Origin: a virus
DNA length: 62,329 nucleotides
IMG/VR virus record: IMGVR_UViG_3300035670_000210
Span: 1-62,329 of that record
Direction: 5' to 3' (one strand)
A program made the translations under genes and the position numbers. The notes beneath the pieces were generated by a model that saw only the letters and a list, made by a program, of their open reading frames with translations, did not search any database and was not told the DNA's origin. Positions 1-62,329 of this stretch are shown here, piece after piece (position 1 is the stretch's first letter; every line of letters begins with the position of its first letter).

Positions 1-1
1 A

Positions 2-189
2 ATGTTCGCAAATTGGGCCAAATGAGTTTTATATATCCCAAAACGCGCGGGGGCCTGCATGTTCCAAAATCGAACACAAAAAAGGACGTTTTCCAGGGGT
101 ATATATAAATTACATTATTTTTAGAACATCCGTACATTTCTGCAATTTCAAGCACTTACGTGCGCACCTGTGAGAACATTCAAGAACAT
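2..189. repeat. GAACAT/ATGTTC repeat cluster in leader
   Basis: The 330-base leader has no convincing gene. It carries the hexamer GAACAT at 124-129, 174-179 and 184-189 and its complement ATGTTC at 2-7 and 59-64. The copies at 174 and 184 are exactly 10 bp apart (one helical turn). At 61-75 there is an inverted GTTC-N7-GAAC. The rest is AT-rich (31-36, 99-125). This could be a binding region for a regulator or replication initiator upstream of the early promoter; function is inferred from position only. Confidence 0.45.
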
Positions 190-227
190 CTGCTAGTTTA
201 CCACTTCTAAACACGTCTCACCATCAT

Positions 228-256
228 TTGACATAGTCTACCACTTGTGGTATTCT
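228..256 (+). promoter_or_regulatory. Early rightward sigma70-type promoter with internal inverted repeat
   Basis: A perfect -35 TTGACA (228-233) is followed by a 17-bp spacer and the -10 TATTCT (251-256), preceded by TGTGG. An inverted repeat TACCAC-TT-GTGGTA (239-252) overlaps the spacer and -10, and TACCACTT also occurs at 209-216, exactly 30 bp upstream. The arrangement suggests an operator over the promoter. It would drive the rightward genes from 331. The box match is direct; regulation is inference. Confidence 0.6.
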
Positions 257-300
257 AGTAGAACAATGAGCCCAAACCAAACCACCAACACCGCAGCACT

Positions 301-319
301 TGTTAGTGCCGCACTAACA
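301..319. repeat. Palindrome copy 1 (GTTAGTG-CCG-CACTAAC)
   Basis: First of ten copies of a dispersed palindrome. Arms are TGTTAGTGC/GCACTAACA around a single C, or GTTAGTG/CACTAAC with a CCG triloop if folded as RNA. It ends 11 bases before the ATG at 331, between the early promoter and the first gene, so it would be in the 5' leader of that mRNA. Confidence 0.9.
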
Positions 320-330
320 CGGAGATCGAG

Positions 331-612
331 ATGCCTACACTCACCGAACCACGACCACGACCCCTCGCGGGTCTTTCCAAGGCCGACCTTCGGCAACTCG
401 TTGCCACCCACTTTCGCGCTGCAGTTGCACGTGAGGCGCAGGGCAAAGAGTTCATCCTGCGCGCCAAGGCAGGAGTAAAGACGGCACCACGTGCCACGCA
501 CGACGAGTGGCGCAAGACCGAAAGCCATAAGCCCAAGTTCACATCCATGCGGACACCCGGCCATGCCGACCCGCTGACACGCAAGCGCTGGTCATACACC
601 GAGAACAAGTGA
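331..612 (+). CDS. Small basic protein of unknown function
   Basis: 93 residues, rich in Arg/Lys and Pro, with no domain I recognise. The middle (about residues 16-50) could form helices; the C-terminus is basic and probably flexible. It is the first gene after the early promoter and a palindrome copy, with GGAG about 7 bases before the ATG. An overlapping ORF in another frame (245-478) lacks a good ribosome-binding site and has atypical composition, so I prefer this one. Being first in an early operon it could act on the host, but nothing in the sequence proves this. Confidence 0.6.
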   Translation: MPTLTEPRPRPLAGLSKADLRQLVATHFRAAVAREAQGKEFILRAKAGVKTAPRATHDEWRKTESHKPKFTSMRTPGHADPLTRKRWSYTENK

Positions 613-622
613 GGGGAAGATC

Positions 623-826
623 ATGAAGTGGTATATCACTACGCTCAAGCGGGACTTCGCACGGCACGGCTTCGTGTCCACGCCGCTCACTGATGAGCAG
701 CTCACCGCACTCTACAAACAGAACATCAAACTTGAACAAGCCTATGGCATCGGGTGCGATGTCGCCGCGGGCTTCAGCTTCGAGGAAGCTGTTAGTGCCG
801 CCACTAACAGAGGAGAAGCAGCATGA
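623..826 (+). CDS. Small unknown protein ending in a palindrome copy
   Basis: 67 residues, starting MKWYITTLKRDF, with GGGGAAG upstream of the ATG. No family recognised. The last ten or so codons are formed by palindrome copy 2, read as V-S-A-A-T-N. The stop overlaps the next start as ATGA, so the next gene is probably translationally coupled. The C-terminal tail may be an accidental product of the palindrome rather than a functional part. Confidence 0.6.
   Translation: MKWYITTLKRDFARHGFVSTPLTDEQLTALYKQNIKLEQAYGIGCDVAAGFSFEEAVSAATNRGEAA
789..810. repeat. Palindrome copy 2, inside a coding end
   Basis: CTGTTAGTG - CCGC - CACTAACAG: 9-bp perfect arms with a 4-base loop. It lies in the last codons of the 623-826 gene and ends 12 bases before the ATG at 823, directly in front of the AGAGGAGA ribosome-binding site for that gene. 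Confidence 0.9.
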
Positions 827-912
827 AAGAGTGGATCGAGGATGCAGTCGGCGCGGTGTGCCTGTTCGCCATCGGCTACGGCGTGTTTCTGTTTGGCTAC
901 GGCATGGGCTGA
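823..912 (+). CDS. 29-residue single-pass membrane miniprotein
   Basis: A very short ORF (MKEWIEDAVGAVCLFAIGYG...) whose residues 9-28 are an uninterrupted hydrophobic/aromatic stretch fitting one transmembrane helix, after an acidic N-terminus. It overlaps the preceding stop as ATGA and has AGAGGAGA at a good distance. Small membrane proteins early in phage operons can act in superinfection exclusion or host takeover, but no specific role can be assigned. Confidence 0.55.
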   Translation: MKEWIEDAVGAVCLFAIGYGVFLFGYGMG

Positions 913-926
913 TGAGGAGGTCTGAC

Positions 927-1133
927 ATGAGCACTTGTTATTGTTTAACCTGCGGTGACACGTTCCCGGCTGCGCGCCGAGCGCTGGGCTACACCACCTG
1001 CCTGTCCTGCGGCGAGGAAGCAGCGATCTCGATGCGCACCTCATGGTGCATCGCACCCATCGCACACAAACAAGGCGCGACACTGATAACGCAGAAGGAA
1101 CAACTGCGTGGACTCAACAAGGTGGAGAGATGA
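927..1133 (+). CDS. Small zinc-ribbon protein
   Basis: 68 residues starting MSTCYCLTCGDTF. Two CxxC pairs, C-L-T-C near residue 6 and C-L-S-C near residue 25, are the usual ligands of a zinc ribbon. AGGAGG (915-920) precedes the ATG at 927 at ideal spacing; longer in-frame readings upstream overlap other genes and lack a site. Probably a nucleic-acid or protein adaptor. It is the last gene before a short GC hairpin and a second promoter. Confidence 0.65.
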   Translation: MSTCYCLTCGDTFPAARRALGYTTCLSCGEEAAISMRTSWCIAPIAHKQGATLITQKEQLRGLNKVER

Positions 1134-1138
1134 GCGTA

Positions 1139-1152
1139 GGGGCGCGGCCCCC
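1139..1152 (+). terminator. Short GC hairpin, weak terminator candidate
   Basis: GGGGC-GCG-GCCCC directly after the 1133 stop, followed by CACAACTTT rather than a clean T-run. It lies between the first small operon and the next promoter, so partial termination is plausible. The stem is only 5 bp. Confidence 0.35.
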
Positions 1153-1158
1153 ACAACT

Positions 1159-1187
1159 TTGCCATAGGGCACGTAGTGTGGTATAGT
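1159..1187 (+). promoter_or_regulatory. Second rightward sigma70-type promoter
   Basis: TTGCCA (1159-1164), 17-bp spacer, TATAGT (1182-1187; 5 of 6 to consensus). It shares TGTGGTAT across the -10 start with the first early promoter. GGTATA...TATACTACC makes an imperfect inverted repeat over 1180-1200, a possible operator. It would start an 86-base leader containing palindrome copy 3 and the DUF3150/MoxR/VWA operon. Confidence 0.6.
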
Positions 1188-1230
1188 AAGATATACTACC
1201 AGAAGTAAACGCTAACCAAACGCCAACACT

Positions 1231-1250
1231 TGTTAGTGTCGGCACTAACA
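1231..1250. repeat. Palindrome copy 3
   Basis: TGTTAGTG - TCGG - CACTAACA, perfect 8-bp arms, 4-base loop. In the leader of the 1274 gene, 10 bases before its AAGGAG ribosome-binding site. Confidence 0.9.
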
Positions 1251-1273
1251 GGGCACAGCCCAAGGAGAACACG

Positions 1274-2188
1274 ATGCCTACTGATTTTAACACCGCCGCT
1301 CACGCGGCTCCCGCCACGCCTTCCACCCCGACGATCTCATCGTCCTCCATGCTGGTCGAGCTGAGCATCAGCACATGGACCGGGCGCAAACTGGACAAGC
1401 GCGCATCCAAGGACATCACCTCGCAGAACTACGCCGTCGATGGTGTAGCCAACGTGAACAAGAAGCTGCTGGGTGACTGCGCCGAACTCATGGCGGTGCA
1501 GAAGTTTACGGCCAACCTGCGAAACGCACACTACGCCATGACAATGCCGTGGTCTGACACGGGCCTGCGCCTGCTGCCTACCTCTCAATACTTCAAATAC
1601 CACCAGCAAATGACGACGCTGCAGGCCGAATACGAACGGCTCGTGGCGCTCTTTCTGAACGCATATGACTGGGAGATTATGGAGGCACAGACTAAACTCG
1701 GCGACCTGTTCATCCGCGACGACTACCCCACGACGGAGAACCTCCACTCAAAATTCAGCTTCCGTCTGACCTACATCCCCCTGCCAGATGCAGGTGACTG
1801 GCGCATCGACATCGGCAACGAGGCCAAGGAGGAACTGCGCGCGCACTATGAGAACTACTACAGCACGCAGCTTGGCCAAGCCATGAACGACGTATGGAAG
1901 CGGACATACGATGCACTGTCCCGCATGTCCGAGCGGCTGGACTATGCCGACCACGAGCAGAAGAAGGTGTTCCGCGACAGCCTCGTCGAGAACGTGGCCG
2001 AGATGATCGAGCTACTGCGTGTATGTAACGTGGCAGGTGATGTGCAGATGACCGCCATGGCCAACAACTTAGAAGAAGCCATGCGGGGTGTGACACCCGA
2101 TGCACTGCGCGACGATGCGTGGCTGCGTCGTGAGACCAAACGCAACGTAGATGCAGCGATCAAGGCGCTGCCAAGCCTAGACCTGTAA
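1274..2188 (+). CDS. DUF3150-like phage protein
   Basis: 304 residues. After a Ala/Pro/Ser/Thr-rich N-terminus, residues 26-50 (MLVELSISTWTGRKLDKRAS) look like the start of DUF3150 proteins, which in phages often sit beside a MoxR ATPase and a VWA protein, as here. The remainder is mostly helical and charged. Biochemical function of the family is unknown. AAGGAGA precedes the ATG. It probably belongs to one functional set with the ATPase at 2889 and the metallopeptidase/VWA protein at 4296. Family name is recalled, not searched. Confidence 0.7.
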   Translation: MPTDFNTAAHAAPATPSTPTISSSSMLVELSISTWTGRKLDKRASKDITSQNYAVDGVANVNKKLLGDCAELMAVQKFTANLRNAHYAMTMPWSDTGLRLLPTSQYFKYHQQMTTLQAEYERLVALFLNAYDWEIMEAQTKLGDLFIRDDYPTTENLHSKFSFRLTYIPLPDAGDWRIDIGNEAKEELRAHYENYYSTQLGQAMNDVWKRTYDALSRMSERLDYADHEQKKVFRDSLVENVAEMIELLRVCNVAGDVQMTAMANNLEEAMRGVTPDALRDDAWLRRETKRNVDAAIKALPSLDL

Positions 2189-2201
2189 ACAAGTTAGCGG
2201 C

Positions 2202-2218
2202 GTTAGTGCCGCACTAAC
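2202..2218. repeat. Palindrome copy 4 with overlapping alternative hairpin
   Basis: GTTAGTG - CCG - CACTAAC between the 2188 stop and the ATG at 2236, just before AGAGGAGA. An alternative stem GCGGC (2197-2201)/GCCGC (2208-2212) uses half of the same bases, so two mutually exclusive RNA folds are possible. Confidence 0.9.
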
Positions 2219-2235
2219 ACAAGAGGAGAAATGGA

Positions 2236-2835
2236 ATGACCAGAGTAACAAACGACCTGCGTGGAAGCATGGAGCGCCAGATCATGGCCGGGCTTCCGGT
2301 GATCGACTACGTCAAGCTGATCCACGAGTTGGTGCAGGAGGTCGTGATTGCACACGCCCCGGAGCAGGTGAGGGTGATGTATGCCGACCCCGACATGCGG
2401 GACTATCTGGCAAACTCACAGATTCAAGTGAAGCTGGGGAACAAGCACGTGCCGATGTGGCAGGGGGGCTCAGACGCAGACCACATCAAGGGTCTGACCA
2501 AGGGGATCACCATCAACACGATGGACGACGCGGGGCGTATGCCCGAGGGCAGTATCTATCGCGCCCTGCTGACCAAGCTGAAAGCGAGCGGGCTGGTGGA
2601 CAAGTATTTCACACAGGACGAGTTGCGGGGCAGCGTGCGCAAGCGCCTAAAAGCCAACCTGCAGGCGTCCACCACGTTCAAGCAGCTCTACGCCAACCTC
2701 GAGCCTGAACTGCACCACTACATCCCCAAGGACGAGGTGCGTGCACAGGTGCCTGCCTGTGTTGCTCCCGTGGTGGACGACCTGCGCAAGCTGGGTGCGC
2801 ACCTGCCCGACGTGCCGAAAGCGACGACGGCCTAA
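2236..2835 (+). CDS. Unknown protein between DUF3150 and MoxR genes
   Basis: 199 residues, starts MTRVTNDLRGSMERQIMAG. Mixed alpha/beta, no catalytic motif I can defend. The opening (T-N-D-I/L-R followed by a long helix) faintly recalls the putative nucleotide-modification-associated domain Nmad5 found in phages; this is a weak memory-based resemblance. AGAGGAGAAA gives a clear start. Its place inside the MoxR/VWA operon suggests a linked role. A degenerate palindrome GTTAG-N9-CTAAC follows at 2838-2856. Confidence 0.55.
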   Translation: MTRVTNDLRGSMERQIMAGLPVIDYVKLIHELVQEVVIAHAPEQVRVMYADPDMRDYLANSQIQVKLGNKHVPMWQGGSDADHIKGLTKGITINTMDDAGRMPEGSIYRALLTKLKASGLVDKYFTQDELRGSVRKRLKANLQASTTFKQLYANLEPELHHYIPKDEVRAQVPACVAPVVDDLRKLGAHLPDVPKATTA

Positions 2836-2888
2836 GCGTTAGGCCACAAGACTAACACGACAACCAAAACATCTTACGGAGAACGACC

Positions 2889-3986
2889 ATGAGCACCGCT
2901 CAACAGATGTATCAGCTGAACCTCGACCAGACCGCAACGTTTATAAAGGCCGTGGGCCACAAGCGCACCGTGCTGGTGCAGGGCCACATGGGGACAGGTA
3001 AGTCCTCGCTCCTTCGCACCCTGTCGGCTGCCCTGCCGACCCACACGCCGTGCTACTTCGACTGCACGACCAAGGACTTGGGTGACATCACCCTACCCAA
3101 CATAAAAACAAATCAGGACGACGAGCAGGACTACGTCACCTATGCCACCAACGAGGAGTTGGGTGCGCATCACAAGAAGCCGATCACCCTGATGGTCGAC
3201 GAGTATGGCAAAGCTAACCCCGCCGTGAAGAACTCCCTGCTGCGCCTCATGCTGGAGCGTAAGATCGGTAGCTACGAGCTGCACCCTGACAGCATTATCT
3301 TCGCGACGACCAACCTCGGTGCCGAGGGTGTCGGTGACTTGTTGCCACCTCATGCGCGTAACCGCATCACTGTCATCACGGCGCGCAAGCCGAGTAACAT
3401 GGAGTGGATCGAGTGGGGCATCAACAATGGCGTGGACCACACCCTCTTGGGCTGGTGCAAGGACAACCCACAACTGTTCCTTAGCTTCGAGGACGTGCGT
3501 GATCCCGAGGAGAACCCGTATATCTATCACCCCAAGGCACAGCGCGGGGCCTTCGTCACACCTCGTTCGCTTGAAGCTGCGTCAGACATCCTGAAACAAC
3601 GCCACCTGTTCGACGATCAGACCACCACGGCTGCGCTCATGGGCACTATTGGTGACCGTGCGGCGATGGACCTGATGGCCTTCGTCAAGCTGGCTGACCA
3701 ACTACCATCCCTCGAATCAATCAAGAAAGACCCGCTCAACGCACGTGTGCCGGACAGTGCCGCAGCTGTGTGCATGGTGGTGTATCGGTCACTGGCATCG
3801 CTCGAACGCGACTGGTTGGACGCGTGGCTCGACTACATGGTGCGTCTCGACAAGGAAGCGCAGGGTATGTTCGCCAACGGGGTGCGCGCACCCAAGTATT
3901 CCAAGCAGGCCTTGGTGATGACCAACAAGAAATTCACGGCGTGGGCCATGCAGAACAACTATCTTTTCAGTGCTGATAAGAAGTGA
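2889..3986 (+). CDS. MoxR-family AAA+ ATPase
   Basis: 365 residues. Walker A QGHMGTGKSS (31-40), Walker B LMVDEYGK (101-108) and sensor-1 ATTN (139-142) are all present, in the compact arrangement of MoxR/CobS-type AAA+ proteins. Such ATPases work with VWA-domain partners to remodel or mature protein complexes, in the cytoplasm. A metallopeptidase/VWA protein is encoded two genes downstream, which supports that pairing. Start is preceded by ACGGAGAA. The C-terminal third is family-specific and probably the partner-binding part. Confidence 0.85.
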   Translation: MSTAQQMYQLNLDQTATFIKAVGHKRTVLVQGHMGTGKSSLLRTLSAALPTHTPCYFDCTTKDLGDITLPNIKTNQDDEQDYVTYATNEELGAHHKKPITLMVDEYGKANPAVKNSLLRLMLERKIGSYELHPDSIIFATTNLGAEGVGDLLPPHARNRITVITARKPSNMEWIEWGINNGVDHTLLGWCKDNPQLFLSFEDVRDPEENPYIYHPKAQRGAFVTPRSLEAASDILKQRHLFDDQTTTAALMGTIGDRAAMDLMAFVKLADQLPSLESIKKDPLNARVPDSAAAVCMVVYRSLASLERDWLDAWLDYMVRLDKEAQGMFANGVRAPKYSKQALVMTNKKFTAWAMQNNYLFSADKK

Positions 3987-3997
3987 GGAGAAAGATA

Positions 3998-4294
3998 ATG
4001 GCCAAGTATAAGAACAAGGCGTCGAGAACCAACACCCCTTGGACCGACGCCGATTACGCCAACCTGCGCGCTATGTATGCCGCGGGCATGAGCAAGTGGG
4101 ACATCTCGAAGGAGTTGGACCGCTCCCCCGGTGCAGTCCAAGCGCAGGTATACACGCTGGGGCTCCATAAGATTGTTAGTGACGCACTAACAAGTCAGGA
4201 CGCAACTAATCACGTGAGTAATGTAACTACTACGTCGACATTAAAACGCTGGTGGACACGCCTGTTCGGCGGGTCAGATATGGGAGCACAGTAA
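3998..4294 (+). CDS. Small HTH (Myb/homeodomain-like) protein
   Basis: 98 residues. Residues 14-55 (PWTDADYANLRAMYAAG, then SKWDISKELDRSPGAVQAQV) have the three-helix pattern of SANT/homeodomain-like HTH domains that count a start, a turn and a recognition helix; a Trp lies near the front. The tail is basic. I chose the ATG at 3998 because AGGAGAAA lies just upstream. Palindrome copy 5 is embedded in frame (read I-V-S-D-A-L-T). A DNA-binding regulator is likely. Confidence 0.65.
   Translation: MAKYKNKASRTNTPWTDADYANLRAMYAAGMSKWDISKELDRSPGAVQAQVYTLGLHKIVSDALTSQDATNHVSNVTTTSTLKRWWTRLFGGSDMGAQ
4173..4193. repeat. Palindrome copy 5, inside a coding region
   Basis: TTGTTAGTG - ACG - CACTAACAA: 9-bp arms, 3-base loop, inside the C-terminal, probably unstructured half of the HTH gene 3998-4294, about 100 bases before the next start at 4296. 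Confidence 0.9.
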
Positions 4295-4295
4295 C

Positions 4296-5513
4296 ATGCT
4301 TATGATGGGTAACCTCACACCGGAGCAGCGGGTGCAGAAGGCCGTGATCGACATCATGGCTAACCCCAAATACGTGGCACTTGCAGGTGTGCTGATGATC
4401 GGGTCACGCCGTGTCGAGCCTGACAGTAGCAAGTGTCCGACCGCCTACACTAACGGGCGTGACGAGGTGTATGGCGCGGACTTCATCGCCGACCTCAACG
4501 ACAGGCAGCTGCGGTTCCTTGTGCTGCATGAGGTGTATCACAAGCTGTATCGCCACCTCACCACGTGGAAACACCTCTACGACCAGAACGCACAGCTGGC
4601 CAACATGGCGTGTGACTTCGTCATCAACTGCAAACTGATGGACGACAACCTCGACCTGTTTGCCACCATGGACGGCAAGCTGAAGATGGGCTGCTTCGAT
4701 GCCAAGTATCGTGGCTGGGACAGTGCACAGGTGTTCAACGACCTGAAGAAACAAGCACAACAAAACCCGCAGGGTAACGGCTCAGGACAAGGTGGCCAAG
4801 GTGGCCAAGGCTTCGACGAGCATGGCTGGGACGATGCCGACGACATGACCGCCGAGGAGAAACGCGATCTGGCGCGGGAGATCGACGAGGCCGTGCGTCA
4901 GGGTGCACTGGCTGCAGGTAAGCTGGGCAACGGCATGAGCCGTGACATGGTCGAGCTGCTTCAGCCACAAGTGGACTGGCGTGAGGTGCTGCGTGACTTC
5001 GTGCAAACAACTTGTCAGGGCAACGACTACTCGACGTGGCGACGGCCCAACCGTCGTTACATCGGCGCGGGTGTCTACATGCCGAGCGGGATCAGTGAAC
5101 AGATCGGCGAGATCGTGGTTGCCATCGACACATCAGGCTCCATCGGTGCGCGCGAACTGGGTGTGTTCCTCGCCGAAATCAAATCGGTGGCGGACACCGT
5201 GCACCCCGAGGCCATACGCATCCTGTACTGGGACACGTCAGTGCGTGGCGACGAGCGGTATGAGGGGGCCGAGGTGGACAACATCGTGCAGTCTACCAAG
5301 CCCAAGGGTGGTGGCGGCACCGACGTGCGCTGTGTGCCCGACTACATCGCAGACAAGCAGATCAAGGCACAGTGCGTGATCGTGCTGACCGACGGCTATC
5401 TGTTCGGTGGCTGGGGTCAGTGGCACCACCCCGTGCTGTGGTGTGTGTTGGACAACGAGCGGGCCAGCCCTGACGTGGGCAAGACCGTGCACGTCAAATC
5501 AAGGGGCATGTGA
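4296..5513 (+). CDS. Metallopeptidase-like plus VWA-like domain protein
   Basis: 405 residues. N-terminal HEVYH (78-82) is a zinc-metallopeptidase HExxH motif; a Gly/Gln linker (158-172) leads to a VWA-like domain with MIDAS residues DTSGS (278-282), G-T-D (341-343) and LTDG (364-367). This fits the DUF2201 type (putative metallopeptidase with VWA). Such proteins pair with MoxR ATPases as at 2889. It starts two bases after the previous stop; the two further Met codons within four residues leave the exact start open. Whether the peptidase is active cannot be told. Confidence 0.85.
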   Translation: MLMMGNLTPEQRVQKAVIDIMANPKYVALAGVLMIGSRRVEPDSSKCPTAYTNGRDEVYGADFIADLNDRQLRFLVLHEVYHKLYRHLTTWKHLYDQNAQLANMACDFVINCKLMDDNLDLFATMDGKLKMGCFDAKYRGWDSAQVFNDLKKQAQQNPQGNGSGQGGQGGQGFDEHGWDDADDMTAEEKRDLAREIDEAVRQGALAAGKLGNGMSRDMVELLQPQVDWREVLRDFVQTTCQGNDYSTWRRPNRRYIGAGVYMPSGISEQIGEIVVAIDTSGSIGARELGVFLAEIKSVADTVHPEAIRILYWDTSVRGDERYEGAEVDNIVQSTKPKGGGGTDVRCVPDYIADKQIKAQCVIVLTDGYLFGGWGQWHHPVLWCVLDNERASPDVGKTVHVKSRGM

Positions 5514-5833
5514 TGCGACGCAGATATGAACCGTCTTGGGAGGAGCCCGGAGTTGATGGCAACGAGATTCTACTCGCCCATGTCGGGCCCTTGGACGTCT
5601 ACTACGAGGACAACTATCACAATAACGAGGAGAAGTGGATTCTCGTGGTTGGGCCGCGCGAGCGCAAGCTACGCGAACCTTACGCATCCACAACAAACTT
5701 CGACATCTATGTGATTACGGATGGGCGCAGACTAATGCCCAGCGCGTTAAAGCCCGACATCCACGTCGAGCTGGCGGAGATGTGTGAGATTTATGCGCTG
5801 GCTATCAAGCTTGGATACATGGAGGAGCAGTGA
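5513..5833 (+). CDS. Unknown small protein
   Basis: 106 residues from the ATG that overlaps the previous stop (TGATG); a GTG one codon earlier is possible. Beta-rich middle (residues 20-75) and helical C-terminus ending G-Y-M-E-E-Q. No family recognised. The overlap places it in the same operon as the VWA protein, and GGGGCATG supplies part of a ribosome-binding site. Confidence 0.6.
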   Translation: MRRRYEPSWEEPGVDGNEILLAHVGPLDVYYEDNYHNNEEKWILVVGPRERKLREPYASTTNFDIYVITDGRRLMPSALKPDIHVELAEMCEIYALAIKLGYMEEQ

Positions 5834-6093
5834 TGCAGGTAAGTAATATGGCGACATCAAAACCAAACAAGCCAGAATACCCCACCGAATACAGTCTGGT
5901 GGAGCTTGTCTACGTCGATGGCACCACGTCGTCGTTCATCGTCAAGGCAGGTTTAGGAATAGGGAGACACTTGGCGGAAGAACTGCGGGACAAGCAGGCA
6001 CTGACCCTACGCAACGACACCGACGTGCTTGTCGTGGTGCGGGAACAACTGCGCAGCTTCACGATGCGCGCAATTACACCGGAGAACAACTGA
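5833..6093 (+). CDS. Unknown small protein
   Basis: 86 residues; start taken at the ATG overlapping the previous stop (TGATG) because GGAGGAG lies 5 bases upstream. A later ATG at 5848 lacks one. The body looks like a small beta-sheet domain with one central helix. No family recognised. Confidence 0.55.
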   Translation: MQVSNMATSKPNKPEYPTEYSLVELVYVDGTTSSFIVKAGLGIGRHLAEELRDKQALTLRNDTDVLVVVREQLRSFTMRAITPENN

Positions 6094-6503
6094 TGGGATA
6101 CATGAGTGACGTGGTGATTGCCTTTGCATTCAACAGCAAAGAGCAGATCGACGAGGTGATGGCGATCTATCGCATGCACAAACTTGTGCAGGAGTATGAT
6201 CTGGCCAAGGAGTGGCAGGTCCATGACTGGAATGGTGTATGGGGCCTGACCTACAGCTCAGCTGATGTGAAGTGGTATGAAACGTATGATGATGTGCAGG
6301 GTTTTCAGCACATGGAAAATGTCGTCGTGGACTTCGCAGAAAACCGCAAGGGTTTCGAGTATGCCTATCGCACGCTCAGGATCGGTGAGGACGATGCAGA
6401 CATCGAGGAGAACCACCACGGCCATCAAGAAGATAACAGCGCCCTAGCGGATGAACTCTGGGACCGCATGTCGTTGCGCAGAGAGATCGAAACAACCTTC
6501 TAA
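6093..6503 (+). CDS. Unknown acidic protein
   Basis: 136 residues, starting MGYMSDVVIAFAF. Alternating beta strands and helices in the first 100 residues and an acidic, His-containing tail (residues 99-120). It resembles small phage proteins of unknown role beginning MGYMSDV. Coupled to the previous gene by TGATG, with GGAGAAC upstream. Last gene before an intergenic palindrome, so it probably ends a translational block. Confidence 0.6.
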   Translation: MGYMSDVVIAFAFNSKEQIDEVMAIYRMHKLVQEYDLAKEWQVHDWNGVWGLTYSSADVKWYETYDDVQGFQHMENVVVDFAENRKGFEYAYRTLRIGEDDADIEENHHGHQEDNSALADELWDRMSLRREIETTF

Positions 6504-6508
6504 CCGCC

Positions 6509-6525
6509 GTTAGTGCGGCACTAAC
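6509..6525. repeat. Palindrome copy 6, intergenic
   Basis: GTTAGTG - CGG - CACTAAC in the 40-base gap before the 6544 gene, ending 5 bases before AAGGAGAG. An alternative CCGC/GCGG stem (6504-6507 with 6515-6518) overlaps it, as in copy 4. Confidence 0.9.
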
Positions 6526-6543
6526 AAATCAAGGAGAGAGAAC

Positions 6544-7587
6544 ATGGCACTTACTTACTCTAACTTCAGCACCTTTGCAGAAGTGGTCACATGGTATGAG
6601 CGCACCAAGCCTTTGCGTGGTGAGGCGAACAAGAACAAGAACATCCGACCGCTCGGCGACCGTTCGCGCAAGTGGGAACGCATCGTCAAGATCGACGACA
6701 ACTGCTATGCCCTGTCGGATGGGTATCACTACGGCGATGACATCTTCCGTTGTTGGTATCGCAACGTTGAATATAACCCGACACCCAAGGACATGGCGTT
6801 CTACGCACCGATCGTGTGGCGCAAGCACAAGGACGGCACCGAGACAGTCACACTGCGTAACGGCGCTGGACCGGGGCTTCACACGTCACGGTATCAGTTC
6901 TTGTGGCGACATACCCCAAACGGCCTTGGATTTACCGCAGGTAACCGTGACGGCAAGCAATACATCACGGTCAAGCGTGGCACACCATACGACAAGATAT
7001 TTCTAGCCAAGGGCACCACGGTGCCGCGTCCGGTGTGGGAAGATGTGCAGAACGATTTGGCAAAGATGAAGGGTAACCACGTCCCCCGATGGATTGGCTG
7101 GCAGCGTGTGAAAGACGACGGTGTCGCGCTGACATTCAAGCGCACGGACAAGGGCTGGGAGTTTGCCAGCGGTGGCAAGCCGATTCCTGCGCCACTAAGG
7201 AAGCGCGTGGACCTTGATATCAAGGCCAAGCTGAAGCCGCACATTGACGCGTTCCGTGAATGGCTAGTGGCCATCGGCCCGCTCATCCCCATGCGTGACT
7301 ATCAGTATGAGCGGTCTCTGCGTGATAGCATGCAGGAGTGGATCAAGGAGACGACGGGGCGCAACGTAAACGTCTGGTCTGTCGAGCGCGAGATAAACTA
7401 TTCGCTGGCGCGCAAGATTATTGCCAACCCTGAACACCCCCTGCGCATGCACTTGGCTTACGTTGTTATACGTTACACTGACTTCCTCACACCATGTGAG
7501 GACGAGGACGACGTAAGGATGGCCAAGGCAGCGTTTAATCGCTGGGTCAACAAGCAGCTTGGCTTGATAAAAGAAGTGAAAGGATAA
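6544..7587 (+). CDS. Unknown 347-residue protein
   Basis: No recognised domain. It is rich in Trp, Tyr, Lys and Arg. The N-terminal half (1-175) seems beta-rich (repeated short strands with W-Y/R patterns); the C-terminal half (220-345) is helical and basic. AAGGAGAG is ideally placed. Its own leader palindrome and size suggest an independently regulated product. A nucleic-acid-binding or host-takeover role is possible but unproven. Confidence 0.65.
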   Translation: MALTYSNFSTFAEVVTWYERTKPLRGEANKNKNIRPLGDRSRKWERIVKIDDNCYALSDGYHYGDDIFRCWYRNVEYNPTPKDMAFYAPIVWRKHKDGTETVTLRNGAGPGLHTSRYQFLWRHTPNGLGFTAGNRDGKQYITVKRGTPYDKIFLAKGTTVPRPVWEDVQNDLAKMKGNHVPRWIGWQRVKDDGVALTFKRTDKGWEFASGGKPIPAPLRKRVDLDIKAKLKPHIDAFREWLVAIGPLIPMRDYQYERSLRDSMQEWIKETTGRNVNVWSVEREINYSLARKIIANPEHPLRMHLAYVVIRYTDFLTPCEDEDDVRMAKAAFNRWVNKQLGLIKEVKG

Positions 7588-7591
7588 GAGG

Positions 7592-8458
7592 ATGAACAGG
7601 ATGGAGTTAGCATATGTCTGCCAGCTGCTGGACGAGCACGACAGGCGTGAGCAGCAGGTCAACTGCTCCTTGATGTTGCGTAACCTGCGTCTTCAGGTGG
7701 AAGCAGCGATCCCCGGCTGTCGCACAACTATGCGCAACGACCAGTGGGCGTGGGTTTACATGCCCGAGGATCACATCACTATGGGTGCCGTTGGGTTTGG
7801 TAACCTGAACCAGAACGGGCGAGGTGCCAGCACATACGCTGTGCATGCTCGGAATATCGTGAACGGCAAATACAGCAGCGGCTCTAGGCAGCATAACATG
7901 TTGATGAGTAGCAACCTCAGCGTCGCTGTGAAGAACGCCAAGAAGTTCCTGCGCAGGCTATCGCCGACGGAGTTGGTGCAGCACACGCACTCACACGTTC
8001 GGGACGCCATCAACCATATGCGGACTACGGCACGGGAGGTGATAATGAGGGAGGAGGTGATGCTGTTCGGCTCAAGCCTTCACGCGCGCGAAAAGTCACC
8101 CATCCTGAAAGAGATCAGGCACCTCGTGGACGCGGGGCATAAGTTCTTGGACATATCCATGTCTGAGCAACTCAGTAAGTATTTTTCACTGTGTGACGAG
8201 CACAAGGAATCGCAGCGCCCCTACGACATGCTGTTCGTCTCGATCACGCAGAGCGGGGGTAAGCAGCGGTTCGACGTGGTGCCAGTCGAGCAAGCCGAGA
8301 ACCACTGGCCGAGGATGGGTGACCCGCAGACGCTATACGACGATGTGCCGGAGTATCTGCTTGGTAGGTTGGCGGTCCTGAGCATGGTCGACGTCGGCAC
8401 ATTCGTGCCGGGTGTAGGCTTCAAACACACAGAAGGATTGTTCTATGTGGCTCGCTGA
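7592..8458 (+). CDS. Unknown protein, paralogous tail with next gene
   Basis: 288 residues, no recognised family. Helical N-terminus (1-45), then an alpha/beta body. The C-terminal ~70 residues contain D-V-P-E-Y-L-L-G-R-L-A-V-L-S-M and P-G-V-G, which resemble the end of the following protein (LPNWMQEKLTLLSM...AGVG). The two are probably related by duplication of a C-terminal module. Start has AAGAGG upstream and lies four bases after the previous stop. Confidence 0.6.
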   Translation: MNRMELAYVCQLLDEHDRREQQVNCSLMLRNLRLQVEAAIPGCRTTMRNDQWAWVYMPEDHITMGAVGFGNLNQNGRGASTYAVHARNIVNGKYSSGSRQHNMLMSSNLSVAVKNAKKFLRRLSPTELVQHTHSHVRDAINHMRTTAREVIMREEVMLFGSSLHAREKSPILKEIRHLVDAGHKFLDISMSEQLSKYFSLCDEHKESQRPYDMLFVSITQSGGKQRFDVVPVEQAENHWPRMGDPQTLYDDVPEYLLGRLAVLSMVDVGTFVPGVGFKHTEGLFYVAR

Positions 8459-8828
8459 AAACGATCTGCAGGGGCTAAGGGAGAGACCGTATTTCAAGAT
8501 GCGTGACCTCATTATAGCCAATGGGACTGAGCGCTGCCCCAACCGTCGGGCTTACTGGATAGGCGACCCGCGCGATAAAACTCCACATGATGATAACATA
8601 TACCGTGTGGTAGTAAATAACACCACGGGACACGTTAAGGTGGCATGTATCGGGCTAGAAAGTGTTGACGCGATAGTGGATGGCACCTATGATAGTGTGC
8701 AAGACCTGCCGAACTGGATGCAGGAGAAACTCACGTTGCTCAGTATGCTCAGCCCCATGCCACCTACTGAACCCGTTGCAGGGGTGGGTCGCCGTATCAA
8801 CCCGGATATATACTGGGTGTTTTGTTAG
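8445..8828 (+). CDS. Unknown protein, short paralogue of upstream gene
   Basis: 127 residues, overlapping the previous gene by 14 bases, with GAAGGA upstream. The C-terminal half shares the pattern of the 7592 product (short strand block, then L-P/L-x3-L-x-L-L-S-M, then GVG and a final aromatic strand). The stop TAG is part of palindrome copy 7. Function unknown; possibly the isolated C-terminal module of the larger neighbour with its own N-terminus. Confidence 0.6.
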   Translation: MWLAENDLQGLRERPYFKMRDLIIANGTERCPNRRAYWIGDPRDKTPHDDNIYRVVVNNTTGHVKVACIGLESVDAIVDGTYDSVQDLPNWMQEKLTLLSMLSPMPPTEPVAGVGRRINPDIYWVFC

Positions 8829-8841
8829 TGCGACACTAACA
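8823..8841. repeat. Palindrome copy 7, supplies a stop codon
   Basis: TGTTAGTG - CGA - CACTAACA. The TAG of GTTAG is the stop codon of the 8445-8828 gene. It is followed directly by a second, GC-rich hairpin (8842-8857). Confidence 0.9.
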
Positions 8842-8857
8842 GGGGGCTACGGCCCCC
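8842..8857 (+). terminator. GGGGGC-TACG-GCCCCC hairpin
   Basis: A perfect 6-bp GC stem with a TACG (UNCG-type, very stable) tetraloop stacked straight on palindrome copy 7. No T-run follows, so it is more likely a transcript-stabilising or pausing element than a full terminator; partial termination is possible. A similar GGGGC-GCG-GCCCC hairpin lies at 1139. Confidence 0.4.
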
Positions 8858-8892
8858 ACCCACAAACCGAAACCAGTTATTGCGAGGACACC

Positions 8893-9195
8893 ATGACACC
8901 GGAAGGCAAAGTCAAACGTGTGGTTACCCAGCAACTCAAGGCTATGGGGGTATACTTCTTTTACCCGGTCACGGGTGGCTATGGTCGTTCCGGGCAGCCG
9001 GACATCGTTGGGTGCTACAAGGGACGGTTCTTCGGTATCGAGTGCAAGGCCAATGGCAACAAGCCGACACCACTGCAATCCCAACACATAGCTGAGATCA
9101 ACAACACAGGGGGCGTCGCGTTTGTTGTCAACGAAGACAACATGAAAGAAGTTAGCCGTATACTCATGGAGGCTGTGCCAAATGGCATTGAGTAA
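8893..9195 (+). CDS. VRR-NUC domain nuclease
   Basis: 100 residues, the size of a stand-alone VRR-NUC. The PD-(D/E)xK-type active site is visible: G-Q-P-D (34-37) and I-E-C-K (49-52), with conserved P-T-P-L-Q after it. The family cleaves branched or structured DNA and in phages is thought to serve recombination or replication-intermediate processing. I start at the ATG at 8893, which gives the family N-terminus (T-P-E-G-K-V); longer in-frame readings run through the palindrome and hairpin. Upstream GCGAGGA is the likely ribosome-binding site. Confidence 0.85.
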   Translation: MTPEGKVKRVVTQQLKAMGVYFFYPVTGGYGRSGQPDIVGCYKGRFFGIECKANGNKPTPLQSQHIAEINNTGGVAFVVNEDNMKEVSRILMEAVPNGIE

Positions 9196-9361
9196 AGAGC
9201 ATGAGGCTACGCTTCGACACCTACGGCAGCAAGTGGACGCCGCGCAAGAAGCTCTGTTCAAGGTCAACCGCCCTGCCGATGCGCAAACCAAACTGTTCTA
9301 CGCACGTAACAAGTTGGAGCAGTTTGTCAAACAGCTACGTGCTGCGGGGGTAAACATATGA
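9182..9361 (+). CDS. Small helical protein
   Basis: 59 residues (MALSKEHEATLRHLRQQVDA...) predicted to be one or two amphipathic helices, probably coiled coil. It overlaps the end of the VRR-NUC gene by 14 bases and the next gene by ATGA. No family recognised. The tight overlap and clean helical periodicity make it more likely real than chance. Confidence 0.5.
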   Translation: MALSKEHEATLRHLRQQVDAAQEALFKVNRPADAQTKLFYARNKLEQFVKQLRAAGVNI

Positions 9362-9495
9362 AAACAAAACAAGACTATTTTGATCTGGAGATGTGGTGCC
9401 ACGTGGCACTGGAGATGGCACCGAAGTGGTCGCCCTACCGCCTGCTCTGGAAGTTTGGGGCTTGGTACGCAAGGAGAAAGCAACGTGGGGTATGA
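9358..9495 (+). CDS. Small Trp-rich basic protein
   Basis: 45 residues (MKTKQDYFDLEMWCHVALEM...). Four Trp and a basic C-terminus (A-R-R-K-Q-R-G-V). Overlaps its neighbours at both ends. No family recognised. The preceding GCGGGGGTAAAC is only a moderate ribosome-binding site, but ATGA coupling would help. Confidence 0.45.
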   Translation: MKTKQDYFDLEMWCHVALEMAPKWSPYRLLWKFGAWYARRKQRGV

Positions 9496-10000
9496 TGAGG
9501 AAAAAGTTTGGGCGTATCTGCTAAAGGATCGGCAGGCAACGGCTCATGATGTGGCACTAAACTGCGATGTAACAGAGGCTTATGCGGAGGAGTTGATGAG
9601 CAAGATATCTAGTCCAAACTGGAGAGAAGACGTTAGTGCGCCACTAACAGGAGGCGTGAAGTTCGACGCCGACAAAGCACGATACGACCTGATCCCGCCG
9701 GAGATCGAGGAAGCCATCGCCAAGGTGCTGACATTCGGCGCGGTCAAGTACGGTGAGCGCAACTGGGAACTTGGTATGCGGTGGGGGCGTCCATACGCTG
9801 CACTGCGGCGACACATGACTGCGTGGTGGTCAGGAGAGAACACGGACCCCGAAACGGGGATGCCGCATACATGGCATGCAGCCTGTTGCATTGCCTTCAT
9901 CGTAGCGTTCGAGGCGAGGGGGGCCGGGACAGATGACAGACCAGATACCAAAACAAATACACCCGACATTACGGGAAGCGATCAAGAGCCTGTCGGATGA
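9485..10000 (+). CDS. dATP/dGTP pyrophosphohydrolase-like (DUF5664) with HTH-like N-terminus
   Basis: 171 residues from GTG 9485, which has AAGGAGA at correct spacing. Residues 1-45 look like a small HTH-type module (E-E-K-V-W-A-Y-L-L-K-D-R-Q-A-T, then helix). From residue 58, K-F-D-A-D-K-A-R-Y-D-L-I-P-P, G-A-x-K-Y-G-E-R-N-W and R-H-x-x-A-W-W-x-G-E are hallmarks of the DUF5664 dATP/dGTP diphosphohydrolase family. Such enzymes hydrolyse dNTPs and occur in base-Z phages (MazZ-type role) but also elsewhere. Palindrome copy 8 forms the linker between the two parts. An alternative GTG at 9656 would give the catalytic part alone, but its AGGAGG is too close. Confidence 0.75.
   Translation: MGYDEEKVWAYLLKDRQATAHDVALNCDVTEAYAEELMSKISSPNWREDVSAPLTGGVKFDADKARYDLIPPEIEEAIAKVLTFGAVKYGERNWELGMRWGRPYAALRRHMTAWWSGENTDPETGMPHTWHAACCIAFIVAFEARGAGTDDRPDTKTNTPDITGSDQEPVG
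9632..9648. repeat. Palindrome copy 8, in-frame linker
   Basis: GTTAGTG - CGC - CACTAAC, read in frame as V-S-A-P-L-T between the N-terminal module and the DUF5664 domain of the 9485 gene; AGGAGG follows at once. Confidence 0.9.
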
Positions 10001-10151
10001 GTGGCAGGTGGTGAAGAAGCGAGATCACTACTTCCTACACCACAACGGGCGTCGCGTTGCCTGTGTCGGCAACAACGCGTCCAAGGTTAGCGATTACCAC
10101 GTCAAGAAAAGCCTGCACGCACTGCAGCGATACACGGAGAGCATGAAATGA
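9933..10151 (+). CDS. Small protein, possible dsRBD/HicA-like fold
   Basis: 72 residues. The pattern W-Q-V-V-K-K-R-D-H-Y-F-L-H-H followed by strand G-R-R-V-A-C-V and a C-terminal helix recalls the alpha-beta-beta-beta-alpha fold of HicA-like RNA-binding proteins, including a His in the position of the HicA catalytic residue. Similarity is by eye only. No HicB-like antitoxin is adjacent, so a toxin role is unlikely. It overlaps the DUF5664 gene by 68 bases. Confidence 0.5.
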   Translation: MTDQIPKQIHPTLREAIKSLSDEWQVVKKRDHYFLHHNGRRVACVGNNASKVSDYHVKKSLHALQRYTESMK

Positions 10152-10170
10152 TGAACCAAGGAGGAGAAAA

Positions 10171-10389
10171 ATGAAATTCTGGAGAGCAAGAGAAGAAGTC
10201 ATGCCGCACAGAGACGTGCAGGCAGAGGCGGTACTTGGGATCAGCAACGCAGCGCAGGTGCTGCCGCCTAAGAGGTTCATGGATTTGGTTTACTACACCA
10301 TTCTGATGAACCGCCAGATCAGCGTCGAGGACATCGACGCGCTGGCCAATCGGTTGAGCCGGGCGGCTTGGGAACGGGGGCGGAGATGA
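10171..10389 (+). CDS. Unknown small protein
   Basis: 72 residues (MKFWRAREEVMPHRDVQAEA...). Mostly helical. AAGGAGGAG is a very strong ribosome-binding site, suggesting high expression. No family recognised. Followed by an ATGA overlap with the next gene. Confidence 0.6.
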   Translation: MKFWRAREEVMPHRDVQAEAVLGISNAAQVLPPKRFMDLVYYTILMNRQISVEDIDALANRLSRAAWERGRR

Positions 10390-10637
10390 GCAAACAGGTC
10401 AAGATCAAAAGCCTGATCTGGCGCGACGTGACCATCCCAGAAGGCGCAACTGGCGGCCTATGGCTCGTTGCATACAGCATCGTCGGCACATACGAACTGC
10501 ACCGCTTTGACGACAAGGTTGGCGTGTATCTTGGGATGCCCGGCGGCATTGCGTTGGACGAATACGTTGACGTTCTGTCAGCCACCGATGCCGCTCAGGC
10601 GAACTTTGAGAATAAGGTCAGGAGTGTTTTGATATGA
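10386..10637 (+). CDS. Unknown small protein
   Basis: 83 residues from the ATG overlapping the previous stop; the upstream in-frame ATG at 10368 lacks support. Beta-rich first half (G-L-W-L-V-A-Y-S-I-V-G-T-Y-E-L) and helical end. No family recognised. ATGA overlap to the next gene. Confidence 0.55.
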   Translation: MSKQVKIKSLIWRDVTIPEGATGGLWLVAYSIVGTYELHRFDDKVGVYLGMPGGIALDEYVDVLSATDAAQANFENKVRSVLI

Positions 10638-11035
10638 TCGACATGACCAAAAACCGAGCGCCGTATGGCCTGCTGACCGCCGAGGAAAAGGCTGCGCTGC
10701 ATGAGCATGAGAAGGCGGGTGGAGTAGTTGAACACCACTGTGATGGCGTCTGGTTCAAATATGCTCCTTCTTGGCTTTACAACGTGGTCTACCGCACCCT
10801 CCCCCTGCCCCTGACCCAAGACTTGATCGCATGGGAGAAGCTGCCTGATTGGGTTGAGTGGGTGGCGCGGGATGAAGACGGTGAGGTGCTTGGTCACAGC
10901 CTCGAACCAAACATCAGCCGCGACTCAACTTGGCTGGCTCATGGAGAGCGCCGCCGCATCGACGACTTCCCCGGTATCGTGGTGCAGATCGGGACGGTGG
11001 ATTGGAAAGACAGCAAGCAGCGGAGGCCGAGATGA
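10634..11035 (+). CDS. Unknown protein
   Basis: 133 residues (MIDMTKNRAPYGLLTAEEKA...). N-terminal helix with an R-A-P-Y-G-L-L-T-A-E-E-K-A opening common to phage proteins of unknown role, then a Trp-rich middle (W-F-K-Y, P-S-W-L-Y, P-D-W-V-E-W-V). Basic C-terminus. Overlaps genes on both sides. Confidence 0.55.
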   Translation: MIDMTKNRAPYGLLTAEEKAALHEHEKAGGVVEHHCDGVWFKYAPSWLYNVVYRTLPLPLTQDLIAWEKLPDWVEWVARDEDGEVLGHSLEPNISRDSTWLAHGERRRIDDFPGIVVQIGTVDWKDSKQRRPR

Positions 11036-11193
11036 CCTACTTCCACCCAGACTACGGCCTGACCGACGACCTGCGCCTAGCCGCCGTCCAAGACGCTGAG
11101 ATCATAGGCGTGAAGCAATCCGCCGCGCTGCACCGCGTCTCGGTGCCGAGCATCTACAAGTGGCGGAAGGTATTTGAGGGAGGAAAGGGATGA
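11032..11193 (+). CDS. Small HTH protein
   Basis: 53 residues. E-I-I-G-V-K-Q-S-A-A-L-H-R-V-S-V-P-S-I-Y-K-W-R-K-V-F matches the transposase/homeodomain-like HTH in which S-x-x-S-I-Y-x-W-R is the recognition helix. Too short to be a transposase; likely a small DNA-binding regulator. GGAGGCCGAG precedes the ATG, which overlaps the previous stop. Confidence 0.65.
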   Translation: MTYFHPDYGLTDDLRLAAVQDAEIIGVKQSAALHRVSVPSIYKWRKVFEGGKG

Positions 11194-11693
11194 CTGACGA
11201 AGAACTGATGAAGCGGCTGCGAGAAGGTGCGACGTGGGATGACGATGTTGCCGCCGCCGACCGCATCGAAGCCCTGACCGCTGATAGGGTTAAAAATAAT
11301 AAGGATTACTGCGCCTTAATGGAACGGTATGACGCCCTGACCGAGCAACTCGAAGCCGCCCGTGCTGACGCCAAGGAGGCCGAGGCTTATGCGGAGGAGT
11401 TGGAGAAGGAGAGGGACCACTGGCAAGGTGTTGCCGGGCGAGAGGGTGTGTGCATGACTTGCCACGGCCCCAGAGGAGCGCCCGAGCCTTATGGCTGCTC
11501 CGACTGTTTGAACACTGGCTATTGCGGCGAGTGGCACAACCAGATGCAGGAACTGCGGGAGAAGCTGGCGAAGGCGGTGGAGGCGCTGACTGACATCGTA
11601 AAAGACTGCGAAGCGGAATACCCACCCTCGCACGGAGCCATCAAATACTTCTGCCGCGCCACGCTGGCCGAGATTGAGGTAGAGAAGACATGA
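11190..11693 (+). CDS. Coiled-coil protein with zinc-knuckle insert
   Basis: 167 residues. Long heptad-like helix (about 45-88: E-Q-L-E-A-A-R-A-D-A-K-E-A-E), then C-M-T-C (about 90-93) and C-S-D-C...Y-C, i.e. a DnaJ-like zinc knuckle (CxxCxG...CxxC), then another helix. The opening M-T-D-E-E-L-M-K-R-L-R resembles Ead/Ea22-type phage accessory proteins. Role unknown; probably a protein-protein adaptor. Confidence 0.6.
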   Translation: MTDEELMKRLREGATWDDDVAAADRIEALTADRVKNNKDYCALMERYDALTEQLEAARADAKEAEAYAEELEKERDHWQGVAGREGVCMTCHGPRGAPEPYGCSDCLNTGYCGEWHNQMQELREKLAKAVEALTDIVKDCEAEYPPSHGAIKYFCRATLAEIEVEKT

Positions 11694-11968
11694 CTGACAA
11701 CATCATCAACCTAGACGACCACCGCCCGCACCAGACCAGCTATGTCGCCTGCTTTGAGTGCGGCAAGGATTGGGTGGCAGTGGCACCAGTGGACACCGTC
11801 CACTTCCAATGCCCGGACTGCCTCAAACTGTCTGCGATGATTGTTGAACCTCATAGCGCGGACTTCATCAACGCCTTCACACGTTCAGCGAAGCGCAAAG
11901 AGGACAGACAGAAGCGGACGATGGTGGTGCTGAACGCCGCACGCATGATTGACGAGGGTTTGATATGA
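11690..11968 (+). CDS. Zinc-ribbon protein
   Basis: 92 residues. C-F-E-C (about 21-24) and C-P-D-C (about 41-44) form a zinc ribbon; a helical basic tail follows (R-S-A-K-R-K-E-D-R-Q-K-R). Coupled to the previous gene by ATGA. The start M-T-D-N-I-I-N-L-D-D-H-R-P is common to short phage and bacterial zinc-ribbon proteins of unknown role. Confidence 0.6.
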   Translation: MTDNIINLDDHRPHQTSYVACFECGKDWVAVAPVDTVHFQCPDCLKLSAMIVEPHSADFINAFTRSAKRKEDRQKRTMVVLNAARMIDEGLI

Positions 11969-11977
11969 GAGCCAAAG

Positions 11978-12166
11978 ATGCCCCGTGACGCCAGCAACAG
12001 CCCCGGAGCGAGGGCCCTGAGGCTGGCGGGCTACGTCAAGTTGCCTGCGTGGTGGGTCACGCAGGAGCAGTTAGAGTTGATAGAGTACATGGCTAAACAA
12101 AACAAAGCCGAGATAGACGCAATAAAGGAGAGAGCGAATGCGCCTTGGATCAAAAAGGATTACTAG
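11978..12166 (+). CDS. Small protein, possible HTH regulator fragment
   Basis: 62 residues (MPRDASNSPGARALRLAGYV...). The 'A-L-R-x-A-G-Y-V-K-L-P-A-W-W-V' pattern recalls short Arc/ribbon-helix-helix-like phage proteins, but it is not diagnostic. Helical end. Overlaps the next gene by 29 bases. Confidence 0.45.
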   Translation: MPRDASNSPGARALRLAGYVKLPAWWVTQEQLELIEYMAKQNKAEIDAIKERANAPWIKKDY

Positions 12167-12443
12167 AGACATGCTGGAGGCGGCACTGGCCAAGCAGTGG
12201 GACCCGACCACCACGTCACGGCACTATGGGGTGCATCGCACGTCGGTGACGGCTGCCTGCGAGCGCTTCGGTATCTCGCTGCCGATGCACAAGTTCTCAC
12301 CGCAGGCGGTGTCGAGACGCAGCCCTGAGTGGAAGGAAGCCGTTGACGCCATGACGCTTGAGCCGAGGACTAAGGCCGTGTGGTCCGCCAGTCCCGCCGC
12401 TATTGAGCGCGCACTAAAAAACAAGGTCAAGGTACATGGCTAA
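12138..12443 (+). CDS. HTH DNA-binding protein
   Basis: 101 residues. Residues 8-45 (D-M-L-E-A-A-L-A-K-Q-W-D-P-T-T-T-S-R-H-Y-G-V-H-R-T-S-V-T-A-A) are a helix-turn-helix with the recognition helix starting at H-R-T-S-V. Basic throughout. AAGGAGAGAG precedes the ATG. Probably a transcription regulator; overlaps the dCMP deaminase gene by 8 bases. Confidence 0.6.
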   Translation: MRLGSKRITRDMLEAALAKQWDPTTTSRHYGVHRTSVTAACERFGISLPMHKFSPQAVSRRSPEWKEAVDAMTLEPRTKAVWSASPAAIERALKNKVKVHG

Positions 12444-12882
12444 CCCGTTAGACACACATCGCCTGCAAGAGTGGGCCGTTGAGATGGCGATGCACGTCGC
12501 CAAACTAAGCAAAGACCCAAGCACACAGGTGGGTGCGGTAATCTTCGATCCGAAGCGGCGCGTTGTATCCGCGGGGTATAATGGCTTTGCACGTGGCGTG
12601 GCTGATACCTCTGAGCGACTAGAAAACCGAGACATAAAATACAAGCTCGTTCTCCATGCGGAGAAGAACGCCATTCTGTTTGCAACGGCCTCGCTTGAGG
12701 ACTGCACTATTGTGGTTACCCACCCCTGCTGTGCTCAGTGCGCTGCGCAAGTTATCCAGTCGGGCATAAAACACGTGATATGGCCGAAGCCGACACCGGA
12801 GTTCATGGGGCGGTGGGCTAACGACTACGCGCTCAGCGTGATGCAGTTTAAAGAGGCGGGCGTCGACCTGACCGAACTATAA
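12436..12882 (+). CDS. dCMP deaminase family protein
   Basis: 148 residues. The zinc-dependent deaminase signature is complete: H-A-E (74-76, with catalytic Glu 76) and P-C-C-A-Q-C (97-102). Deoxycytidylate deaminase makes dUMP from dCMP, feeding thymidylate synthesis in phage-infected cells. No thymidylate synthase is encoded here, so the host enzyme would finish the path. It stands directly before the DNA polymerase, as expected for a nucleotide-supply gene. Confidence 0.9.
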   Translation: MANPLDTHRLQEWAVEMAMHVAKLSKDPSTQVGAVIFDPKRRVVSAGYNGFARGVADTSERLENRDIKYKLVLHAEKNAILFATASLEDCTIVVTHPCCAQCAAQVIQSGIKHVIWPKPTPEFMGRWANDYALSVMQFKEAGVDLTEL

Positions 12883-12899
12883 GAACCTAGGAGAACAAG

Positions 12900-14729
12900 A
12901 TGAACCTGATAACGCTTGATTTTGAGACTTATTACGACCGGGACTATTCTCTGTCGAAGATGACCACAGAGGAATACATACGTGATCCGCAGTTTGAAGT
13001 GGTCGGCGTTAGTGTGAAGGTCGGCACGGGCGAGACCGAGTGGGCCAGTGGCACTATGGGGCAGATAAAGAAGTATCTGCAGCGGTTTGACTGGGTTAAC
13101 AGCATGATGCTGGCACACAATACCATGTTCGACGGGGCGATCCTGTCATGGCACTTTGGTATTCAGCCGAAGGCGCTGGCGGATACTATGCACATGGCTC
13201 GTGCACTGCACGGCGTCGAGGCCTCCGCATCCCTTAAGGCTGTCGCGGAACGCTACGGCGTTGGCGTTAAAGGCACCGAGGTGGTGCGCGCCATGGGTAA
13301 GCGGCGGCTGGACTTTACCGATGAAGAACTCAGCACGTACGGTGACTACTGCATCAACGATGTGGACCTGACCTATAAGCTGTTCAGGCTTATGTCCAAA
13401 GAGTTCCCCGTGAAGGAACTCAAGCTGATCGACCTGACTCTGCGTATGTTTACTGACCCAAAGTTGGAGCTGGACAAGGACCAGCTGGAAGCGCACCTCA
13501 CCGCAGTGCGCGAGCGTAAGGACCAGCTGCTTGTTGAGGCAGGAGTGGACGACAAGGGCGACCTCATGTCAAACCCGAAGTTTGCGCTCATGCTCAACAT
13601 GCTGGGCGTCACTCCGCCCATGAAGGTAAGCCCCACAACGGGTAAGGAGACCTACGCGTTTGCCAAGAACGACGAGGAGTTCAGGGCACTGCTGGAGCAC
13701 GACGATGACCGGGTGCAGGCACTCGTAGCGGCACGGCTGGGCACCAAGTCCACACTAGAAGAAACACGGACGCAGCGGTTCATCGACATCGCCAGCCGGG
13801 GCAAGCTACCTGTCCCGGTGCGTTACTACGCTGCGCATACGGGTCGGTGGGGTGGGGATGACAAGATCAACCTGCAAAACCTACCAAGCCGCGGGCCCAA
13901 TGCTAAGGCGTTGAAGAAGGCGATCGTTGCACCTGAGGGCCACACTATCATCGAGGCTGACTCGGCACAGATCGAAGCGCGGGTGTTAGCATGGCTGGCC
14001 GAGCAGGAAGACCTTGTTAGTGCCTTCACTAACAAAGAAGATGTTTACAAGAAGATGGCGTCTACCATTTACGGCGTAGCTGTGGACGACGTGACCAAGG
14101 ACCAGCGGTTCGTGGGTAAGACCACGATTCTCGGTGCAGGTTACGGCATGGGTGCACCCAAGTTCCAAGCTCAGCTAAAGACGTTTGGGTTTGATATGCC
14201 GCTCGATGAGGCACGGCGGGTCATCAATATCTACCGCGAAGCCAACTGGAACATCAGCAACTTGTGGAAAGAGGCGCAGATCATGCTGCGTTACATGGCA
14301 CAAGGTGATCGGGTTACGTTCGGGCGGTCGGGTGTCATAGGGGTGGACCCCGTTAAGAAGGCACTGATCCTGCCGAGCGACCTGCCGATGTATTACCACG
14401 ACCTGTTTGCGGTCGAGGAGGAGAAGGGCCCGCAGTACTACTACAAGACCCGCGCTGGGGATAACAAAATCTATGGTGGTAAGGTCGTGGAGAACGTGTG
14501 CCAAGCCATCGCACGGTGTATCATTGGTGAGCAGATGTTACGTATTGCCAAAAGATACAAAGTCGTGTTGACTGTGCATGACTCCATCGTATGCTGTGTA
14601 CCCGACGCCGAAACCGATGCGGCCAAGACATACGTGGAAGATTCGATGCGTTGGGTGCCGAGTTGGGCTGAGGGCCTGCCCGTGGACTGCGAAGCAGGAA
14701 CAGCAAAAAGCTACGGAGAATGTGAATGA
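12900..14729 (+). CDS. Family A DNA polymerase with 3'-5' exonuclease
   Basis: 609 residues. Exonuclease motif LDFETYYD (5-12) and N-D-V-D-L-T-Y near 160, then polymerase motif A (E-A-D-S-A-Q-I-E-A-R, about 355), O-helix R403-x3-K407-x3-L411-G-A-G-Y415-G, and motif C V-H-D-S (about 560). Leu 411 aligns with E. coli Pol I Phe 762. Overall type (short polymerase, no 5'-nuclease) resembles polymerases of many marine phages and, less certainly, the DpoZ group. Preceded by AGGAGAAC; next gene overlaps by ATGA. Palindrome copy 9 is in frame in the polymerase domain. Confidence 0.93.
   Translation: MNLITLDFETYYDRDYSLSKMTTEEYIRDPQFEVVGVSVKVGTGETEWASGTMGQIKKYLQRFDWVNSMMLAHNTMFDGAILSWHFGIQPKALADTMHMARALHGVEASASLKAVAERYGVGVKGTEVVRAMGKRRLDFTDEELSTYGDYCINDVDLTYKLFRLMSKEFPVKELKLIDLTLRMFTDPKLELDKDQLEAHLTAVRERKDQLLVEAGVDDKGDLMSNPKFALMLNMLGVTPPMKVSPTTGKETYAFAKNDEEFRALLEHDDDRVQALVAARLGTKSTLEETRTQRFIDIASRGKLPVPVRYYAAHTGRWGGDDKINLQNLPSRGPNAKALKKAIVAPEGHTIIEADSAQIEARVLAWLAEQEDLVSAFTNKEDVYKKMASTIYGVAVDDVTKDQRFVGKTTILGAGYGMGAPKFQAQLKTFGFDMPLDEARRVINIYREANWNISNLWKEAQIMLRYMAQGDRVTFGRSGVIGVDPVKKALILPSDLPMYYHDLFAVEEEKGPQYYYKTRAGDNKIYGGKVVENVCQAIARCIIGEQMLRIAKRYKVVLTVHDSIVCCVPDAETDAAKTYVEDSMRWVPSWAEGLPVDCEAGTAKSYGECE
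14014..14035. repeat. Palindrome copy 9, inside DNA polymerase gene
   Basis: TTGTTAGTG - CCTT - CACTAACAA, 9-bp arms, read in frame as L-V-S-A-F-T-N-K within the polymerase domain between motif A and the O-helix. It is the only copy inside a highly conserved enzyme, and its sequence fits the local protein (D-L-V-S-A-F), so it may be partly fortuitous. Confidence 0.8.
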
Positions 14730-15391
14730 GCGCAGCGCCTTGGTCCTACAGTAAACTCAAAGCCTTCGAGACCTGTCCCAAGCAGTTCTACCATGTGAAC
14801 GTCCTCAAGCAGTTTCCGTTCGAGGAAACCGAAGCGATTCGCTACGGCTCTGAGTTTCACAAAGCTGCCGAGGAGTTCATGCGGGATGACAAGCCGATCC
14901 CGCCGAAGTTCAGCTACGTGACCAAGGCGCTCAACTCACTTAAGGCCAAACCGGGTGAAAAGTTGTGCGAGCGTAAGATGGGACTTACTGAAAACCTAGA
15001 GCCATGTGAGTTCTTTGATAAACAAGTTTGGTTCCGTGGTATCGCCGACCTTATCATCCTCGATGGAGACCTTGCGTGGATTATAGACTACAAGACGGGT
15101 AAGTCGTCCAAGTATGCCGACAAGGGTCAGCTAGAGCTCATGGCCCTGACCGTGTTCGCACACTTCCCGCGGGTCAAACGCATCCGTGCAGGGCTACTGT
15201 TTGTGGTGGCAAATGACATGGTGAAGGCGAGCTACACCGACTTCGACAAAGAAGAACTCTGGAAGAAGTGGCTAGCAAAACACGCTGCCATGAAGAAGGC
15301 TTTTGATGTAGAAGTATGGAATCCGAGGCCAAGCGGTTTGTGCCGCAAACACTGCCCGGTATTAGAGTGCCCACACAACGGAGCAAATTGA
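14726..15391 (+). CDS. Cas4/RecB-like PD-(D/E)XK exonuclease, probable Fe-S cluster
   Basis: 221 residues. Motifs: N-terminal Y-S-K-L-K-A-F-E-T-C-P (7-18), H45, D108 in G-I-A-D, and D121-Y-K123 in I-I-D-Y-K-T-G. Cys 17 plus three C-terminal Cys (C-R-K-H-C-P-V-L-E-C) match the four-cysteine 4Fe-4S arrangement of Cas4 and AddB nucleases. Likely a DNA exonuclease for recombination/replication, in place of a classical phage Exo. Coupled to the polymerase (ATGA). Confidence 0.85.
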   Translation: MSAAPWSYSKLKAFETCPKQFYHVNVLKQFPFEETEAIRYGSEFHKAAEEFMRDDKPIPPKFSYVTKALNSLKAKPGEKLCERKMGLTENLEPCEFFDKQVWFRGIADLIILDGDLAWIIDYKTGKSSKYADKGQLELMALTVFAHFPRVKRIRAGLLFVVANDMVKASYTDFDKEELWKKWLAKHAAMKKAFDVEVWNPRPSGLCRKHCPVLECPHNGAN

Positions 15392-15654
15392 TGCCATACG
15401 TGAACAAGCCACGCCCGTACAAGAAAGAGTACGAGCAACAGAAAGCGCGAGGCGAACACGAAGACCGCATGGAGCGGCAGCGGGCTCGCCGCAAGTTCGA
15501 TAGCGAGAACGGTAAGTCCAAGCGCGAGGGTAAAGACATCGCACACAACAAGCCCCTGTCTAAAGGCGGCACCAATAAGGACGGGTATACCCTCCAATCC
15601 CCAAGCAAGAACAGGGCAGCTGGCGGTGCAATCAGTAGCCCCAAGAAACGTTAG
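15391..15654 (+). CDS. Small HNH-like protein
   Basis: 87 residues, very basic. The end (K-D-I-A-H-N-K-P-L-S-K-G-G-T-N followed by L-Q-S-P-S-K-N-R) fits the HNH-like motif of small phage proteins (D-x-x-H-x-x-x-L-S-x-G-G-x-N ... N-R). Start overlaps the previous stop (TGATG). The stop TAG is part of palindrome copy 10. Nuclease activity likely but unproven; the first residue of the H-N-H triad is not clear. Confidence 0.7.
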   Translation: MPYVNKPRPYKKEYEQQKARGEHEDRMERQRARRKFDSENGKSKREGKDIAHNKPLSKGGTNKDGYTLQSPSKNRAAGGAISSPKKR

Positions 15655-15666
15655 TGCCACACTAAC
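15650..15666. repeat. Palindrome copy 10, supplies a stop codon
   Basis: GTTAGTG - CCA - CACTAAC. Its TAG ends the HNH-like gene and it stands 3 bases before the GGAGAG ribosome-binding site of the SNF2 helicase gene. Last copy in the window. Confidence 0.9.
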
Positions 15667-15678
15667 ACTGGAGAGAAC

Positions 15679-17214
15679 ATGAAGATCATCAATGGTAAGG
15701 CGCTCCTGCTCAGGCTGCGCAATCCAAACCGCGTCACTGAAACAATCCCTAAGAGTAAGGTGACAGGTCCGCACGAAGTCGCTGTCCGGTGGGGTGTTGA
15801 TGAGGTGCAGACTCTGCACAGTCTCGGAGTTAAGGCACCGTCGCCGATCTCTGGGCGATATGACTGGCCCGGTCGATACAGGCCAATGGGGCACCAGAAA
15901 ACGACTGCTGAGTTTCTCACAATACACAAGAAGTCATTTTGCTTTAACGAGCAGGGGACCGGCAAGACCGCCTCTGCTATCTGGGCCGCGGACTTCCTGA
16001 TGAAACAAGGCAAGGTGCGTAGAGCGCTGATTATCTGCCCGCTCTCAATTATGGACTCAGCGTGGCGTGCAGACTTGTTCGAGGTGGCTATGCACCGAAC
16101 CGTGGATGTAGCCCACGGCGACGCTAAGAAGCGCAAAAAGATCATCGAGGGCGGCGCGGAGTTCGTCGTAATTAACTTTGACGGTGTCGAGATCGTCGAG
16201 GAAGAGATACGCAACGGTAAGTTTGACCTTATCATCGTAGACGAGGCGACGCACTACAAGAACGCACAGAGTAAACGTTGGAAGTGCTTGAACCGGCTCG
16301 TGACTGACGACACGTGGTTGTGGATGATGACGGGTACACCCGCCGCGCAGTCCCCGCTCGATGCCTTCGGCCTAGCTAAGCTGGTAAATCCTAGCGCAGT
16401 GCCGCGGTTCTTCGGGTCGTTTCGCGACCAAGTGATGATGAAGCTCACGCAGTTCAAGTGGATAGCCAAGCCGAATGCAACGGAGACGGTGTACAATGCA
16501 CTGCAGCCAGCGATCAGATTCACCAAGGATCAGTGCTTGGACCTGCCAGATATGACTTACGTAAAGCGGGCAGTCGAACTGACCCGCCAGCAGAAAAAGT
16601 ATTACACCGAGCTAAAAAACAAGCTCGTCATGGAAGCCGCGGGTGAGGAAGTGACCGCAGCCAACGCAGCCATCGTTATGAACAAGCTGCTGCAAATCAG
16701 CGCCGGGGCGGTCTACACCGACGACGGAGCCACGTTGGAGTTCGATATCAAGAATCGGTACAACGTGCTGAAAGAAGTCATCGACGAGAGCAGCCAGAAG
16801 GTGCTGGTGTTTGTCCCATTCAAGCACACCATTGACGTTCTGGTGGGGAAGCTACGCGGCGACGGGTTTACTACCGAAGTGATTCGCGGCGACGTACCAG
16901 CAATGAAGCGGACAGAGATATTTAAACGCTTCCAAGAGACCCCTGACCCCAAGATATTGGTGATCCAGCCTCAGTCGGCAGCACATGGTGTGACTTTAAC
17001 AGCGGCCAATACTGTCGTATGGTGGGGGCCTACTTCGTCTCTGGAGACCTATGCACAGGCAAATGCACGGGTGCACCGATCGGGGCAGAAGCATCCATGT
17101 ACAGTCGTGCAGCTGCAAGGTTCTGCTGTAGAAAAACACGTGTACGCGCTGCTAGATAACAGAATTGACGTACACACAAAAATAATCGACTTGTACAAGC
17201 AGATACTTGACTAG
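15679..17214 (+). CDS. SNF2-type DNA helicase/translocase
   Basis: 511 residues. Walker A EQGTGKT (91-97), DEAT-box D-E-A-T-H (188-192), motif III T-G-T-P, and motif VI A-R-V-H-R-S-G-Q-K near the C-terminus define superfamily 2, SNF2-like. This two-domain core is typical of phage SNF2 helicases replacing a DnaB-type enzyme together with a PrimPol, as in this cassette. Acts on DNA with ATP. Start has GGAGAG upstream; the palindrome copy 10 lies in its leader. Confidence 0.9.
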   Translation: MKIINGKALLLRLRNPNRVTETIPKSKVTGPHEVAVRWGVDEVQTLHSLGVKAPSPISGRYDWPGRYRPMGHQKTTAEFLTIHKKSFCFNEQGTGKTASAIWAADFLMKQGKVRRALIICPLSIMDSAWRADLFEVAMHRTVDVAHGDAKKRKKIIEGGAEFVVINFDGVEIVEEEIRNGKFDLIIVDEATHYKNAQSKRWKCLNRLVTDDTWLWMMTGTPAAQSPLDAFGLAKLVNPSAVPRFFGSFRDQVMMKLTQFKWIAKPNATETVYNALQPAIRFTKDQCLDLPDMTYVKRAVELTRQQKKYYTELKNKLVMEAAGEEVTAANAAIVMNKLLQISAGAVYTDDGATLEFDIKNRYNVLKEVIDESSQKVLVFVPFKHTIDVLVGKLRGDGFTTEVIRGDVPAMKRTEIFKRFQETPDPKILVIQPQSAAHGVTLTAANTVVWWGPTSSLETYAQANARVHRSGQKHPCTVVQLQGSAVEKHVYALLDNRIDVHTKIIDLYKQILD

Positions 17215-17235
17215 CATAAGACTAGATAGTATCTA
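17207..17235 (+). promoter_or_regulatory. Weak promoter candidate before ssDNA/Acb2 cluster
   Basis: TTGACT (17207-17212), 17 bases, TATCTA (17230-17235; only 3 of 6). A small palindrome AGATA-G-TATCT (17224-17234) covers the -10. Could restart transcription after the helicase gene for the 17261-19127 cluster. Weak match. Confidence 0.3.
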
Positions 17236-17260
17236 AGAGGTCCAGCTAAAGGAGAACACC

Positions 17261-17659
17261 ATGAGCGATACCGCTGTATCGGTCGAAAAGCTGACGCGCG
17301 TATATATAAAAATCAGAGACGCGCGCGCAGAGCTAGCGGCCAACTTCAAGAAAGAGGACGACGACCTCAAAACGAAGCAGGACAAAATCAAACGTGCCCT
17401 GCTCGACCACTGCAAAGAACACAACGTCGAAAGTGTTCGCACATCGGAAGGTCTGTTCTACCGTAGTGTGAAGCAACGCTACTGGACGAGCGACTGGGAC
17501 TCCATGAACAAATTCATCCTCGACAATGAGGTGCCGGAGTTCTTCGAAAAGCGTCTGAACCAGACGGTCGTCAAACAATTCCTTGAAGAAAACCCCGATG
17601 CCGTACCACCGGGTCTGAATGTGGACTCGGAGTACACAATTTCTGTGAGGAAGAAATGA
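17261..17659 (+). CDS. Coiled-coil protein of phage replication cassette
   Basis: 132 residues. First half is a long charged helix (about 5-55; E-L-A-A-N-F-K-K-E-D-D-D-L-K-T-K-Q-D), second half a small alpha/beta part with W-T-S-D-W-D. The helical-then-compact layout recalls Gp157/Gam-like phage proteins that bind ssDNA or accessory factors, but it is only a resemblance. AAAGGAGAAC upstream; ATGA overlap with the HTH gene. Probably a replication/recombination accessory protein. Confidence 0.6.
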   Translation: MSDTAVSVEKLTRVYIKIRDARAELAANFKKEDDDLKTKQDKIKRALLDHCKEHNVESVRTSEGLFYRSVKQRYWTSDWDSMNKFILDNEVPEFFEKRLNQTVVKQFLEENPDAVPPGLNVDSEYTISVRKK

Positions 17660-17958
17660 CGGAGACCAAAGAGAAGAGCCCGTTTGCAACCATCGAGAGC
17701 CTTGCACAGTACTTCTGTGTCTCGGTCTCCACTATCCGTGCGTGGGTACGGCAGGGGCACATCCCCGAGAACACGTACATCAAGGTCGGATACACCTACC
17801 GCTTCAACCGCGAGGCCGTGCAGCAAGCGCTAATGGCTATGCAGAAGGAAGAAGAGCCTCGTGACGCTGGGGTAGGTGTCGTAGGGGCCGCTGCGGTAGC
17901 AACCGTGGCGGATGAAAATCAACTCGAATTTAACTTCGATACCGACGAAGACGCGTAA
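17656..17958 (+). CDS. Excisionase/MerR-like HTH protein
   Basis: 100 residues. T-I-E-S-L-A-Q-Y-F-C-V-S-V-S-T-I-R-A-W-V-R-Q-G-H-I-P then Y-R-F-N is the winged HTH of the excisionase (MerR-like) family. The C-terminus is Ala/Val-rich then acidic. No integrase was found, so a regulatory or DNA-organising role is more likely than excision. Coupled to the previous gene by ATGA. Confidence 0.75.
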   Translation: MTETKEKSPFATIESLAQYFCVSVSTIRAWVRQGHIPENTYIKVGYTYRFNREAVQQALMAMQKEEEPRDAGVGVVGAAAVATVADENQLEFNFDTDEDA

Positions 17959-17967
17959 GGAGAGAGC

Positions 17968-18201
17968 ATGACAAAGGGCGAATACCGCGTAGGTATCAAC
18001 TTTAACCCGTCGAACAATGACATGGTTGGGCAGATCAAGCGCAAGGCAGCTGACCTGATTGACCTGATCGAGACGGTTACCACCGACGGCGAGACGGACC
18101 AGTACGTAGAGGTCTCGCGCCTCAAGGCGCTGGCGCAGACCGCGATCGAAGAAGCCGCGATGTGGGCTGTCAAAGCCGCAACCAAACCACCCGTAGCGTA
18201 A
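17968..18201 (+). CDS. acb2: Acb2-like anti-CBASS cyclic-nucleotide sponge
   Basis: 77 residues, the size of Acb2 proteins. The N-terminus F-N-P-S-N-N, then I-K-R-K-A-A-D-L-I-D-L-I, then R-L-K-A-L-A-Q-T and A-A-M-W-A-V-K-A-A-T-K-P, match the Acb2/Tad1-type helical hairpin. Known Acb2 forms hexamers that bind cyclic di- and trinucleotides and block CBASS defence effectors. AAGGAGAG precedes the ATG. It stands between the HTH gene and the SSB candidate, in a cassette expressed with replication genes. Assigned by motif memory; ligand range is unknown. Confidence 0.8.
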   Translation: MTKGEYRVGINFNPSNNDMVGQIKRKAADLIDLIETVTTDGETDQYVEVSRLKALAQTAIEEAAMWAVKAATKPPVA

Positions 18202-18212
18202 GGAGAACGCAC

Positions 18213-19127
18213 ATGAGTGATCTAGAACTCTTTAAGGGCAATAGCCTTGTCAATAGTGACCTGTTTAAGTCGCTGCTGCAGACCAACGACAACCTCGCTG
18301 GTGGTGGTGGGTCTATGCGCCGCATCAGCTTCAAGGGTTCGCGCTTTCGTGAGCTCGTGGGTGGTGAACAAGTTAACGTAAACAGCAGCGGCTCGCTGAA
18401 TGTTGTCGTGCTTGATGCTGCCAAGGTATCCCGCACCTACTATGCGGGTACCTACGATTCGGAAAACCCGGCACCGCCCATGTGCTGGTCACTGGATACT
18501 CAAGCCCCTGCACCGGAAGTTCCCAACGATCAGCGCCAAGCCTCTCGCTGTGCTGACTGCCCGATGAACGTGCGTGGCTCTGGCCAAGGCGATACTCGTG
18601 CCTGCCGTTTCTCGCAGCGCATCGCGGTTGCCTTGGAGAACAGCTACGACAAAGTGTATCAAGTCCAGCTGTCGGCCACCTCGGTGTTTGGTGAAGCCAA
18701 AAACGGTAACATGCCCATGCAGGCGTACGCCCGCTACCTGAAGGCTCACAACGCACCGATCCAAGCTGTCGTCACCACGCTGCACTTTGACGAGGACAGC
18801 GATGTGCCGAAGCTCTTCTTTAAGGCGGCGCGTCCGCTGGTTGAGAGCGAGTTGAAGGAAGTTCTCGCACTACGTGAGCACGAGGATGTCACCCGCGCAC
18901 TGACCATGACAGTGTCGCAGGCGGACGGCGTAAAGGCAGAGAAGAAAGCCGAACCGAAGAAGGCTGAGCCCAAGAAGGCTGAGCCGAAGAAGTCGAACAA
19001 CGTCCTTGCAGATGAGGACGAAGGTGATGCCGTAGAAGAGCCGAAGAAGGTCTCAAAGAAAGAGGAAGTTAAAGCCTCGGATGATGACCTTGGTGATCTT
19101 GTCGACGCGTGGGACGACGACCAGTAA
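18213..19127 (+). CDS. Candidate single-stranded DNA-binding protein
   Basis: 304 residues from the ATG at 18213, which has AAGGAGAAC at ideal spacing; an earlier in-frame ATG overlaps the Acb2 gene. Residues 40-200 are a compact beta-rich domain with three Cys (C-A-D-C and C-R-F) that may bind zinc. The last 75 residues are A-E-P-K-K repeats followed by an acidic tail (D-D-D-L-G-D-L-V-D-A-W-D-D-D-Q), the typical protein-binding end of phage SSBs. Position before a primase supports this role. No OB-fold motif is certain. Confidence 0.6.
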   Translation: MSDLELFKGNSLVNSDLFKSLLQTNDNLAGGGGSMRRISFKGSRFRELVGGEQVNVNSSGSLNVVVLDAAKVSRTYYAGTYDSENPAPPMCWSLDTQAPAPEVPNDQRQASRCADCPMNVRGSGQGDTRACRFSQRIAVALENSYDKVYQVQLSATSVFGEAKNGNMPMQAYARYLKAHNAPIQAVVTTLHFDEDSDVPKLFFKAARPLVESELKEVLALREHEDVTRALTMTVSQADGVKAEKKAEPKKAEPKKAEPKKSNNVLADEDEGDAVEEPKKVSKKEEVKASDDDLGDLVDAWDDDQ

Positions 19128-19135
19128 TCATCACT

Positions 19136-19170
19136 GGGCCGTGGCTACATAGTGGTCACGGCCCTCTCTT
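19136..19170 (+). terminator. Long hairpin between SSB candidate and primase
   Basis: GGGCCGTG (19136-19143) pairs with CACGGCCC (19157-19164), and the inner bases extend the stem (with G-T wobbles) to 13 bp closed by ATA. TCTCTTCT follows. A fairly strong stem with a modest T-rich tail; likely an attenuator that lowers primase expression relative to the SSB candidate. Confidence 0.55.
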
Positions 19171-19185
19171 CTGTGGGCACGGGCG

Positions 19186-22008
19186 ATGGAAACAAAAAGA
19201 TTTTTGCAGAGCGTACTGGCCCATGAAGGCTGGTACTGTGTTCTAGCAATACATGCGGAAACAGGGCGGCGTAAGCAGAAGTTCTACAACTCGCTGGACC
19301 ACCTGATGGATGCTAACACGGCGTTCGATCAGGATGGATACAACGCGTATTACGCTGTTGGCACATTTCAGACTGACGAATCTCGCGAAGCCGACAATGT
19401 CGCGCGCAAGCGAGCGTTCTACCTCGACCTCGACTGCGAACCAGACAACCCGAAGAAGTTCCCTGACCAGCCAACCGCGCTGCAGGAGCTGCGTCGGTTC
19501 TGCAAGGTAATGCAGCTACCTAAGCCGATCACGGTGGACTCGGGACGGGGTGTGCACGTCTACTGGCCGCTAGACGAGGATGTCACGCTGGCTGAATGGA
19601 CGCCTGTAGCTGAACGTCTTAAGGCTAAGTGCAAGGAGCACGGCTTCAAAGCCGACCCCGCCGTGACGTCTGATGCAGCGCGCATCCTGCGCATGCCGGG
19701 CACCCATAACCACAAGGACAACCCACCTAAGCTCGTTAGGGTTTTAGGGGTGGACCCAGTGCGGCCCGTGGCCTTCGACAAGTTTGCGGAGCTGATGGGT
19801 GATGACCCAATACCAGTTCCCAAGAAGTTTACGCCTGTCAGCGGCAGCAACGCCGTGATGGATGCGCTTATGGGGAACCGTGAGCACTACTTCAAAGACA
19901 TCATGCTGAAGACGGCCAAGGGTAAAGGCTGCATGCAGCTAGCCTATATCTATCGAAATCAGGAGACTATGTCGGAGCCCCTGTGGCGGGCAGGGCTGTC
20001 GATCGCCAAGCACTGTGTCGACGCCGACAGTGCAGCGACTAAGATTTCTCAGCGGCACCCAGAGTTCACGCCAGACGATATGTTTGACAAGATGGACCGC
20101 ATTAAGGGCCCATACCTCTGCACGACGTTTGATGAATATAACGAGGGGGTGTGTAGCGGCTGTCCGCTGTGGGGTAAAATCAAGTCACCCATCGTTCTCG
20201 GCTCACGGACCCGTGAGGCTACCGCAGAAGACAACGTCGTCGAGGTCGCACCGAGCCCCAAAGCCGAACCCGCTGCGCAGCCGCAAGTCTATGTCATCCC
20301 GACATACCCAAAGCCCTACTTCCGCGGAGCCAACGGGGGCATCTATATAAGGACCGAGGATGCTGATGGGGATGTCATTGATAAGTGCATATACCACAAT
20401 GACTTATACGTTGTGCGCCGCGTGACAGACGGGGACGAGGATGCACTGGTGTTCCGACTGCACCTACCGCGGGATGGGGTGCGTGAGTTTACCGTACCGC
20501 AGGTCTCGATCACGTCTAAGGACGAGTTCCGGAAAGCTATTGGCTCGAAGGGCGTCACGGCATTTGGTAAAAATCTGGAGGAGCTTATGGCCTACACTAT
20601 CCGCTGGATTGAAGAGCTGCAGCACCAAGGCGCAGCCGACATTGCTCGCACACAGTTTGGCTGGTCTGACGACCAGTGTGGCTCGTTCATCCTTGGCGAC
20701 AGAGAAATCTTCGCCAATCACATAGACTTCAACCCTGCATCTATTAAGACCGCCGGACTGTTCGACGCTATGACCCCACGGGGCACACTGAGTGGGTGGA
20801 TAGAAAACGCTGAGTTCTTTAACAAACCGGGCATGGAGCTGTACCAATTCGCGCTATGCGCTAGTTTCGGCAGCGTGCTCATGCACTCTTCGCCGATGAG
20901 CGGCGCACTGCTTCACATGTTCAGCAAAGACTCTGGTCTTGGTAAGACGACCGCCATGATGATGGCGCTGACCATATGGGGTAGGCCGATGGGGCTACTG
21001 CTGAAAGAGCGGGACACGATGAATCACCGCATGAACCGTGCGGAAGTATACAAGAACATCCTGTTCGCCACCGACGAGATTACCAACATGCGCCCGCTGG
21101 CTGCGTCTGATATGACCTATGCCATCACCGAGGGTATGCAGCGTGGTCGTATGGAAGGCGGTGCCAACCAAGAGCGCGTCCGCGGTTTTGAGTGGAAGTT
21201 TCTAGCGCTGTCCACTGGCAACATGAGCCTCGTTGAGAAGATCACTTTGGCCAAAGCTGCGCCGAAAGCAGAGGCACAGCGGGTGCTGGAAGCGCGCGTG
21301 GACAAGTTCTTTGATGGTAGTGGCGACAAGGCCATGACCGACGAGTTCTCAAACAACGTGCCACTGCACTACGGACATGCCGGAGTTGTGTTCGTCCAGC
21401 ATTATATGCGCAACATGGCGTCGATCCGTGCATTGGAGGACAAGGTTCGCAAGGCCGTAGACGAGAAGTGTAACTTGGGTTCATCGAACCGCTTCTGGTC
21501 TGAATACGTTACGAAGGCTATGACGGCAGCGATCGTGGCCAGCAAAATCGGCCTTGTAAACTACGACACGAAACGCATGTTCAAGTTCGTGATTGACTTA
21601 GTGAAGTACAACCAAGGCGTCACTGAGGACATGACAACCTCTTCAAGCCAGATACTCGCAGACTTCTTTGCCGAGCATAACGGTAACATCCTAGTCATTA
21701 AGAGTAACGGCGTAGTTAACGGTATAGAGTCGCTGATTATTCCGGAGATGAACCCACGCACGAAGCTCGTGGCGCGGTACGAGTCAGATACGAAGAAGGC
21801 ATTTGTGCTACTCAAGCCGTTCAAGCGGTGGTGTCTGGAGCAGCAGATTGACTACTCATCCTGTGTTGCGGACCTCGTGAAGAACAAGGGTGCCACCAAG
21901 CGCAAGATGCGCATCAGCAAAGGTACTAATCTGCGGCTACCGCCGGTTGACGTTATCGAAGTAGATTTTGAGCTGGATGTGGGTGAGGGCGATGAAGCCG
22001 ATACCTAA
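19186..22008 (+). CDS. AEP primase (PrimPol) fused to DUF927/SF3-type helicase
   Basis: 940 residues. Archaeo-eukaryotic primase motifs: D-L-D (81-83), S-G-R-G-V-H-V-Y-W (119-127) and A-A-R-I-L-R-M-P-G-T-H-N (164-175). C-terminal part has Walker A S-G-L-G-K-T (about 583-588) and Walker B region A-T-D-E-I-T in a DUF927-like helicase domain. A Cys cluster lies between them (C-T-T-F...C-S-G-C, about 312-326). Primase plus helicase for DNA replication. It has only a weak ribosome-binding site (G-G-G-C-G-A) downstream of a hairpin, fitting low expression. Confidence 0.9.
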   Translation: METKRFLQSVLAHEGWYCVLAIHAETGRRKQKFYNSLDHLMDANTAFDQDGYNAYYAVGTFQTDESREADNVARKRAFYLDLDCEPDNPKKFPDQPTALQELRRFCKVMQLPKPITVDSGRGVHVYWPLDEDVTLAEWTPVAERLKAKCKEHGFKADPAVTSDAARILRMPGTHNHKDNPPKLVRVLGVDPVRPVAFDKFAELMGDDPIPVPKKFTPVSGSNAVMDALMGNREHYFKDIMLKTAKGKGCMQLAYIYRNQETMSEPLWRAGLSIAKHCVDADSAATKISQRHPEFTPDDMFDKMDRIKGPYLCTTFDEYNEGVCSGCPLWGKIKSPIVLGSRTREATAEDNVVEVAPSPKAEPAAQPQVYVIPTYPKPYFRGANGGIYIRTEDADGDVIDKCIYHNDLYVVRRVTDGDEDALVFRLHLPRDGVREFTVPQVSITSKDEFRKAIGSKGVTAFGKNLEELMAYTIRWIEELQHQGAADIARTQFGWSDDQCGSFILGDREIFANHIDFNPASIKTAGLFDAMTPRGTLSGWIENAEFFNKPGMELYQFALCASFGSVLMHSSPMSGALLHMFSKDSGLGKTTAMMMALTIWGRPMGLLLKERDTMNHRMNRAEVYKNILFATDEITNMRPLAASDMTYAITEGMQRGRMEGGANQERVRGFEWKFLALSTGNMSLVEKITLAKAAPKAEAQRVLEARVDKFFDGSGDKAMTDEFSNNVPLHYGHAGVVFVQHYMRNMASIRALEDKVRKAVDEKCNLGSSNRFWSEYVTKAMTAAIVASKIGLVNYDTKRMFKFVIDLVKYNQGVTEDMTTSSSQILADFFAEHNGNILVIKSNGVVNGIESLIIPEMNPRTKLVARYESDTKKAFVLLKPFKRWCLEQQIDYSSCVADLVKNKGATKRKMRISKGTNLRLPPVDVIEVDFELDVGEGDEADT

Positions 22009-22216
22009 GCTGGATGATTTGCACCCGGATGGGGTGCGCGTGGTAGTAAACTGGGATGCCATGAGCGTCGGGATGTCAGTATTTATACCCTGCATAAACA
22101 CCGAGATGGCGGAGAAGCAACTGGCTAAGATATCTGAGCGTAGGAAGATATCACTGCAGGTTCAGGAGCGGATAGAGGATGGACGATTTGGGCTACGCGT
22201 CTGGCGTACACTATGA
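21992..22216 (+). CDS. Unknown small protein
   Basis: 74 residues from ATG 21992 (MKPIPKLDDLHPDGVRVVVN...), overlapping the primase end by 17 bases with GGGTGAGGG upstream. Basic and helical in the second half (L-A-K-I-S-E-R-R-K). No family recognised, but last genes of phage replication operons often encode such small proteins. Confidence 0.5.
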   Translation: MKPIPKLDDLHPDGVRVVVNWDAMSVGMSVFIPCINTEMAEKQLAKISERRKISLQVQERIEDGRFGLRVWRTL

Positions 22217-22307
22217 TACAGTGCGCGCACTCATGGGAATACCGAAGGGTTTTTCATGTTCTCCTCCCTGTTACTATACCCCGCCTCACGGCGGGGTTTT
22301 TTCTTAG
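22179..22307 (+). CDS. Possible short ORF over the terminator
   Basis: 42 residues (MDDLGYASGVHYDTVRALMG...), overlapping the previous gene, with AGAGG adjacent to the ATG. The first half reads like a HTH-sized peptide (G-V-H-Y-D-T-V-R-A-L-M-G-I-P-K-G), while the second half is the translated terminator. Translation of the first half is plausible but the ORF could be chance. It contains a perfect 12-bp palindrome AGTGCGCGCACT (22220-22231). Confidence 0.3.
   Translation: MDDLGYASGVHYDTVRALMGIPKGFSCSPPCYYTPPHGGVFS
22279..22302 (+). terminator. Strong terminator at convergence point
   Basis: CCCCGCC - TCAC - GGCGGGG followed by six T on the + strand: a classical intrinsic terminator for the rightward unit. 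On the opposite strand the stem is followed only by TATAGT, so it may stop leftward transcription less well; the leftward unit ends at 22304, right beside it. Confidence 0.85.
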
Positions 22308-25300
22308 TCGAACAGTTGGAAGCCTTGGTTCCATTCCTCGCGGCTCTCCCTTTGCGCGCGCTCCATGTTCGGGCTGATAGTGATGCCGTTGTACATGCTC
22401 CGTGTGGTTTCCAAGTGCTGCCGCATCGAGCGACGGAGGGAATCGGCGTCGATACGGGCCGTGGGGTGCCGCTTATTGAACTCCCGAATACGCTCCAGCA
22501 TGCTACGCCGCTCGTCGCTGTCCCCCATACGAGTAGCCACGTAATAACGACGTAGCAGGTTAGTGCGTGTGGTGTTTACCGCGCGGTCGACGTTCTTAGT
22601 CTGCTGATTCATCTCTTGGGTGCGGGTGTATTCTGCAGGTGCAAAGCCGACAAACTTTGCGGCCAGCTGTCCAAAGGACAGGTCGTCCATGATTGGGTCA
22701 CCGCGCCGAGTGACAATACCATCGTCGTTCGGGAACCGGAACGCAGCCTGATAGGCGTTGCGAACACCAGCAGGCAGCATAGCTTCTACACCACGTTCAA
22801 CTTCACCGTTCATTATATCTTTGAATCCGCGATTGTAGGAGGAGATAACACTCCATGCCGGACCGCCCAGATAGTGAAACACGTCCTCCTCAAGCGACGC
22901 ATCGTGGTTGAAGCGGTTGGCTTGGAAGATGAGCCCCGACAAGCCGATACGGCTGGACATGTCCACCCCGAGCAGTGCAGTGAGTGGGCCCTTGTAGAAA
23001 CCCTCACCGATCGCCTTGCGTACAACGGTTTCGACGTCGTCCTCTTCGTCATCGAAGAAGAAAAAGTCGATCAGCTGCATAAGCTCCCGTGCCAGCGGCA
23101 TACCAACAACACCCGCCAGCACAAACGACGTACCCATGACTCCAGCAAACTGCCGCATAGCTTCGTTGCGGGCAACTTTATCTCCAGCGTGGTGTGCATC
23201 CAGTGCGTCACGTATGGTTTTGAACATGGAGTAGTACATCTGGATGCCATAGGTCTTATACATGAGCGCCACGCGCCCAATACCCTGTTGGCTAAACCGC
23301 GGGGCGGTCTCCAGCACCGAGCCACCGTTGGTCATCTGCGTGTTGTAGAGCGCGCGTTCGGCAGCTTTTGTCCGCATTTCTGCAGCGGACAAGGTAGGCT
23401 CATCCTTCTTGAGGCGTGCAAGCTCAAGCTGGTACGCCGAGATAGCTGTGACTTGCCGGTTAAAGACTTCGACGTTGTGGAACATGAACGCCGATGCCGC
23501 CGACACGGTATCAATTACACCGCGCTCACGCCCAGAGCTGTCAATGCCGAGATTGTCGGCGAACAGGGAGCGGTTCAGCTGCCCGCGTGCGGCCATCATC
23601 TCCACAAGTGGTTTGAGTTCCTCAAGCTGTGCCCGCAACTCGGGCTCAAGGTCCAAGTCCTTCCGCAGCACGTAGTCACCATTGCCGTCCAGCTCGAAGT
23701 AGTTATCGACGCTAGGCATTGCGCGGACCTTGATGTTCCGTTCGTCGCCATAGGGTGCAACCATGTCACTCTTGCGATTAAACCCACTGCTGGTGACCAG
23801 CTTGGAGGCGTTCATAATTGCACGCCCAGTAGCACCGTAGCCATGACGTCCGGCAAACATGGGGTATACAAACATGGGCAGCTGGGACAGGTTGACCAGC
23901 GCCGAGGATACGTTGAAGCCGATGGTGAAGACGAACGCCGCACGGTTGGCGTTCTGTGCGAGGGAGTCGCCCGGTGGATTACGTGCAAAGTCTGCCCGGG
24001 CTTCAAGCTCGTCGAGGATATACTTGTTCTCCTCCGTCAACCGAGGCCGATTGTCTTCAGCAATTTTATCCTGCAGATCACGCAGCTTCGCGCTGTACCG
24101 CAGCCGCTCCACCTGCCGACCAAGATCGAACGCCTTGGTCTTAAGCGCGAAGATTGCATCTTCTTGGTAACCCGCCGTGCCCTTGCGCCGTTGCAGTGAC
24201 TTGGCAAACGACGTCTCTGGTAGGGCCTCCACGAACAGGCGCATGATCTCAGCCTGCACATTGTCGGGCACCTTGTTAGCCCGCAAGACTTGAAGGGTCT
24301 GACCTACGAACGAGCTTGGCGGCGCTTTGGAATAGTTGGCGTTGTTGACGTTGACGAACTTTTCGAGGTTCTTGACCGTCTTGTCCGCTTTGAGGTCGTC
24401 CATTGCACGGTCGCGTTCGGCCATGGTCTCAAAGGCTTCGACGGTGAACTCTCCGTTGGCAACATACGACACCCAATAATTGCCAGAACGTGTTAGTGGG
24501 AAGTACGGCTCGATTGTACCAGTCGAAAACAGGCGCGCGTATACTTCGTTCTTCAGTTTTTTACGTGCCGCTTCGTCAGTAATTGTCTCGTCAATCTTGC
24601 CGTAGATGACATCCCGCATGCGCTCGTACTGCTTTTTGTACGTGTCGCGCATCTGCGTGTAGACCTTATCTCCACCAGTAGCGGACAGAGCCCGCCAGTC
24701 AGCGCGCATGGCCTTCCACGCCTTAACTTTTTCAGGATCACTTGCGTAGGCCGACACGGGTTTGGTTGGGTCGACCTGTTCAACGGTGCTCTTATAGACC
24801 ACACGGTTCAGTGCGTCGATCTGGTCTTGGTGGGCGCGTACCCAATTAGACACCGACTTTAGAACACCCTCAACTTCTTGGTCTGATTTGTTGATGGCAC
24901 CGCGCTGCTCTTCCATGAGCTTGTGCAGGTCCATTGCACCTGTGATTCCGTTGCGTTGCGCCACGTCAGCGACGGCCTGCGAGGGATAAAACCCAAGTAG
25001 AGCCCGCTTAGCCGCGTCAGGGGCAGTGCCTTTCAGGAACTCACGGGTTTGATCCGCGAAGCGCTGCGCAAACTTCTCAGTAATCGGTTTAGACTGTTTC
25101 TGCACATTGCTGAACGCTTTTGCGACCCGTTTACCTGCGGCGCGAGGTGACAGCATGAAGATTTCACCTGTACCGATGTTTCTCGGCGCGGGTGCAAGAA
25201 TATTGTCGATGATGCTGCTGGTCTCCTCCAACGCCGACTCGATCGGCTTAACGGGTTTGCCAATCAAGGTACGTAGGAAGTTTGACACCGCGGCTTTGAT

Positions 25301-28300
25301 CTTAGCGAACGGCGTGAGGGGCTCACCGTTGACCCGCAGCCCAGACAGCATACGCTGGAACTTGGGGTTGGAGAAGGATTCAGCCACAAACTCCGCAAGA
25401 CTCTCGTAGCCATACGCAGTCGGCATGTGCTCGCGAGTTTCGTCAAAGATTTTCTGCAGCTTACGGGTCAGCGGATGGCCCTTGTTGGCGAGCGTCGCAA
25501 CAGTCGCTGCGTGGGTCATCTCGTGCAGGAGCACGTGGGTATTGAGGCCCGCACCATCCAGAATCTGGATTGTGTTAGTTCCCGAGTCAAACCTGCCGAA
25601 GGCACCGCGATCTAGGGACTTAACAACTTCAACCTTGGTATCACCGACGACCCTAGCCAGCTTCTCTGCAACAGCCACAACTTCAGGGTCGTTGCTCGTC
25701 GCTGCCAGCACACGGAGCGCTGCACCGAGGTCACCATTACGCAGGAGACCAGACACCACGCTAGACAGCGGTAGGCGCGACGGGGGCACCGACAGGTTAA
25801 ACAAGCTGCCACTGGCCATGAGGCCACGCACCATCGGATCAGACTCGTCAATGCCGAGTTTCTCCAGCACATCCGCGAGGCGTTTATTGTCGGCATCGCT
25901 CGTCGGGTCAAACCCACCCTCAAACGCTTTTTCAAGCTCACGACGCTTAGCTACAAGGTCGGTGGACTCGAAGGCTTCGACCGCCTGCATGGCGTTCTTC
26001 GATTCAACAGTTTTGCCTGCAATCCACCGCTTAGTGGCTTCAGACATGTTTTTGCTCGCCCAGTCGAGGACGACCTGCGCTGCGTTCTTACCACGTGCAG
26101 GGATTTTACCGTCCTTGGTCGCACCAAAGAACTCGGATTCCCCGTCAGTCATGTCCTCTGTACGCCGGAAGTTCGGAGTCTGCGCGACTACGTCGTCGAT
26201 GGCGTCCTGCAACCCGAGCGCCGGATCAGGGTATGCACCGAGGTACTTCTTGAGCGCACCGACCGAGGCTTTGTTTTCCTTGGTCGATTTCTTGTTAAGT
26301 TCTTGCAGGATGGATGTCTTGTCGCCAACCGTCAGCGGGCTCGTGATCGACAGTCCGAGCTCTTTGACAAACCGCTTAGCCGGTGCAGAGACGTTAGCCT
26401 CGTACCAATCAGCCAACTGCTTGGTGACTTGGTCGCCGCTGACCTTGGGGGCAGACGTCGCCGAAATCTTTTCACGGGGGGCAAGCGCACGAGACGTCGG
26501 GCCCACACGCTCTTCGCGTATCGGCTGTAGGGTCTGGCGATCAATGACCGGGCGCTGTCCAAGAGTCGGCATTACTGCGCGGCGCGTGACGCCTTCTTCG
26601 CCTTCTTCTAGTGCTGGACGCTGTGTTCCTGTTGACTCTTCAGCACGAATAGCGCGCGCGACACGTTCTCCCAGTCCTCTGGGCTTAGGTGTTGCAGGTG
26701 CTCCGGCACCGCCACCTCTACCTCTGCCCCCTGCGCCGACCTCCACGCCGCGTCCACCACCACGAACGCTTGCTCCAGCTCCTTGCTGGTCAGGTGCTGC
26801 AGTGCCATCTGTAACCCCCCGTGTGGTCTCTGAGAAAAGCTCAAGTTGTTGAGGTGTGCCCTGCTGCGTAGCAAGTGCTGGCTGAGATGTGGAGCGTGCA
26901 GGTGCTTGTTGCGAAGCTGGCTGTGCAACTGCTCGGCGCGCTCCACGAGGTGCAAAGAGGTCAGGTTGTTCTTCGGGAACCCCCTCAAGGCGGCGGCTGA
27001 TGCCCAGCTCTGCAGTTTGAGAAGTGCGTGGCTGATTTGCAAAAGAAGTAAGGATTTCACGCGTTGTGGGGTCATTCAGGTCCTTCCCGCGGAGGCGGTT
27101 CCGAATACCGGACTTAGGCGGAATACCCATCTCGTCGAGCATCTCATCGGTAACAACTTCCGGTGCCGCAGTGGGTTCGGCTTCCTGTGTAGGGGCCTGC
27201 TGAACTCTACGACGTACTCCGGGCAAACCAAGCTGCTCAGGCTCACGCGGGGCCCGCTCCGGAATACGCGACTCCATCTCTTGCAGTTGTGTAGCTTCCG
27301 GCGGCAACTCAATCGGCTCCGCCACAGTGGACACTGCATCGGGACGCTCCGCGCGCTGCACGTTTACTGCACGTTGGATGGTCTGAAGTTCGGCTTCCGT
27401 GGCCTTAGCTTTATCGTTCTTATACCCTGCACGTGCCAGTGCATCCTCGTACAAACGAGACACGCGGTTGTAGTTACGGCTGGGGGTCTTCTCGATAACG
27501 TCTTGCAGGATACGACGCCGACCCTGTTCGGTGGCTTGCTGACGCTGCGTTTCCTGCTGCCCGGCGATAGTTTCAAGGTCGGACTCGGCACGCAGTGCCG
27601 CCCGCTGCCCCTGCTGCGCACCTTCTGCGGCTTCAATAGCGGCGAGCTGGTCGACGATGTCGGCGTCTTCTTGTGCAGCCCGCTGGCGCTGGTCAGCCAT
27701 CTCGACGAGATCACCCATAGCAGCGGGCTGCTCGGGGGTGACGGTCTCCGCGGCTTCCTCGACGTCCATAAACTGATCGGGCCGACGCAGTTCCTCGGGT
27801 CCCAGCCGACGGCGCTCTTGTTCTTGCTGAAGCGCAAACAAGTCGGGCTGTTCAAACGCAGCTACGTCGCCACGCTCTGCGGCCCGCAGGCCCTCACGCT
27901 CACGGGCTGCTGCCTGCGCTTCCTGCTCGTTACGGGCGATATCTGCACTGACAGCGCTCTGCCCTGCACGGGCTGCCTGCACTGCTGAGGCGAGACGTGC
28001 CGGAGTCTCTATTTGAAGGGGCGCAGCCGCCTCTTCTTCCATCTCGCCGCGTGCGCGTTCAGCCAAGGCTGAACCACGCCGACCCATCTCCTCAGCGACT
28101 ACACTCTCAAGCTCAGGCAGCGGGACTTGCGTTTGGTCAACAAGCCGCTGCATCTCCTCAAGAGATACGCCGCCTCGCTCGTCGATAGCTTGTCCGATCG
28201 CTGCACGTGCCTGCCCTGCACGCTGGTCAGTAATAAGCCCCGCGATACCCTCCGGTGCGGGCAGTGCAAGCGGTTCTGGTTCCGCTTCGGGTGCCGGGGC

Positions 28301-29218
28301 ACCGGCGCTCGGTGCCCTACGACCTGCAAACAAGTCAACGAGCACCTGAATAGTGGCACCGGCTCCGCCTCCGAAGGCAGCTGCTTCACCTGCACCTTCG
28401 AGGATGGCTTGGTCGACGTTGTAACCACGCTCGATAAGGTTCTGTGCGATACCTGCGGCGGCTTCCTGTGCAGCTTCTTCACCGCCAGTGCGTAGCGCAC
28501 TGACAATGCGTTGCCGGAACCCCTGCACAACTTCTTCGCCGAGATCGCCCGTTAGCTTACCCAAAACACGCCGAAGTGGCAGTGCTTCTGTTGCACCTAC
28601 GGCGGCACCGAAACGCGTAGCACGATTACGCTCTTCTTGCGTAGCCCCGGCTGCACGGGCACGTTCACTTGCTTCGCCAGCACCAGCACCGACACCGAGC
28701 GTGCCTGCAGTGAGGAGCCCCGCGATACCAGCACCTGCAGCGCCAATCCCCGCAGCGCCAGCACCATAAGCAGCCGCAGCACCAGCACCGATGAACCCTG
28801 CAATAGAGCCGAAAGTAGAGCCAATTTTGTAGGTAAGGTCTTCTTCATCCCCGAAGCTGGGGCGTAACGCGCTAGCCGCACCTTGGATGCGCTGACGCGC
28901 AGCGAGTTCTTCCTCCTCGTCGAGCAGTGTAGCTGCACCGAGAGCGGCGGTTTCGCCGATACCGACAACACCAGACGCAAAGCCCCCCGTCAGATCGCCG
29001 AAGAACCCCGTTTCTTCTTCTGGCGGTGGGGGCCGCTGCGCTTCCAATTCGGTGAGCCGCGCCTGACGCTCCTCGGTGCGCGCGGCACGGCGCTCACGCA
29101 TCCCCTGCACGGCCATCTGTTGATTGGCGCGCTGTACAATTTCTGCCTGTGACGCGTTTTCAGGAGCTTCTACTTGGATCGTCGAGCCATCCCGAAGCGT
29201 GAGATTATACCGCGCCAT
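22304..29218 (-). CDS. Giant internal virion/polyvalent protein with metallopeptidase motif
   Basis: 2,304 residues. The first 55 residues are a small phage N-terminal domain (short beta, then Q/R-rich helix), then Gly/Ala-rich helices (95-300) and a long Glu/Gln/Arg/Pro-rich segment. H-E-M-T-H at 1232-1236 is an HExxH zinc metallopeptidase motif. A hydrophobic stretch near 1755-1785 (F-V-F-T-I-G-F-N-V-S-S-A-L-V-N-L) and the following part look like the large-polyvalent-protein domain LPD38. Such proteins are packed in the podovirus head or tail and injected with DNA; cell-envelope or periplasmic action is inferred. Confidence 0.8.
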   Translation of the reverse strand: MARYNLTLRDGSTIQVEAPENASQAEIVQRANQQMAVQGMRERRAARTEERQARLTELEAQRPPPPEEETGFFGDLTGGFASGVVGIGETAALGAATLLDEEEELAARQRIQGAASALRPSFGDEEDLTYKIGSTFGSIAGFIGAGAAAAYGAGAAGIGAAGAGIAGLLTAGTLGVGAGAGEASERARAAGATQEERNRATRFGAAVGATEALPLRRVLGKLTGDLGEEVVQGFRQRIVSALRTGGEEAAQEAAAGIAQNLIERGYNVDQAILEGAGEAAAFGGGAGATIQVLVDLFAGRRAPSAGAPAPEAEPEPLALPAPEGIAGLITDQRAGQARAAIGQAIDERGGVSLEEMQRLVDQTQVPLPELESVVAEEMGRRGSALAERARGEMEEEAAAPLQIETPARLASAVQAARAGQSAVSADIARNEQEAQAAAREREGLRAAERGDVAAFEQPDLFALQQEQERRRLGPEELRRPDQFMDVEEAAETVTPEQPAAMGDLVEMADQRQRAAQEDADIVDQLAAIEAAEGAQQGQRAALRAESDLETIAGQQETQRQQATEQGRRRILQDVIEKTPSRNYNRVSRLYEDALARAGYKNDKAKATEAELQTIQRAVNVQRAERPDAVSTVAEPIELPPEATQLQEMESRIPERAPREPEQLGLPGVRRRVQQAPTQEAEPTAAPEVVTDEMLDEMGIPPKSGIRNRLRGKDLNDPTTREILTSFANQPRTSQTAELGISRRLEGVPEEQPDLFAPRGARRAVAQPASQQAPARSTSQPALATQQGTPQQLELFSETTRGVTDGTAAPDQQGAGASVRGGGRGVEVGAGGRGRGGGAGAPATPKPRGLGERVARAIRAEESTGTQRPALEEGEEGVTRRAVMPTLGQRPVIDRQTLQPIREERVGPTSRALAPREKISATSAPKVSGDQVTKQLADWYEANVSAPAKRFVKELGLSITSPLTVGDKTSILQELNKKSTKENKASVGALKKYLGAYPDPALGLQDAIDDVVAQTPNFRRTEDMTDGESEFFGATKDGKIPARGKNAAQVVLDWASKNMSEATKRWIAGKTVESKNAMQAVEAFESTDLVAKRRELEKAFEGGFDPTSDADNKRLADVLEKLGIDESDPMVRGLMASGSLFNLSVPPSRLPLSSVVSGLLRNGDLGAALRVLAATSNDPEVVAVAEKLARVVGDTKVEVVKSLDRGAFGRFDSGTNTIQILDGAGLNTHVLLHEMTHAATVATLANKGHPLTRKLQKIFDETREHMPTAYGYESLAEFVAESFSNPKFQRMLSGLRVNGEPLTPFAKIKAAVSNFLRTLIGKPVKPIESALEETSSIIDNILAPAPRNIGTGEIFMLSPRAAGKRVAKAFSNVQKQSKPITEKFAQRFADQTREFLKGTAPDAAKRALLGFYPSQAVADVAQRNGITGAMDLHKLMEEQRGAINKSDQEVEGVLKSVSNWVRAHQDQIDALNRVVYKSTVEQVDPTKPVSAYASDPEKVKAWKAMRADWRALSATGGDKVYTQMRDTYKKQYERMRDVIYGKIDETITDEAARKKLKNEVYARLFSTGTIEPYFPLTRSGNYWVSYVANGEFTVEAFETMAERDRAMDDLKADKTVKNLEKFVNVNNANYSKAPPSSFVGQTLQVLRANKVPDNVQAEIMRLFVEALPETSFAKSLQRRKGTAGYQEDAIFALKTKAFDLGRQVERLRYSAKLRDLQDKIAEDNRPRLTEENKYILDELEARADFARNPPGDSLAQNANRAAFVFTIGFNVSSALVNLSQLPMFVYPMFAGRHGYGATGRAIMNASKLVTSSGFNRKSDMVAPYGDERNIKVRAMPSVDNYFELDGNGDYVLRKDLDLEPELRAQLEELKPLVEMMAARGQLNRSLFADNLGIDSSGRERGVIDTVSAASAFMFHNVEVFNRQVTAISAYQLELARLKKDEPTLSAAEMRTKAAERALYNTQMTNGGSVLETAPRFSQQGIGRVALMYKTYGIQMYYSMFKTIRDALDAHHAGDKVARNEAMRQFAGVMGTSFVLAGVVGMPLARELMQLIDFFFFDDEEDDVETVVRKAIGEGFYKGPLTALLGVDMSSRIGLSGLIFQANRFNHDASLEEDVFHYLGGPAWSVISSYNRGFKDIMNGEVERGVEAMLPAGVRNAYQAAFRFPNDDGIVTRRGDPIMDDLSFGQLAAKFVGFAPAEYTRTQEMNQQTKNVDRAVNTTRTNLLRRYYVATRMGDSDERRSMLERIREFNKRHPTARIDADSLRRSMRQHLETTRSMYNGITISPNMERAQRESREEWNQGFQLFD

Positions 29219-29224
29219 GTGCTA

Positions 29225-30952
29225 TTATTCCTCGTCGATCTGCTCGATACCCGCGACATCTTCCAATGACAGCATAGTAGCGTTTGTACCAGTAAACGAG
29301 AGCAATTCCGCAGCAAGAAGATCGCGCGCCTCGACACCACCCATATCGTCGAAAATTTGTTCCGCACGGATAGCTACACGGGCTTCTTCGGCAGCGATAG
29401 CGGCTTCAATGCGCGCAATCTCGTCCTCGTCCGTAGTTAGAACCAGCTCGTCCTGCAGCCCGGGTAGCTGAGAGTTGTCAACCACAAACTGCCTAACCGC
29501 GGTTTCTTGATCCTGTATCCGGTCAAGCGCTAGTGACACCGCCCCAAAGGCACGAGTATCGTTCTCTGCGGCGGCCAGCGCGTTTGTTGCTTCGTTGCGT
29601 GCGGCTTCAATCTCTAACTCACGCTCGTCCAGCCCAAACTGCTTGTCGTCTTTCAGCCGGGTATAATCCAGCTCTGCACGCCGAATTTCAGCACTGAGCT
29701 CAGCACTGCGCAGAGATGCCGCTGCAGATAGGGCGGCACGCTGGTTAGCCATAGCCTCCGAGTACATAGCCTGCCCAAGACGCAAACCACCCTCAGCAAG
29801 CGCAGTGTCGAGAGTCATGCCGCGCTCAGCCATCTCGAAGACGTCTTTCAGGCGTTCGCGACGTTCAGACTTCTGCGAGCGCCGCAAGTTAAGCGATGCA
29901 AGCGTACCACCTGCCATGGTCGAACCGAAGTTCGTTGTGTTGGCGGTGCCTGCCAAGAACGCCTTGAGCTGATCCCGACGCTCTTCGCGTGGATCATACA
30001 TCTCAGCATCGAGGGCACGCATCTCGGATTCCATATCGGTATACCGCTGCGCTTTCTCTTCCCGGCCAGTGTACTCGTCCGCGATATCAAAGCCACGGAA
30101 CATAGCGCCTTCTGCACCACCAGCTCCACCACTGCGGCTAGCGCTACCTCCTCCGGTCACTGCATCAGCGCCACTACCACCCGCAAGTGCGTCAATGCCT
30201 GCCCCACCAGAAATAGCTTCTGCCGGGGGTGTAGCCGCTGGGGGCTCTGCTTGCGCGCTAAGCAAGGTCGCTACACCGCCGGGCGCTGGTTGTGCACTGC
30301 TCGACATCGAGCCCTGCCCCATAATACCTGTGGCACCAAGAGGCGCAGTTGTGCGCTCTTCTTGGTCGCTGATACGGGCGATGGGTGCGGCGGTCTCGAC
30401 CGGACGCGGGCCAGACTTACGCGAAGTAGCGATACGCTCTGCGATTTGCTCATCTGTTATAGGTGCGCCACCGCGGGCTTCGATAGCTTCACGAACGGCG
30501 TCAATTTCCTCTTGGGTTACTCCGCCTACGTAACCACCGGGCTGAAATGACACGATCCCCCCACCCGCCATGCGAGGCATGGGTTGACCTTGAGGTGCAG
30601 GCTGTGGCGCAGCGGGACGCTGGTTGGTAAGTGCTCCAAGCCCTTGCTGGGCTACCTGCTGCATGTTCTGCTGTTGCTGCGCCTGACGTTGCTGCAAGAC
30701 GCCCTGCGTCTGCTGCATCATCTCTTGTTTCGTCATACCGAGAAGCTCAGCTTCGCGCTGTTGTTTGATAGTCTGAGGCTGTTGCTGCATCTGCAGCTGC
30801 ATGTCGCGCGCAGCGGCTTCTTTCTCGGACTTGAGCTTTTGCAGTGCAAGGAGGTCCACCAGCTGTTGGTTCTGCTGGTACCGCTGCATGAGTTGCTGCG
30901 GGTTGCCCCGATAGGCGTCTACTTTACGCTGGATTTCTTGGTCGATTGCCAT
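29225..30952 (-). CDS. Q-rich internal virion protein
   Basis: 575 residues. A Gln-rich helical N-terminus (1-115, many Q-Q), a flexible A/P/G region with M-A-G-G-G-I-V-S-F-Q-P-G-G-Y (about 128-141), then a long helical, charged C-terminal half. The G-G-I-x-x-F-x-x-G-G pattern is common in large injected proteins of marine podoviruses. It is the neighbour of the 2,304-residue protein with a 6-base gap. Probably a structural or ejected component; no enzymatic motif. Confidence 0.7.
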   Translation of the reverse strand: MAIDQEIQRKVDAYRGNPQQLMQRYQQNQQLVDLLALQKLKSEKEAAARDMQLQMQQQPQTIKQQREAELLGMTKQEMMQQTQGVLQQRQAQQQQNMQQVAQQGLGALTNQRPAAPQPAPQGQPMPRMAGGGIVSFQPGGYVGGVTQEEIDAVREAIEARGGAPITDEQIAERIATSRKSGPRPVETAAPIARISDQEERTTAPLGATGIMGQGSMSSSAQPAPGGVATLLSAQAEPPAATPPAEAISGGAGIDALAGGSGADAVTGGGSASRSGGAGGAEGAMFRGFDIADEYTGREEKAQRYTDMESEMRALDAEMYDPREERRDQLKAFLAGTANTTNFGSTMAGGTLASLNLRRSQKSERRERLKDVFEMAERGMTLDTALAEGGLRLGQAMYSEAMANQRAALSAAASLRSAELSAEIRRAELDYTRLKDDKQFGLDERELEIEAARNEATNALAAAENDTRAFGAVSLALDRIQDQETAVRQFVVDNSQLPGLQDELVLTTDEDEIARIEAAIAAEEARVAIRAEQIFDDMGGVEARDLLAAELLSFTGTNATMLSLEDVAGIEQIDEE

Positions 30953-30963
30953 CGTAGACCCCC

Positions 30964-31833
30964 TTAAGAAGTTGTGCCTGCTGCCGCGGTATTTGTGCCG
31001 CCACCGCCAGTAAGTAGGTCAAACAGTTCTTGAATACCACCAGCACCAGACAGCACCTGCGACAACTGGCTAGGCTGCATATACGAGTAAGATTGCGCTG
31101 CGATTGGAAGCCCCTGCAGGAGAGACTGCATGTACTGCACCTGTTTGTATGGGAAGTCCCGCTCTTCCTCAAACTGTAGTTTATCAGCAGTGATCCCAGC
31201 TTGCTCAATCCCACGCTCGATACCACCAAGCTCGGCTTGTTTGGTAAGCCCAGCAAGGCCGTACGTATTGGCTGCGGTTTGGGCTTCCAGCCCCCGCCCC
31301 TGCTCGGTGTTAAACTGCGCCATGGCCTTGTCGTAGGCGTTTGCGTATCCGGTACCCGTGATACCCGCGAGGTTTGTGAGTAGGTTACGGTTGAGCTCCG
31401 ACTCCATAATAGCCTGCCGAGAGCCACCAAACGCACCGGCCTGAGTCAAGCGCCCCGCGTCTTGGAGTCTCTGGATTTCTCCTTGCCGACGCGCCTCATC
31501 GATCTGCGGCTGTAGCGCAGCCATCAGATACGGGTTCATGTATTGTGAGGCGGTTTCCGCCGTAAAGGTCTGCGGTACAAACGCACCCATCTGATCCGTC
31601 GGGATAGACAGCCCTGCGATACCCTGAAACGCCGCGGTTTCAGCGGCGCTTGGACCAGCTGTGAGTGGTCCGGTGTACGCCTGATATGGCGCGGCTCCGA
31701 GCGCCTGCCCCTTGCCGAGCATGTCTGTGACGTACTGTCCTGCCCAGTTAGATAGGGAGGATTCCGTGCCAGTCTGTTGACCCGCAAGTGGATCAGTAAC
31801 AGTAGTGCCGGTCGCGGTGCTTTCGGTGGCCAT
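30964..31833 (-). CDS. Internal virion/ejection protein
   Basis: 289 residues. Ala/Gln/Gly-rich helices with A-Y-T-G-P-L-T-A-G (about 53-61), Y-M-N-P-Y (about 99-103) and G-A-F-G-G-S-R-Q (about 133-140), a pattern seen in many uncultured marine phage virion proteins. No signal peptide or membrane span. Gene order (between other internal proteins) and composition suggest an ejected or internal core protein. Exact role unknown. Confidence 0.65.
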   Translation of the reverse strand: MATESTATGTTVTDPLAGQQTGTESSLSNWAGQYVTDMLGKGQALGAAPYQAYTGPLTAGPSAAETAAFQGIAGLSIPTDQMGAFVPQTFTAETASQYMNPYLMAALQPQIDEARRQGEIQRLQDAGRLTQAGAFGGSRQAIMESELNRNLLTNLAGITGTGYANAYDKAMAQFNTEQGRGLEAQTAANTYGLAGLTKQAELGGIERGIEQAGITADKLQFEEERDFPYKQVQYMQSLLQGLPIAAQSYSYMQPSQLSQVLSGAGGIQELFDLLTGGGGTNTAAAGTTS

Positions 31834-31841
31834 GACTTACC

Positions 31842-32612
31842 TCACGTCGGCATGAAGGTGGCAGGGTTGATCTGCTTACCTTGTTTCGTTGTACCCGTGC
31901 GTTCCTGCCGCACCCGATCCATCATTCCGTATAGCTGTTTTGCACCGGCGTCAGAATTGCCGTTGCCAAGGTGGCTAACAACATCTGCCGGAATAACAAA
32001 CTCACCATCACTTAAGGCCGCGGGCTGCCGTCCGTCGATTTGCGCAGGGACTTGGTCAGCCATACCATCAGTCGGACCTCCGAGATAGTACCCTTTACCG
32101 GGCAGCGAAGCGAGCCCGCCAGCAGCGTAGCGCGGAGTGAACCCCGCTAGTCCCTCTAGAGACTCCATAACTGGGCGGTCCTCAATAACCCGTGCAGGTG
32201 CACGGGGGGCGGTTGCGGTGCGATCACGACTTAGTTGCGTCGGAGGCGGCGGTGCTGGGCGAGATTGCCGCAATGGATTGGCCACATTAAGCGCCGCGAG
32301 ACCTTGAGCCTGCTCTCGCAGGGCAGGCATGGCGCTTTCAGCTTCTTTAGTAGTAAACGCAGTGTCGGAGAAATACCTCTGGCCACCACTCCCGGGACGC
32401 CGGTCAGCGTCAACGGCTCCCGGCACCTCAGCACGTTCGAACGTGTAGCTTGGTATCTTACCTTGATAGCCCGTGGGCGGAGCCGAGCCACCAAAGAACC
32501 CGGAGTCGGATTTGTTGAGTGCATAGCTGGCACCAAGGGAAAGAAGCGCGCCGAAATCGACGTTGCTGGCTATGTTGGTAAGTGCGTCTACCGTATCCCC
32601 AAAAAAGCTCAT
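31842..32612 (-). CDS. Virion structural protein with 'LSDGEFVIPADVV' motif
   Basis: 256 residues. A hydrophobic helix at the front, a Pro/Arg/Ser linker, then a Gly-rich C-terminal region with L-S-D-G-E-F-V-I-P-A-D-V-V and a basic end. This S-D-G-E-F-V-(I/V) motif is widely seen in internal or tail proteins of uncultured phages, often as a domain at the end of a larger protein. Here it stands alone, overlapping the 1,910-residue protein by ATGA. Probable virion component. Confidence 0.65.
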   Translation of the reverse strand: MSFFGDTVDALTNIASNVDFGALLSLGASYALNKSDSGFFGGSAPPTGYQGKIPSYTFERAEVPGAVDADRRPGSGGQRYFSDTAFTTKEAESAMPALREQAQGLAALNVANPLRQSRPAPPPPTQLSRDRTATAPRAPARVIEDRPVMESLEGLAGFTPRYAAGGLASLPGKGYYLGGPTDGMADQVPAQIDGRQPAALSDGEFVIPADVVSHLGNGNSDAGAKQLYGMMDRVRQERTGTTKQGKQINPATFMPT

Positions 32613-35600
32613 TTTAGCTCTCCGATTATGCGTAACAACTTATCAGTTGTACCCTCTACTTGTCCACCCTTAGCGTAGGGACTGGGGAATAGCGAAGACT
32701 GCTGCGGCGTAGCGAAGATACTCTGGAAGTCGTAGAGATAGTTAATCCGCATGGGGTCGGGCGTGCGCACGTCTACACGCTGTCCGGCAACGTCTTGTTG
32801 TTGCCGTACAAAGTCCCCAAAGGCCCTACGACGCGCTGCCTCGTCTTGAGCGGACATCTGTGTCTGCAGCTGGGTAGCGAGCTCAGTTTGGTTCTGAATC
32901 TGCGCTTCAATCTGCTTCTGTGTCTCCGCTTCGGCAGCGAGTTGTGCGGCGAGATTCTGCTCCTGCTGTGCGTAAATCCCCGTAGCAGGTCCAAAGATGG
33001 ACCCCGGTGCGAACGTAACGTCGGTACCTGCAAGAGCTTGCTCAAGCAGGGCAAAGTCGTCCTGAGTAATTTGGCCGTCACCCGTCACGTCGTATTGACG
33101 CTGACTCATGGATAGGTCGGTGATGACTTCTTGCTGTGCGATAAGATCGGCGACAAAATCGACATCCACCTGCGTGACGTCCCGTGCGGGCTTGCCGACT
33201 AGGTCTGCAACAAACTGCAGGTCACCGGTGAACTGCGTACCGAGGCGCTCTTCTGCTGCACCTATTTCTGTTAGCAGTTCTTCTTCGGTCAGCCCGATCT
33301 GCTCTAGCAGGCTTTCTTCTGTGAGGCCAAGCTCCGTAGCCAGATCACCAATAGCAGTGGAAAGCGCCTCGTCGCGCTTAATGCCTGCGGTTTCTAGTTC
33401 GTCTACGCGATCAAGAATCGACGCTTCTACGTCAGTAAGTGTCTCCTTAACACCCGCGACGTCTTCTTTGACATCCGCGACGTCTTCTTTAACGTCTGAG
33501 AGATCGGACGCAACGTTGTCAATTTCTTCTAGCAGGCGCGTTTCAGTTAGACCGAGTTCTTCTAAGAGGGCTTCTTTGGTTGTGTTTAGGTTACCTGCGA
33601 CCTTCTCGATCGCGGCTTTAAGTGCTTCATCCCTAGTCGCACCGGCTTCTAGCTCCGCATATATCCCCGTTGCAGGCTTAGACTCGTCCGCCTCTGTATT
33701 GGGGTCGTCCTCAACTCCGGGAGACCCGAGTATTTGTTTAATTACGTTGAACGTAGCCGTTGGCAGATAATCCCGGACTTCCCCAAGGCGTTTTTCTTCA
33801 TCGAACTGCCCGACAAACCTATCAACGTCCTCCTGCGACACGTCTACAAGTCCCAGCGCTTCATAAGCTGCGCGGATTTCCCCAGCGTCCACGTAGCGGG
33901 GGTCTACGTAGGCATCAATTTCAGCCCGCTGTGTAACTTGGAAGTTTGCGTCGTTTGCCTGCCCTACAAACCGTTTGATTTCTTCTTTTGTAGGGTTGTA
34001 GCCTATGGCGCTAAGAAACTCTTTTGCCTCTGCTTCTGTAACCTGCCGAGGATTCACATACGCGCCGATAGCGCTTGTCTGTGCTTCTTCGGTTTTGGAC
34101 GCCACAAACTGTGCGATTTCTTTGGTGGTTGCCGCATACCCCGTATTAGCAAAGAACTGTGTGGCCTCCGCCAGTGTGGTGGCGAGCGGATCATACTCTG
34201 CACGAGCTGTGGTAAGCGTTTTGCGCTCAAACGTATCGGACGCACTTTGACCGATGTAAGTCTGTGCAAGTGCCTCAGTTAGCGTCAAACCTTCTTCGGC
34301 TGCGATAGCCTGCAGTTCGTCGCGCGTTACCTGCCGGGGGTCGACATACTTAGAGATCACTTCCTTCTGGGTGGTCTCTTTAACTTGCGCAACAAATGCC
34401 GTAACTTGCGCATCTGTGGGGGTATACCCTAGCTCTTCGAAGAACTTACGCGCCTCTTCTTTGGTAACCTGCCGCGGATTAACGTAGGTTTCTACACGGG
34501 TAGGTGCGGTACCCTCAAATTTTTCATCGCCCTGACCAACAAAATCTTTGATCTCTTGGGCAGTCGGTTTGTAGCCGAGGTTTGCGAAAAACTGCGTGGC
34601 TTCAGCAGTTGTAACTTGCCGGGGGTCTACGTACGCTTCTAGCTCTTTAAGGACGTCGGCCTCTTTACCCTCGCGCACGAACTGCGCGATTTGCGCGTCC
34701 GATGGTTTGAATCCCTGCGCAGTAAACGCGGCAGTCGCTTCTTGTTTGGTAACCGCCTGCGGGTCATACTTTTGCTGGATTGAATACAGCGCGGCTTGCG
34801 TGGCATTGGGGTTGTCGGTCTGCGTGACCATATCCTGCGCTTGTGCATCGGTGAGCTTTACACCCTCCGCAGCGGCGGCGGCCTTCACTTCTTCGATATC
34901 GACGTAGCGCTGGTCCACGTAGGTATTAATGTACGTCGTAACATTTTGTCCTGTGGCGTTCAGCACCCCGTTCAGGATATCGGCGTTAGTAACCCGAAAG
35001 TCTGGGTGCGCCGAGAACGCACGGGAGACGTCTCCGTTACTGTGGTATTTAGTGTTTACGGTGCTGAGCAGGTTATTCTGTGCCACCTTGTCAGTCAGAC
35101 CCAGATTTGTCAGCGCGGTTATTGCGGCCTGTGGGTTAGACCCGCCTCTTGCGATCGCGTTACGCACCGCGGCGTTTGTGCGGATAAGTGCGTCTGCGGT
35201 AGCGTATCCGGTGTATATACCGCCCGCCGTACCGGACCCAGCGACAGCGCCGAGAGTGGCTGCTTGCAATACCGATCCAAGAACGTCGCGGTCTGGGTCA
35301 ATCTGTGCCAGCACCGTCTCGGTAAACAGCGTCGGAAGTCCCTCTTCGATAGACTCCTGCACGCCTTCTTTCCAAGTCACACTGGCCCCCTCGGTCACAC
35401 GCCGAGTCAGTAGGTCAAAGGCTTTTGCGGTATCCCCGGAGTCAGTACGCGCTAGGATAGATTTTTCAAACGCGTTACCGTCCATGACTCCCATGCTAAT
35501 AAGCGTTGTCGTAACACCAACCATACCCGCAGAGATGGCCACATCCCGCGCGTAAGCCTCGGCCTCGGCCTCGGACATGCCAGACTGTCTTGCAGTCGTA

Positions 35601-38341
35601 AACGCAGAGTCATACGCAGAGCCTGCCGCACCCCCAAAAGATTCGGCTAGGTCTAGCGTAGCCGCAGTGCCGAGTGTCGCCCGCCGGGATAGGTCTTTTG
35701 CGACTTGTTCACCAGCAGTGCTGAGCAGGCGTTTGGTCACATTCCCGGTGCCACCACTGACCAGAAGAACCGGAATCTCTTGCAGGATTTCTTTACCGAT
35801 AATCTCGGCGAGAAACTGTACAGGAGCTTCTTGGAAGCCTCCCCACACAGATGCCACTTTTTCCCAGCCTTCACCCTCCGCCATACGCGTGTTCATACGC
35901 GTAACGGCGGCTTTCCACTCGGGGGTTTTCATGTCGCCGCCGAGAGCTAGCATGTCCCGGGCAAACGCACCTAGTGGGGTGCTGGCAGGGTTAATGTTAG
36001 CCAGCAAGACCATGTTATTGAACGTGTCGAGTAGTTCCCCACCCGCCTCTAGCGCAATGCCCGCAGTGTTCATAATACCGGGAGACGTTTTAGCGTACTC
36101 TACTACGTTCCGCGCGAACTCGGATACCGCCTGCCCAACCTGCGTGTCAATAATAGCCCCAGCAGCTTTGCTTAGGCCCCCAACCGCTTGGATAAACAGC
36201 GATGGGTCAGTTTCCTGCAAGTCGGTCAGATTCTGAGCCTTGGTGATATCTAGCTGAAGGCCCCCAACACGGGTCCCAGTTACGGCATCTACAAGCACGT
36301 AGGACCCATCAAGCTGAGTACCTTGCTCTACGTAGACTCTCTTTACCAGACGGTTAGATTCTGCGTCCCAGTATGGAGTATTTAGTTCTAAGCGACCCCA
36401 TTCAAGAAGCCCCTCGTTGTTAACAGTCAGACGAGCAGCGCCGGTAGCGATGTCTTGGTCCGTGATGCCAGTTTGACGACCAATAGTTTCTGCGGTCTGG
36501 ACGCGAGGCTTAGTCAATCCGGTGATGTCGTCTTGGGTTAGGTACTCCCCAACCATACCCGGCTTAAGTCCGGCTCGTTTTAGCGCGTCGTTGATCGCAG
36601 GTGTGATGGTCGTTACGCCAGCTACGTAATCCTGTGCGGCAACCCGGTCTGCGAGCGCCTTATTAGTGAGCAAATTATTTGCAAGCGTCTGTGTTGGAGC
36701 ATCGCGAAGTGCTTGAAGCGTGGGGTATTGTTTGTCGATGTTGGCCAAGAACGCTGCGCGCTCACCTTTAGTCATGTCGGCGAGTGACAAACCCGCACGC
36801 TCAAGTACAGAGTTGACGACCCTTTGCCGATACGCACCATATTCTTCGTTGTATGCGGCAAGATTGGTAGGTAGCCCCTGCTCCTTACCAGTGCTCAGCC
36901 AGTGTAGGTACGCATCTTCGTCTTTACCTAGTCCGGCAATTTTCCGATACTCTGCCTCGTTAAAGTTAGGGTCCATGAACTTAACGAACGTGCGGTCAAG
37001 TTCGTTGTACACAGGCTTCAGGTCTTCTGCGATGCGGTCCGAAGCGACCGAAAGATCGTCGACCAAATCATCGTACGTCTTTGACTCTTTTTCAAACTGC
37101 GCCTCAAAGTTGGCGACCTGTTGTTCGTAGAGGTCTAGGTTCGGCTTAAGTGTTTTCTCGTACTCTTTGTTAAACGCCGTGACATGCGTGTTAAAGGCTT
37201 TCACCGCAGCATCGAGCTTTTCAGCGTTTGCTTGGCTCTCGTTTGCTTGAAAGTTCTTGAGCGCACGTTCATAGTCCGTACGTAGAGCTTCTTGCTTTGT
37301 TACCCCGTCGTTAATCTTCTTTACAGTGGCGTTGTACTTATCAACTGCGCCCGAGTGCGACTTCACAACTCCGTCCATCTTCTCAGCTTGAGCTTGGGCG
37401 CGCTGGTAATCCCCGGTAATCTTGTCGATCGAGTTGTTGACCGCATCACCAAATTTGCTGTTATCGAGCCACTTAACGAACTCTTTTTCACCGTACTGGC
37501 TGAGCTGACTCAAAATAACGTCTGGTACGTTACCTCCGCTAAAAGCGGTTGCCGCGGTGCGCTGAATGCCAAGCGTGAGCGCGCTGAGCTGGTTGTCAGT
37601 AAGCTTCTGTGCGAGTCCGAGATTCTCTCCGAGGAAGGTATTTACGGTTTTCGTCACGCCCTCACTGGTAAGCAGCGCGTTCCAGATCAAGTCGGGTGTA
37701 AGCTCTTGACCCGTAAGCGCCGCGGATAGCCCAGAAGTAATCACGTTGCGTGCCACCGGCGGCAATTTTGAGAACGCACCTTCTGTATTAGTCTCCAACC
37801 AGCCAGCCGCCGCGCTAATGCCGCCAGATATGCCCCCTTGAATAAACGCTTTTACTGGGTCCTGCCCCATAACAAGTGCGACCGTCGCGCGACCTGCACC
37901 GGAACCTGCCGCCGAACTAACAAGCTGCGTAGCAAACGCGGACGCTCCCGCATTTACCATCGTTTGAGAGGCTAGTTCACCAGCAAGGTTTCCGACCTTA
38001 CCGCCGACGTAGGAGATAGCTGCTGACTTTAAGGCGTCACCAAACGAACCACCGTTTGCAAGCGTTGTAGCGCCGTCAATGAGCGGAATTGCCCACGCGT
38101 TACCCGTAAGTAGCGCCGCGGCTTTCGTTACAAACTGGCCAATGTCCGATGTAAGGACGCGTTTTACCGCCTTACCAACTGGCTTCACAATGTTATCGTA
38201 CACCCAGTCAGCTGCACCCGTCTTGTGCGATACAATAGCAGCCCCCACGCCCACCAGCGCTGCGGTGGCGATACTTGCACCGGCGGTTACGGCGACTGCA
38301 GCACCAGCTGCACCAAAGAAGATCGGGACAAGAACCGCCAT
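32609..38341 (-). CDS. Giant repeat-containing internal virion protein
   Basis: 1,910 residues. N-terminal Ala/Gly-rich hydrophobic segment (1-38), charged helices (300-450), a middle domain region, then eight repeats of about 45-55 residues (roughly 1137-1525) keyed by Y-(V)-D/N-P-R-Q-V-T and F-F-x-x-L-G-Y-x-P-T. A coiled-coil stretch follows (D-V-K-E-D-V-A), then a Ca-type loop D-V-T-G-D-G-Q-I-T-Q-D-D (about 1760-1771), like EF-hand/dockerin. Probably an internal or DNA-ejection protein; tape-measure-like length in a short-tailed phage is notable. Confidence 0.75.
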   Translation of the reverse strand: MAVLVPIFFGAAGAAVAVTAGASIATAALVGVGAAIVSHKTGAADWVYDNIVKPVGKAVKRVLTSDIGQFVTKAAALLTGNAWAIPLIDGATTLANGGSFGDALKSAAISYVGGKVGNLAGELASQTMVNAGASAFATQLVSSAAGSGAGRATVALVMGQDPVKAFIQGGISGGISAAAGWLETNTEGAFSKLPPVARNVITSGLSAALTGQELTPDLIWNALLTSEGVTKTVNTFLGENLGLAQKLTDNQLSALTLGIQRTAATAFSGGNVPDVILSQLSQYGEKEFVKWLDNSKFGDAVNNSIDKITGDYQRAQAQAEKMDGVVKSHSGAVDKYNATVKKINDGVTKQEALRTDYERALKNFQANESQANAEKLDAAVKAFNTHVTAFNKEYEKTLKPNLDLYEQQVANFEAQFEKESKTYDDLVDDLSVASDRIAEDLKPVYNELDRTFVKFMDPNFNEAEYRKIAGLGKDEDAYLHWLSTGKEQGLPTNLAAYNEEYGAYRQRVVNSVLERAGLSLADMTKGERAAFLANIDKQYPTLQALRDAPTQTLANNLLTNKALADRVAAQDYVAGVTTITPAINDALKRAGLKPGMVGEYLTQDDITGLTKPRVQTAETIGRQTGITDQDIATGAARLTVNNEGLLEWGRLELNTPYWDAESNRLVKRVYVEQGTQLDGSYVLVDAVTGTRVGGLQLDITKAQNLTDLQETDPSLFIQAVGGLSKAAGAIIDTQVGQAVSEFARNVVEYAKTSPGIMNTAGIALEAGGELLDTFNNMVLLANINPASTPLGAFARDMLALGGDMKTPEWKAAVTRMNTRMAEGEGWEKVASVWGGFQEAPVQFLAEIIGKEILQEIPVLLVSGGTGNVTKRLLSTAGEQVAKDLSRRATLGTAATLDLAESFGGAAGSAYDSAFTTARQSGMSEAEAEAYARDVAISAGMVGVTTTLISMGVMDGNAFEKSILARTDSGDTAKAFDLLTRRVTEGASVTWKEGVQESIEEGLPTLFTETVLAQIDPDRDVLGSVLQAATLGAVAGSGTAGGIYTGYATADALIRTNAAVRNAIARGGSNPQAAITALTNLGLTDKVAQNNLLSTVNTKYHSNGDVSRAFSAHPDFRVTNADILNGVLNATGQNVTTYINTYVDQRYVDIEEVKAAAAAEGVKLTDAQAQDMVTQTDNPNATQAALYSIQQKYDPQAVTKQEATAAFTAQGFKPSDAQIAQFVREGKEADVLKELEAYVDPRQVTTAEATQFFANLGYKPTAQEIKDFVGQGDEKFEGTAPTRVETYVNPRQVTKEEARKFFEELGYTPTDAQVTAFVAQVKETTQKEVISKYVDPRQVTRDELQAIAAEEGLTLTEALAQTYIGQSASDTFERKTLTTARAEYDPLATTLAEATQFFANTGYAATTKEIAQFVASKTEEAQTSAIGAYVNPRQVTEAEAKEFLSAIGYNPTKEEIKRFVGQANDANFQVTQRAEIDAYVDPRYVDAGEIRAAYEALGLVDVSQEDVDRFVGQFDEEKRLGEVRDYLPTATFNVIKQILGSPGVEDDPNTEADESKPATGIYAELEAGATRDEALKAAIEKVAGNLNTTKEALLEELGLTETRLLEEIDNVASDLSDVKEDVADVKEDVAGVKETLTDVEASILDRVDELETAGIKRDEALSTAIGDLATELGLTEESLLEQIGLTEEELLTEIGAAEERLGTQFTGDLQFVADLVGKPARDVTQVDVDFVADLIAQQEVITDLSMSQRQYDVTGDGQITQDDFALLEQALAGTDVTFAPGSIFGPATGIYAQQEQNLAAQLAAEAETQKQIEAQIQNQTELATQLQTQMSAQDEAARRRAFGDFVRQQQDVAGQRVDVRTPDPMRINYLYDFQSIFATPQQSSLFPSPYAKGGQVEGTTDKLLRIIGELK

Positions 38342-38814
38342 TAAACCCTCCAGAACTCTTTTAGGGAGTCATCCCCGATGTAGATGTACGCGCGGTATCC
38401 GCCGTTATCGAGCTGAACAACGTCGACTTCGGTGTCAGTGTCCTTTGTTTTATTATACCAAAACTGGAACGCAGACAAATACTCCTGCGCGTTGAAGTCT
38501 GTACGGTAGTAACGAATACCCTTGTTTTGTAGGTACGCCAGATATTTGAGTCCGCTGCGGACAAAATTCTGAGCGGTGTCGATGTTGAGGGCCCGACCCT
38601 CCATCACGTTCTCGTGCTCACCTTCGCCAATGTGCCCGATAAACACAGTATTCCCGATCTGTACCTGATCGGTGCTTGGCATAGCGAGTTCTTCAGCGAC
38701 AGCCGCAAGTACGTTCTGCAGCGGATATCCGGTATCGTTGAGGTCTTGGGCAAACCGCATGATTACTTCGGGCGCAGAAAGAAACTGCTTTTTGCTGTCC
38801 ACTACAGTTGCCAT
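38341..38814 (-). CDS. Unknown protein partnered with acyl carrier protein
   Basis: 157 residues from ATG 38814, which overlaps the ACP stop as TGATG. Helical N-terminus (1-45), alpha/beta C-terminus with G-I-R-Y-Y-R-T-D-F-N and L-D-N-G-G-Y-R-A-Y-I-Y-I-G-D-D. The strand/helix order could fit an acyltransferase- or thioesterase-like fold, but no catalytic motif is convincing. Position straight after ACP suggests a partner using or presenting the acyl chain; this is inference. Confidence 0.55.
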   Translation of the reverse strand: MATVVDSKKQFLSAPEVIMRFAQDLNDTGYPLQNVLAAVAEELAMPSTDQVQIGNTVFIGHIGEGEHENVMEGRALNIDTAQNFVRSGLKYLAYLQNKGIRYYRTDFNAQEYLSAFQFWYNKTKDTDTEVDVVQLDNGGYRAYIYIGDDSLKEFWRV

Positions 38815-39095
38815 CAAACAAACTCCAACAGGTTTTCCACGGACTCAGGTTCTTGTGTTTTGTGTTTGTCCACGTAGTCACGCAGGTCTGCGATTGTAAA
38901 TTTACCCGAGTTGTCGAACTGCGCGTTACGAGGTATACCGTACGCATCGGTCAAAACCGCTACGACCATTACCATATCTAAGCTGTCAATTCCGAGCTCA
39001 TCTGGAGAGTCAGCATAGTCTTTAGCATCTGCACCGCTTACCTTGCGAGATGCGGTGGCTCCGACTACGGCGTTAAAGGCGACTAGGAAGTCCAT
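38814..39095 (-). CDS. Acyl carrier protein-like
   Basis: 93 residues from the ATG at 39095; longer in-frame readings overlap the fibre gene. The phosphopantetheine attachment motif G-I-D-S38-L-D-M is perfect, with D-E-L in front and a following helix (V-M-V-V-A-V-L-T-D-A-Y-G-I) as in AcpP. The C-terminal F-T-I-A-D-L-R-D-Y-V is also ACP-like. It would be modified by the host pantetheinyl transferase and carry acyl groups. ACPs are unusual in phages and the gene stands in the tail module. Confidence 0.8.
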   Translation of the reverse strand: MDFLVAFNAVVGATASRKVSGADAKDYADSPDELGIDSLDMVMVVAVLTDAYGIPRNAQFDNSGKFTIADLRDYVDKHKTQEPESVENLLEFV

Positions 39096-39102
39096 AAATT
39101 CC

Positions 39103-39720
39103 CTACAAGTTGCTGGAGAAGCTGACAGCGACAACAGCCGCTGGGATACCCGGATGCGGTGCAGTGGCTGCGGTGGACTGGAGCGATAGTGCTGTACTGC
39201 TAGTTGCCCAATACATTTCGATGTACTGCCCAGCGGTAAGATCAATCGAGAAGTTCCAGTGGGTTGTTTGAGCCCCACTACCTTTGATAGACGTAGCTTG
39301 CCCACCATACGGCACGTCAGCACCGTTTTTGTTGATCCATGTCCACAACGTCACTGTGGACGCGTCGGAGTGCTCCGTCTGCAGAGTAACCTGAAAGCTA
39401 TATATCCCGGCGGCGGTGACAGTGATACGGGTATCGCTTACAACACTTACTCCACTGCCGAGGTATGTGATTTCAAACTCGACGGGATACCCCGTGTTTG
39501 CTACGGCAGCTGTCTGGTCTGTGGTGCTGTAAAACAGCCCTTGCGGCATGTAGAGAAATCTACCGCCGTTATTGACACTAAGTAACGTGTTTAACAGGCT
39601 GGTAATCCGGGTGAAAAACAGACGCAGCACGTTGCTGTTCTGGTCCATAAAAGGCCGATCGTACTGTTCCGGTGCGAGCGGTAGGGCGGGGGGCTCGGCT
39701 TTTTGAATTTCGTTCGCCAC
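39103..39720 (-). CDS. C1q/TNF-like tail fibre or appendage protein
   Basis: 205 residues from GTG 39720, which overlaps the previous stop (TAGTG); an in-frame ATG further upstream (39771) would overlap that gene by 52 bases. An N-terminal helix (L-R-L-F-F-T-R-I-T-S-L-L-N-T-L) probably drives trimerisation; the C-terminal ~130 residues are beta-sandwich-like with V-T-A-A-G-I-Y-S-F-Q-V, as in C1q-like heads of trimeric fibres. Likely a receptor-binding or capsid/tail appendage. Confidence 0.65.
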   Translation of the reverse strand: MANEIQKAEPPALPLAPEQYDRPFMDQNSNVLRLFFTRITSLLNTLLSVNNGGRFLYMPQGLFYSTTDQTAAVANTGYPVEFEITYLGSGVSVVSDTRITVTAAGIYSFQVTLQTEHSDASTVTLWTWINKNGADVPYGGQATSIKGSGAQTTHWNFSIDLTAGQYIEMYWATSSTALSLQSTAATAPHPGIPAAVVAVSFSSNL

Positions 39721-41564
39721 TACCGCCTCCCATCCGGGCGGATATCGATGCGTGGTGTGCCAAGCTGCCACTGCACCCCCACCGCGGTCGACTCGATCTT
39801 AATAGCCAACTGCCGTCCGCGCACACGTGTATATACCTGACCTGTATACTGTTCGATGGGTACTACGGAAGTCCGCGTGACCGTAGCAACGTTTGTCCCA
39901 CCCTCAGACGCCGGGGTGTTATACCCCGAACCGGAGTTTGCCAGCGGCAGCAGTGTCATTGTCACGCTAGGGTTATTAGCAGTGGACCCGTCGAAGCGAA
40001 GATCAGGCAGCATGCGCCATATGAATGAGAAGCGGTCCCCTTCCCCCAAAGCAAACTGCGTTGACGCGATGTACGCGTGAATCGGGAGCGTGGTGTCGCC
40101 TTCGTTGTTGTCGAGGCCATCTTCATGATCGACAAGGTTGTTAGAATACGTGGCCGCAAGCGGGTGATCCCGCAGGCCCGAATCCAACCATGCCGAACGC
40201 CCGAGTTCACCGTAGTACCAGACATCTTCTAAGTAGTTATAGACTACATAGCGATCGTTCTGCGTGGCACTGGATGAACAATAGAACCACCAAATCTCAT
40301 GGAAGGCTTCATTGGTTCCAGAGCACACCTGCTCATACTGCTGGTGGTTGAAGTCGTCGAAGATAAACTTGCGGAGGTCACAGCGCAAAGGTTGCGTGCG
40401 CCCGTCATATTTGTAGAACTTATCGTTACCCATCCAATAAGCTACGCCGTTGGCGTATGCCACTGCGTTCTGAGATGCGATGGAGATGTTCTCCCCCACG
40501 AGCTGCGCGCCCCAAACAACCGGAGCACCCTGATATTGCAGGGAGTAGAGGGCAGCGTCTGTCCACACCAAGATTTCTTGGCGCGACTGGGCCGCGGTAA
40601 TGATTTCACTGCCCCGAGATAGCCGCAGGCTACCCGCTTGGTTTGTCGCAGCGGGGGTCCAAAGCGTAGCGTTTTCTTGGTCGGACCAGCGGATCAGCAT
40701 CGGGTCCTGTGTCGCGCTACCAATCTCGTTACAACCCATACAGAAGACGAACCTACTTACGTCGGATATTGTAATAAAGTTTTGTACCGTGGGGACGTTA
40801 GACGCTCCGCCGAGCGAGGACAGCAATACGCCGCGCGTAGCTAGGCCACTGGTCGCATCCCAGTAATAGACCGCACCGCCGCGCGGGCCGAATACTAGGT
40901 CCTCACCAAAGTTGTTTTGGCTCCACAAGCGCAGCGAGTCTGTAGAGGATGCACCAATACCCCAAGTGCCGGAACTCCACGTAGATGCACCCCAGCCGGT
41001 CAACGGCACGGTAAAAGCCGGTCCAGTATTGATCTGATAGGCTGCAGTGACAGACCCACCGCCGGTGGTGCTCGATGACGCCGGTGTGCCAACGTCGATG
41101 GTGTAAGTTGCGGCACCGATAAGCGTGAGTTGATATTCCCCACTGGGTGTGACGCCCCCAACGGCAGTAGCACCACTAAACGTGACGAAGTCTCCATCAA
41201 GATAGCCGCCAGCTGCATCGGTAACTTCTACGATCGACGAGCCCGCGGTGGTCTCAAACGGGTTGGTAAGGCTTACTGTCGCGCGAAGTGGGGTGATATC
41301 GCTATATGATCCGCCTTGCTCGATATAGAACTTCAGATTGGTGCCTACACCAATCAAGTTCTGGCTACCCAGCGTGATCCAGTTCCATAAAGAGCGGCAC
41401 ACCCCAAGGTAGGTGGTCCCAGAAATACGCTGCCAACCGCCGATCTTCTCTGGCAGGCCTTGGCGGAACCGCACATTGTCGCCCTCGTACCAACGGCCCT
41501 CGTTGGTATAGCTGGTGTTTTCGCGGTTAATTCCCGGTTGGAAGCGTATGTTCTGTAGCGGCAT
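39720..41564 (-). CDS. P22 gp10-like tail hub (packaged DNA stabilisation protein)
   Basis: 614 residues, beta-rich. The opening M-P-L-Q-N-I-R-F-Q-P-G-I-N and repeated W-D/A-containing blades (W-N-W-I-T, W-S-D-Q-E-N-A-T-L-W, W-Y-Y-G-E-L-G-R-S-A-W-L) are typical of P22 gp10-like propeller hubs. Such proteins close the portal/adaptor tunnel and attach tailspikes. Located between lysis genes and internal proteins. Length agrees with gp10 (about 470) plus insertions. Confidence 0.75.
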   Translation of the reverse strand: MPLQNIRFQPGINRENTSYTNEGRWYEGDNVRFRQGLPEKIGGWQRISGTTYLGVCRSLWNWITLGSQNLIGVGTNLKFYIEQGGSYSDITPLRATVSLTNPFETTAGSSIVEVTDAAGGYLDGDFVTFSGATAVGGVTPSGEYQLTLIGAATYTIDVGTPASSSTTGGGSVTAAYQINTGPAFTVPLTGWGASTWSSGTWGIGASSTDSLRLWSQNNFGEDLVFGPRGGAVYYWDATSGLATRGVLLSSLGGASNVPTVQNFITISDVSRFVFCMGCNEIGSATQDPMLIRWSDQENATLWTPAATNQAGSLRLSRGSEIITAAQSRQEILVWTDAALYSLQYQGAPVVWGAQLVGENISIASQNAVAYANGVAYWMGNDKFYKYDGRTQPLRCDLRKFIFDDFNHQQYEQVCSGTNEAFHEIWWFYCSSSATQNDRYVVYNYLEDVWYYGELGRSAWLDSGLRDHPLAATYSNNLVDHEDGLDNNEGDTTLPIHAYIASTQFALGEGDRFSFIWRMLPDLRFDGSTANNPSVTMTLLPLANSGSGYNTPASEGGTNVATVTRTSVVPIEQYTGQVYTRVRGRQLAIKIESTAVGVQWQLGTPRIDIRPDGRR

Positions 41565-41572
41565 ATCTTACC

Positions 41573-41782
41573 TCACATGGAACCCCCAAATAGGGGCAGC
41601 GTCGTCACTTGGATAGAGACACTCTGCTTTAGATTCAGCGGTTCGCCACAGTCAGAGCAAGCATCTGCGGATATCTCGGTTTCGTCTAGATCATATCCAC
41701 AATGAGCGCAAACTTGTTCAACAGTGTGTGCAGGCTCTATTACACCATCACCTAAGTCACGTGGTTTATTTTCTACACGCAT
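41573..41782 (-). CDS. Small zinc-ribbon protein
   Basis: 69 residues with C-A-H-C-G (about 26-30) and C-S-D-C-G (about 42-46), a zinc ribbon, followed by a short beta tail. AGGAGAC upstream. Between the endolysin and the tail hub; role unknown. Confidence 0.6.
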   Translation of the reverse strand: MRVENKPRDLGDGVIEPAHTVEQVCAHCGYDLDETEISADACSDCGEPLNLKQSVSIQVTTLPLFGGSM

Positions 41783-41790
41783 CGGGTCTC

Positions 41791-42639
41791 CTATTTCATC
41801 AACGCCGCAAGAGTTTTAGGGCCAGCCACGCCGTCGGCAGTCAGACCGTTTGCAGCCTGCCACTTCTTGAGCGCAGCCTCGGTGCCGGGGCCGAAGTCAC
41901 CGTCGGCTGTTAGGCCGAGTTTAGCCTGCATCTTTTTGACGGCCTCACCCTTCGAACCACGGCGTAGGGTCTCAGACACAGCTGCCGTTACGGGGGCAGC
42001 GGCGTCGATCTTACCACCCAAAGCAGCCATAGCTTTGGCATAGCGCGCCTGACGATCCGCTAGGCCGATGTTGCCCCCGTTGATCTTCTTCGTGAGTGCA
42101 GCCACGTCACCAGTGTCGGCAATCGGGTTCAGCTTGTTGGTGTTCCAGAACCACAGTGCCGATGCCAACGCACCTTCCTTGGTTTCTACCCACACGGCAG
42201 CTTCTTCCGCTGTCAGGTCGTAGTCCTTGGCGAAGCGAGTGTAGTTATCCCGGCCAGTGAGCTGCTTCAGCCCACGGCCACGAAAGCGCCAGCCGTCACC
42301 AGGCTGCACGTTGCCCAGCTTGGATGTGCGGAACTCGTCCATGTAGACGTAGTTGGCGATCTTCTCAGGGTTCTTGGCATACTCGGCGGCGTTGCGCTTG
42401 CCGGGGCCGAAGTAGCGCGGGAACACCTTGTTCAGCGTTTCCTCGCGGTAGTTGAGGTTCTCGGACATGGCGTTGAAGTCCATCGACTCGTGAGCGCACT
42501 GCGAGATGAACCCGGCGATGCGCTGGTCAGTCGTGATGTCGTACTTCGGCAGTGCTTTGTTCAGCTCCTCGCACCAAGCCTCGACCTCCTTATTGGTGGG
42601 GATCATCGCGCGCAGCTGGTCTACGGTAATTAGGCTCAT
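41791..42639 (-). CDS. GH19 chitinase-like endolysin with peptidoglycan-binding domain
   Basis: 282 residues. GH19 core 1-210: Q-C-A-H-E51-S-M-D-F (catalytic Glu 51), Y-A-K-N-P-E-K-I-A-N-Y-V-Y, and G-W-R-F-R-G-R-G-L-K-Q-L-T-G-R-D-N-Y. C-terminal PG_binding_1 domain (about 215-282) with two L-G-L-T-A-D-G-D-F-G-P-G-T-type half repeats. It cleaves cell-wall glycan at the end of infection. No signal peptide, so it needs the holin candidate at 43278. Confidence 0.92.
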   Translation of the reverse strand: MSLITVDQLRAMIPTNKEVEAWCEELNKALPKYDITTDQRIAGFISQCAHESMDFNAMSENLNYREETLNKVFPRYFGPGKRNAAEYAKNPEKIANYVYMDEFRTSKLGNVQPGDGWRFRGRGLKQLTGRDNYTRFAKDYDLTAEEAAVWVETKEGALASALWFWNTNKLNPIADTGDVAALTKKINGGNIGLADRQARYAKAMAALGGKIDAAAPVTAAVSETLRRGSKGEAVKKMQAKLGLTADGDFGPGTEAALKKWQAANGLTADGVAGPKTLAALMK

Positions 42640-42649
42640 CGTCTATCTC

Positions 42650-43057
42650 CTATTCGCACCAAGACTGCTTGGCGTCACCTTTGTATGGACGGGCTAGGCC
42701 CGCGGAAATCAGGCTTTGGGCTAGGCTCTGATGGTCTAGATAGACCTCACCCAGCACCCGGCCACCGTACTTGTCCCACTTGAGGATCACGACATCGACT
42801 TCGAGGGCGTTGGCGACCGCGTCTTTTGTAAAGGCGCTGGCCTTCTTGGCCAAGGCGGCCTCGGCATCACACTGTGCGCGAGGTGCTTTCTCTGGGGTGT
42901 CGATGCCAATCACCCGGATTGAGAGCTTGGGCGGGAGGGGCGACGGGAGAAAATCCACCGCAATCTCCACCGTATCGCCGTCGATGATCCTAGTGATCTC
43001 GTAGGGCGTAGAAAACGCAGGGGTTGCTGACAAGAGCAGGGCAACGAACCACCTCAT
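42650..43057 (-). CDS. Secreted staphylococcal-nuclease-like (SNase) protein
   Basis: 135 residues. A signal peptide (1-16, ending A-F-S) precedes an SNase domain with R-I-I-D-G-D28-T, R48-V-I-G-I-D-T-P-E56 and K-Y-G-G-R100. These match the catalytic/Ca set Asp, Arg, Glu, Arg of the family. Predicted periplasmic or extracellular DNase. It overlaps the preceding small gene by ATGA and stands one gene before the endolysin. Confidence 0.88.
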   Translation of the reverse strand: MRWFVALLLSATPAFSTPYEITRIIDGDTVEIAVDFLPSPLPPKLSIRVIGIDTPEKAPRAQCDAEAALAKKASAFTKDAVANALEVDVVILKWDKYGGRVLGEVYLDHQSLAQSLISAGLARPYKGDAKQSWCE

Positions 43058-43281
43058 TTCTTGGGTCTCTTGGTCGGCACCTTCTTGGTGAGCTCACCAA
43101 GAACAGCCTCTTTCGCCATGTCCGTGCCCATGCCGCCGAGCAGGTCGCCGACGTTTCCAGTGGCGGCAACCTTGATGGCGTTCTCCACCGGGTCAGGCAG
43201 GTTCACCTTGTCCAGCACTGCGTCCACGGCTCTCTCTTTCAGCTTGCGGCCAATGAGCATTCCAACCATGCGTCCAATCAT
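43054..43281 (-). CDS. Small amphipathic protein in lysis region
   Basis: 75 residues (MIGRMVGMLIGRKLKERAVD...). Amphipathic helix at the front and a basic tail (K-K-V-P-T-K-R-P-K-K). Overlaps genes on both sides by ATGA-type junctions. It is not hydrophobic enough for a certain membrane span; could be a membrane-associated accessory of the holin. Confidence 0.55.
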   Translation of the reverse strand: MIGRMVGMLIGRKLKERAVDAVLDKVNLPDPVENAIKVAATGNVGDLLGGMGTDMAKEAVLGELTKKVPTKRPKK

Positions 43282-43559
43282 TCGGTGTACTCCTGTGTTG
43301 GCGGCTCGTCATTGCCACCCTTGTTGCGGTTGTTGCCTGCCGCCATCACGCCGCCGAGAGCGCCGACGATGAACGAGGCGATGGGCGTCAGCAGTTCAAA
43401 GAACTTGCGGTCATTTTCGCTCGACTCTCCAAGAGGCTGGGTCACGAAGACAAGGCTGTAGAGGATGGTGAAGATGGTGCCAGCCAAGATCACCACCAAG
43501 GCGCACCCGATGAAGTAGCGCAGCTTGGCTTCCATGATTTCTGGATCGTTCTTGCTCAT
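43278..43559 (-). CDS. Holin candidate
   Basis: 93 residues from the ATG that overlaps the previous stop (TGA within ATGA). Two transmembrane segments: about 15-37 (F-I-G-C-A-L-V-V-I-L-A-G-T-I-F) and about 57-75 (I-A-S-F-I-V-G-A-L-G-G-V-M-A-A-G), with a charged C-terminus (N-R-N-K-G-G-N-D-E). Size and topology fit a class II-type holin, and the endolysin follows two genes later. Confidence 0.65.
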   Translation of the reverse strand: MSKNDPEIMEAKLRYFIGCALVVILAGTIFTILYSLVFVTQPLGESSENDRKFFELLTPIASFIVGALGGVMAAGNNRNKGGNDEPPTQEYTE

Positions 43560-43744
43560 TCTGAGGCTCCTGTCAGATCGGTCGCACAGTTCTTTGTGCG
43601 AAGGCAAATAGGGGGTTGGCACTCAACCGCAGACCAATTGGCTGGGTCTTGGCAGGGATAGCGATAAAACCCGTCACCAGACAGGTAGAAGATCGCGGCG
43701 ATAGCGACGGCAAAGCCGCCCCAGACAAAGTACTCGGTCTTCAT
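43556..43744 (-). CDS. Small membrane protein with Cys-containing outer part
   Basis: 62 residues from the ATG overlapping the previous stop. One membrane helix (Y-F-V-W-G-G-F-A-V-A-I-A-A-I-F-Y-L-S-G, 4-22) and a short exposed segment with four Cys (C-Q, E-C-Q-P-P-I-C, N-C), which may form disulfides in the periplasm. Possibly a spanin- or lysis-accessory component. Confidence 0.5.
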   Translation of the reverse strand: MKTEYFVWGGFAVAIAAIFYLSGDGFYRYPCQDPANWSAVECQPPICLRTKNCATDLTGASE

Positions 43745-44172
43745 TGCATCGGGTTCCTTATCAGATCGTCCATAGCTTTCCACAGGTCCTCGATCTCTGC
43801 ATCGTACGATTGCAGCTTGCCGTCGATGCCGGACGTGACGCCCTCGGCTTTCTCCACCTTAGACCGCAGGTCCATCAACTCTTTCTGCTGCTCAAGGATC
43901 GTCCCCATCTGGGTCGAGATTGCCGACAGCTTCGGTGCAAGGCCGCGCACATCGTTGTCTTGGATTGCTTGCTCAAGGGTTTGCACCCGGCTGACCACAT
44001 CCAGAACTTCGGCAACGCTTTCCTCCACGCCCCAGAACCGATTGACCACATCGTAGCCATAGTAAATCGTGCCGCTGATACCAGACAGGACGGGCAGGGC
44101 GGCGGCGAACCACCAGCCCTTTACGTCAAAGCCCGCGATCCGCAGGCCAGTGGTTTCAGCTTCTTCGCTCAC
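43741..44172 (-). CDS. Membrane-anchored coiled-coil protein
   Basis: 143 residues. One membrane segment (about 19-40: G-W-W-F-A-A-A-L-P-V-L-S-G-I-S-G-T-I-Y-Y-G-Y), then a long coiled coil (50-140; V-Q-T-L-E-Q-A-I-Q-D and Q-K-E-L-M-D-L-R-S-K-V-E-K). This shape fits an inner-membrane spanin (i-spanin) or a holin-accessory protein. It overlaps its upstream neighbour by 4 bases. Confidence 0.55.
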   Translation of the reverse strand: MSEEAETTGLRIAGFDVKGWWFAAALPVLSGISGTIYYGYDVVNRFWGVEESVAEVLDVVSRVQTLEQAIQDNDVRGLAPKLSAISTQMGTILEQQKELMDLRSKVEKAEGVTSGIDGKLQSYDAEIEDLWKAMDDLIRNPMQ

Positions 44173-44918
44173 GAGCCGTAACCCGCAGCGTACACGTCGG
44201 CCAGCGTCACAGTGTCAGCACCAAGCAGCCCTTGCAGGCCGATGCCGAAGACGTTGGCTGCGGTGATGTTCATGATGTCAGACGTGGGCGAGTAAGTCAC
44301 AGTCGCGCCGTAGAGGCTCGTGCCGCTGTTGGCCGCGTAGGCATCCACCGTCCCGGTCATGGTCGCATTGCGCGAGGCAGCCAAGAAAGCGCCAGCGTCG
44401 CGGGCGTAGGACTGCACAGCGCCGAGAGCGTTGTTGTAGTTGTTCACATCGGCGGCGCTGATGGTCATGTCATTGTTGGTTAGGACAGCCTGCACGGCCA
44501 TCTGTTCCTGCACCGTGTCGGCGTTGGCGGCCATATTGGCGACGGCCTGCACCTCCATCAAAACCGCAGTTGCGGCAACGAGTTGATCGACAGCCGTATC
44601 GAGATTTGCCATTGCTGCGGTGTGTTGATCCTGAAACAAAATCTCGGCGTTGTAGTACGTCGCGTCGATCACCCCCTGAATGTCTGAGTTGTAATCAAGA
44701 CGCATCTGCTCGGTAACGGCGGCGTCCTGCATGACGCCGGGTTCAAGGATGTCGCCGTTGCTGGCGCTGTAGGTCGCACCAGCCGTCAGGCTCTGAGCCG
44801 CGTTCAGTTGGTTAAGGATTGTCTGGGCCGACCCCTGTAGGTCCGTCATCGTCGGATCGGCGTGAGCGGCGGAAACGCTCAGACAGAGTAGGGCCGCTGC
44901 TTGTTTCAGGTATGACAT
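44169..44918 (-). CDS. Secreted Ala-rich helical protein
   Basis: 249 residues from the ATG that opens a signal peptide (M-S-Y-L-K-Q-A-A-A-L-L-C-L-S-V-S-A-A-H-A); an upstream ATG at 44936 only adds six residues. The mature part is Ala/Thr/Asn-rich, mostly helical, with V-D-A-Y-A-A-N-S-G-T-S-L near the end. Exported to the periplasm; role unknown. It overlaps the previous gene by about 107 bases, which is large. Confidence 0.55.
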   Translation of the reverse strand: MSYLKQAAALLCLSVSAAHADPTMTDLQGSAQTILNQLNAAQSLTAGATYSASNGDILEPGVMQDAAVTEQMRLDYNSDIQGVIDATYYNAEILFQDQHTAAMANLDTAVDQLVAATAVLMEVQAVANMAANADTVQEQMAVQAVLTNNDMTISAADVNNYNNALGAVQSYARDAGAFLAASRNATMTGTVDAYAANSGTSLYGATVTYSPTSDIMNITAANVFGIGLQGLLGADTVTLADVYAAGYGS

Positions 44919-45525
44919 CGGGCAGTTCCTCTCCAATGCGAAGGAAGGTGTCCCAGAAGGACCGATCTTGGGCGTATCCTACCACATAGGTATGCGGGTT
45001 GTCACGCATAGCCAGATAGCCCTCGCGGCCCACCAGCAGCTTGCCCGTCTCAATCGAATAGATCGGGCAGGGTGTGCTGGCCAGCGCCATAGCTTTGTAG
45101 ACGTTGGCGTTGTCGCACATGACGGAAATGCCGCTGACCTGTAGGCCCAGCCCGCCAGCTTCCTGCGGGGTGCCGAGCAGCCTTGCGTCCTTGCGGCGGT
45201 TGCACTCAGGGTCTTGCTCCATGCTGCCCTCGGCGCGGCCAAAGATGCTGATTTGGAAAGCCTGCTGCTTCGGGATCAGGCAACTATCATTGCCGCCGCC
45301 GCCCATGACTGTCGGTGCTGCGGCTGTCGGCACGGGCGTAGAGAACGGAGATGAGCCAGCGCCGTTGTAGTTCCGCGTCTCACTGGTCGAGACGTTGTTG
45401 CTGTCGATGGTGGAGTTGGTGTTGCCGGAGTTGGTGTTCAGGTCGCCCGTGACTTGGGCGCTGGCTGCTGTCGTCAGTAGACAGAGCAGAGCGCACCCAT
45501 AACGTCCCGCGTATCGCCAGAGCAT
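44812..45525 (-). CDS. Secreted protein with Asn-rich mature N-terminus
   Basis: 237 residues from the internal ATG at 45525, which starts a signal peptide (M-L-W-R-Y-A-G-R-Y-G-C-A-L-L-C-L-L-T-T-A-A-S-A). The longer ORF from 45594 would bury it. The mature part starts with repeated N/T/S (D-L-N-T-N-S-G-N-T-N-S), then a compact region with six Cys that may be disulfide-bonded in the periplasm, and a charged tail. Role unknown; it overlaps neighbouring genes on both sides. Confidence 0.55.
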   Translation of the reverse strand: MLWRYAGRYGCALLCLLTTAASAQVTGDLNTNSGNTNSTIDSNNVSTSETRNYNGAGSSPFSTPVPTAAAPTVMGGGGNDSCLIPKQQAFQISIFGRAEGSMEQDPECNRRKDARLLGTPQEAGGLGLQVSGISVMCDNANVYKAMALASTPCPIYSIETGKLLVGREGYLAMRDNPHTYVVGYAQDRSFWDTFLRIGEELPDVIPETSSGPTLSERFRRSRRSDDDGPTGVGPDNP

Positions 45526-45689
45526 AGCAGCTCGTTGGCCGCATCGCCGTGCGCCATGTAGTAAAGCGTCTCTGCGTTCTGGCGGATTTCGCACTGGCGG
45601 TCACCTTTCGGGCAGGCCGTCGTGTAGGCCACGGACGATACAGTAACAGGGCCGCAGCCAGCGACCAAGAGGACGAGTGCTAGTCTCAT
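45474..45689 (-). CDS. Small lipoprotein (outer-membrane spanin candidate)
   Basis: 71 residues. The signal ends in a lipobox L-V-A-G-C (8-12), so Cys 12 would be lipidated and the protein sent to the outer-membrane inner leaflet. The rest has several Cys (T-A-C-P, Q-C-E, L-C-S, L-C-S) able to make disulfides. In a lysis region this is a fair o-spanin candidate. Upstream gene stop overlaps the start (ATGA). Confidence 0.6.
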   Translation of the reverse strand: MRLALVLLVAGCGPVTVSSVAYTTACPKGDRQCEIRQNAETLYYMAHGDAANELLCSGDTRDVMGALCSVY

Positions 45690-45928
45690 CGGCTAAGGCT
45701 CCGCATCAGTTCGTCGATCTTCTTGTCGAGGTTGTCCAGCCGAGAGATGACCCGATTCATGTCGGTGTGCATGTCGGCCCGCGTGACGTAGTCACGGGCT
45801 ACTTCCTCGCGTGTGCGGTTCAGCAGGATTTGCAGCCGCTTGACCTCTTCGACGTGGTTTTTCAGCACCCAGCCGATCAGGCCGAGTGCTGCGCTAAGAC
45901 CGAGGCTCCAGAGCATTTCGGTGGTCAT
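45686..45928 (-). CDS. Membrane-anchored coiled-coil protein (holin/spanin-like)
   Basis: 80 residues. One N-terminal membrane helix (M-L-W-S-L-G-L-S-A-A-L-G-L-I-G-W-V-L, 5-22) followed by a coiled coil (E-E-V-K-R-L-Q-I-L-L-N-R-T-R-E-E-V, then D-N-L-D-K-K-I-D-E-L). Resembles short phage holin/i-spanin-type proteins and sits immediately before the lipoprotein gene, as i-spanin/o-spanin pairs often do. Confidence 0.6.
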   Translation of the reverse strand: MTTEMLWSLGLSAALGLIGWVLKNHVEEVKRLQILLNRTREEVARDYVTRADMHTDMNRVISRLDNLDKKIDELMRSLSR

Positions 45929-45929
45929 T

Positions 45930-46232
45930 TTACCACGGCGTCCCGGTCAGGGTGACAGGTGCCTTCTGGGCTTCGATCTGCTGCAACAGGCTGGCCTCTG
46001 CGGCGGCTTTGTCCACGGAACCCCAGACCCATGCCAGCACGTCGGCTTCGGTAAGGGTGTCGTAGGGCTTGAAGCCCGCTGCGGTGGCGTCAGGAGTGAA
46101 GCCTGCGGAGCTGTATGCGGAGGCGCTGTAGTCCCCGTCAACGGCAGAGACAGTCCAGTGGGCGGTCGTCACGCCACCATCAGCGGCATTGCGGTCGAGT
46201 TGGGAAATCTTCCAAGTAATAGTCGCGGTCAT
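45930..46232 (-). CDS. Small fibre-associated protein
   Basis: 100 residues (MTATITWKISQLDRNAADGG...). A beta-strand front with W and R-N-A-A-D-G-G-V-T-T-A-H-W and a helical end. The T-I-T-W-x-I-x-Q-L-x-R-N opening is common in marine phages next to fibre genes. Likely virion or assembly factor for the fibre; function unproven. Confidence 0.6.
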   Translation of the reverse strand: MTATITWKISQLDRNAADGGVTTAHWTVSAVDGDYSASAYSSAGFTPDATAAGFKPYDTLTEADVLAWVWGSVDKAAAEASLLQQIEAQKAPVTLTGTPW

Positions 46233-46441
46233 TCTGTTTCTCCTTGTGCCAGCGAGGCGGTGAGCATGTTGACGAAGGCATCACGGCCAACCTGAAGCTG
46301 GTCAAGGTTGAACCGTGTCGAACCGATCTTGCGGTCCAGATCAGCAACGTGATTGATAAGCATCTTCTGCTCGTCCGTCAGTTGGTCTTCGGTGTAGTCT
46401 TTGTCGTTGATCGTGATGACGTTTGGTTTTTTCTCGGCCAT
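46229..46441 (-). CDS. Small helical protein, DUF6447-like
   Basis: 70 residues. I-T-I-N-D-K-D-Y-T-E-D-Q-L-T-D-E-Q-K followed by a coiled-coil-like helix (A-D-L-D-R-K-I-G-S-T-R-F-N-L-D-Q-L). This matches the pattern of DUF6447-type small phage proteins found beside fibre genes (family recalled, not searched). AAAGGAGG upstream, strong. Confidence 0.65.
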   Translation of the reverse strand: MAEKKPNVITINDKDYTEDQLTDEQKMLINHVADLDRKIGSTRFNLDQLQVGRDAFVNMLTASLAQGETE

Positions 46442-46472
46442 CGTGATCCTCCTTTCGGGGTTATGGGTTAAG

Positions 46473-48740
46473 TTAGCAAGCCATCAACACGCACGGGACA
46501 GCGTAGGAGCCGTCAGCGTAGGTGTGAGACACATGGGTTGACGTGACCTTGGCGATGGTCTTGGAGCGCACAATGTCGTCGCCCTGAGGTTTAGCCGTGC
46601 CGTCGCCTGCGGACATCAGGAGATCGCCGCGCTGGACCGTGGTGCCCGCACCAATGCGGATCACCATGTCGCCCGTCATGGCAAGCAGGATGTCGTTGTA
46701 GCCATCGTCGGTGCTGTCCCAAGCCACGAACACCCCAGCCACGTTGGCATCCCCCTCGACTGCGCTGACCTGAACGCAGTTAAGCTGTTCGTTGTCCTCG
46801 TTGTCCCAGTTGGACATCTGGTCAAGGTTCGACATGACCGTGCCTTTGAGAAGTTCAGGACGCGAGTTGTCTGGGAATTGCGCCCAGCGGGAGAGGTGGC
46901 CACCGTTGTAGCTGACGGTCGTGCCGGATACTGAGATGGTGCCTTCCGAAGTCCCGCCCTGCCGGAGATCGACAAGAGTGCCATCGTTTGTCTGGCGCAT
47001 GACGTTAAGGGGCGTATTGCTGGCTCGCAAAAAACTTGCGGCACCATTGGCCGTTATGGAACCACCCGTGTCGGTTGTGCTGGTGGTGCTAAGTTCAGTT
47101 GCCCCTACAAAAAAGTTCCCGCTGCTGTCGATGCGGGCGCGTTCTGCATAGGTCGCAGACCCAGTTCTCTGATGGAAAACAAGATGGTTGTCATAGTTCG
47201 AAGATGTCGAAACGGAAGCAATCGACCAAAAGCCAGTAACACCACCTGCGTTTTGGCTCAGTAGCTTTAAGGCGCTATACGACCCTTCGGTGTCACTAGT
47301 GTTTCCAATTGTTAACGATGCGGCATAATCAGTGTCTGTCGCAGACGAGTAAACACTTGAGTTGGAAAAGGATACCTCAAGAGGAGAGCCGGGAGAATTC
47401 GTCCCAATCCCCACGTTGCCTGATGCGTCGATACGCATACGTTCTGCGGCTGCGGTCACGTCATAGAAGCGGAAGACACCGTTGTTGTTTCCAACGCGCC
47501 ACTCATTGCCTGTCGTGTCTGTGTATTGAATGTCTGGAATGGTGCCAGACAGATGCAGCATTTGAGCAGGCGAACTCGTCCCAATCCCTACGTTGCCCGA
47601 ACTATCCACCCGAAGCCGCTCAACCCCAGCAGTCTCCACCGTTACGGTATCAGCCGCAGGGAAACGAATGGAGGTGTTGGTGTCGCCGGAGTGGACGATC
47701 TTGTCGGGGATAGTGATGTCAGCCGTGAACGTAGCCCCGCCGTCCTTCAGCAGGACGCCGTCAACAGTAACACCGGACGTAGCCGTCTGCTCGTTGATCG
47801 TGTTGGTGATGACTTGGCCTTGGGACGTTATGTTGCCCGTAGCCGTAACGGTGGTGAACGCACCGGTAGAGGGCGTAGCCGAGCCAATAGCCACGTTGTC
47901 CGCGGTGCCGCCATTGATGTCCGCCGTGGTTAGCACCGCGGAGTTGATCGTCATGACGCCGGTGGAGTTCGCAATAGTCGCCGCAGTGGTACCGTCATTG
48001 GCGTTGAGGTTAGTGACCTGCGCCGTGGGTGTGGTGACCGAAGTGGTAACAATAATAGCTGCAGGCAAACCAACAGTCAGCGTCTGACCAGAAGCCGCGG
48101 TTTCGATCTCATTGGCCGTTCCCGCGATCGTAAAAGTCTGACTATCAAGATCAACTGCACCGGTGCCACTACCCCCGGCAAAATCCAAATCTTGCGCGGT
48201 AACTTGGCTGTCCACGTAGGCCTTGATCGACTGCTGTGTAGCCAAAGCTGTCGCGCTGTCAGACGCCATGTTGTCTTCGTCGAGAATCGTGTTGACCTGC
48301 ACACCGGTGCCGACCTTCAGCGTGGTCATGCTGGTGACGGCTTCTACGACGTTTGTACCATCACAGAACACGAACTTAGCCTGCCCGTTCTGCACGGCGA
48401 CGCCAGTACCTGCGGAGGTTCTAATCGTGATGATCTGACCGGTAGAGTTCTTACACAGGTAAATCTTAGGTTGTGTCGGGCAGATGACCGTGCCAGCACC
48501 GGTAAGCGCCGCGCCGCTATCCGTAAACTCAAGCATTGCACAGCGCGATTCCGACGTGAGGCCGTTTGCTGTGGTGAGAGTATGTGAGTTTGTGGTCCAC
48601 GTATTGATGACCGCGCGGCCCGCGATAGCCTCTTCGACCATCGACGTGATGTTTTCGTTTACGACGTCACCCCATGTGCCGCTGAGTTCGCCCTGTGTCG
48701 GCAACGCCAACTTAAGGATCGTTGTATATTGCGTAGCCAT
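46473..48740 (-). CDS. Tail fibre / receptor-binding protein
   Basis: 755 residues. N-terminal anchor (1-130, beta-rich), then repeats A-T-G-N-I-T-S-Q-G and several copies of R-(M/L)-R-I/V-D-(S/A)-S-G-N-V-G-I-G-T-(S/N)-S-P, a shaft motif typical of marine phage fibres. The last ~150 residues (from about 600) are a compact head ending T-V-Q-R-G-D-L...Y-A-V-P-C-V-L-M-A-C, similar to C-terminal tail-fibre domains (peptidase-G2/chaperone-like). Binds host surface; the end may be a cleavable chaperone. Confidence 0.8.
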   Translation of the reverse strand: MATQYTTILKLALPTQGELSGTWGDVVNENITSMVEEAIAGRAVINTWTTNSHTLTTANGLTSESRCAMLEFTDSGAALTGAGTVICPTQPKIYLCKNSTGQIITIRTSAGTGVAVQNGQAKFVFCDGTNVVEAVTSMTTLKVGTGVQVNTILDEDNMASDSATALATQQSIKAYVDSQVTAQDLDFAGGSGTGAVDLDSQTFTIAGTANEIETAASGQTLTVGLPAAIIVTTSVTTPTAQVTNLNANDGTTAATIANSTGVMTINSAVLTTADINGGTADNVAIGSATPSTGAFTTVTATGNITSQGQVITNTINEQTATSGVTVDGVLLKDGGATFTADITIPDKIVHSGDTNTSIRFPAADTVTVETAGVERLRVDSSGNVGIGTSSPAQMLHLSGTIPDIQYTDTTGNEWRVGNNNGVFRFYDVTAAAERMRIDASGNVGIGTNSPGSPLEVSFSNSSVYSSATDTDYAASLTIGNTSDTEGSYSALKLLSQNAGGVTGFWSIASVSTSSNYDNHLVFHQRTGSATYAERARIDSSGNFFVGATELSTTSTTDTGGSITANGAASFLRASNTPLNVMRQTNDGTLVDLRQGGTSEGTISVSGTTVSYNGGHLSRWAQFPDNSRPELLKGTVMSNLDQMSNWDNEDNEQLNCVQVSAVEGDANVAGVFVAWDSTDDGYNDILLAMTGDMVIRIGAGTTVQRGDLLMSAGDGTAKPQGDDIVRSKTIAKVTSTHVSHTYADGSYAVPCVLMAC

Positions 48741-48748
48741 CTAGCACC

Positions 48749-49711
48749 TCATGCCGCTATATCTGCCCAGTCGGGCGACTGTGTTTCAGGTACGCTATTC
48801 CAGTTTGGAGCTTGCGCATCGATGATGCCGTTCCAGTTCGGAGATTGCGCACTAGGCGAAGCCCCCCATCCGGGGTTTTGAGTGTCGTGTATATCCTGCC
48901 AATCCGGGTTCTGGTTGTCGTCAACCTGCCCCCAAACTAACGGAACTCCGGCTGTGCCGGTTGCTACGATGCCTACAGCGTAGACGGTCGCGTTTGCCTT
49001 GGGTGTGACTGTACCAAGAACCGCGGTGCCAGACAATCCTATAACTTGTACTGTCGCGCCGAGAGAGAAAGCAACTGTGCCCAATGCAGTCGTAGCAGCG
49101 AGTCCGCTTGGAGATACATTCGCGTCAGAGCTTGTAGCGACTACGCCGAGTTGCGTGGTGCCTTGGACTCCGGCAGGGGAGACATTGGCGGTGCCGGTAA
49201 CAACAACGCTCCCGACCCCGCCAGTAGCGGCAATTCCGCTTGGATAGGCATTTGCGTCCGCGCTTGTTGTAACCACTCCAAGTTGCGCTGTACCTTGCAC
49301 ACCGGTTGGGTATACGTTGGCTTCCGCAACAACCGCAACAGTGCCAACTGCGCCGGTGGCCTCTAACCCACTCGGGTAGATATTTGCGCCCGCGGTGGCG
49401 ATTACAGAACCAAGTTCTGCGCTGCCTTCTACACTAGTTACCGCTACGTTTGCTGCGGCAGATATCGCTACGATACCCACAGCGCCTGTGGCTTCGACCC
49501 CTGTCGGGGATACATTAGCCTCGGCTATGACACTAACTGTGCCGACCCCACCCGTAGCGGATAGCCCGCTCGGGAAGACATTGGCGTTTGCAACAACGGT
49601 TACTGTACCAACAGCACCCGTTGCGAACGGCATTTGTACGTCGCCACCCCACGCTGTATCGCCCCAACCACCGGACGACCAGCCTCTATAGGTGACAAGC
49701 ACACTCGCCAT
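48749..49711 (-). CDS. 22-residue-repeat beta protein with C-terminal Trp repeats
   Basis: 320 residues. From about residue 30, ten or more copies of a 22-residue unit (A-T-G-x-V-G-T-V-x-V-x-A-x-A-N-V-x-P-x-G-L-x) are arranged head to tail. The last ~60 residues have about five copies of an 11-residue D-x-Q-x-P-x-W-x-x-I unit. Probably a rigid, beta-structured shaft or decoration in the tail/fibre module. No enzyme motif. Repeat number could vary between relatives by slippage. Confidence 0.7.
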   Translation of the reverse strand: MASVLVTYRGWSSGGWGDTAWGGDVQMPFATGAVGTVTVVANANVFPSGLSATGGVGTVSVIAEANVSPTGVEATGAVGIVAISAAANVAVTSVEGSAELGSVIATAGANIYPSGLEATGAVGTVAVVAEANVYPTGVQGTAQLGVVTTSADANAYPSGIAATGGVGSVVVTGTANVSPAGVQGTTQLGVVATSSDANVSPSGLAATTALGTVAFSLGATVQVIGLSGTAVLGTVTPKANATVYAVGIVATGTAGVPLVWGQVDDNQNPDWQDIHDTQNPGWGASPSAQSPNWNGIIDAQAPNWNSVPETQSPDWADIAA

Positions 49712-49720
49712 TTATGCCAC

Positions 49721-50152
49721 CTAGGCGATGCGCAGGATAGCGTTCGAGGCGTCTGCTGTCGGGAACTGGATGGTGAAATCACCTGCGGTCGAGGTCTTAT
49801 CCGAACCAAAGTCCAGAACCGCCACCGCGGGGTCTCCCCCACCACTCTTGTAGATTAACGCACCCCGTGCGGTGATCGTAGCCGCAGCCCAAGTCGTGTC
49901 TGCGAAATCAAGGAACGCTGTGGTACCCGACGTCGTCGGGTTTGTAGAGATCGTCAGCGTATTACCGCCAGCGGTGTACCCTGTCCCCGAAGCTTCGTTA
50001 GTTGCACTGTACGCAGTCGTAGCTGCACTAAGCGTAGCGCTCGATGTGTAAAGTGCGATCTTGAATGTTTGTGCCGTATCCGAGCTGAAGTCCATCTCGC
50101 CGTCGAGAAGGGCCTTTTTGAAGGACGTGCACATTGCCTGTGTGATGGCCAT
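49721..50152 (-). CDS. Beta-rich virion protein
   Basis: 143 residues. N-terminal helix (M-A-I-T-Q-A-M-C-T-S-F-K-K-A-L-L-D-G), then beta strands rich in T/S/G/A with F-K-I-A-L-Y-T-S-S-A-T-L. This F-K-x-A-L-Y-T-S-x-A-x-L opening is widespread in phage structural proteins beside fibre or neck genes. Exact role unknown, likely virion-associated. Confidence 0.65.
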   Translation of the reverse strand: MAITQAMCTSFKKALLDGEMDFSSDTAQTFKIALYTSSATLSAATTAYSATNEASGTGYTAGGNTLTISTNPTTSGTTAFLDFADTTWAAATITARGALIYKSGGGDPAVAVLDFGSDKTSTAGDFTIQFPTADASNAILRIA

Positions 50153-50162
50153 CGGTGTCTCC

Positions 50163-50792
50163 TTAGCTTACTGGGTTGCGTACCTGACCGGAACGGTAGG
50201 CATCTTGACGCAATTTTCCGTCTCCGAGGTTCTTAAGCAGACCAATAGCAAGCACGTACATTTGGTTGTACGTGTTAACCATATCCTGCTCACCCTTCAT
50301 GAAGCGTATAGCCTCAACGAGTGAACCATTTAGCAATGCTGAGTCAAACTCATCTCCTAGCCACGTCGTACCTGCCGTAACGATGGACTCTGGGTAATAC
50401 CCGTAATGCAGCTCCATTCCATAAGCAGCATCCGGGGTTGGACCAAGAATAAACGAGTTATCGTCAAAGTATGCGTAGTGTTTCGGAAAGCCCGTAGGGG
50501 ACGATCCGGGATACGCCTCGCGGATAAAGTTTACATCCTTATTGAGGAGGTACGTATAGTTCCCGGACCCATCAATGGCGGCAAGGCTGTAGCTGTACAG
50601 AAAGTCTGAGGGGGTAGACAGGTATTTAATCCCCGAAGTCAGGTTACCTGTCACGTTCTTCCGCAGCGCAGGAATCTGCACTGAGTTGTAGATTTTCTGC
50701 TCAGCCTGCTGAACGAACATAGCGAGCTGATCTTCTGTGAAGGAGTTTTCACAGATGTCTTCAATGTTGGCTTTCAGCTCGGTGTAGTTCAT
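50163..50792 (-). CDS. Head-tail adaptor/connector protein
   Basis: 209 residues. Helical N-terminus (Y-T-E-L-K-A-N-I-E-D-I-C-E-N-S-F-T-E-D-Q-L), beta middle with I-L-G-P-T-P-D and L-H-Y-G-Y-Y-P, and a helical end (A-L-L-N-G-S-L-V-E-A-I-R-F-M-K-G-E). This matches phage adaptor (gp11-like / tail tubular A-like) proteins of podoviruses. Follows a short gene after the gp4-like protein. Confidence 0.7.
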   Translation of the reverse strand: MNYTELKANIEDICENSFTEDQLAMFVQQAEQKIYNSVQIPALRKNVTGNLTSGIKYLSTPSDFLYSYSLAAIDGSGNYTYLLNKDVNFIREAYPGSSPTGFPKHYAYFDDNSFILGPTPDAAYGMELHYGYYPESIVTAGTTWLGDEFDSALLNGSLVEAIRFMKGEQDMVNTYNQMYVLAIGLLKNLGDGKLRQDAYRSGQVRNPVS

Positions 50793-50795
50793 GTG

Positions 50796-50984
50796 TTAAC
50801 CCATAGGCCCCCGAGCCATGGTGCCTTTAGTAGCAGCACCAGTCCCACGAATTTTTGTGCCCCCAGCTTGTTTGGTAGGCTTTTGCATGCCCCCAGCTTT
50901 CTTAGCGGGTTTCCGCATCTTCTTGGATGCGTTTTCGACCTTGCCACCAGACATCATCTTCTTGGTTCCACAGTTGCTAGGCAT
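50796..50984 (-). CDS. Small basic Lys/Gly/Met-rich protein
   Basis: 62 residues (MPSNCGTKKMMSGGKVENAS...) with repeats of K-K-A-G-G and K-P-T-K-Q-A-G-G, ending M-A-R-G-P-M-G. Belongs to a set of small, very basic, low-complexity proteins in this window (see 51984, 52262, 52420, 52980). They may be DNA-binding head components. Start has AGGAGATAC upstream. Confidence 0.5.
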   Translation of the reverse strand: MPSNCGTKKMMSGGKVENASKKMRKPAKKAGGMQKPTKQAGGTKIRGTGAATKGTMARGPMG

Positions 50985-50995
50985 GTTCGTATCTC

Positions 50996-51307
50996 CTACG
51001 AAGTTATTACAGTGACCTGCCCAATAAATCCAGTACCTACTACCGGACGCATTGGTAGGATAATCGCGCGACTCTCAGCGTATTCGGCACTGTCTGGCCG
51101 TGGGTTACGCAGAGCTTGTGGGTCATCGACTGGAAACTCTCCCAGACGAAGCTGTGGGTGGTCTGGGTCCCAACAAGTTGGGCAAGACAATACGTTGGTT
51201 TTACGTCCTTTTACGAACGTCGTGTGCAGTTTGCGTAAGGGGTATTGGAACCCACATACGTCGCATATACCGATCGCTTTTTGTCCCGAAGCGAAGCGAT
51301 TAGTCAT
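50996..51307 (-). CDS. Zinc-ribbon protein in neck region
   Basis: 103 residues. C-D-V-C-G (about 15-19) and C-P-T-C-W (about 42-46) form a zinc ribbon, followed by a beta part (V-G-T-G-F-I-G-Q-V-T-V-I-T-S). The pattern I-C-D-V-C-G-F-x-Y...L-x-x-x-x-V-x-G-R-x-T-N-V-L-S-C-P-x-C is common in podovirus neck regions. Overlaps the gp4-like stop by ATGA. Confidence 0.65.
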   Translation of the reverse strand: MTNRFASGQKAIGICDVCGFQYPLRKLHTTFVKGRKTNVLSCPTCWDPDHPQLRLGEFPVDDPQALRNPRPDSAEYAESRAIILPMRPVVGTGFIGQVTVITS

Positions 51308-51987
51308 CTAATCATCCTCACGCTGGGGACAAACCGGGCAGGTGCCTTTTCCCGATCCTCTTCTGCGGCGAGTCGGAACTGATCTTCATACTCCGCTTTT
51401 AGGAGCGGGATACGCTGTGCGAGCTCGGGTGATTTCATAGCGATATGGTACGCCAGCCCCGCGACCAGACATGGAAGGAAGCGAAAGTTCATATCCGCGG
51501 TCTGAACACCAGCACCGGCGTCTTGAACCCGTCGCATGCGCCAGTAAACGAGCGTGTATTCGTTGGAGTCCGGCACAGGCCATACGTTTATCCGCGGAGC
51601 ATCCCGCAGACGCTCAATCCACACTTGGATAGGCCGACCCGTATTTGTTTTGTTAGGGATAGTGGAGTAGGTGCTCACGCTGATACGCGAGAGGTTGATG
51701 TCCTGTTGCGTACTACCTGACCCGGTACGGATAACCTGCTCCAGCAAATCAATGGTGTCCGCAGGGAGCGTGTATTGCCTTACACCCTGCGTAAGAGCCT
51801 GTGTGCCCTCATCAATCGTCCACATATTGATGCCGCGGTTTTGCCACTCGATCGTCATCAAATTCATGGACCGCCGCGCAGTGCGCAGGTCGTAACCAGA
51901 ACGCATCTCCCGGCCCGCACGCTCCCATGCTTCCTCGGCGATCTCCGTGAAGTCCATGTTAAACGCTGTGGTTCCAGAAGTGGTCAC
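51304..51987 (-). CDS. P22 gp4-like head-tail connector
   Basis: 227 residues from GTG 51987, which overlaps the previous stop (GTGA). Mostly helical: I-A-E-E-A-W-E-R-A-G, R-R-S-M-N-L-M-T-I-E-W-Q-N-R-G, then L-P-A-D-T-I-D-L-L-E, and a C-terminal helix (K-A-E-Y-E-D-Q-F-R-L-A). The E-A-W-E-R-(A/I)-G...R-S-(L/M)-N-L-(M/L)-x-x-E-W-(S/Q)-N-R-G pattern is typical of P22 gp4-type tail accessory (connector) proteins. It would attach under the portal. Confidence 0.75.
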   Translation of the reverse strand: MTTSGTTAFNMDFTEIAEEAWERAGREMRSGYDLRTARRSMNLMTIEWQNRGINMWTIDEGTQALTQGVRQYTLPADTIDLLEQVIRTGSGSTQQDINLSRISVSTYSTIPNKTNTGRPIQVWIERLRDAPRINVWPVPDSNEYTLVYWRMRRVQDAGAGVQTADMNFRFLPCLVAGLAYHIAMKSPELAQRIPLLKAEYEDQFRLAAEEDREKAPARFVPSVRMIR

Positions 51988-52262
51988 TTGCTGCCTCGTT
52001 TTGCTGGCGACACCCGGCGTGGACTACCCGCGGGTTGTCCTAGCCGTTTCTTTTCGGCGATCTTCTTGCTCTTTTCTGACGAGCTCATCTCGCTACTGGT
52101 TTTAGGGGTCTTGCTAGACACGCGTTTACTGGGTCTACAGTAGGGCGTGCCACGACTCTCCCCTTCTTGGCGTCCGCAAGACTTTCCAGTACGCACGTCC
52201 TTCCAGTCCTCTTGGAACCAGCGTTTTAGTGCCGCACCCTTTTCTGTCTTGCGAACAGCCAT
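51984..52262 (-). CDS. Small basic phage/giant-virus-type protein
   Basis: 92 residues. L-K-R-W-F-Q-E-D-W-K-D-V-R-T-G-K-S-C-G-R, then Y-C-R-P-S-K-R-V-S-S-K-T-P-K-T, a highly conserved pattern I recall from a small family (DUF5872-type) present in phages and in giant DNA viruses. Very basic C-terminal half. Function unknown. The start overlaps the previous stop (TAATG). Confidence 0.6.
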   Translation of the reverse strand: MAVRKTEKGAALKRWFQEDWKDVRTGKSCGRQEGESRGTPYCRPSKRVSSKTPKTSSEMSSSEKSKKIAEKKRLGQPAGSPRRVSPAKRGSK

Positions 52263-52420
52263 TACTTTTTCCCCTTGTTGCCCCAGCTCTTAGCGCCAAC
52301 CTTACGGCATTTAGCGATTGCCCCCGAAGCATAGGCGGACGGGAAGACCTTATAGCGAGATTTTACCTTGCTATAGCAGGCATCCTTCACCGCCCCACCT
52401 TTTTTGTAATGCGCACGCAT
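52262..52420 (-). CDS. 52-residue basic protein (YSKVKSRYKVFPSAYASG family)
   Basis: A short, very basic protein. The core C-Y-S-K-V-K-S-R-Y-K-V-F-P-S-A-Y-A-S-G followed by A-K-C-R-K-V-G-A-K is a strongly conserved pattern seen in phage and giant-virus small proteins; the two Cys may pair or bind metal. Its start and stop overlap both neighbours (TAATG), so the three genes 51984-52980 are a coupled set. Confidence 0.6.
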   Translation of the reverse strand: MRAHYKKGGAVKDACYSKVKSRYKVFPSAYASGAIAKCRKVGAKSWGNKGKK

Positions 52421-52980
52421 TACATCATTTTACAGGCTTTGCCGCCACGGGCTTTACCGTAACCGCGGACTTTACCACCGGCCTTCATCTTACCGACCCC
52501 GTCAGCCGCAAAAGAAGGGACTTTCTTACCGTCTTTTTCGACCATCTTAAGCTGGCCACCGGCCTTCATCTTGTGTGCGGAGTCTTTCATCATAGTGCCG
52601 TCAGGCATTTTGTGCATGCCGACTTTACCACCCATTTTCATACCCGATCCCGGGCCGAGAGTGCGCATATCGTATGCGTCCCGTTCAGCAGCGCGGTTGC
52701 TGCGCCCGACTGCGGTGTCCACCGACATGTCCGTCTCCATGTCCGCTTCCATGTCTTCCGGGCGACGACGTGCGCGGATAGAGCGCTTCGGTGCAGAGGC
52801 GCTGCCCATCATGTCTTTCGGACGCATGCGGGGACGGATTGACGTGGTCGGGCCACCCTCTTGGTATTTCTTCATCATTTCTTCTCCTACGTTTTGAGGG
52901 ACCCCCACCTTCTTGGCGAATTTGGGGTTGTTTGCGACAGCTGCCATAAAGCGGCGTTGTTTTTCCGACTTCGGTGGCAT
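52420..52980 (-). CDS. Basic Met/Lys/Gly-rich protein
   Basis: 186 residues from ATG 52980 (P-P-K-S-E-K-Q-R-R-F-M-A-A-V at the front; this opening is common in small phage proteins). The second half has repeats of K-M-K-A-G-G and G-K-A-R-G-G-K-A-C-K-M-M. Arg/Met-rich middle. No enzyme motif. The composition suggests a nucleic-acid-binding or head-internal protein. Confidence 0.55.
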   Translation of the reverse strand: MPPKSEKQRRFMAAVANNPKFAKKVGVPQNVGEEMMKKYQEGGPTTSIRPRMRPKDMMGSASAPKRSIRARRRPEDMEADMETDMSVDTAVGRSNRAAERDAYDMRTLGPGSGMKMGGKVGMHKMPDGTMMKDSAHKMKAGGQLKMVEKDGKKVPSFAADGVGKMKAGGKVRGYGKARGGKACKMM

Positions 52981-53240
52981 CAGCAATTCCACGCCCGAAG
53001 GCTCTTATTGATCCGGGAATTGGGGTCATTGGCAGTCTTCGACGAGGTATTCTTCGCCTTCATCCCTTTCATACGGGCGCAAAAAGATGCCCTACGACCT
53101 TTGTCTTCCTTAGACTTCGGATTTGGCGCAGGGGGTTTTAGGTTCATCCCTTGCTTTTTGGCGGACGCGCGCCCTTTGGCGTTCAATCCGCCTTCGGGGT
53201 TTTTGCCTTCTTTGCGCTGCCATGCAGGGGATTTTGCCAT
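52980..53240 (-). CDS. Small basic DUF6321-like protein
   Basis: 86 residues. The front S-P-A-W-Q-R-K-E-G-K-N-P-E-G-G-L-N-A-K-G-R is a strongly conserved pattern of DUF6321-type phage proteins; the remainder is Lys/Arg/Asn-rich (K-P-P-A-P-N-P-K-S-K-E-D, R-R-A-S-F-C-A-R-M-K-G-M). Found in cyano- and pelagiphages near the neck genes. TGATG overlap with the next gene. Confidence 0.65.
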   Translation of the reverse strand: MAKSPAWQRKEGKNPEGGLNAKGRASAKKQGMNLKPPAPNPKSKEDKGRRASFCARMKGMKAKNTSSKTANDPNSRINKSLRAWNC

Positions 53241-53244
53241 GATA

Positions 53245-53520
53245 TCACCCGTAGAAAAACGTAACCGACGATACGTTGGTCAGGTCCAAGTAGACATCCG
53301 TCTCAAATAGGATGCCCTCGCCCGGAATAACGATATCGTACGCGTCGGCCAAGGCGGGGGTTGCTACATCGAGCTTAGTCACACCCGACGAACCACCATC
53401 TTTCAACACGATACTGCCTGCAGTGGCAGTCGCTAGATAGGTGACGTGCCGGATGCGCTGCCGCCCAGCATAGACCGTACCATCAGCGGTAAGCGTCACA
53501 CTGCGGACATCTGTGGTCAT
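53245..53520 (-). CDS. Small beta-rich virion protein
   Basis: 91 residues, beta-rich throughout (V-R-S-V-T-L-T-A-D-G-T-V-Y, then A-T-A-G-S-I-V-L-K-D-G-G, then V-Y-L-D-L-T-N-V-S-S-V-T-F-F-Y-G). The pattern fits small phage head or neck decoration proteins. Start overlaps the previous stop (ATGA). Confidence 0.6.
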   Translation of the reverse strand: MTTDVRSVTLTADGTVYAGRQRIRHVTYLATATAGSIVLKDGGSSGVTKLDVATPALADAYDIVIPGEGILFETDVYLDLTNVSSVTFFYG

Positions 53521-53618
53521 TGTTCAGCATCCTTCGAAGGGGCGGGCTTTTTAACCGGCTTGGGGGGCTGGCGCGCTGCAAGCTCTTCTTCGCTCGCGGG
53601 TTCCCATTTAATAGTCAT
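53517..53618 (-). CDS. 33-residue Pro/Lys/Glu peptide
   Basis: A short ORF (MTIKWEPASEEELAARQPPK...) overlapping the next gene start by ATGA. Acidic helix then Pro/Lys-rich end. GAGGTGACTC upstream is moderate. Short proteins of this type are common between head genes; role unknown. Its overlap with a good start and its codon-like composition favour a real gene. Confidence 0.45.
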   Translation of the reverse strand: MTIKWEPASEEELAARQPPKPVKKPAPSKDAEQ

Positions 53619-53626
53619 GAGTCACC

Positions 53627-53911
53627 TCACGAAGCGGAGATGGTAGCGAGCGTATCCACGCGAAGCCAGTTAGTTCCATTCGAGAACGCCATGACTGGCG
53701 AACCCGCCGCACCGTTGGAAACGTAAATGACCGTACCAGCGCCAGCCGTGGAAGCCGAAGGGGCCCCTGCAACTGTGTATGACGGGAGTTTGATTGCGCC
53801 GGTGACGTCGCCGGTGATGTTGCCGGTGACGTCGCCGGTGATGTTGCCGGTGACGTTGCCGCTGAAGCCGTTGTTCGAGACGACTGGACCGCTAAAGGTC
53901 GTAGTACCCAT
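53627..53911 (-). CDS. G-N/D-x-T repeat fibre-like protein
   Basis: 94 residues. Residues 18-39 are a tandem of 4-residue units (G-N-V-T, G-N-I-T, G-D-V-T), followed by a compact T/S/A-rich beta end with A-P-S-A-S-T-A-G-A-G-T-V-I-Y-V-S-N-G. This is a typical opening of phage fibre/appendage proteins, here a short stand-alone version. The DNA repeats have 24-base periodicity, so copy number may vary without frameshift. AGGAGATACAC upstream. Confidence 0.65.
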   Translation of the reverse strand: MGTTTFSGPVVSNNGFSGNVTGNITGDVTGNITGDVTGAIKLPSYTVAGAPSASTAGAGTVIYVSNGAAGSPVMAFSNGTNWLRVDTLATISAS

Positions 53912-53983
53912 GTGTATCTCCTGTCGTGGGTCAAGTCAGCCACACCGCGTGACTGTCAGGGATAGTGGTAGATTACAGCATAA

Positions 53984-54018
53984 CAAAACAAAAAGAAAGG
54001 GGAGACCGAAGTCTCCCC
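53984..54018 (-). terminator. Terminator after major capsid gene
   Basis: On the minus strand GGGGAGAC - TTCG - GTCTCCCC (54018-53999) is followed by TTTCTTTTTGTTTT. Stable 8-bp stem with a UUCG tetraloop and U-run: a classical intrinsic terminator behind the capsid gene. It would let the head operon be expressed above the tail genes. Confidence 0.85.
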
Positions 54019-54040
54019 TCCCCTAGCGTTGCCTGTACGC

Positions 54041-54949
54041 TTACGCGCCCGGCGAGCCGAAGATACCCAGCGGGTCCGAGACACCGAACGAATAACGCTC
54101 ACGTGCCTTGTAGCGCGAGTTACCCGTATCGAAGTCTGCGTCCATAGACGTCGACATCGGTGCACGGACGAAGTGCTTCAGACCGTTGGGAACGTCCGTC
54201 ATCAGGAACCAAGCGTTGGTGTCCGTCAGATAGTGGTTCACGGTGTAGCCTTCGGGGATCGACCCGTTCGAGCGCAGAGCGTTCAAGTCGTTATCGGCGG
54301 TGCCGACACGGCCTTCGGTCTCGAGCAGGCGGGTAGCAACGAACTGCAGCGCAGGTGGGATAACCAACTTGCGAGGCTTGGCTGCGATGAGCAGACCACG
54401 TTCGTCAGTCCAACCAGCGATCTGGATGACTGCAGCTTCAAGCGAGGTCTCGTTGAGGTCTGCAGCAACCGAGGGACGGTTGGAGTTAGAGCCACCCGAG
54501 ATCAACGGGTGAGCGGTCGAGCACAGCGTAACGCCGTCACCGTAGGTGGTGCCAGCAGAGAACGCGGTGTTCAGGATCGCCGCTGCCTTCACCTGCTTGG
54601 TGTAGGCCATAGCACGAGCCAGCGATTTGGTATAACGCGACGACAGCGAGTCGTACAGGTTATCCTCAATAGCTTCTTCAGTGATGGAGAAGCCCATTGC
54701 GATGGTTTCGTGCGTGTAGCGAGCGGTCCATGCTTCCTGCGCGTTATCATACGAAATGGCGGAGCCTTCGTTCTTAACCGGCGCAGCTGAGAAGCCCGAT
54801 AGCTTCGTTTCCTCTTCGAATGAGCGCTCAGAAGTCTCAGTTTCGAAGATTTCGGCGTGCTCTTCACCGTACTTGGCGTACTCCATCCCGAACAGAGCGT
54901 TCAGACCGGGGAGGAGTTCTTTGAGTAGCTGGGCGCGTGAAATAGCCAT
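54041..54949 (-). CDS. Major capsid protein
   Basis: 302 residues. The front L-L-K-E-L-L-P-G-L-N-A-L-F-G-M-E-Y, then E-E-T-K-L-S-G-F-S-A-A, G-F-S-I-T-E-E-A-I-E-D-N-L-Y and Y-R-A-R-E-R-Y-S-F-G-V-S-D at the end are features of HK97-fold capsid proteins of the Mu gpT-like type seen in many marine phages. Position after scaffold and head protein, and before a strong terminator, fits an abundant product. Confidence 0.88.
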   Translation of the reverse strand: MAISRAQLLKELLPGLNALFGMEYAKYGEEHAEIFETETSERSFEEETKLSGFSAAPVKNEGSAISYDNAQEAWTARYTHETIAMGFSITEEAIEDNLYDSLSSRYTKSLARAMAYTKQVKAAAILNTAFSAGTTYGDGVTLCSTAHPLISGGSNSNRPSVAADLNETSLEAAVIQIAGWTDERGLLIAAKPRKLVIPPALQFVATRLLETEGRVGTADNDLNALRSNGSIPEGYTVNHYLTDTNAWFLMTDVPNGLKHFVRAPMSTSMDADFDTGNSRYKARERYSFGVSDPLGIFGSPGA

Positions 54950-54962
54950 GTTACATCACTCC

Positions 54963-55562
54963 TTATACGCCAGTTGCGTTCTGATACTGGTGCATGCCCC
55001 AGTTCCACTTAACGATCAGCTCGACGTAGGTGTCGGCTGCGGTAGCAGTATCCGGCACAACGTCAATAACGCGAATCGGCAAAGTGTTCGTGGTTGCTGC
55101 GGAGCCCGAAAGTACAGCGACTTTCGAATTACCAGTGGTGGTTGAGCCAGCGTTCTGGACCAGCGACATGTTATTACCAACAACAGTGCGGCCCACACCT
55201 GCGACCACAGTCGTGCCAGACACGACGGCGACCTTAAACAGCTGGTCCGGGTCATCTGCAACGTAGGCGACGATATCGCTCGCTACAGTGTTAGCGGGGT
55301 AGTACTGGCTGTACAGCTCGTAACCCAGATTCGGGTCCGTGTACTTGCAGCCAAGGAAAACTCCGACGGGGGTCGCAGTGGTAGTGCCGGTGTCTTTCTC
55401 CAGCGTACCGTCGCTTACAAGCTTAACAACGTCGCCATTCAGCAAGTTCGTTGCATAGCCCGAAGCAATCGGAATCTGGCGAGTAGCACCTGCAAACACC
55501 TGACCACCGATCAGATTGATCGGCTTCAGCCCGTAGGGGGCGTCAACGGTAGGATATGCCAT
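54963..55562 (-). CDS. Head protein (capsid-associated)
   Basis: 199 residues, beta-rich, with D-A-P-Y-G-L-K-P-I-N-L-I-G-G-Q-V-F-A-G-A-T-R at the front and T-Y-V-E-L-I-V-K-W-N near the end. This opening (P-Y-G-L-(K/R)-P) is common to small proteins placed directly before the capsid gene in marine phages. Likely decoration or minor capsid protein. The 13-base gap to the capsid gene suggests co-expression. Confidence 0.75.
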   Translation of the reverse strand: MAYPTVDAPYGLKPINLIGGQVFAGATRQIPIASGYATNLLNGDVVKLVSDGTLEKDTGTTTATPVGVFLGCKYTDPNLGYELYSQYYPANTVASDIVAYVADDPDQLFKVAVVSGTTVVAGVGRTVVGNNMSLVQNAGSTTTGNSKVAVLSGSAATTNTLPIRVIDVVPDTATAADTYVELIVKWNWGMHQYQNATGV

Positions 55563-55574
55563 CTCTAGCTCCTG

Positions 55575-56024
55575 TTAGGTTCCATTACCAAAGGTGACCC
55601 GTGTTTTACGCTCGTTAAAGAGCGGCATACGTGGGTCGTTCTCGCGCATGAAGTTGCTATCCACTGATTGCATCTGGGACTTGGTTTGAGCGGTGTAGTA
55701 TTCGGTACGCTCGTCAACCAACTCTTTCGGTGCTTTGCAGAGCATCAACCCACCGATCACCACGTTGTCCGCAAACCGTTCGTTTTCAACGGTGACCATG
55801 GTAATCTCGGGATGATCCGCCGCTTTCACGGGTTCCCAACCTTCACGCAGTTTCGAGGAAAGGTTTGTAGCGTCGACTTGCCCCTGCGTGCTTACACGGA
55901 CCCAGTGATAGTCGTAGCCAGCTTCTGGATTTGGCGATGGAAGAACTTCCGGGCGCTGCCAACTCCGCTTGCGTACGGCCTTTTCACGGGTATCAAGCTC
56001 GCGATTGATGCGATTCTCAGCCAT
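55575..56024 (-). CDS. Unknown head-module protein
   Basis: 149 residues. Basic front (R-E-K-A-V-R-K-R-S-W-Q-R-P), an alpha/beta middle with Y-D-Y-H-W-V-R-V and R-E-G-W-E-P-V (W-x-P-V motif common to scaffold-side phage proteins), and an acidic tail. It overlaps the scaffold gene by 8 bases. Probably a head-assembly factor. Confidence 0.6.
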   Translation of the reverse strand: MAENRINRELDTREKAVRKRSWQRPEVLPSPNPEAGYDYHWVRVSTQGQVDATNLSSKLREGWEPVKAADHPEITMVTVENERFADNVVIGGLMLCKAPKELVDERTEYYTAQTKSQMQSVDSNFMRENDPRMPLFNERKTRVTFGNGT

Positions 56025-57024
56025 TCTGTTTCCTCATGTCTATTGCAACCTGTCTGGCGTATTGTTCAGGGGTAAGCCCCAACCTCTTCGCGATATTGAC
56101 CTGTGTTTTGGTCAGGGTCACCTTGTTTGGCGCAGTGCTGCGCGTTGCAGGTGCCACGACCGAGGCCTTACGCTTCGGTTCTGGAGTCCGCTGTTTCGTG
56201 CTCTCGAACTGATCCGGGAACACTTGGCGCATACGAGCATCAATGCGCTCGTAGTAGGCATCACTCTGAGGGCTTACACCCTCTTTGACGAGCTTATTGT
56301 GCAACCCCAGCGCAAAGCTCGTCATCTCATCATCGGTCTGGAACCACGGATTTTGGTTTTTCCAATCCATGGCCCGCTGATCGACTTGTGGTGCCGGGGC
56401 GGGTTCTGCCTTAACTTGTACAGGTGTTTCGTTCTCCTGTAAAGTTGGTACTCTAAGGTTGTTTACCTTTTCGAGTTTAAGCCTAGCGGTCGTTAGCTTT
56501 TCCTGTGCTTCAAGCACGGCGCTTGAGTCACCGGATTCATAGGCGGTTCTATACTCCGTCTTGGCGCTCTCCATATCGGCAGCCGCACTGCGTTTGGCCT
56601 GCTCGATAAGCGCCGCTTGACTCTTGGTGCTAGACGTCTTCAGCTTCTTGTTTTCTTCAAACAACTGCTGTGCGAGGCGCTCAAGCTCTTGCTTCTCCCG
56701 CAAGGCCGCTTCCTTAGCACGGCGCTCGTCGTGATAGCCCTTGCTAAAGTGCTTGATACGTTTCCGAACTTTATCGGAATACTCCTCAAGCTCCTCGTCG
56801 GTGACCTCTTCGGGTGGATCAGATGACTTACGCCCCCTATCCGCGGGAGGAGTGTCGTCCACAACGTCGACTTCCACGTCGTCTTCGACTTCTACGGTCA
56901 CCTCATCTTTCTTCTCTGCCTTGCCCGGTTTCTTCATGGGCTCCGCGGAGGAAGACTCGATTTCAATCTCCATCTTGTCGTCTTCGTCGTTCGGGAACTC
57001 AAACTCCACTTTCTGAAACGGCAT
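56017..57024 (-). CDS. Scaffolding protein
   Basis: 335 residues. Very acidic front (E-F-P-N-D-E-D-D-K-M-E-I-E-I-E, D-D-V-E-V-D-V-V-D-D), long coiled coil (about 85-195; E-A-A-L-R-E-K-Q-E-L-E-R-L-A), a linker, then a helical C-terminal end (T-Q-V-N-I-A-K-R-L-G-L-T-P-E-Q-Y-A-R-Q). Composition, position just before the head proteins and charged coiled coil fit a phage scaffold that guides capsid assembly and leaves the head. Confidence 0.75.
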   Translation of the reverse strand: MPFQKVEFEFPNDEDDKMEIEIESSSAEPMKKPGKAEKKDEVTVEVEDDVEVDVVDDTPPADRGRKSSDPPEEVTDEELEEYSDKVRKRIKHFSKGYHDERRAKEAALREKQELERLAQQLFEENKKLKTSSTKSQAALIEQAKRSAAADMESAKTEYRTAYESGDSSAVLEAQEKLTTARLKLEKVNNLRVPTLQENETPVQVKAEPAPAPQVDQRAMDWKNQNPWFQTDDEMTSFALGLHNKLVKEGVSPQSDAYYERIDARMRQVFPDQFESTKQRTPEPKRKASVVAPATRSTAPNKVTLTKTQVNIAKRLGLTPEQYARQVAIDMRKQNG

Positions 57025-57035
57025 GTCTTATCTCC

Positions 57036-57410
57036 CTATGCACGCTGAATGCCGCGGGGGTCGGCGACCACCGCTTCGATCGAGTCATCGTTCATAAGCC
57101 GGTACTCCGTGTCGCCCATGCGGAAACGTGTACCAGAGTTCATGCGGAACATGACGTAGTCACCCTGCTTGCACCACGGACCAGTGGGGAACCGGTCAGG
57201 GTCTGAGTAGGCTTGATCGCCCACATCGACGACAAGGCCGATGATAGACATGATGTGTTCCCGGTCCCGCTCCTTGTCGGTGCGGATAATCTGGGTGCCC
57301 TCGTAGGTCTCAGAGACTTGCGGGAGCGCGATAAGCAGGCGGTAGCCCACTGGCTTGGGCAGTTGTGCCTCAAACTCTTGTTCGCTGATCTTAACTGCGG
57401 CTTCAGTCAT
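57036..57410 (-). CDS. GroES-like co-chaperonin
   Basis: 124 residues from the ATG at 57410, which overlaps the upstream gene by 8 bases; the longer ORF (57446) overlaps further. P-V-G-Y-R-L-L-I-A-L-P-Q, then mobile-loop region (Q-V-S-E-T-Y-E-G-T-Q-I-I), then V-V-D-V-G-D-Q, G-D-Y-V-M-F and D-S-I-E-A-V-V form the Cpn10 beta-barrel pattern. Phages such as T4 (gp31) use GroES substitutes to fold capsid protein with host GroEL; location between portal and scaffold supports this. Larger than GroES by about 25 residues. Confidence 0.75.
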   Translation of the reverse strand: MTEAAVKISEQEFEAQLPKPVGYRLLIALPQVSETYEGTQIIRTDKERDREHIMSIIGLVVDVGDQAYSDPDRFPTGPWCKQGDYVMFRMNSGTRFRMGDTEYRLMNDDSIEAVVADPRGIQRA

Positions 57411-57600
57411 CATCGTTGTCCATATAGTTACGCGAGAGGTCTTCAATGTAAGACTTGCTGGCTTCGAGACCCCGAATTAAGCCAACAACTTCTCTGTACC
57501 CGGCGTAGTCCTTGGGGGACCCCCCGGTCAGAAACTGGGTTGCAGACGAGATTTGCTCGTCGATCTTATCTGTAAGCACGTCAAAGACGGTCTTTGCCAT
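57403..57600 (-). CDS. Small helical head-module protein
   Basis: 65 residues (MAKTVFDVLTDKIDEQISSA...). Two helices and an acidic end (N-Y-M-D-N-D-D-D). The V-F-D-V-L...G-x-x-K-D-Y-A-x-Y-R-x-x-x-G-x-I-x-G-L-x-x-x pattern is typical of short proteins beside phage portals. Possibly head/portal accessory. Three-base gap after the portal stop. Confidence 0.6.
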   Translation of the reverse strand: MAKTVFDVLTDKIDEQISSATQFLTGGSPKDYAGYREVVGLIRGLEASKSYIEDLSRNYMDNDDD

Positions 57601-57603
57601 GAG

Positions 57604-60087
57604 TTATTTACCCTCTTTTGGCTTGTTTTGTTGTGACTGCATGAGCTTGGCGACCTCGATTGCGGTCTTGTCCTGCGCCTCCCGGCGCGCGCGACTCATC
57701 TCGACACCCTTGACTTCGGCGTCGATAGCCAACCCCGTCTTCTCCACCTTGAGCTCCTCAGCTTTCAGCATGGCGTCAGTCATGCTCTTAGCCGTCTGGA
57801 GCTTCAGCTGTTGCTGCTTGATCTGAGCATCAACCTGATCTTTTGCCGTTTTACGCTGAACTTCAGCCTGCTTGACCTGCAGCTCAGCCTGCTGGAGCTG
57901 GAACAGCGGGTCTTGCTGCTGTTGTTGCGCTTGCTGCTGTGCAGCCTGCTGCTGGTGAGCCTGCGTGAGCTGGCGACCGGCGTCGGCCACGAGGCGAGAC
58001 AACTGGACCTCGACTTCCTGTGGCAGTTCCGAGTTTGGATCGGGTAGCGGGGCCCCGAGCTTCTCCTCGATCTGCTGGCGGTACTGGAACCCGAGATGCT
58101 CCGCGATGTGTGCCTGCAACGAGGCCATAATCTGTTGCGCCTGCGGGTTCTGGCCGATCATCTGTGCGATCATCGGGTCCTGCATAAACGACATGTGTGT
58201 CGCGATATGCGCTTGATGGTCTTGGTAGATAAATGCCTTCATCGGCTTGCCGATCAGCGCGTCCATGTTTTCGCTGACAGGGTCCGTCGGCTTCGCATCG
58301 GCTTTTGTTGGTACAATCTTGTCCGCGTTCTTAATACCCAGCACGTCCATCATCTCGCGGTGGAGGACCGGCAGGTTGTAAATCTGCGGTGCCTGCTGCG
58401 ACATCTGGAGAACAGCCTGATACTGGACCACACGCTGCGCCATGGTTGAACTGTTAGGATCGCTGACCGGAATCACGTCCACCATGGTGTAGTCGGCCTT
58501 GCGGGCACCAACTTCTCCACGCGCGGGCTGATATGCGTACTCCTCCGGAGCGTGCTCGGCGATAATCGCCTTGAGCATCTTGAACTCCTGCTTCATCGCG
58601 TAGTGCACACGCGACTGCACAGCCGCCATGGGCTTCAGAGTGCGCTCCAGCAGGGCCAGCGTAGTCCCAACCGGGGCATTTGCCGACATATCTGAGATGT
58701 TCAAGTCACTGATAGCCCCAAGGCGACGGCCTTCCTGCGTGATCCGATCAAGCAGGGCGAGCAGAGTCTGGGACGGCTCCTTATAGGGGAGCGGCATGAT
58801 ATTGTCGCGGATAGACCCCGACGGCACGTCCACGTCCTTGAACTCGCCCGGCTCGATGGGCGAGTCGTCACCCTTGATACGCAGTCCGCGCGTTTTTAGT
58901 CCGCCCGGCAGGTTAGACAGGGTGCCCGCATCCACCAACTGGCGAATCAGCGACGTTCCCGCACGCGAGTAACCACCAATAATATGAATCAAACCAAGAC
59001 CATAGAACCCGAATCCCGGCACGTAGGGGTAATGCACGAAGAACTGATTCTTCAACGGGATTTCGGCGTCTTCTTCGTAGTTCCTATAGACTGCAAGGAC
59101 CTCCCCCGACCCCCGCTCGATCGTAACGACGTAAGGTTTTGGTAGCTCGTCCTCGTCGTCCACGCCCGGTATGCACATCTCGACGTGGCACTCGTAGAGT
59201 GCGTAGCGATTGTCGTCCGTCAGGCTGAACCCGCCGTCCTCAGCCTTCTTCTCCTCAATATCGGAGTGATATGGGACCGGCTCACCAAGCTCAATATCGC
59301 GGTAGAACCCCGCGGCCTGCAGCTTCTTCATCTCGTTCTTGGTTTTACGCATCACGTGGGTCACACGCTCCGCCGTCTCGATGTGGCTCGCGCTGTAAGG
59401 CACGATAACATCTTCTGCGGGTAGGTAGACCGACACCTGCCGCCCAAGATTGGGGTCAAAATACACTTTTTTGAACGCAGAGCCCGCCAGACCCAAGCTA
59501 TAGAGCATCCGCTCGTGCTCCGACCGGTACTCGACCATCCGCTCGGTGATTTCGTAGTTCATATCGGCCTTAACGCGCTCCGCGGCCTCTAGTTTCTCCT
59601 TTGTCTCGTCCCCAAGCACCTTCACCTTGACCGGCCCCGCGGCTGGGAAGGTCTCAGACATTGTCTCGGCTTGGAACCGGATGGCCGCTTCGGCTAGAAT
59701 TGTCGAATAGACCCCGCAAGCGCCCTCCCAAGGCTGAGTACGCTCCTCATACTTGAATCCCAGCACGTCCAGACCGTTGACGTAGGTGTCTACCCACTCC
59801 TTCCGGCTGTTCATATCGGCCTCGATGAGCCCTGCAAGGTCGCTTGAGAGCCCCCGCAGGTCACCTTCATCCATAAAATCCGCTAGGTTTGCGTCAAAAT
59901 CGGCCTCGTCGGCGGGTTTTGCGTCCGGGAACAGGGTAATCTCCATGCTCCCGTCGTCCAAGATGACCGCTTCGGGGTCGATGATCTCGATCTCAAGCGC
60001 AGATTCACCCTCTTCGCCCTCCATCTCATCTTCGATCTCGTCGTCGAGCCCCATCGGGGCGCTGTAGAGTCCTTTTTCGATAGCCAT
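57604..60087 (-). CDS. Portal protein
   Basis: 827 residues. Acidic front (about 14-70), portal core with R-K-E-W-V-D-T-Y-V-N-G-L-D, W-E-G-A-C-G-V and A-E-A-A-I-R-F-Q-A-E (about 95-145), and a long helical C-terminal half with a Gln-rich tract (about 710-735: Q-Q-Q-A-A-Q-Q-Q-A-Q-Q-Q-Q-Q). The N-x-S-R-x-x-W...Q-P-W-E-G pattern matches large podovirus portals from marine phages. It forms the head vertex through which DNA enters. Confidence 0.85.
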   Translation of the reverse strand: MAIEKGLYSAPMGLDDEIEDEMEGEEGESALEIEIIDPEAVILDDGSMEITLFPDAKPADEADFDANLADFMDEGDLRGLSSDLAGLIEADMNSRKEWVDTYVNGLDVLGFKYEERTQPWEGACGVYSTILAEAAIRFQAETMSETFPAAGPVKVKVLGDETKEKLEAAERVKADMNYEITERMVEYRSEHERMLYSLGLAGSAFKKVYFDPNLGRQVSVYLPAEDVIVPYSASHIETAERVTHVMRKTKNEMKKLQAAGFYRDIELGEPVPYHSDIEEKKAEDGGFSLTDDNRYALYECHVEMCIPGVDDEDELPKPYVVTIERGSGEVLAVYRNYEEDAEIPLKNQFFVHYPYVPGFGFYGLGLIHIIGGYSRAGTSLIRQLVDAGTLSNLPGGLKTRGLRIKGDDSPIEPGEFKDVDVPSGSIRDNIMPLPYKEPSQTLLALLDRITQEGRRLGAISDLNISDMSANAPVGTTLALLERTLKPMAAVQSRVHYAMKQEFKMLKAIIAEHAPEEYAYQPARGEVGARKADYTMVDVIPVSDPNSSTMAQRVVQYQAVLQMSQQAPQIYNLPVLHREMMDVLGIKNADKIVPTKADAKPTDPVSENMDALIGKPMKAFIYQDHQAHIATHMSFMQDPMIAQMIGQNPQAQQIMASLQAHIAEHLGFQYRQQIEEKLGAPLPDPNSELPQEVEVQLSRLVADAGRQLTQAHQQQAAQQQAQQQQQDPLFQLQQAELQVKQAEVQRKTAKDQVDAQIKQQQLKLQTAKSMTDAMLKAEELKVEKTGLAIDAEVKGVEMSRARREAQDKTAIEVAKLMQSQQNKPKEGK

Positions 60088-60098
60088 TGTCTTATCCC

Positions 60099-61649
60099 TC
60101 AGTAGAAGCCGCCCCGGCGTTGCTTGAAGTATCTCTGCTCATCCTGCTCGTCAGTCGGCAAGCGGATAAATCCCCCGCTGCGGAACCGCATCAGGGCCAT
60201 CACGGTGGAGTCCACCAAGTCATCATGCGACATAAACGGAAACCCAGCGATCTCCTCGACCACCTCCTCCGCCCAACGCGTCTGTGGAACCCAACATATC
60301 CCCGATGCGACGATATCGGCAACGCTGTTGAGACGAGCCAGCTTGTCGCCTGACCCCCGGTGCGGTGTAAACTCCTGCACGGGCAACCCCATACGCCGCA
60401 TCTCCTGATAGAGCGCGGTCCCTGCGCTCTTCTTTTCCACAATAAACGAGTCCGGCTCCCACTCCTTATACTCGTCCATCGCCAGCTGCTTAAGCTCAGG
60501 GAACTCCATACGTTGTTTTATGCTATTTAACAATATGATGTTGTGTGCGTTAGTCTCTTCGTTGAAGAACACACCCCAAGTTGTTAGGGCAGTATAGTCC
60601 GCACGGTTGTGTTTTTCCGCGGCGGCGTCGAGTGACATGATTATATACTCGCACGTGGGCGGGTCGTCGTGCGCCCACTCCTGCCACCACTCGCGCTTGA
60701 TAAGTGCGGCCTCTTCGGCGGTGGGTTGCTGTTGATACTGTGCGTTCCACTGAAACACCGGCATGGAGGCCTTGGTGCGCTCCAGCGCCGCCAGATCGAA
60801 GAACTCCGGCCAAAGCGGCTTTTGTATAATCTTGTTTGTTTTGGAGTCTTGTACGTCCAAAACTGCGGGGAACTCTACTACTTCATACTGATCGGCTTTG
60901 TCGTTCTTTGCCATGTCACGAGTTACACGGCCTGTCAGGTCGTCAAGATGCCAGCGAGTCTGCACGATAGCCACGCGACCACCCGGCATCAGACGGGTCC
61001 GGGCACCGAATGTGAACCACTCGTACGCCCGTTCAAACACATCGAAGTTGCCGTTCAGCACGTCCTGTTCCGAGTGTGGGTCGTCAACAAGCAGCAGATC
61101 AGCACCGCGGCCCGCGATGGAGCTACCGATACCGCAGGCAAAATACTCGCCCTTCATGTTTGTGTTCCACCGCCCCGCGGACTTGCTATCTATAGCAAGT
61201 GAGACTGTCGGGAACACCGCACGATACTCATCGGTGGCGATGAGGTTACGCACCTTCCGTCCGAAGTCTACAGCGAGGTCCGTGGTGTGAGACACCATCA
61301 TCACCTTCTTGTCCGGATTTCTCCCGAGGAACCACGCAGGGTAGAATATTGAGACGAGCTGCGATTTACCGTGGCGCGGGGGCATGTTCACGCAAATACG
61401 ATCCTTGTCTCCGCGCTCAATGGCCATGAGCATGCTGGCAAGTATGCGGTGGTGCCGCCCCACGAGATAGTTGGGGTCCATCTTTTTACAGAAAGCTAGC
61501 AGGTCGTCGTACGCATCCTGATTTGTTTTGCGGTTGGCTAGCTCGTCGACCATCTTGTCGACCTCCGCCAGCTCCTCGGGCGTAAGTCCGTCTAAGTTCT
61601 CAAGGAGTGCTTCAATCTCGGCATCGCCGAGGTCCAGCATCTTAGTCAT
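60099..61649 (-). CDS. terL: Terminase large subunit
   Basis: 516 residues. Walker A P-P-R-H-G-K-S (90-96), Walker B L-L-L-V-D-D-P (185-191), coupling motif W-F-T-F-G-A-R-T-R, and RNase-H-like nuclease S-L-D-A-A (about 345) with D-D-L-V-D-S near the end. It packages DNA into the head through the portal. Overlaps the small subunit gene by 8 bases. Confidence 0.95.
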   Translation of the reverse strand: MTKMLDLGDAEIEALLENLDGLTPEELAEVDKMVDELANRKTNQDAYDDLLAFCKKMDPNYLVGRHHRILASMLMAIERGDKDRICVNMPPRHGKSQLVSIFYPAWFLGRNPDKKVMMVSHTTDLAVDFGRKVRNLIATDEYRAVFPTVSLAIDSKSAGRWNTNMKGEYFACGIGSSIAGRGADLLLVDDPHSEQDVLNGNFDVFERAYEWFTFGARTRLMPGGRVAIVQTRWHLDDLTGRVTRDMAKNDKADQYEVVEFPAVLDVQDSKTNKIIQKPLWPEFFDLAALERTKASMPVFQWNAQYQQQPTAEEAALIKREWWQEWAHDDPPTCEYIIMSLDAAAEKHNRADYTALTTWGVFFNEETNAHNIILLNSIKQRMEFPELKQLAMDEYKEWEPDSFIVEKKSAGTALYQEMRRMGLPVQEFTPHRGSGDKLARLNSVADIVASGICWVPQTRWAEEVVEEIAGFPFMSHDDLVDSTVMALMRFRSGGFIRLPTDEQDEQRYFKQRRGGFY

Positions 61650-62238
61650 CGCTCACCCCGAGCTCCGCGTCCACGTCGATTGCGTCGCCGTCTATAATGA
61701 TGGCGTCCTCTACGTATTCCTCTTTTGCTTCCGTTAGCTTCTGCAGCTTCCTCCGCAGCTTTTCTTTCAGGTCATCCGTCGTCTGATGCGTTATTGTCAC
61801 CTCACTCTTCTCAGTAAAGAGCCCAACGTCTGACATCTTACCAAGCAGCTCCAGCGCCTTGATACGCACCCTTGGGTCTGGGTTCTCTGTCTCTAGAATC
61901 AGTTTGTTGGTGACGAGGTGACGGACCGTCAGGGCCGAGTCCACCACCTGCCGACCGAACTCATCGAGGATTCTGTGCGTCTCTTTAATGACGGCGGGGG
62001 TGAGTTGCGCAGTGCGAGCGGTTGTGGTGGCCTTGGACGTTTTTTCTGGGTTTTGGGCGTAGGCTATCGCCAGTGCAGCTGCAGTGTCCCTGTCTTCCTC
62101 TGAGGCGTCAGCCTCCATGCCGTGAGATGTTAGCAGCTCAATGGTCAACGCGCAGGCAGCTGCGCGGTCCTTTAGGTCCAGTTTAGGTGCACATTTGTTA
62201 AGTGGCACCCCGGATTCGGGTGTGAGCTGTAGTGTCAT
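61642..62238 (-). CDS. Terminase small subunit candidate
   Basis: 198 residues. Mostly helical; A-V-I-K-E-T-H-R-I-L-D-E-F-G-R-Q-V-V-D-S-A, R-I-K-A-L-E-L-L-G-K-M-S-D-V-G-L-F, then an acidic tail. The R-x-K-A-L-E-L-L-G-K-x-x-x-V-G-L-F pattern is common in small terminase proteins. Its location before terL is decisive. First gene of the leftward unit, with a candidate promoter about 32 bases upstream. Confidence 0.75.
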   Translation of the reverse strand: MTLQLTPESGVPLNKCAPKLDLKDRAAACALTIELLTSHGMEADASEEDRDTAAALAIAYAQNPEKTSKATTTARTAQLTPAVIKETHRILDEFGRQVVDSALTVRHLVTNKLILETENPDPRVRIKALELLGKMSDVGLFTEKSEVTITHQTTDDLKEKLRRKLQKLTEAKEEYVEDAIIIDGDAIDVDAELGVSDD

Positions 62239-62269
62239 GGTACATCGCAGGCTGAGGGCCGATAACGCA

Positions 62270-62298
62270 AGTGTAGATGTTTAGGTATGATTTCGCAA
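62270..62298 (-). promoter_or_regulatory. Candidate leftward late promoter
   Basis: On the minus strand TTGCGA (62298-62293), 17-bp spacer, TACACT (62275-62270), 4 of 6 for each box. It lies 31 bases before the small-terminase start and would drive the head-tail unit. A second weak match cannot be excluded because the window stops 31 bases beyond. Confidence 0.45.
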
Positions 62299-62329
62299 GA
62301 CTCCGTCGCGTAGCGATATTTTTGCACCC

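Follow-up and report, generated by a model that had tools for sequence, protein, structure and literature searches.

The gene for an acyl carrier protein (ACP) and its partner gene in the window (the whole stretch of viral DNA analyzed here, a 62.3-kb virus record of 62,329 nt) are the version without a ketosynthase (KAS) of a three-gene phage cassette that encodes, in this order, an ACP, a FabF-type KAS and a GNAT-fold protein. The cassette is located between P22-gp10-like tail genes and ejection-protein genes, and it suggests that fatty-acyl groups may be attached or built during assembly of the DNA-injecting machinery. One half of the window is structural, with terminase, capsid, tail-fibre and endolysin genes, and the other half carries genes for a DNA polymerase A, an SNF2 helicase and a PD-(D/E)XK nuclease. 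The genes around the pair are as follows:

38814..39095, minus strand: ACP, 93 aa, with a predicted phosphopantetheine site at Ser38 within GIDSLDMVM
38341..38814, minus strand: partner, 157 aa plus stop, with a predicted GNAT (acyltransferase) fold
39103..39747, minus strand: tail protein of about 207 aa, the upstream neighbour of the ACP, with a weak BclA_C (C1q/TNF-like) match
39720..41564, minus strand: gp10-like virion structural protein (phrog_3287)
32609..38341, minus strand: giant protein of 1910 aa directly downstream of the partner, presumed by position to be an ejection or internal virion protein

At the junction of the ACP and partner genes (...GTTTGATGGCA...), the TGA stop codon of the former overlaps the ATG start codon of the latter. 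The earlier note on this DNA had given the coordinates of both genes correctly, and its claims that the ACP is translationally coupled to the partner and belongs to the structural module are borne out by this overlap and by the position between tail and ejection-protein genes. It had missed the KAS gene of most relatives and the exact setting at the junction of gp10-like and ejection genes.

Gene order, setting and turnover of the cassette

In most relatives, that is, in IMG/VR contigs and in the annotated phage MW202545 from the Manatee Spring virome, a FabF-type KAS gene is located between the ACP and partner genes. MW202545 contains relatives of both window genes, and the gene between them is annotated as 3-oxoacyl-ACP synthase. 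The product of this gene, used as bait, retrieved 66 IMG/VR contigs, and profile scans yielded 48 ACP loci and 166 partner loci, of which the 80 nearest to the window were kept. Altogether, the order ACP-KAS-partner was observed in 129 of the 188 loci, plus one with a split KAS; because of partial redundancy among the contigs, and because the partner loci used are those nearest to the window, the counts given here and below are not population frequencies. Other orders were ACP-partner (25, in addition to the duplicate window locus), ACP-KAS (17, mostly at contig ends) and the partner alone (12).

The loci seeded with the KAS are KAS-positive by construction, and counts by seed are fairer. Among the best 80 of the 166 partner-seeded loci, 54 have both ACP and KAS, 14 have only the ACP, and 12 have neither. 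The 34 informative ACP-seeded loci include 22 with KAS and partner, 10 with the partner only and 2 with a KAS and no adjacent partner, and every one of the 65 informative loci seeded with the KAS has an ACP gene upstream. Wherever the contig reaches far enough, no KAS was observed without an ACP, and no ACP without a KAS or a partner. The start and stop codons of the three genes usually overlap, with a 4-base overlap at the ACP-KAS junction in 105 loci, and in the tree the complete cassette falls into two groups of phages that have diverged from each other. Because nearly all of these phages may encode the partner, its co-occurrence with the other two genes is weak proof of a joint function.

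Upstream of the cassette, both groups have kept the gp10-like protein (phrog_3287), together with a small ORF or the tail protein of about 207 aa; the latter occupies the slot of P22 gp26 and is retained upstream of the cassette in window-type relatives. Downstream, very large presumed ejection proteins are encoded, and in MW202545 and one further contig (L140) the cassette is followed by a transglycosylase SLT protein that resembles internal virion proteins. In P22, gene 14 lies in this slot, flanked by genes 26 and 7; its product is a DUF2824 "virion stability factor" of 151 aa. Among the neighbours read, FabG and other pathway genes were absent. The KAS itself was found in viral contigs only, plus one MAG contig among the GTDB genomes; this contig carries the same phage-type cassette and is therefore interpreted as viral DNA that was binned into the MAG. 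Further KAS matches in INPHARED, besides MW202545, were discarded (24–30% identity, mostly unannotated, host-DNA-like records). A plasmid search gave no match at E<=1e-25, and PADLOC detected nothing.

The lineage of the window lacks the KAS, and some relatives lack the ACP as well, in which case a different structural gene immediately precedes the partner. No KAS was found elsewhere in the window genome or in the KAS-less relatives tested, and no ACP elsewhere in the contigs of the 12 partner loci without ACP and KAS, one of which is 60.7 kb long. On the window's side of the partner tree, the ACP+KAS label requires 6 changes, all 6 of them forced by well-supported branches, with gains and losses indistinguishable because the root is unknown. 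Two loci with near-identical partners, L061 and L016, differ in that only the latter has an ACP; therefore, ACP presence can change quickly. Since 12 of the 80 partner loci have neither ACP nor KAS, the partner can work without an ACP of its own, perhaps with that of the host. A partner conserved without the ACP was the observation that the earlier note had named as speaking against its proposal; these 12 loci bear it out in part. The other two genes are also found on their own: in six contigs (L142, L146, L147, L050, L054 and L152) ACP-KAS lies in the replication module, next to a helicase, and the pair can therefore act apart from the structural module. One of them, L054, has retained the partner at its usual place between tail and ejection genes.

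Properties of the three proteins

The product of 38814..39095 is a genuine ACP, as judged by family motif, homology and predicted fold. This assignment is firm because it draws on the family profile and not on the weak single-sequence score: alone, the window ACP matched Pfam PP-binding with E=0.0052 and 17.4 bits, under the cut-off of 20.8, and the PHROG "acyl carrier protein" with E=0.005. A single-sequence search with it found no IMG/VR relative, and tblastn of the window ACP and two relatives against INPHARED gave MW202545 as the sole matching record. The profile built from 46 phage ACP relatives matches about 90 ACP sequences in the PDB (best 3e-7), and also the ACP subunits of respiratory complex I. 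The predicted model (pLDDT 88.7) has helices at residues 3–14, 38–51 and 68–78, with Ser38 opening helix II, and its Foldseek matches in the PDB are nearly all ACPs, with a top probability of 1.00 and E-values of only about 0.1. The DSxD motif (DS[L/M]D) is invariant in 126 of 126 distinct ACP relatives; with the predicted fold and the position of Ser38, this supports the phosphopantetheine site described in the earlier note.

The phosphopantetheine serine is also invariant across 29 KAS-less ACP loci. In the KAS-less lineages, dN/dS was mostly 0.06–0.31 for ACP pairs, with a value of 0.53 for one divergent pair, and 0.03–0.10 for the partner. The ACP-partner pair, with this purifying selection, is no chance occurrence. 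Helix II is the usual recognition surface of AcpP. After DSLD, helix II of the phage ACPs contains on average 1.2 acidic residues, versus 5 in E. coli AcpP, and such an acid-poor helix fits a private partner.

The KAS of the relatives, about 370 aa in length, shares with FabF (KAS II) the matches to Pfam PF00109/PF02801 and the Cys-His-Lys-His pattern, and PDB FabF profile matches reach 5e-28. The catalytic set is invariant (Cys129 in 118 of 118 sequences; His266, Lys294 and His299 in 115 of 115), and dN/dS is about 0.03. However, the N-terminus is shorter than that of FabF, the C-terminal GFGG-type motif reads GMGN, and the best scores against the FabF equivalog TIGR03150, 111–119 bits, are below the cut-off of 493.75. 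Judged by its sequence, the enzyme is FabF-like and not FabF. The family corresponds to PHROG 35856, which is listed as "unknown function", so that the KAS annotation is useful by itself.

An AlphaFold2 model of the partner, built from 60 window and IMG/VR sequences (pLDDT 95.5), has the order a1-a2-b2-b3-b4-a3-b5-a4-b6-b7, that is, the GNAT fold. Its structural matches in the PDB are nearly all GNATs (probability about 1.0, TM 0.5–0.6, best E 6e-5) and include the acyl-homoserine-lactone (AHL) synthases BjaI, MesI and TofI; uncharacterised phage proteins are structurally close to it, with a TM of 0.83. By sequence, no Pfam family, the autoinducer synthase family included, was matched at E<=1, the PDB gave no match, and no PHROG or other sequence family was recognised. 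Homology to P22 gp14/DUF2824 (PF11039) was rejected by sequence (hhalign probability 0.1%, no Pfam match); a DUF2824 phage protein is found at rank 45, among the weaker structural matches.

The conserved residues of the partner are S7, E42, G54, N55, T56, N77, D79 and N83, of which S7, G54, N55 and D79 are invariant. The canonical GNAT catalytic pattern is not fully conserved, and the same holds for the His/Asp dyad of the toxin-activating lysyl acyltransferases (TAATs), with Asp79 (122 of 122) and His61 (103 of 123, 84%) as candidates for its positions. The acyl-CoA pyrophosphate loop, Q/RxxGxG/A, is missing, and RAxNxDTxxN is conserved in its place, after strand 4. Absence of this loop is expected if the donor is ACP and not CoA. 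The partner is thus predicted to be a GNAT-fold protein, and we do not file it as an acyl-CoA-dependent GNAT enzyme.

Proposed acyl transfer and rival explanations

With less than even confidence, we propose that a private acyl-ACP supplies a GNAT-fold acyltransferase, which acylates a tail or ejection protein and is RTX/CdiC-like in its working. That a dedicated ACP-KAS-transferase cassette both builds a fatty-acyl group and attaches it to a DNA-ejection protein, lipidating the virion, is rather unlikely. Acylation of a virion protein, an idea already put forward in the earlier note, is still the one that fits best, given the predicted GNAT acyltransferase fold of the partner. In the proposed sequence of events, the phage ACP would be turned into its holo form by a host phosphopantetheinyl transferase (PPTase), which would be needed because no PF01648 PPTase was found in the 14 phage genomes searched. 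Host enzymes, plus the phage KAS where present, would load and elongate an acyl chain on the ACP. The partner would then take the acyl group directly from acyl-ACP and transfer it to an amine of a neighbouring virion protein, by analogy most likely a tail or ejection protein, and the acylated protein would insert into the host envelope upon DNA delivery. In the window's phage, which has no KAS, the chain would come from the host acyl-ACP pool, and in the relatives that have also lost the ACP, host AcpP would stand in.

We infer that the simplest joint reading puts the ACP at the centre of the system, carrying a chain that is shaped by the KAS where present and used by the partner, because the KAS is never found without the ACP, nor the ACP without one of the other two. 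Several points run against a joint mechanism, namely the 12 of 80 partner loci without ACP and KAS, the contigs with ACP-KAS in the replication module, the partner's structural matches of only TM 0.5–0.6 and its non-canonical motifs, and the presence of gp14 in the corresponding slot of P22, which has neither ACP nor KAS in that module.

The strongest rival, itself somewhat unlikely, is that ACP and KAS are a self-contained metabolic pair that alters how the host makes fatty acids or produces a special one, resulting in membrane remodelling or a takeover of acyl flux. The partner would then be a separate, gp14-like morphogenesis factor, and the adjacency would result from a past insertion just upstream of it. 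This would account for the ACP-KAS pairs in the replication module without an adjacent partner, for the partners without ACP and KAS, and for P22, which has gene 14 and no ACP at the corresponding position between gp26 and gp7; in addition, phage ACPs are usually given a metabolic interpretation (PMC11705849, PMC5463345). However, the ACP is still found directly beside the partner in 25 KAS-less loci, with purifying selection on most of the ACP pairs, and no FabG or further pathway gene is among the neighbours read. Genes for a bulk lipid change would be oddly placed in a late structural module, and helix II of the ACP has lost the acidic residues usually recognised by host enzymes.

Mitochondrial ACP is a folding or scaffold partner for LYR proteins. 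The phage ACP could likewise be a non-catalytic assembly subunit, and the GNAT-fold protein could be degenerate, with a structural or chaperone role in the ejection module; we regard this as improbable. The non-canonical GNAT motif, the slot common to the virion stability factor gp14 of P22, and the match of the ACP profile to complex I subunits agree with it, but a KAS with all catalytic residues invariant in more than 110 sequences is left unexplained. The invariant serine in the 29 KAS-less ACP loci also argues against it, although a structural ACP could need an acyl-pantetheine arm.

LuxI-type enzymes use acyl-ACP or acyl-CoA as donor, and BjaI, MesI and TofI are among the structural matches of the partner. 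A diffusible signal or inhibitor, for which KAS and ACP would build a 3-oxoacyl chain and the partner would join it to a small amine as AHL synthases do, is nevertheless very improbable: the AHL synthases match no better than other GNATs, the partner has no Pfam match at E<=1, and the cassette is set among virion genes. A role as decoy for SpoT, MukB or similar ACP-dependent regulators of the host, which the earlier note had considered, is extremely unlikely, because nothing specific beyond the presence of an ACP favours it, while the acid-poor helix II (1.2 versus 5 acidic residues), the location in the late structural module, and the pairing with a GNAT-fold protein and an apparently active KAS, whose complete catalytic set a decoy does not need, all oppose it.

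Relation to known systems and implications

HlyC, ApxIC and CdiC of the RtxC family likewise have a GNAT-like fold without the CoA pyrophosphate loop (PMC8339906, PMC8510554). ApxIC is a GNAT that uses acyl-ACP and lacks CoA-binding elements (PMC8339906), and CdiC uses acyl-ACP to attach a lipid to the part of a delivered toxin that binds the receptor, a modification that aids target-cell recognition (PMC8510554). As with these lysyl acyltransferases, the partner gene stands beside that of a large protein, here presumed to be delivered to another cell, and the proposed donor is an acyl-ACP. In contrast to the RtxC family, the phage partner has no Pfam match at E<=1 and no recognised TAAT His/Asp dyad, and TAATs use host ACP and come without a private ACP or KAS. 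The best reading is that the partner would work like the RTX/CdiC lysyl acyltransferases without belonging to their family. With P22 gp14/DUF2824, it shares a length of about 150 aa and a position that follows gp10/gp26-type tail genes and precedes ejection genes, but there is no sequence-profile similarity, and the corresponding P22 module contains neither ACP nor KAS.

Phage-encoded ACPs have been described in the marine phages R22Y and vB_EliS-R6L (93 aa in the latter), and such single ACP genes were reported as auxiliary metabolic genes (PMC11705849, PMC5463345). They were read as metabolic, and in contrast to the cassette no neighbouring KAS or GNAT-fold protein was described. A Rhodobacteraceae prophage with fabG-acpP-fabF keeps the bacterial operon order, whereas the phage cassette does not (PMC8224337). 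No description of an ACP-KAS-GNAT cassette was found in the open-access literature, a scope outside which most subscription papers fall. Taken together, the parts are known, and the combination and the setting are new.

Phage ACPs have so far been filed as loose metabolic genes. In the uncultured phages of both divergent groups, gene order links an ACP to a GNAT-fold protein and to a KAS that appears catalytically complete from its residues, at the place where the ejection machinery is encoded. The cassette thus yields a concrete and cheaply testable hypothesis, the fatty-acylation of phage injection proteins, and it is relevant to the way in which the ejection proteins of podoviruses encounter host membranes.

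ACP-KAS genes in relatives

In the relatives L142, L146, L147, L050, L054 and L152, the genes for the acyl carrier protein and the FabF-type ketosynthase (ACP-KAS) are located in the replication module, flanked by a helicase and a small protein which, judged by eye, is possibly an HTH protein. On the L054 contig, the partner is retained in its usual slot, between the gp10-like tail genes and the ejection-protein genes, although ACP-KAS resides in the replication module. By inspection, ribonucleotide-reductase-like sequence was seen farther downstream of ACP-KAS in L142 and L054.

In the relative L069, the KAS ORF is broken into two (L069:548-1648), which is due to a frameshift or a sequencing error. 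The complete cassette (ACP, KAS and partner), together with phage-like genes, is found on a contig of a Balneolaceae MAG (JAGYJQ010000016.1), which is probably a virus binned with this MAG.

Other proteins of the window

22304-29218, minus strand: 2304-aa protein with an LPD39 ('large polyvalent protein') domain
32609-38341, minus strand: 1910-aa protein, directly downstream of the partner
2889-5513, plus strand, early module: AAA_5 (MoxR/CobS-like) ATPase, then DUF2201 metallopeptidase/VWA protein

The length of the 1910-aa protein varies strongly among the relatives; in its translation, repeat units resembling YVDPRQVTxxEAxxFFxxLGYxPT were noticed. The ATPase and the DUF2201 protein constitute a MoxR-VWA type pair.
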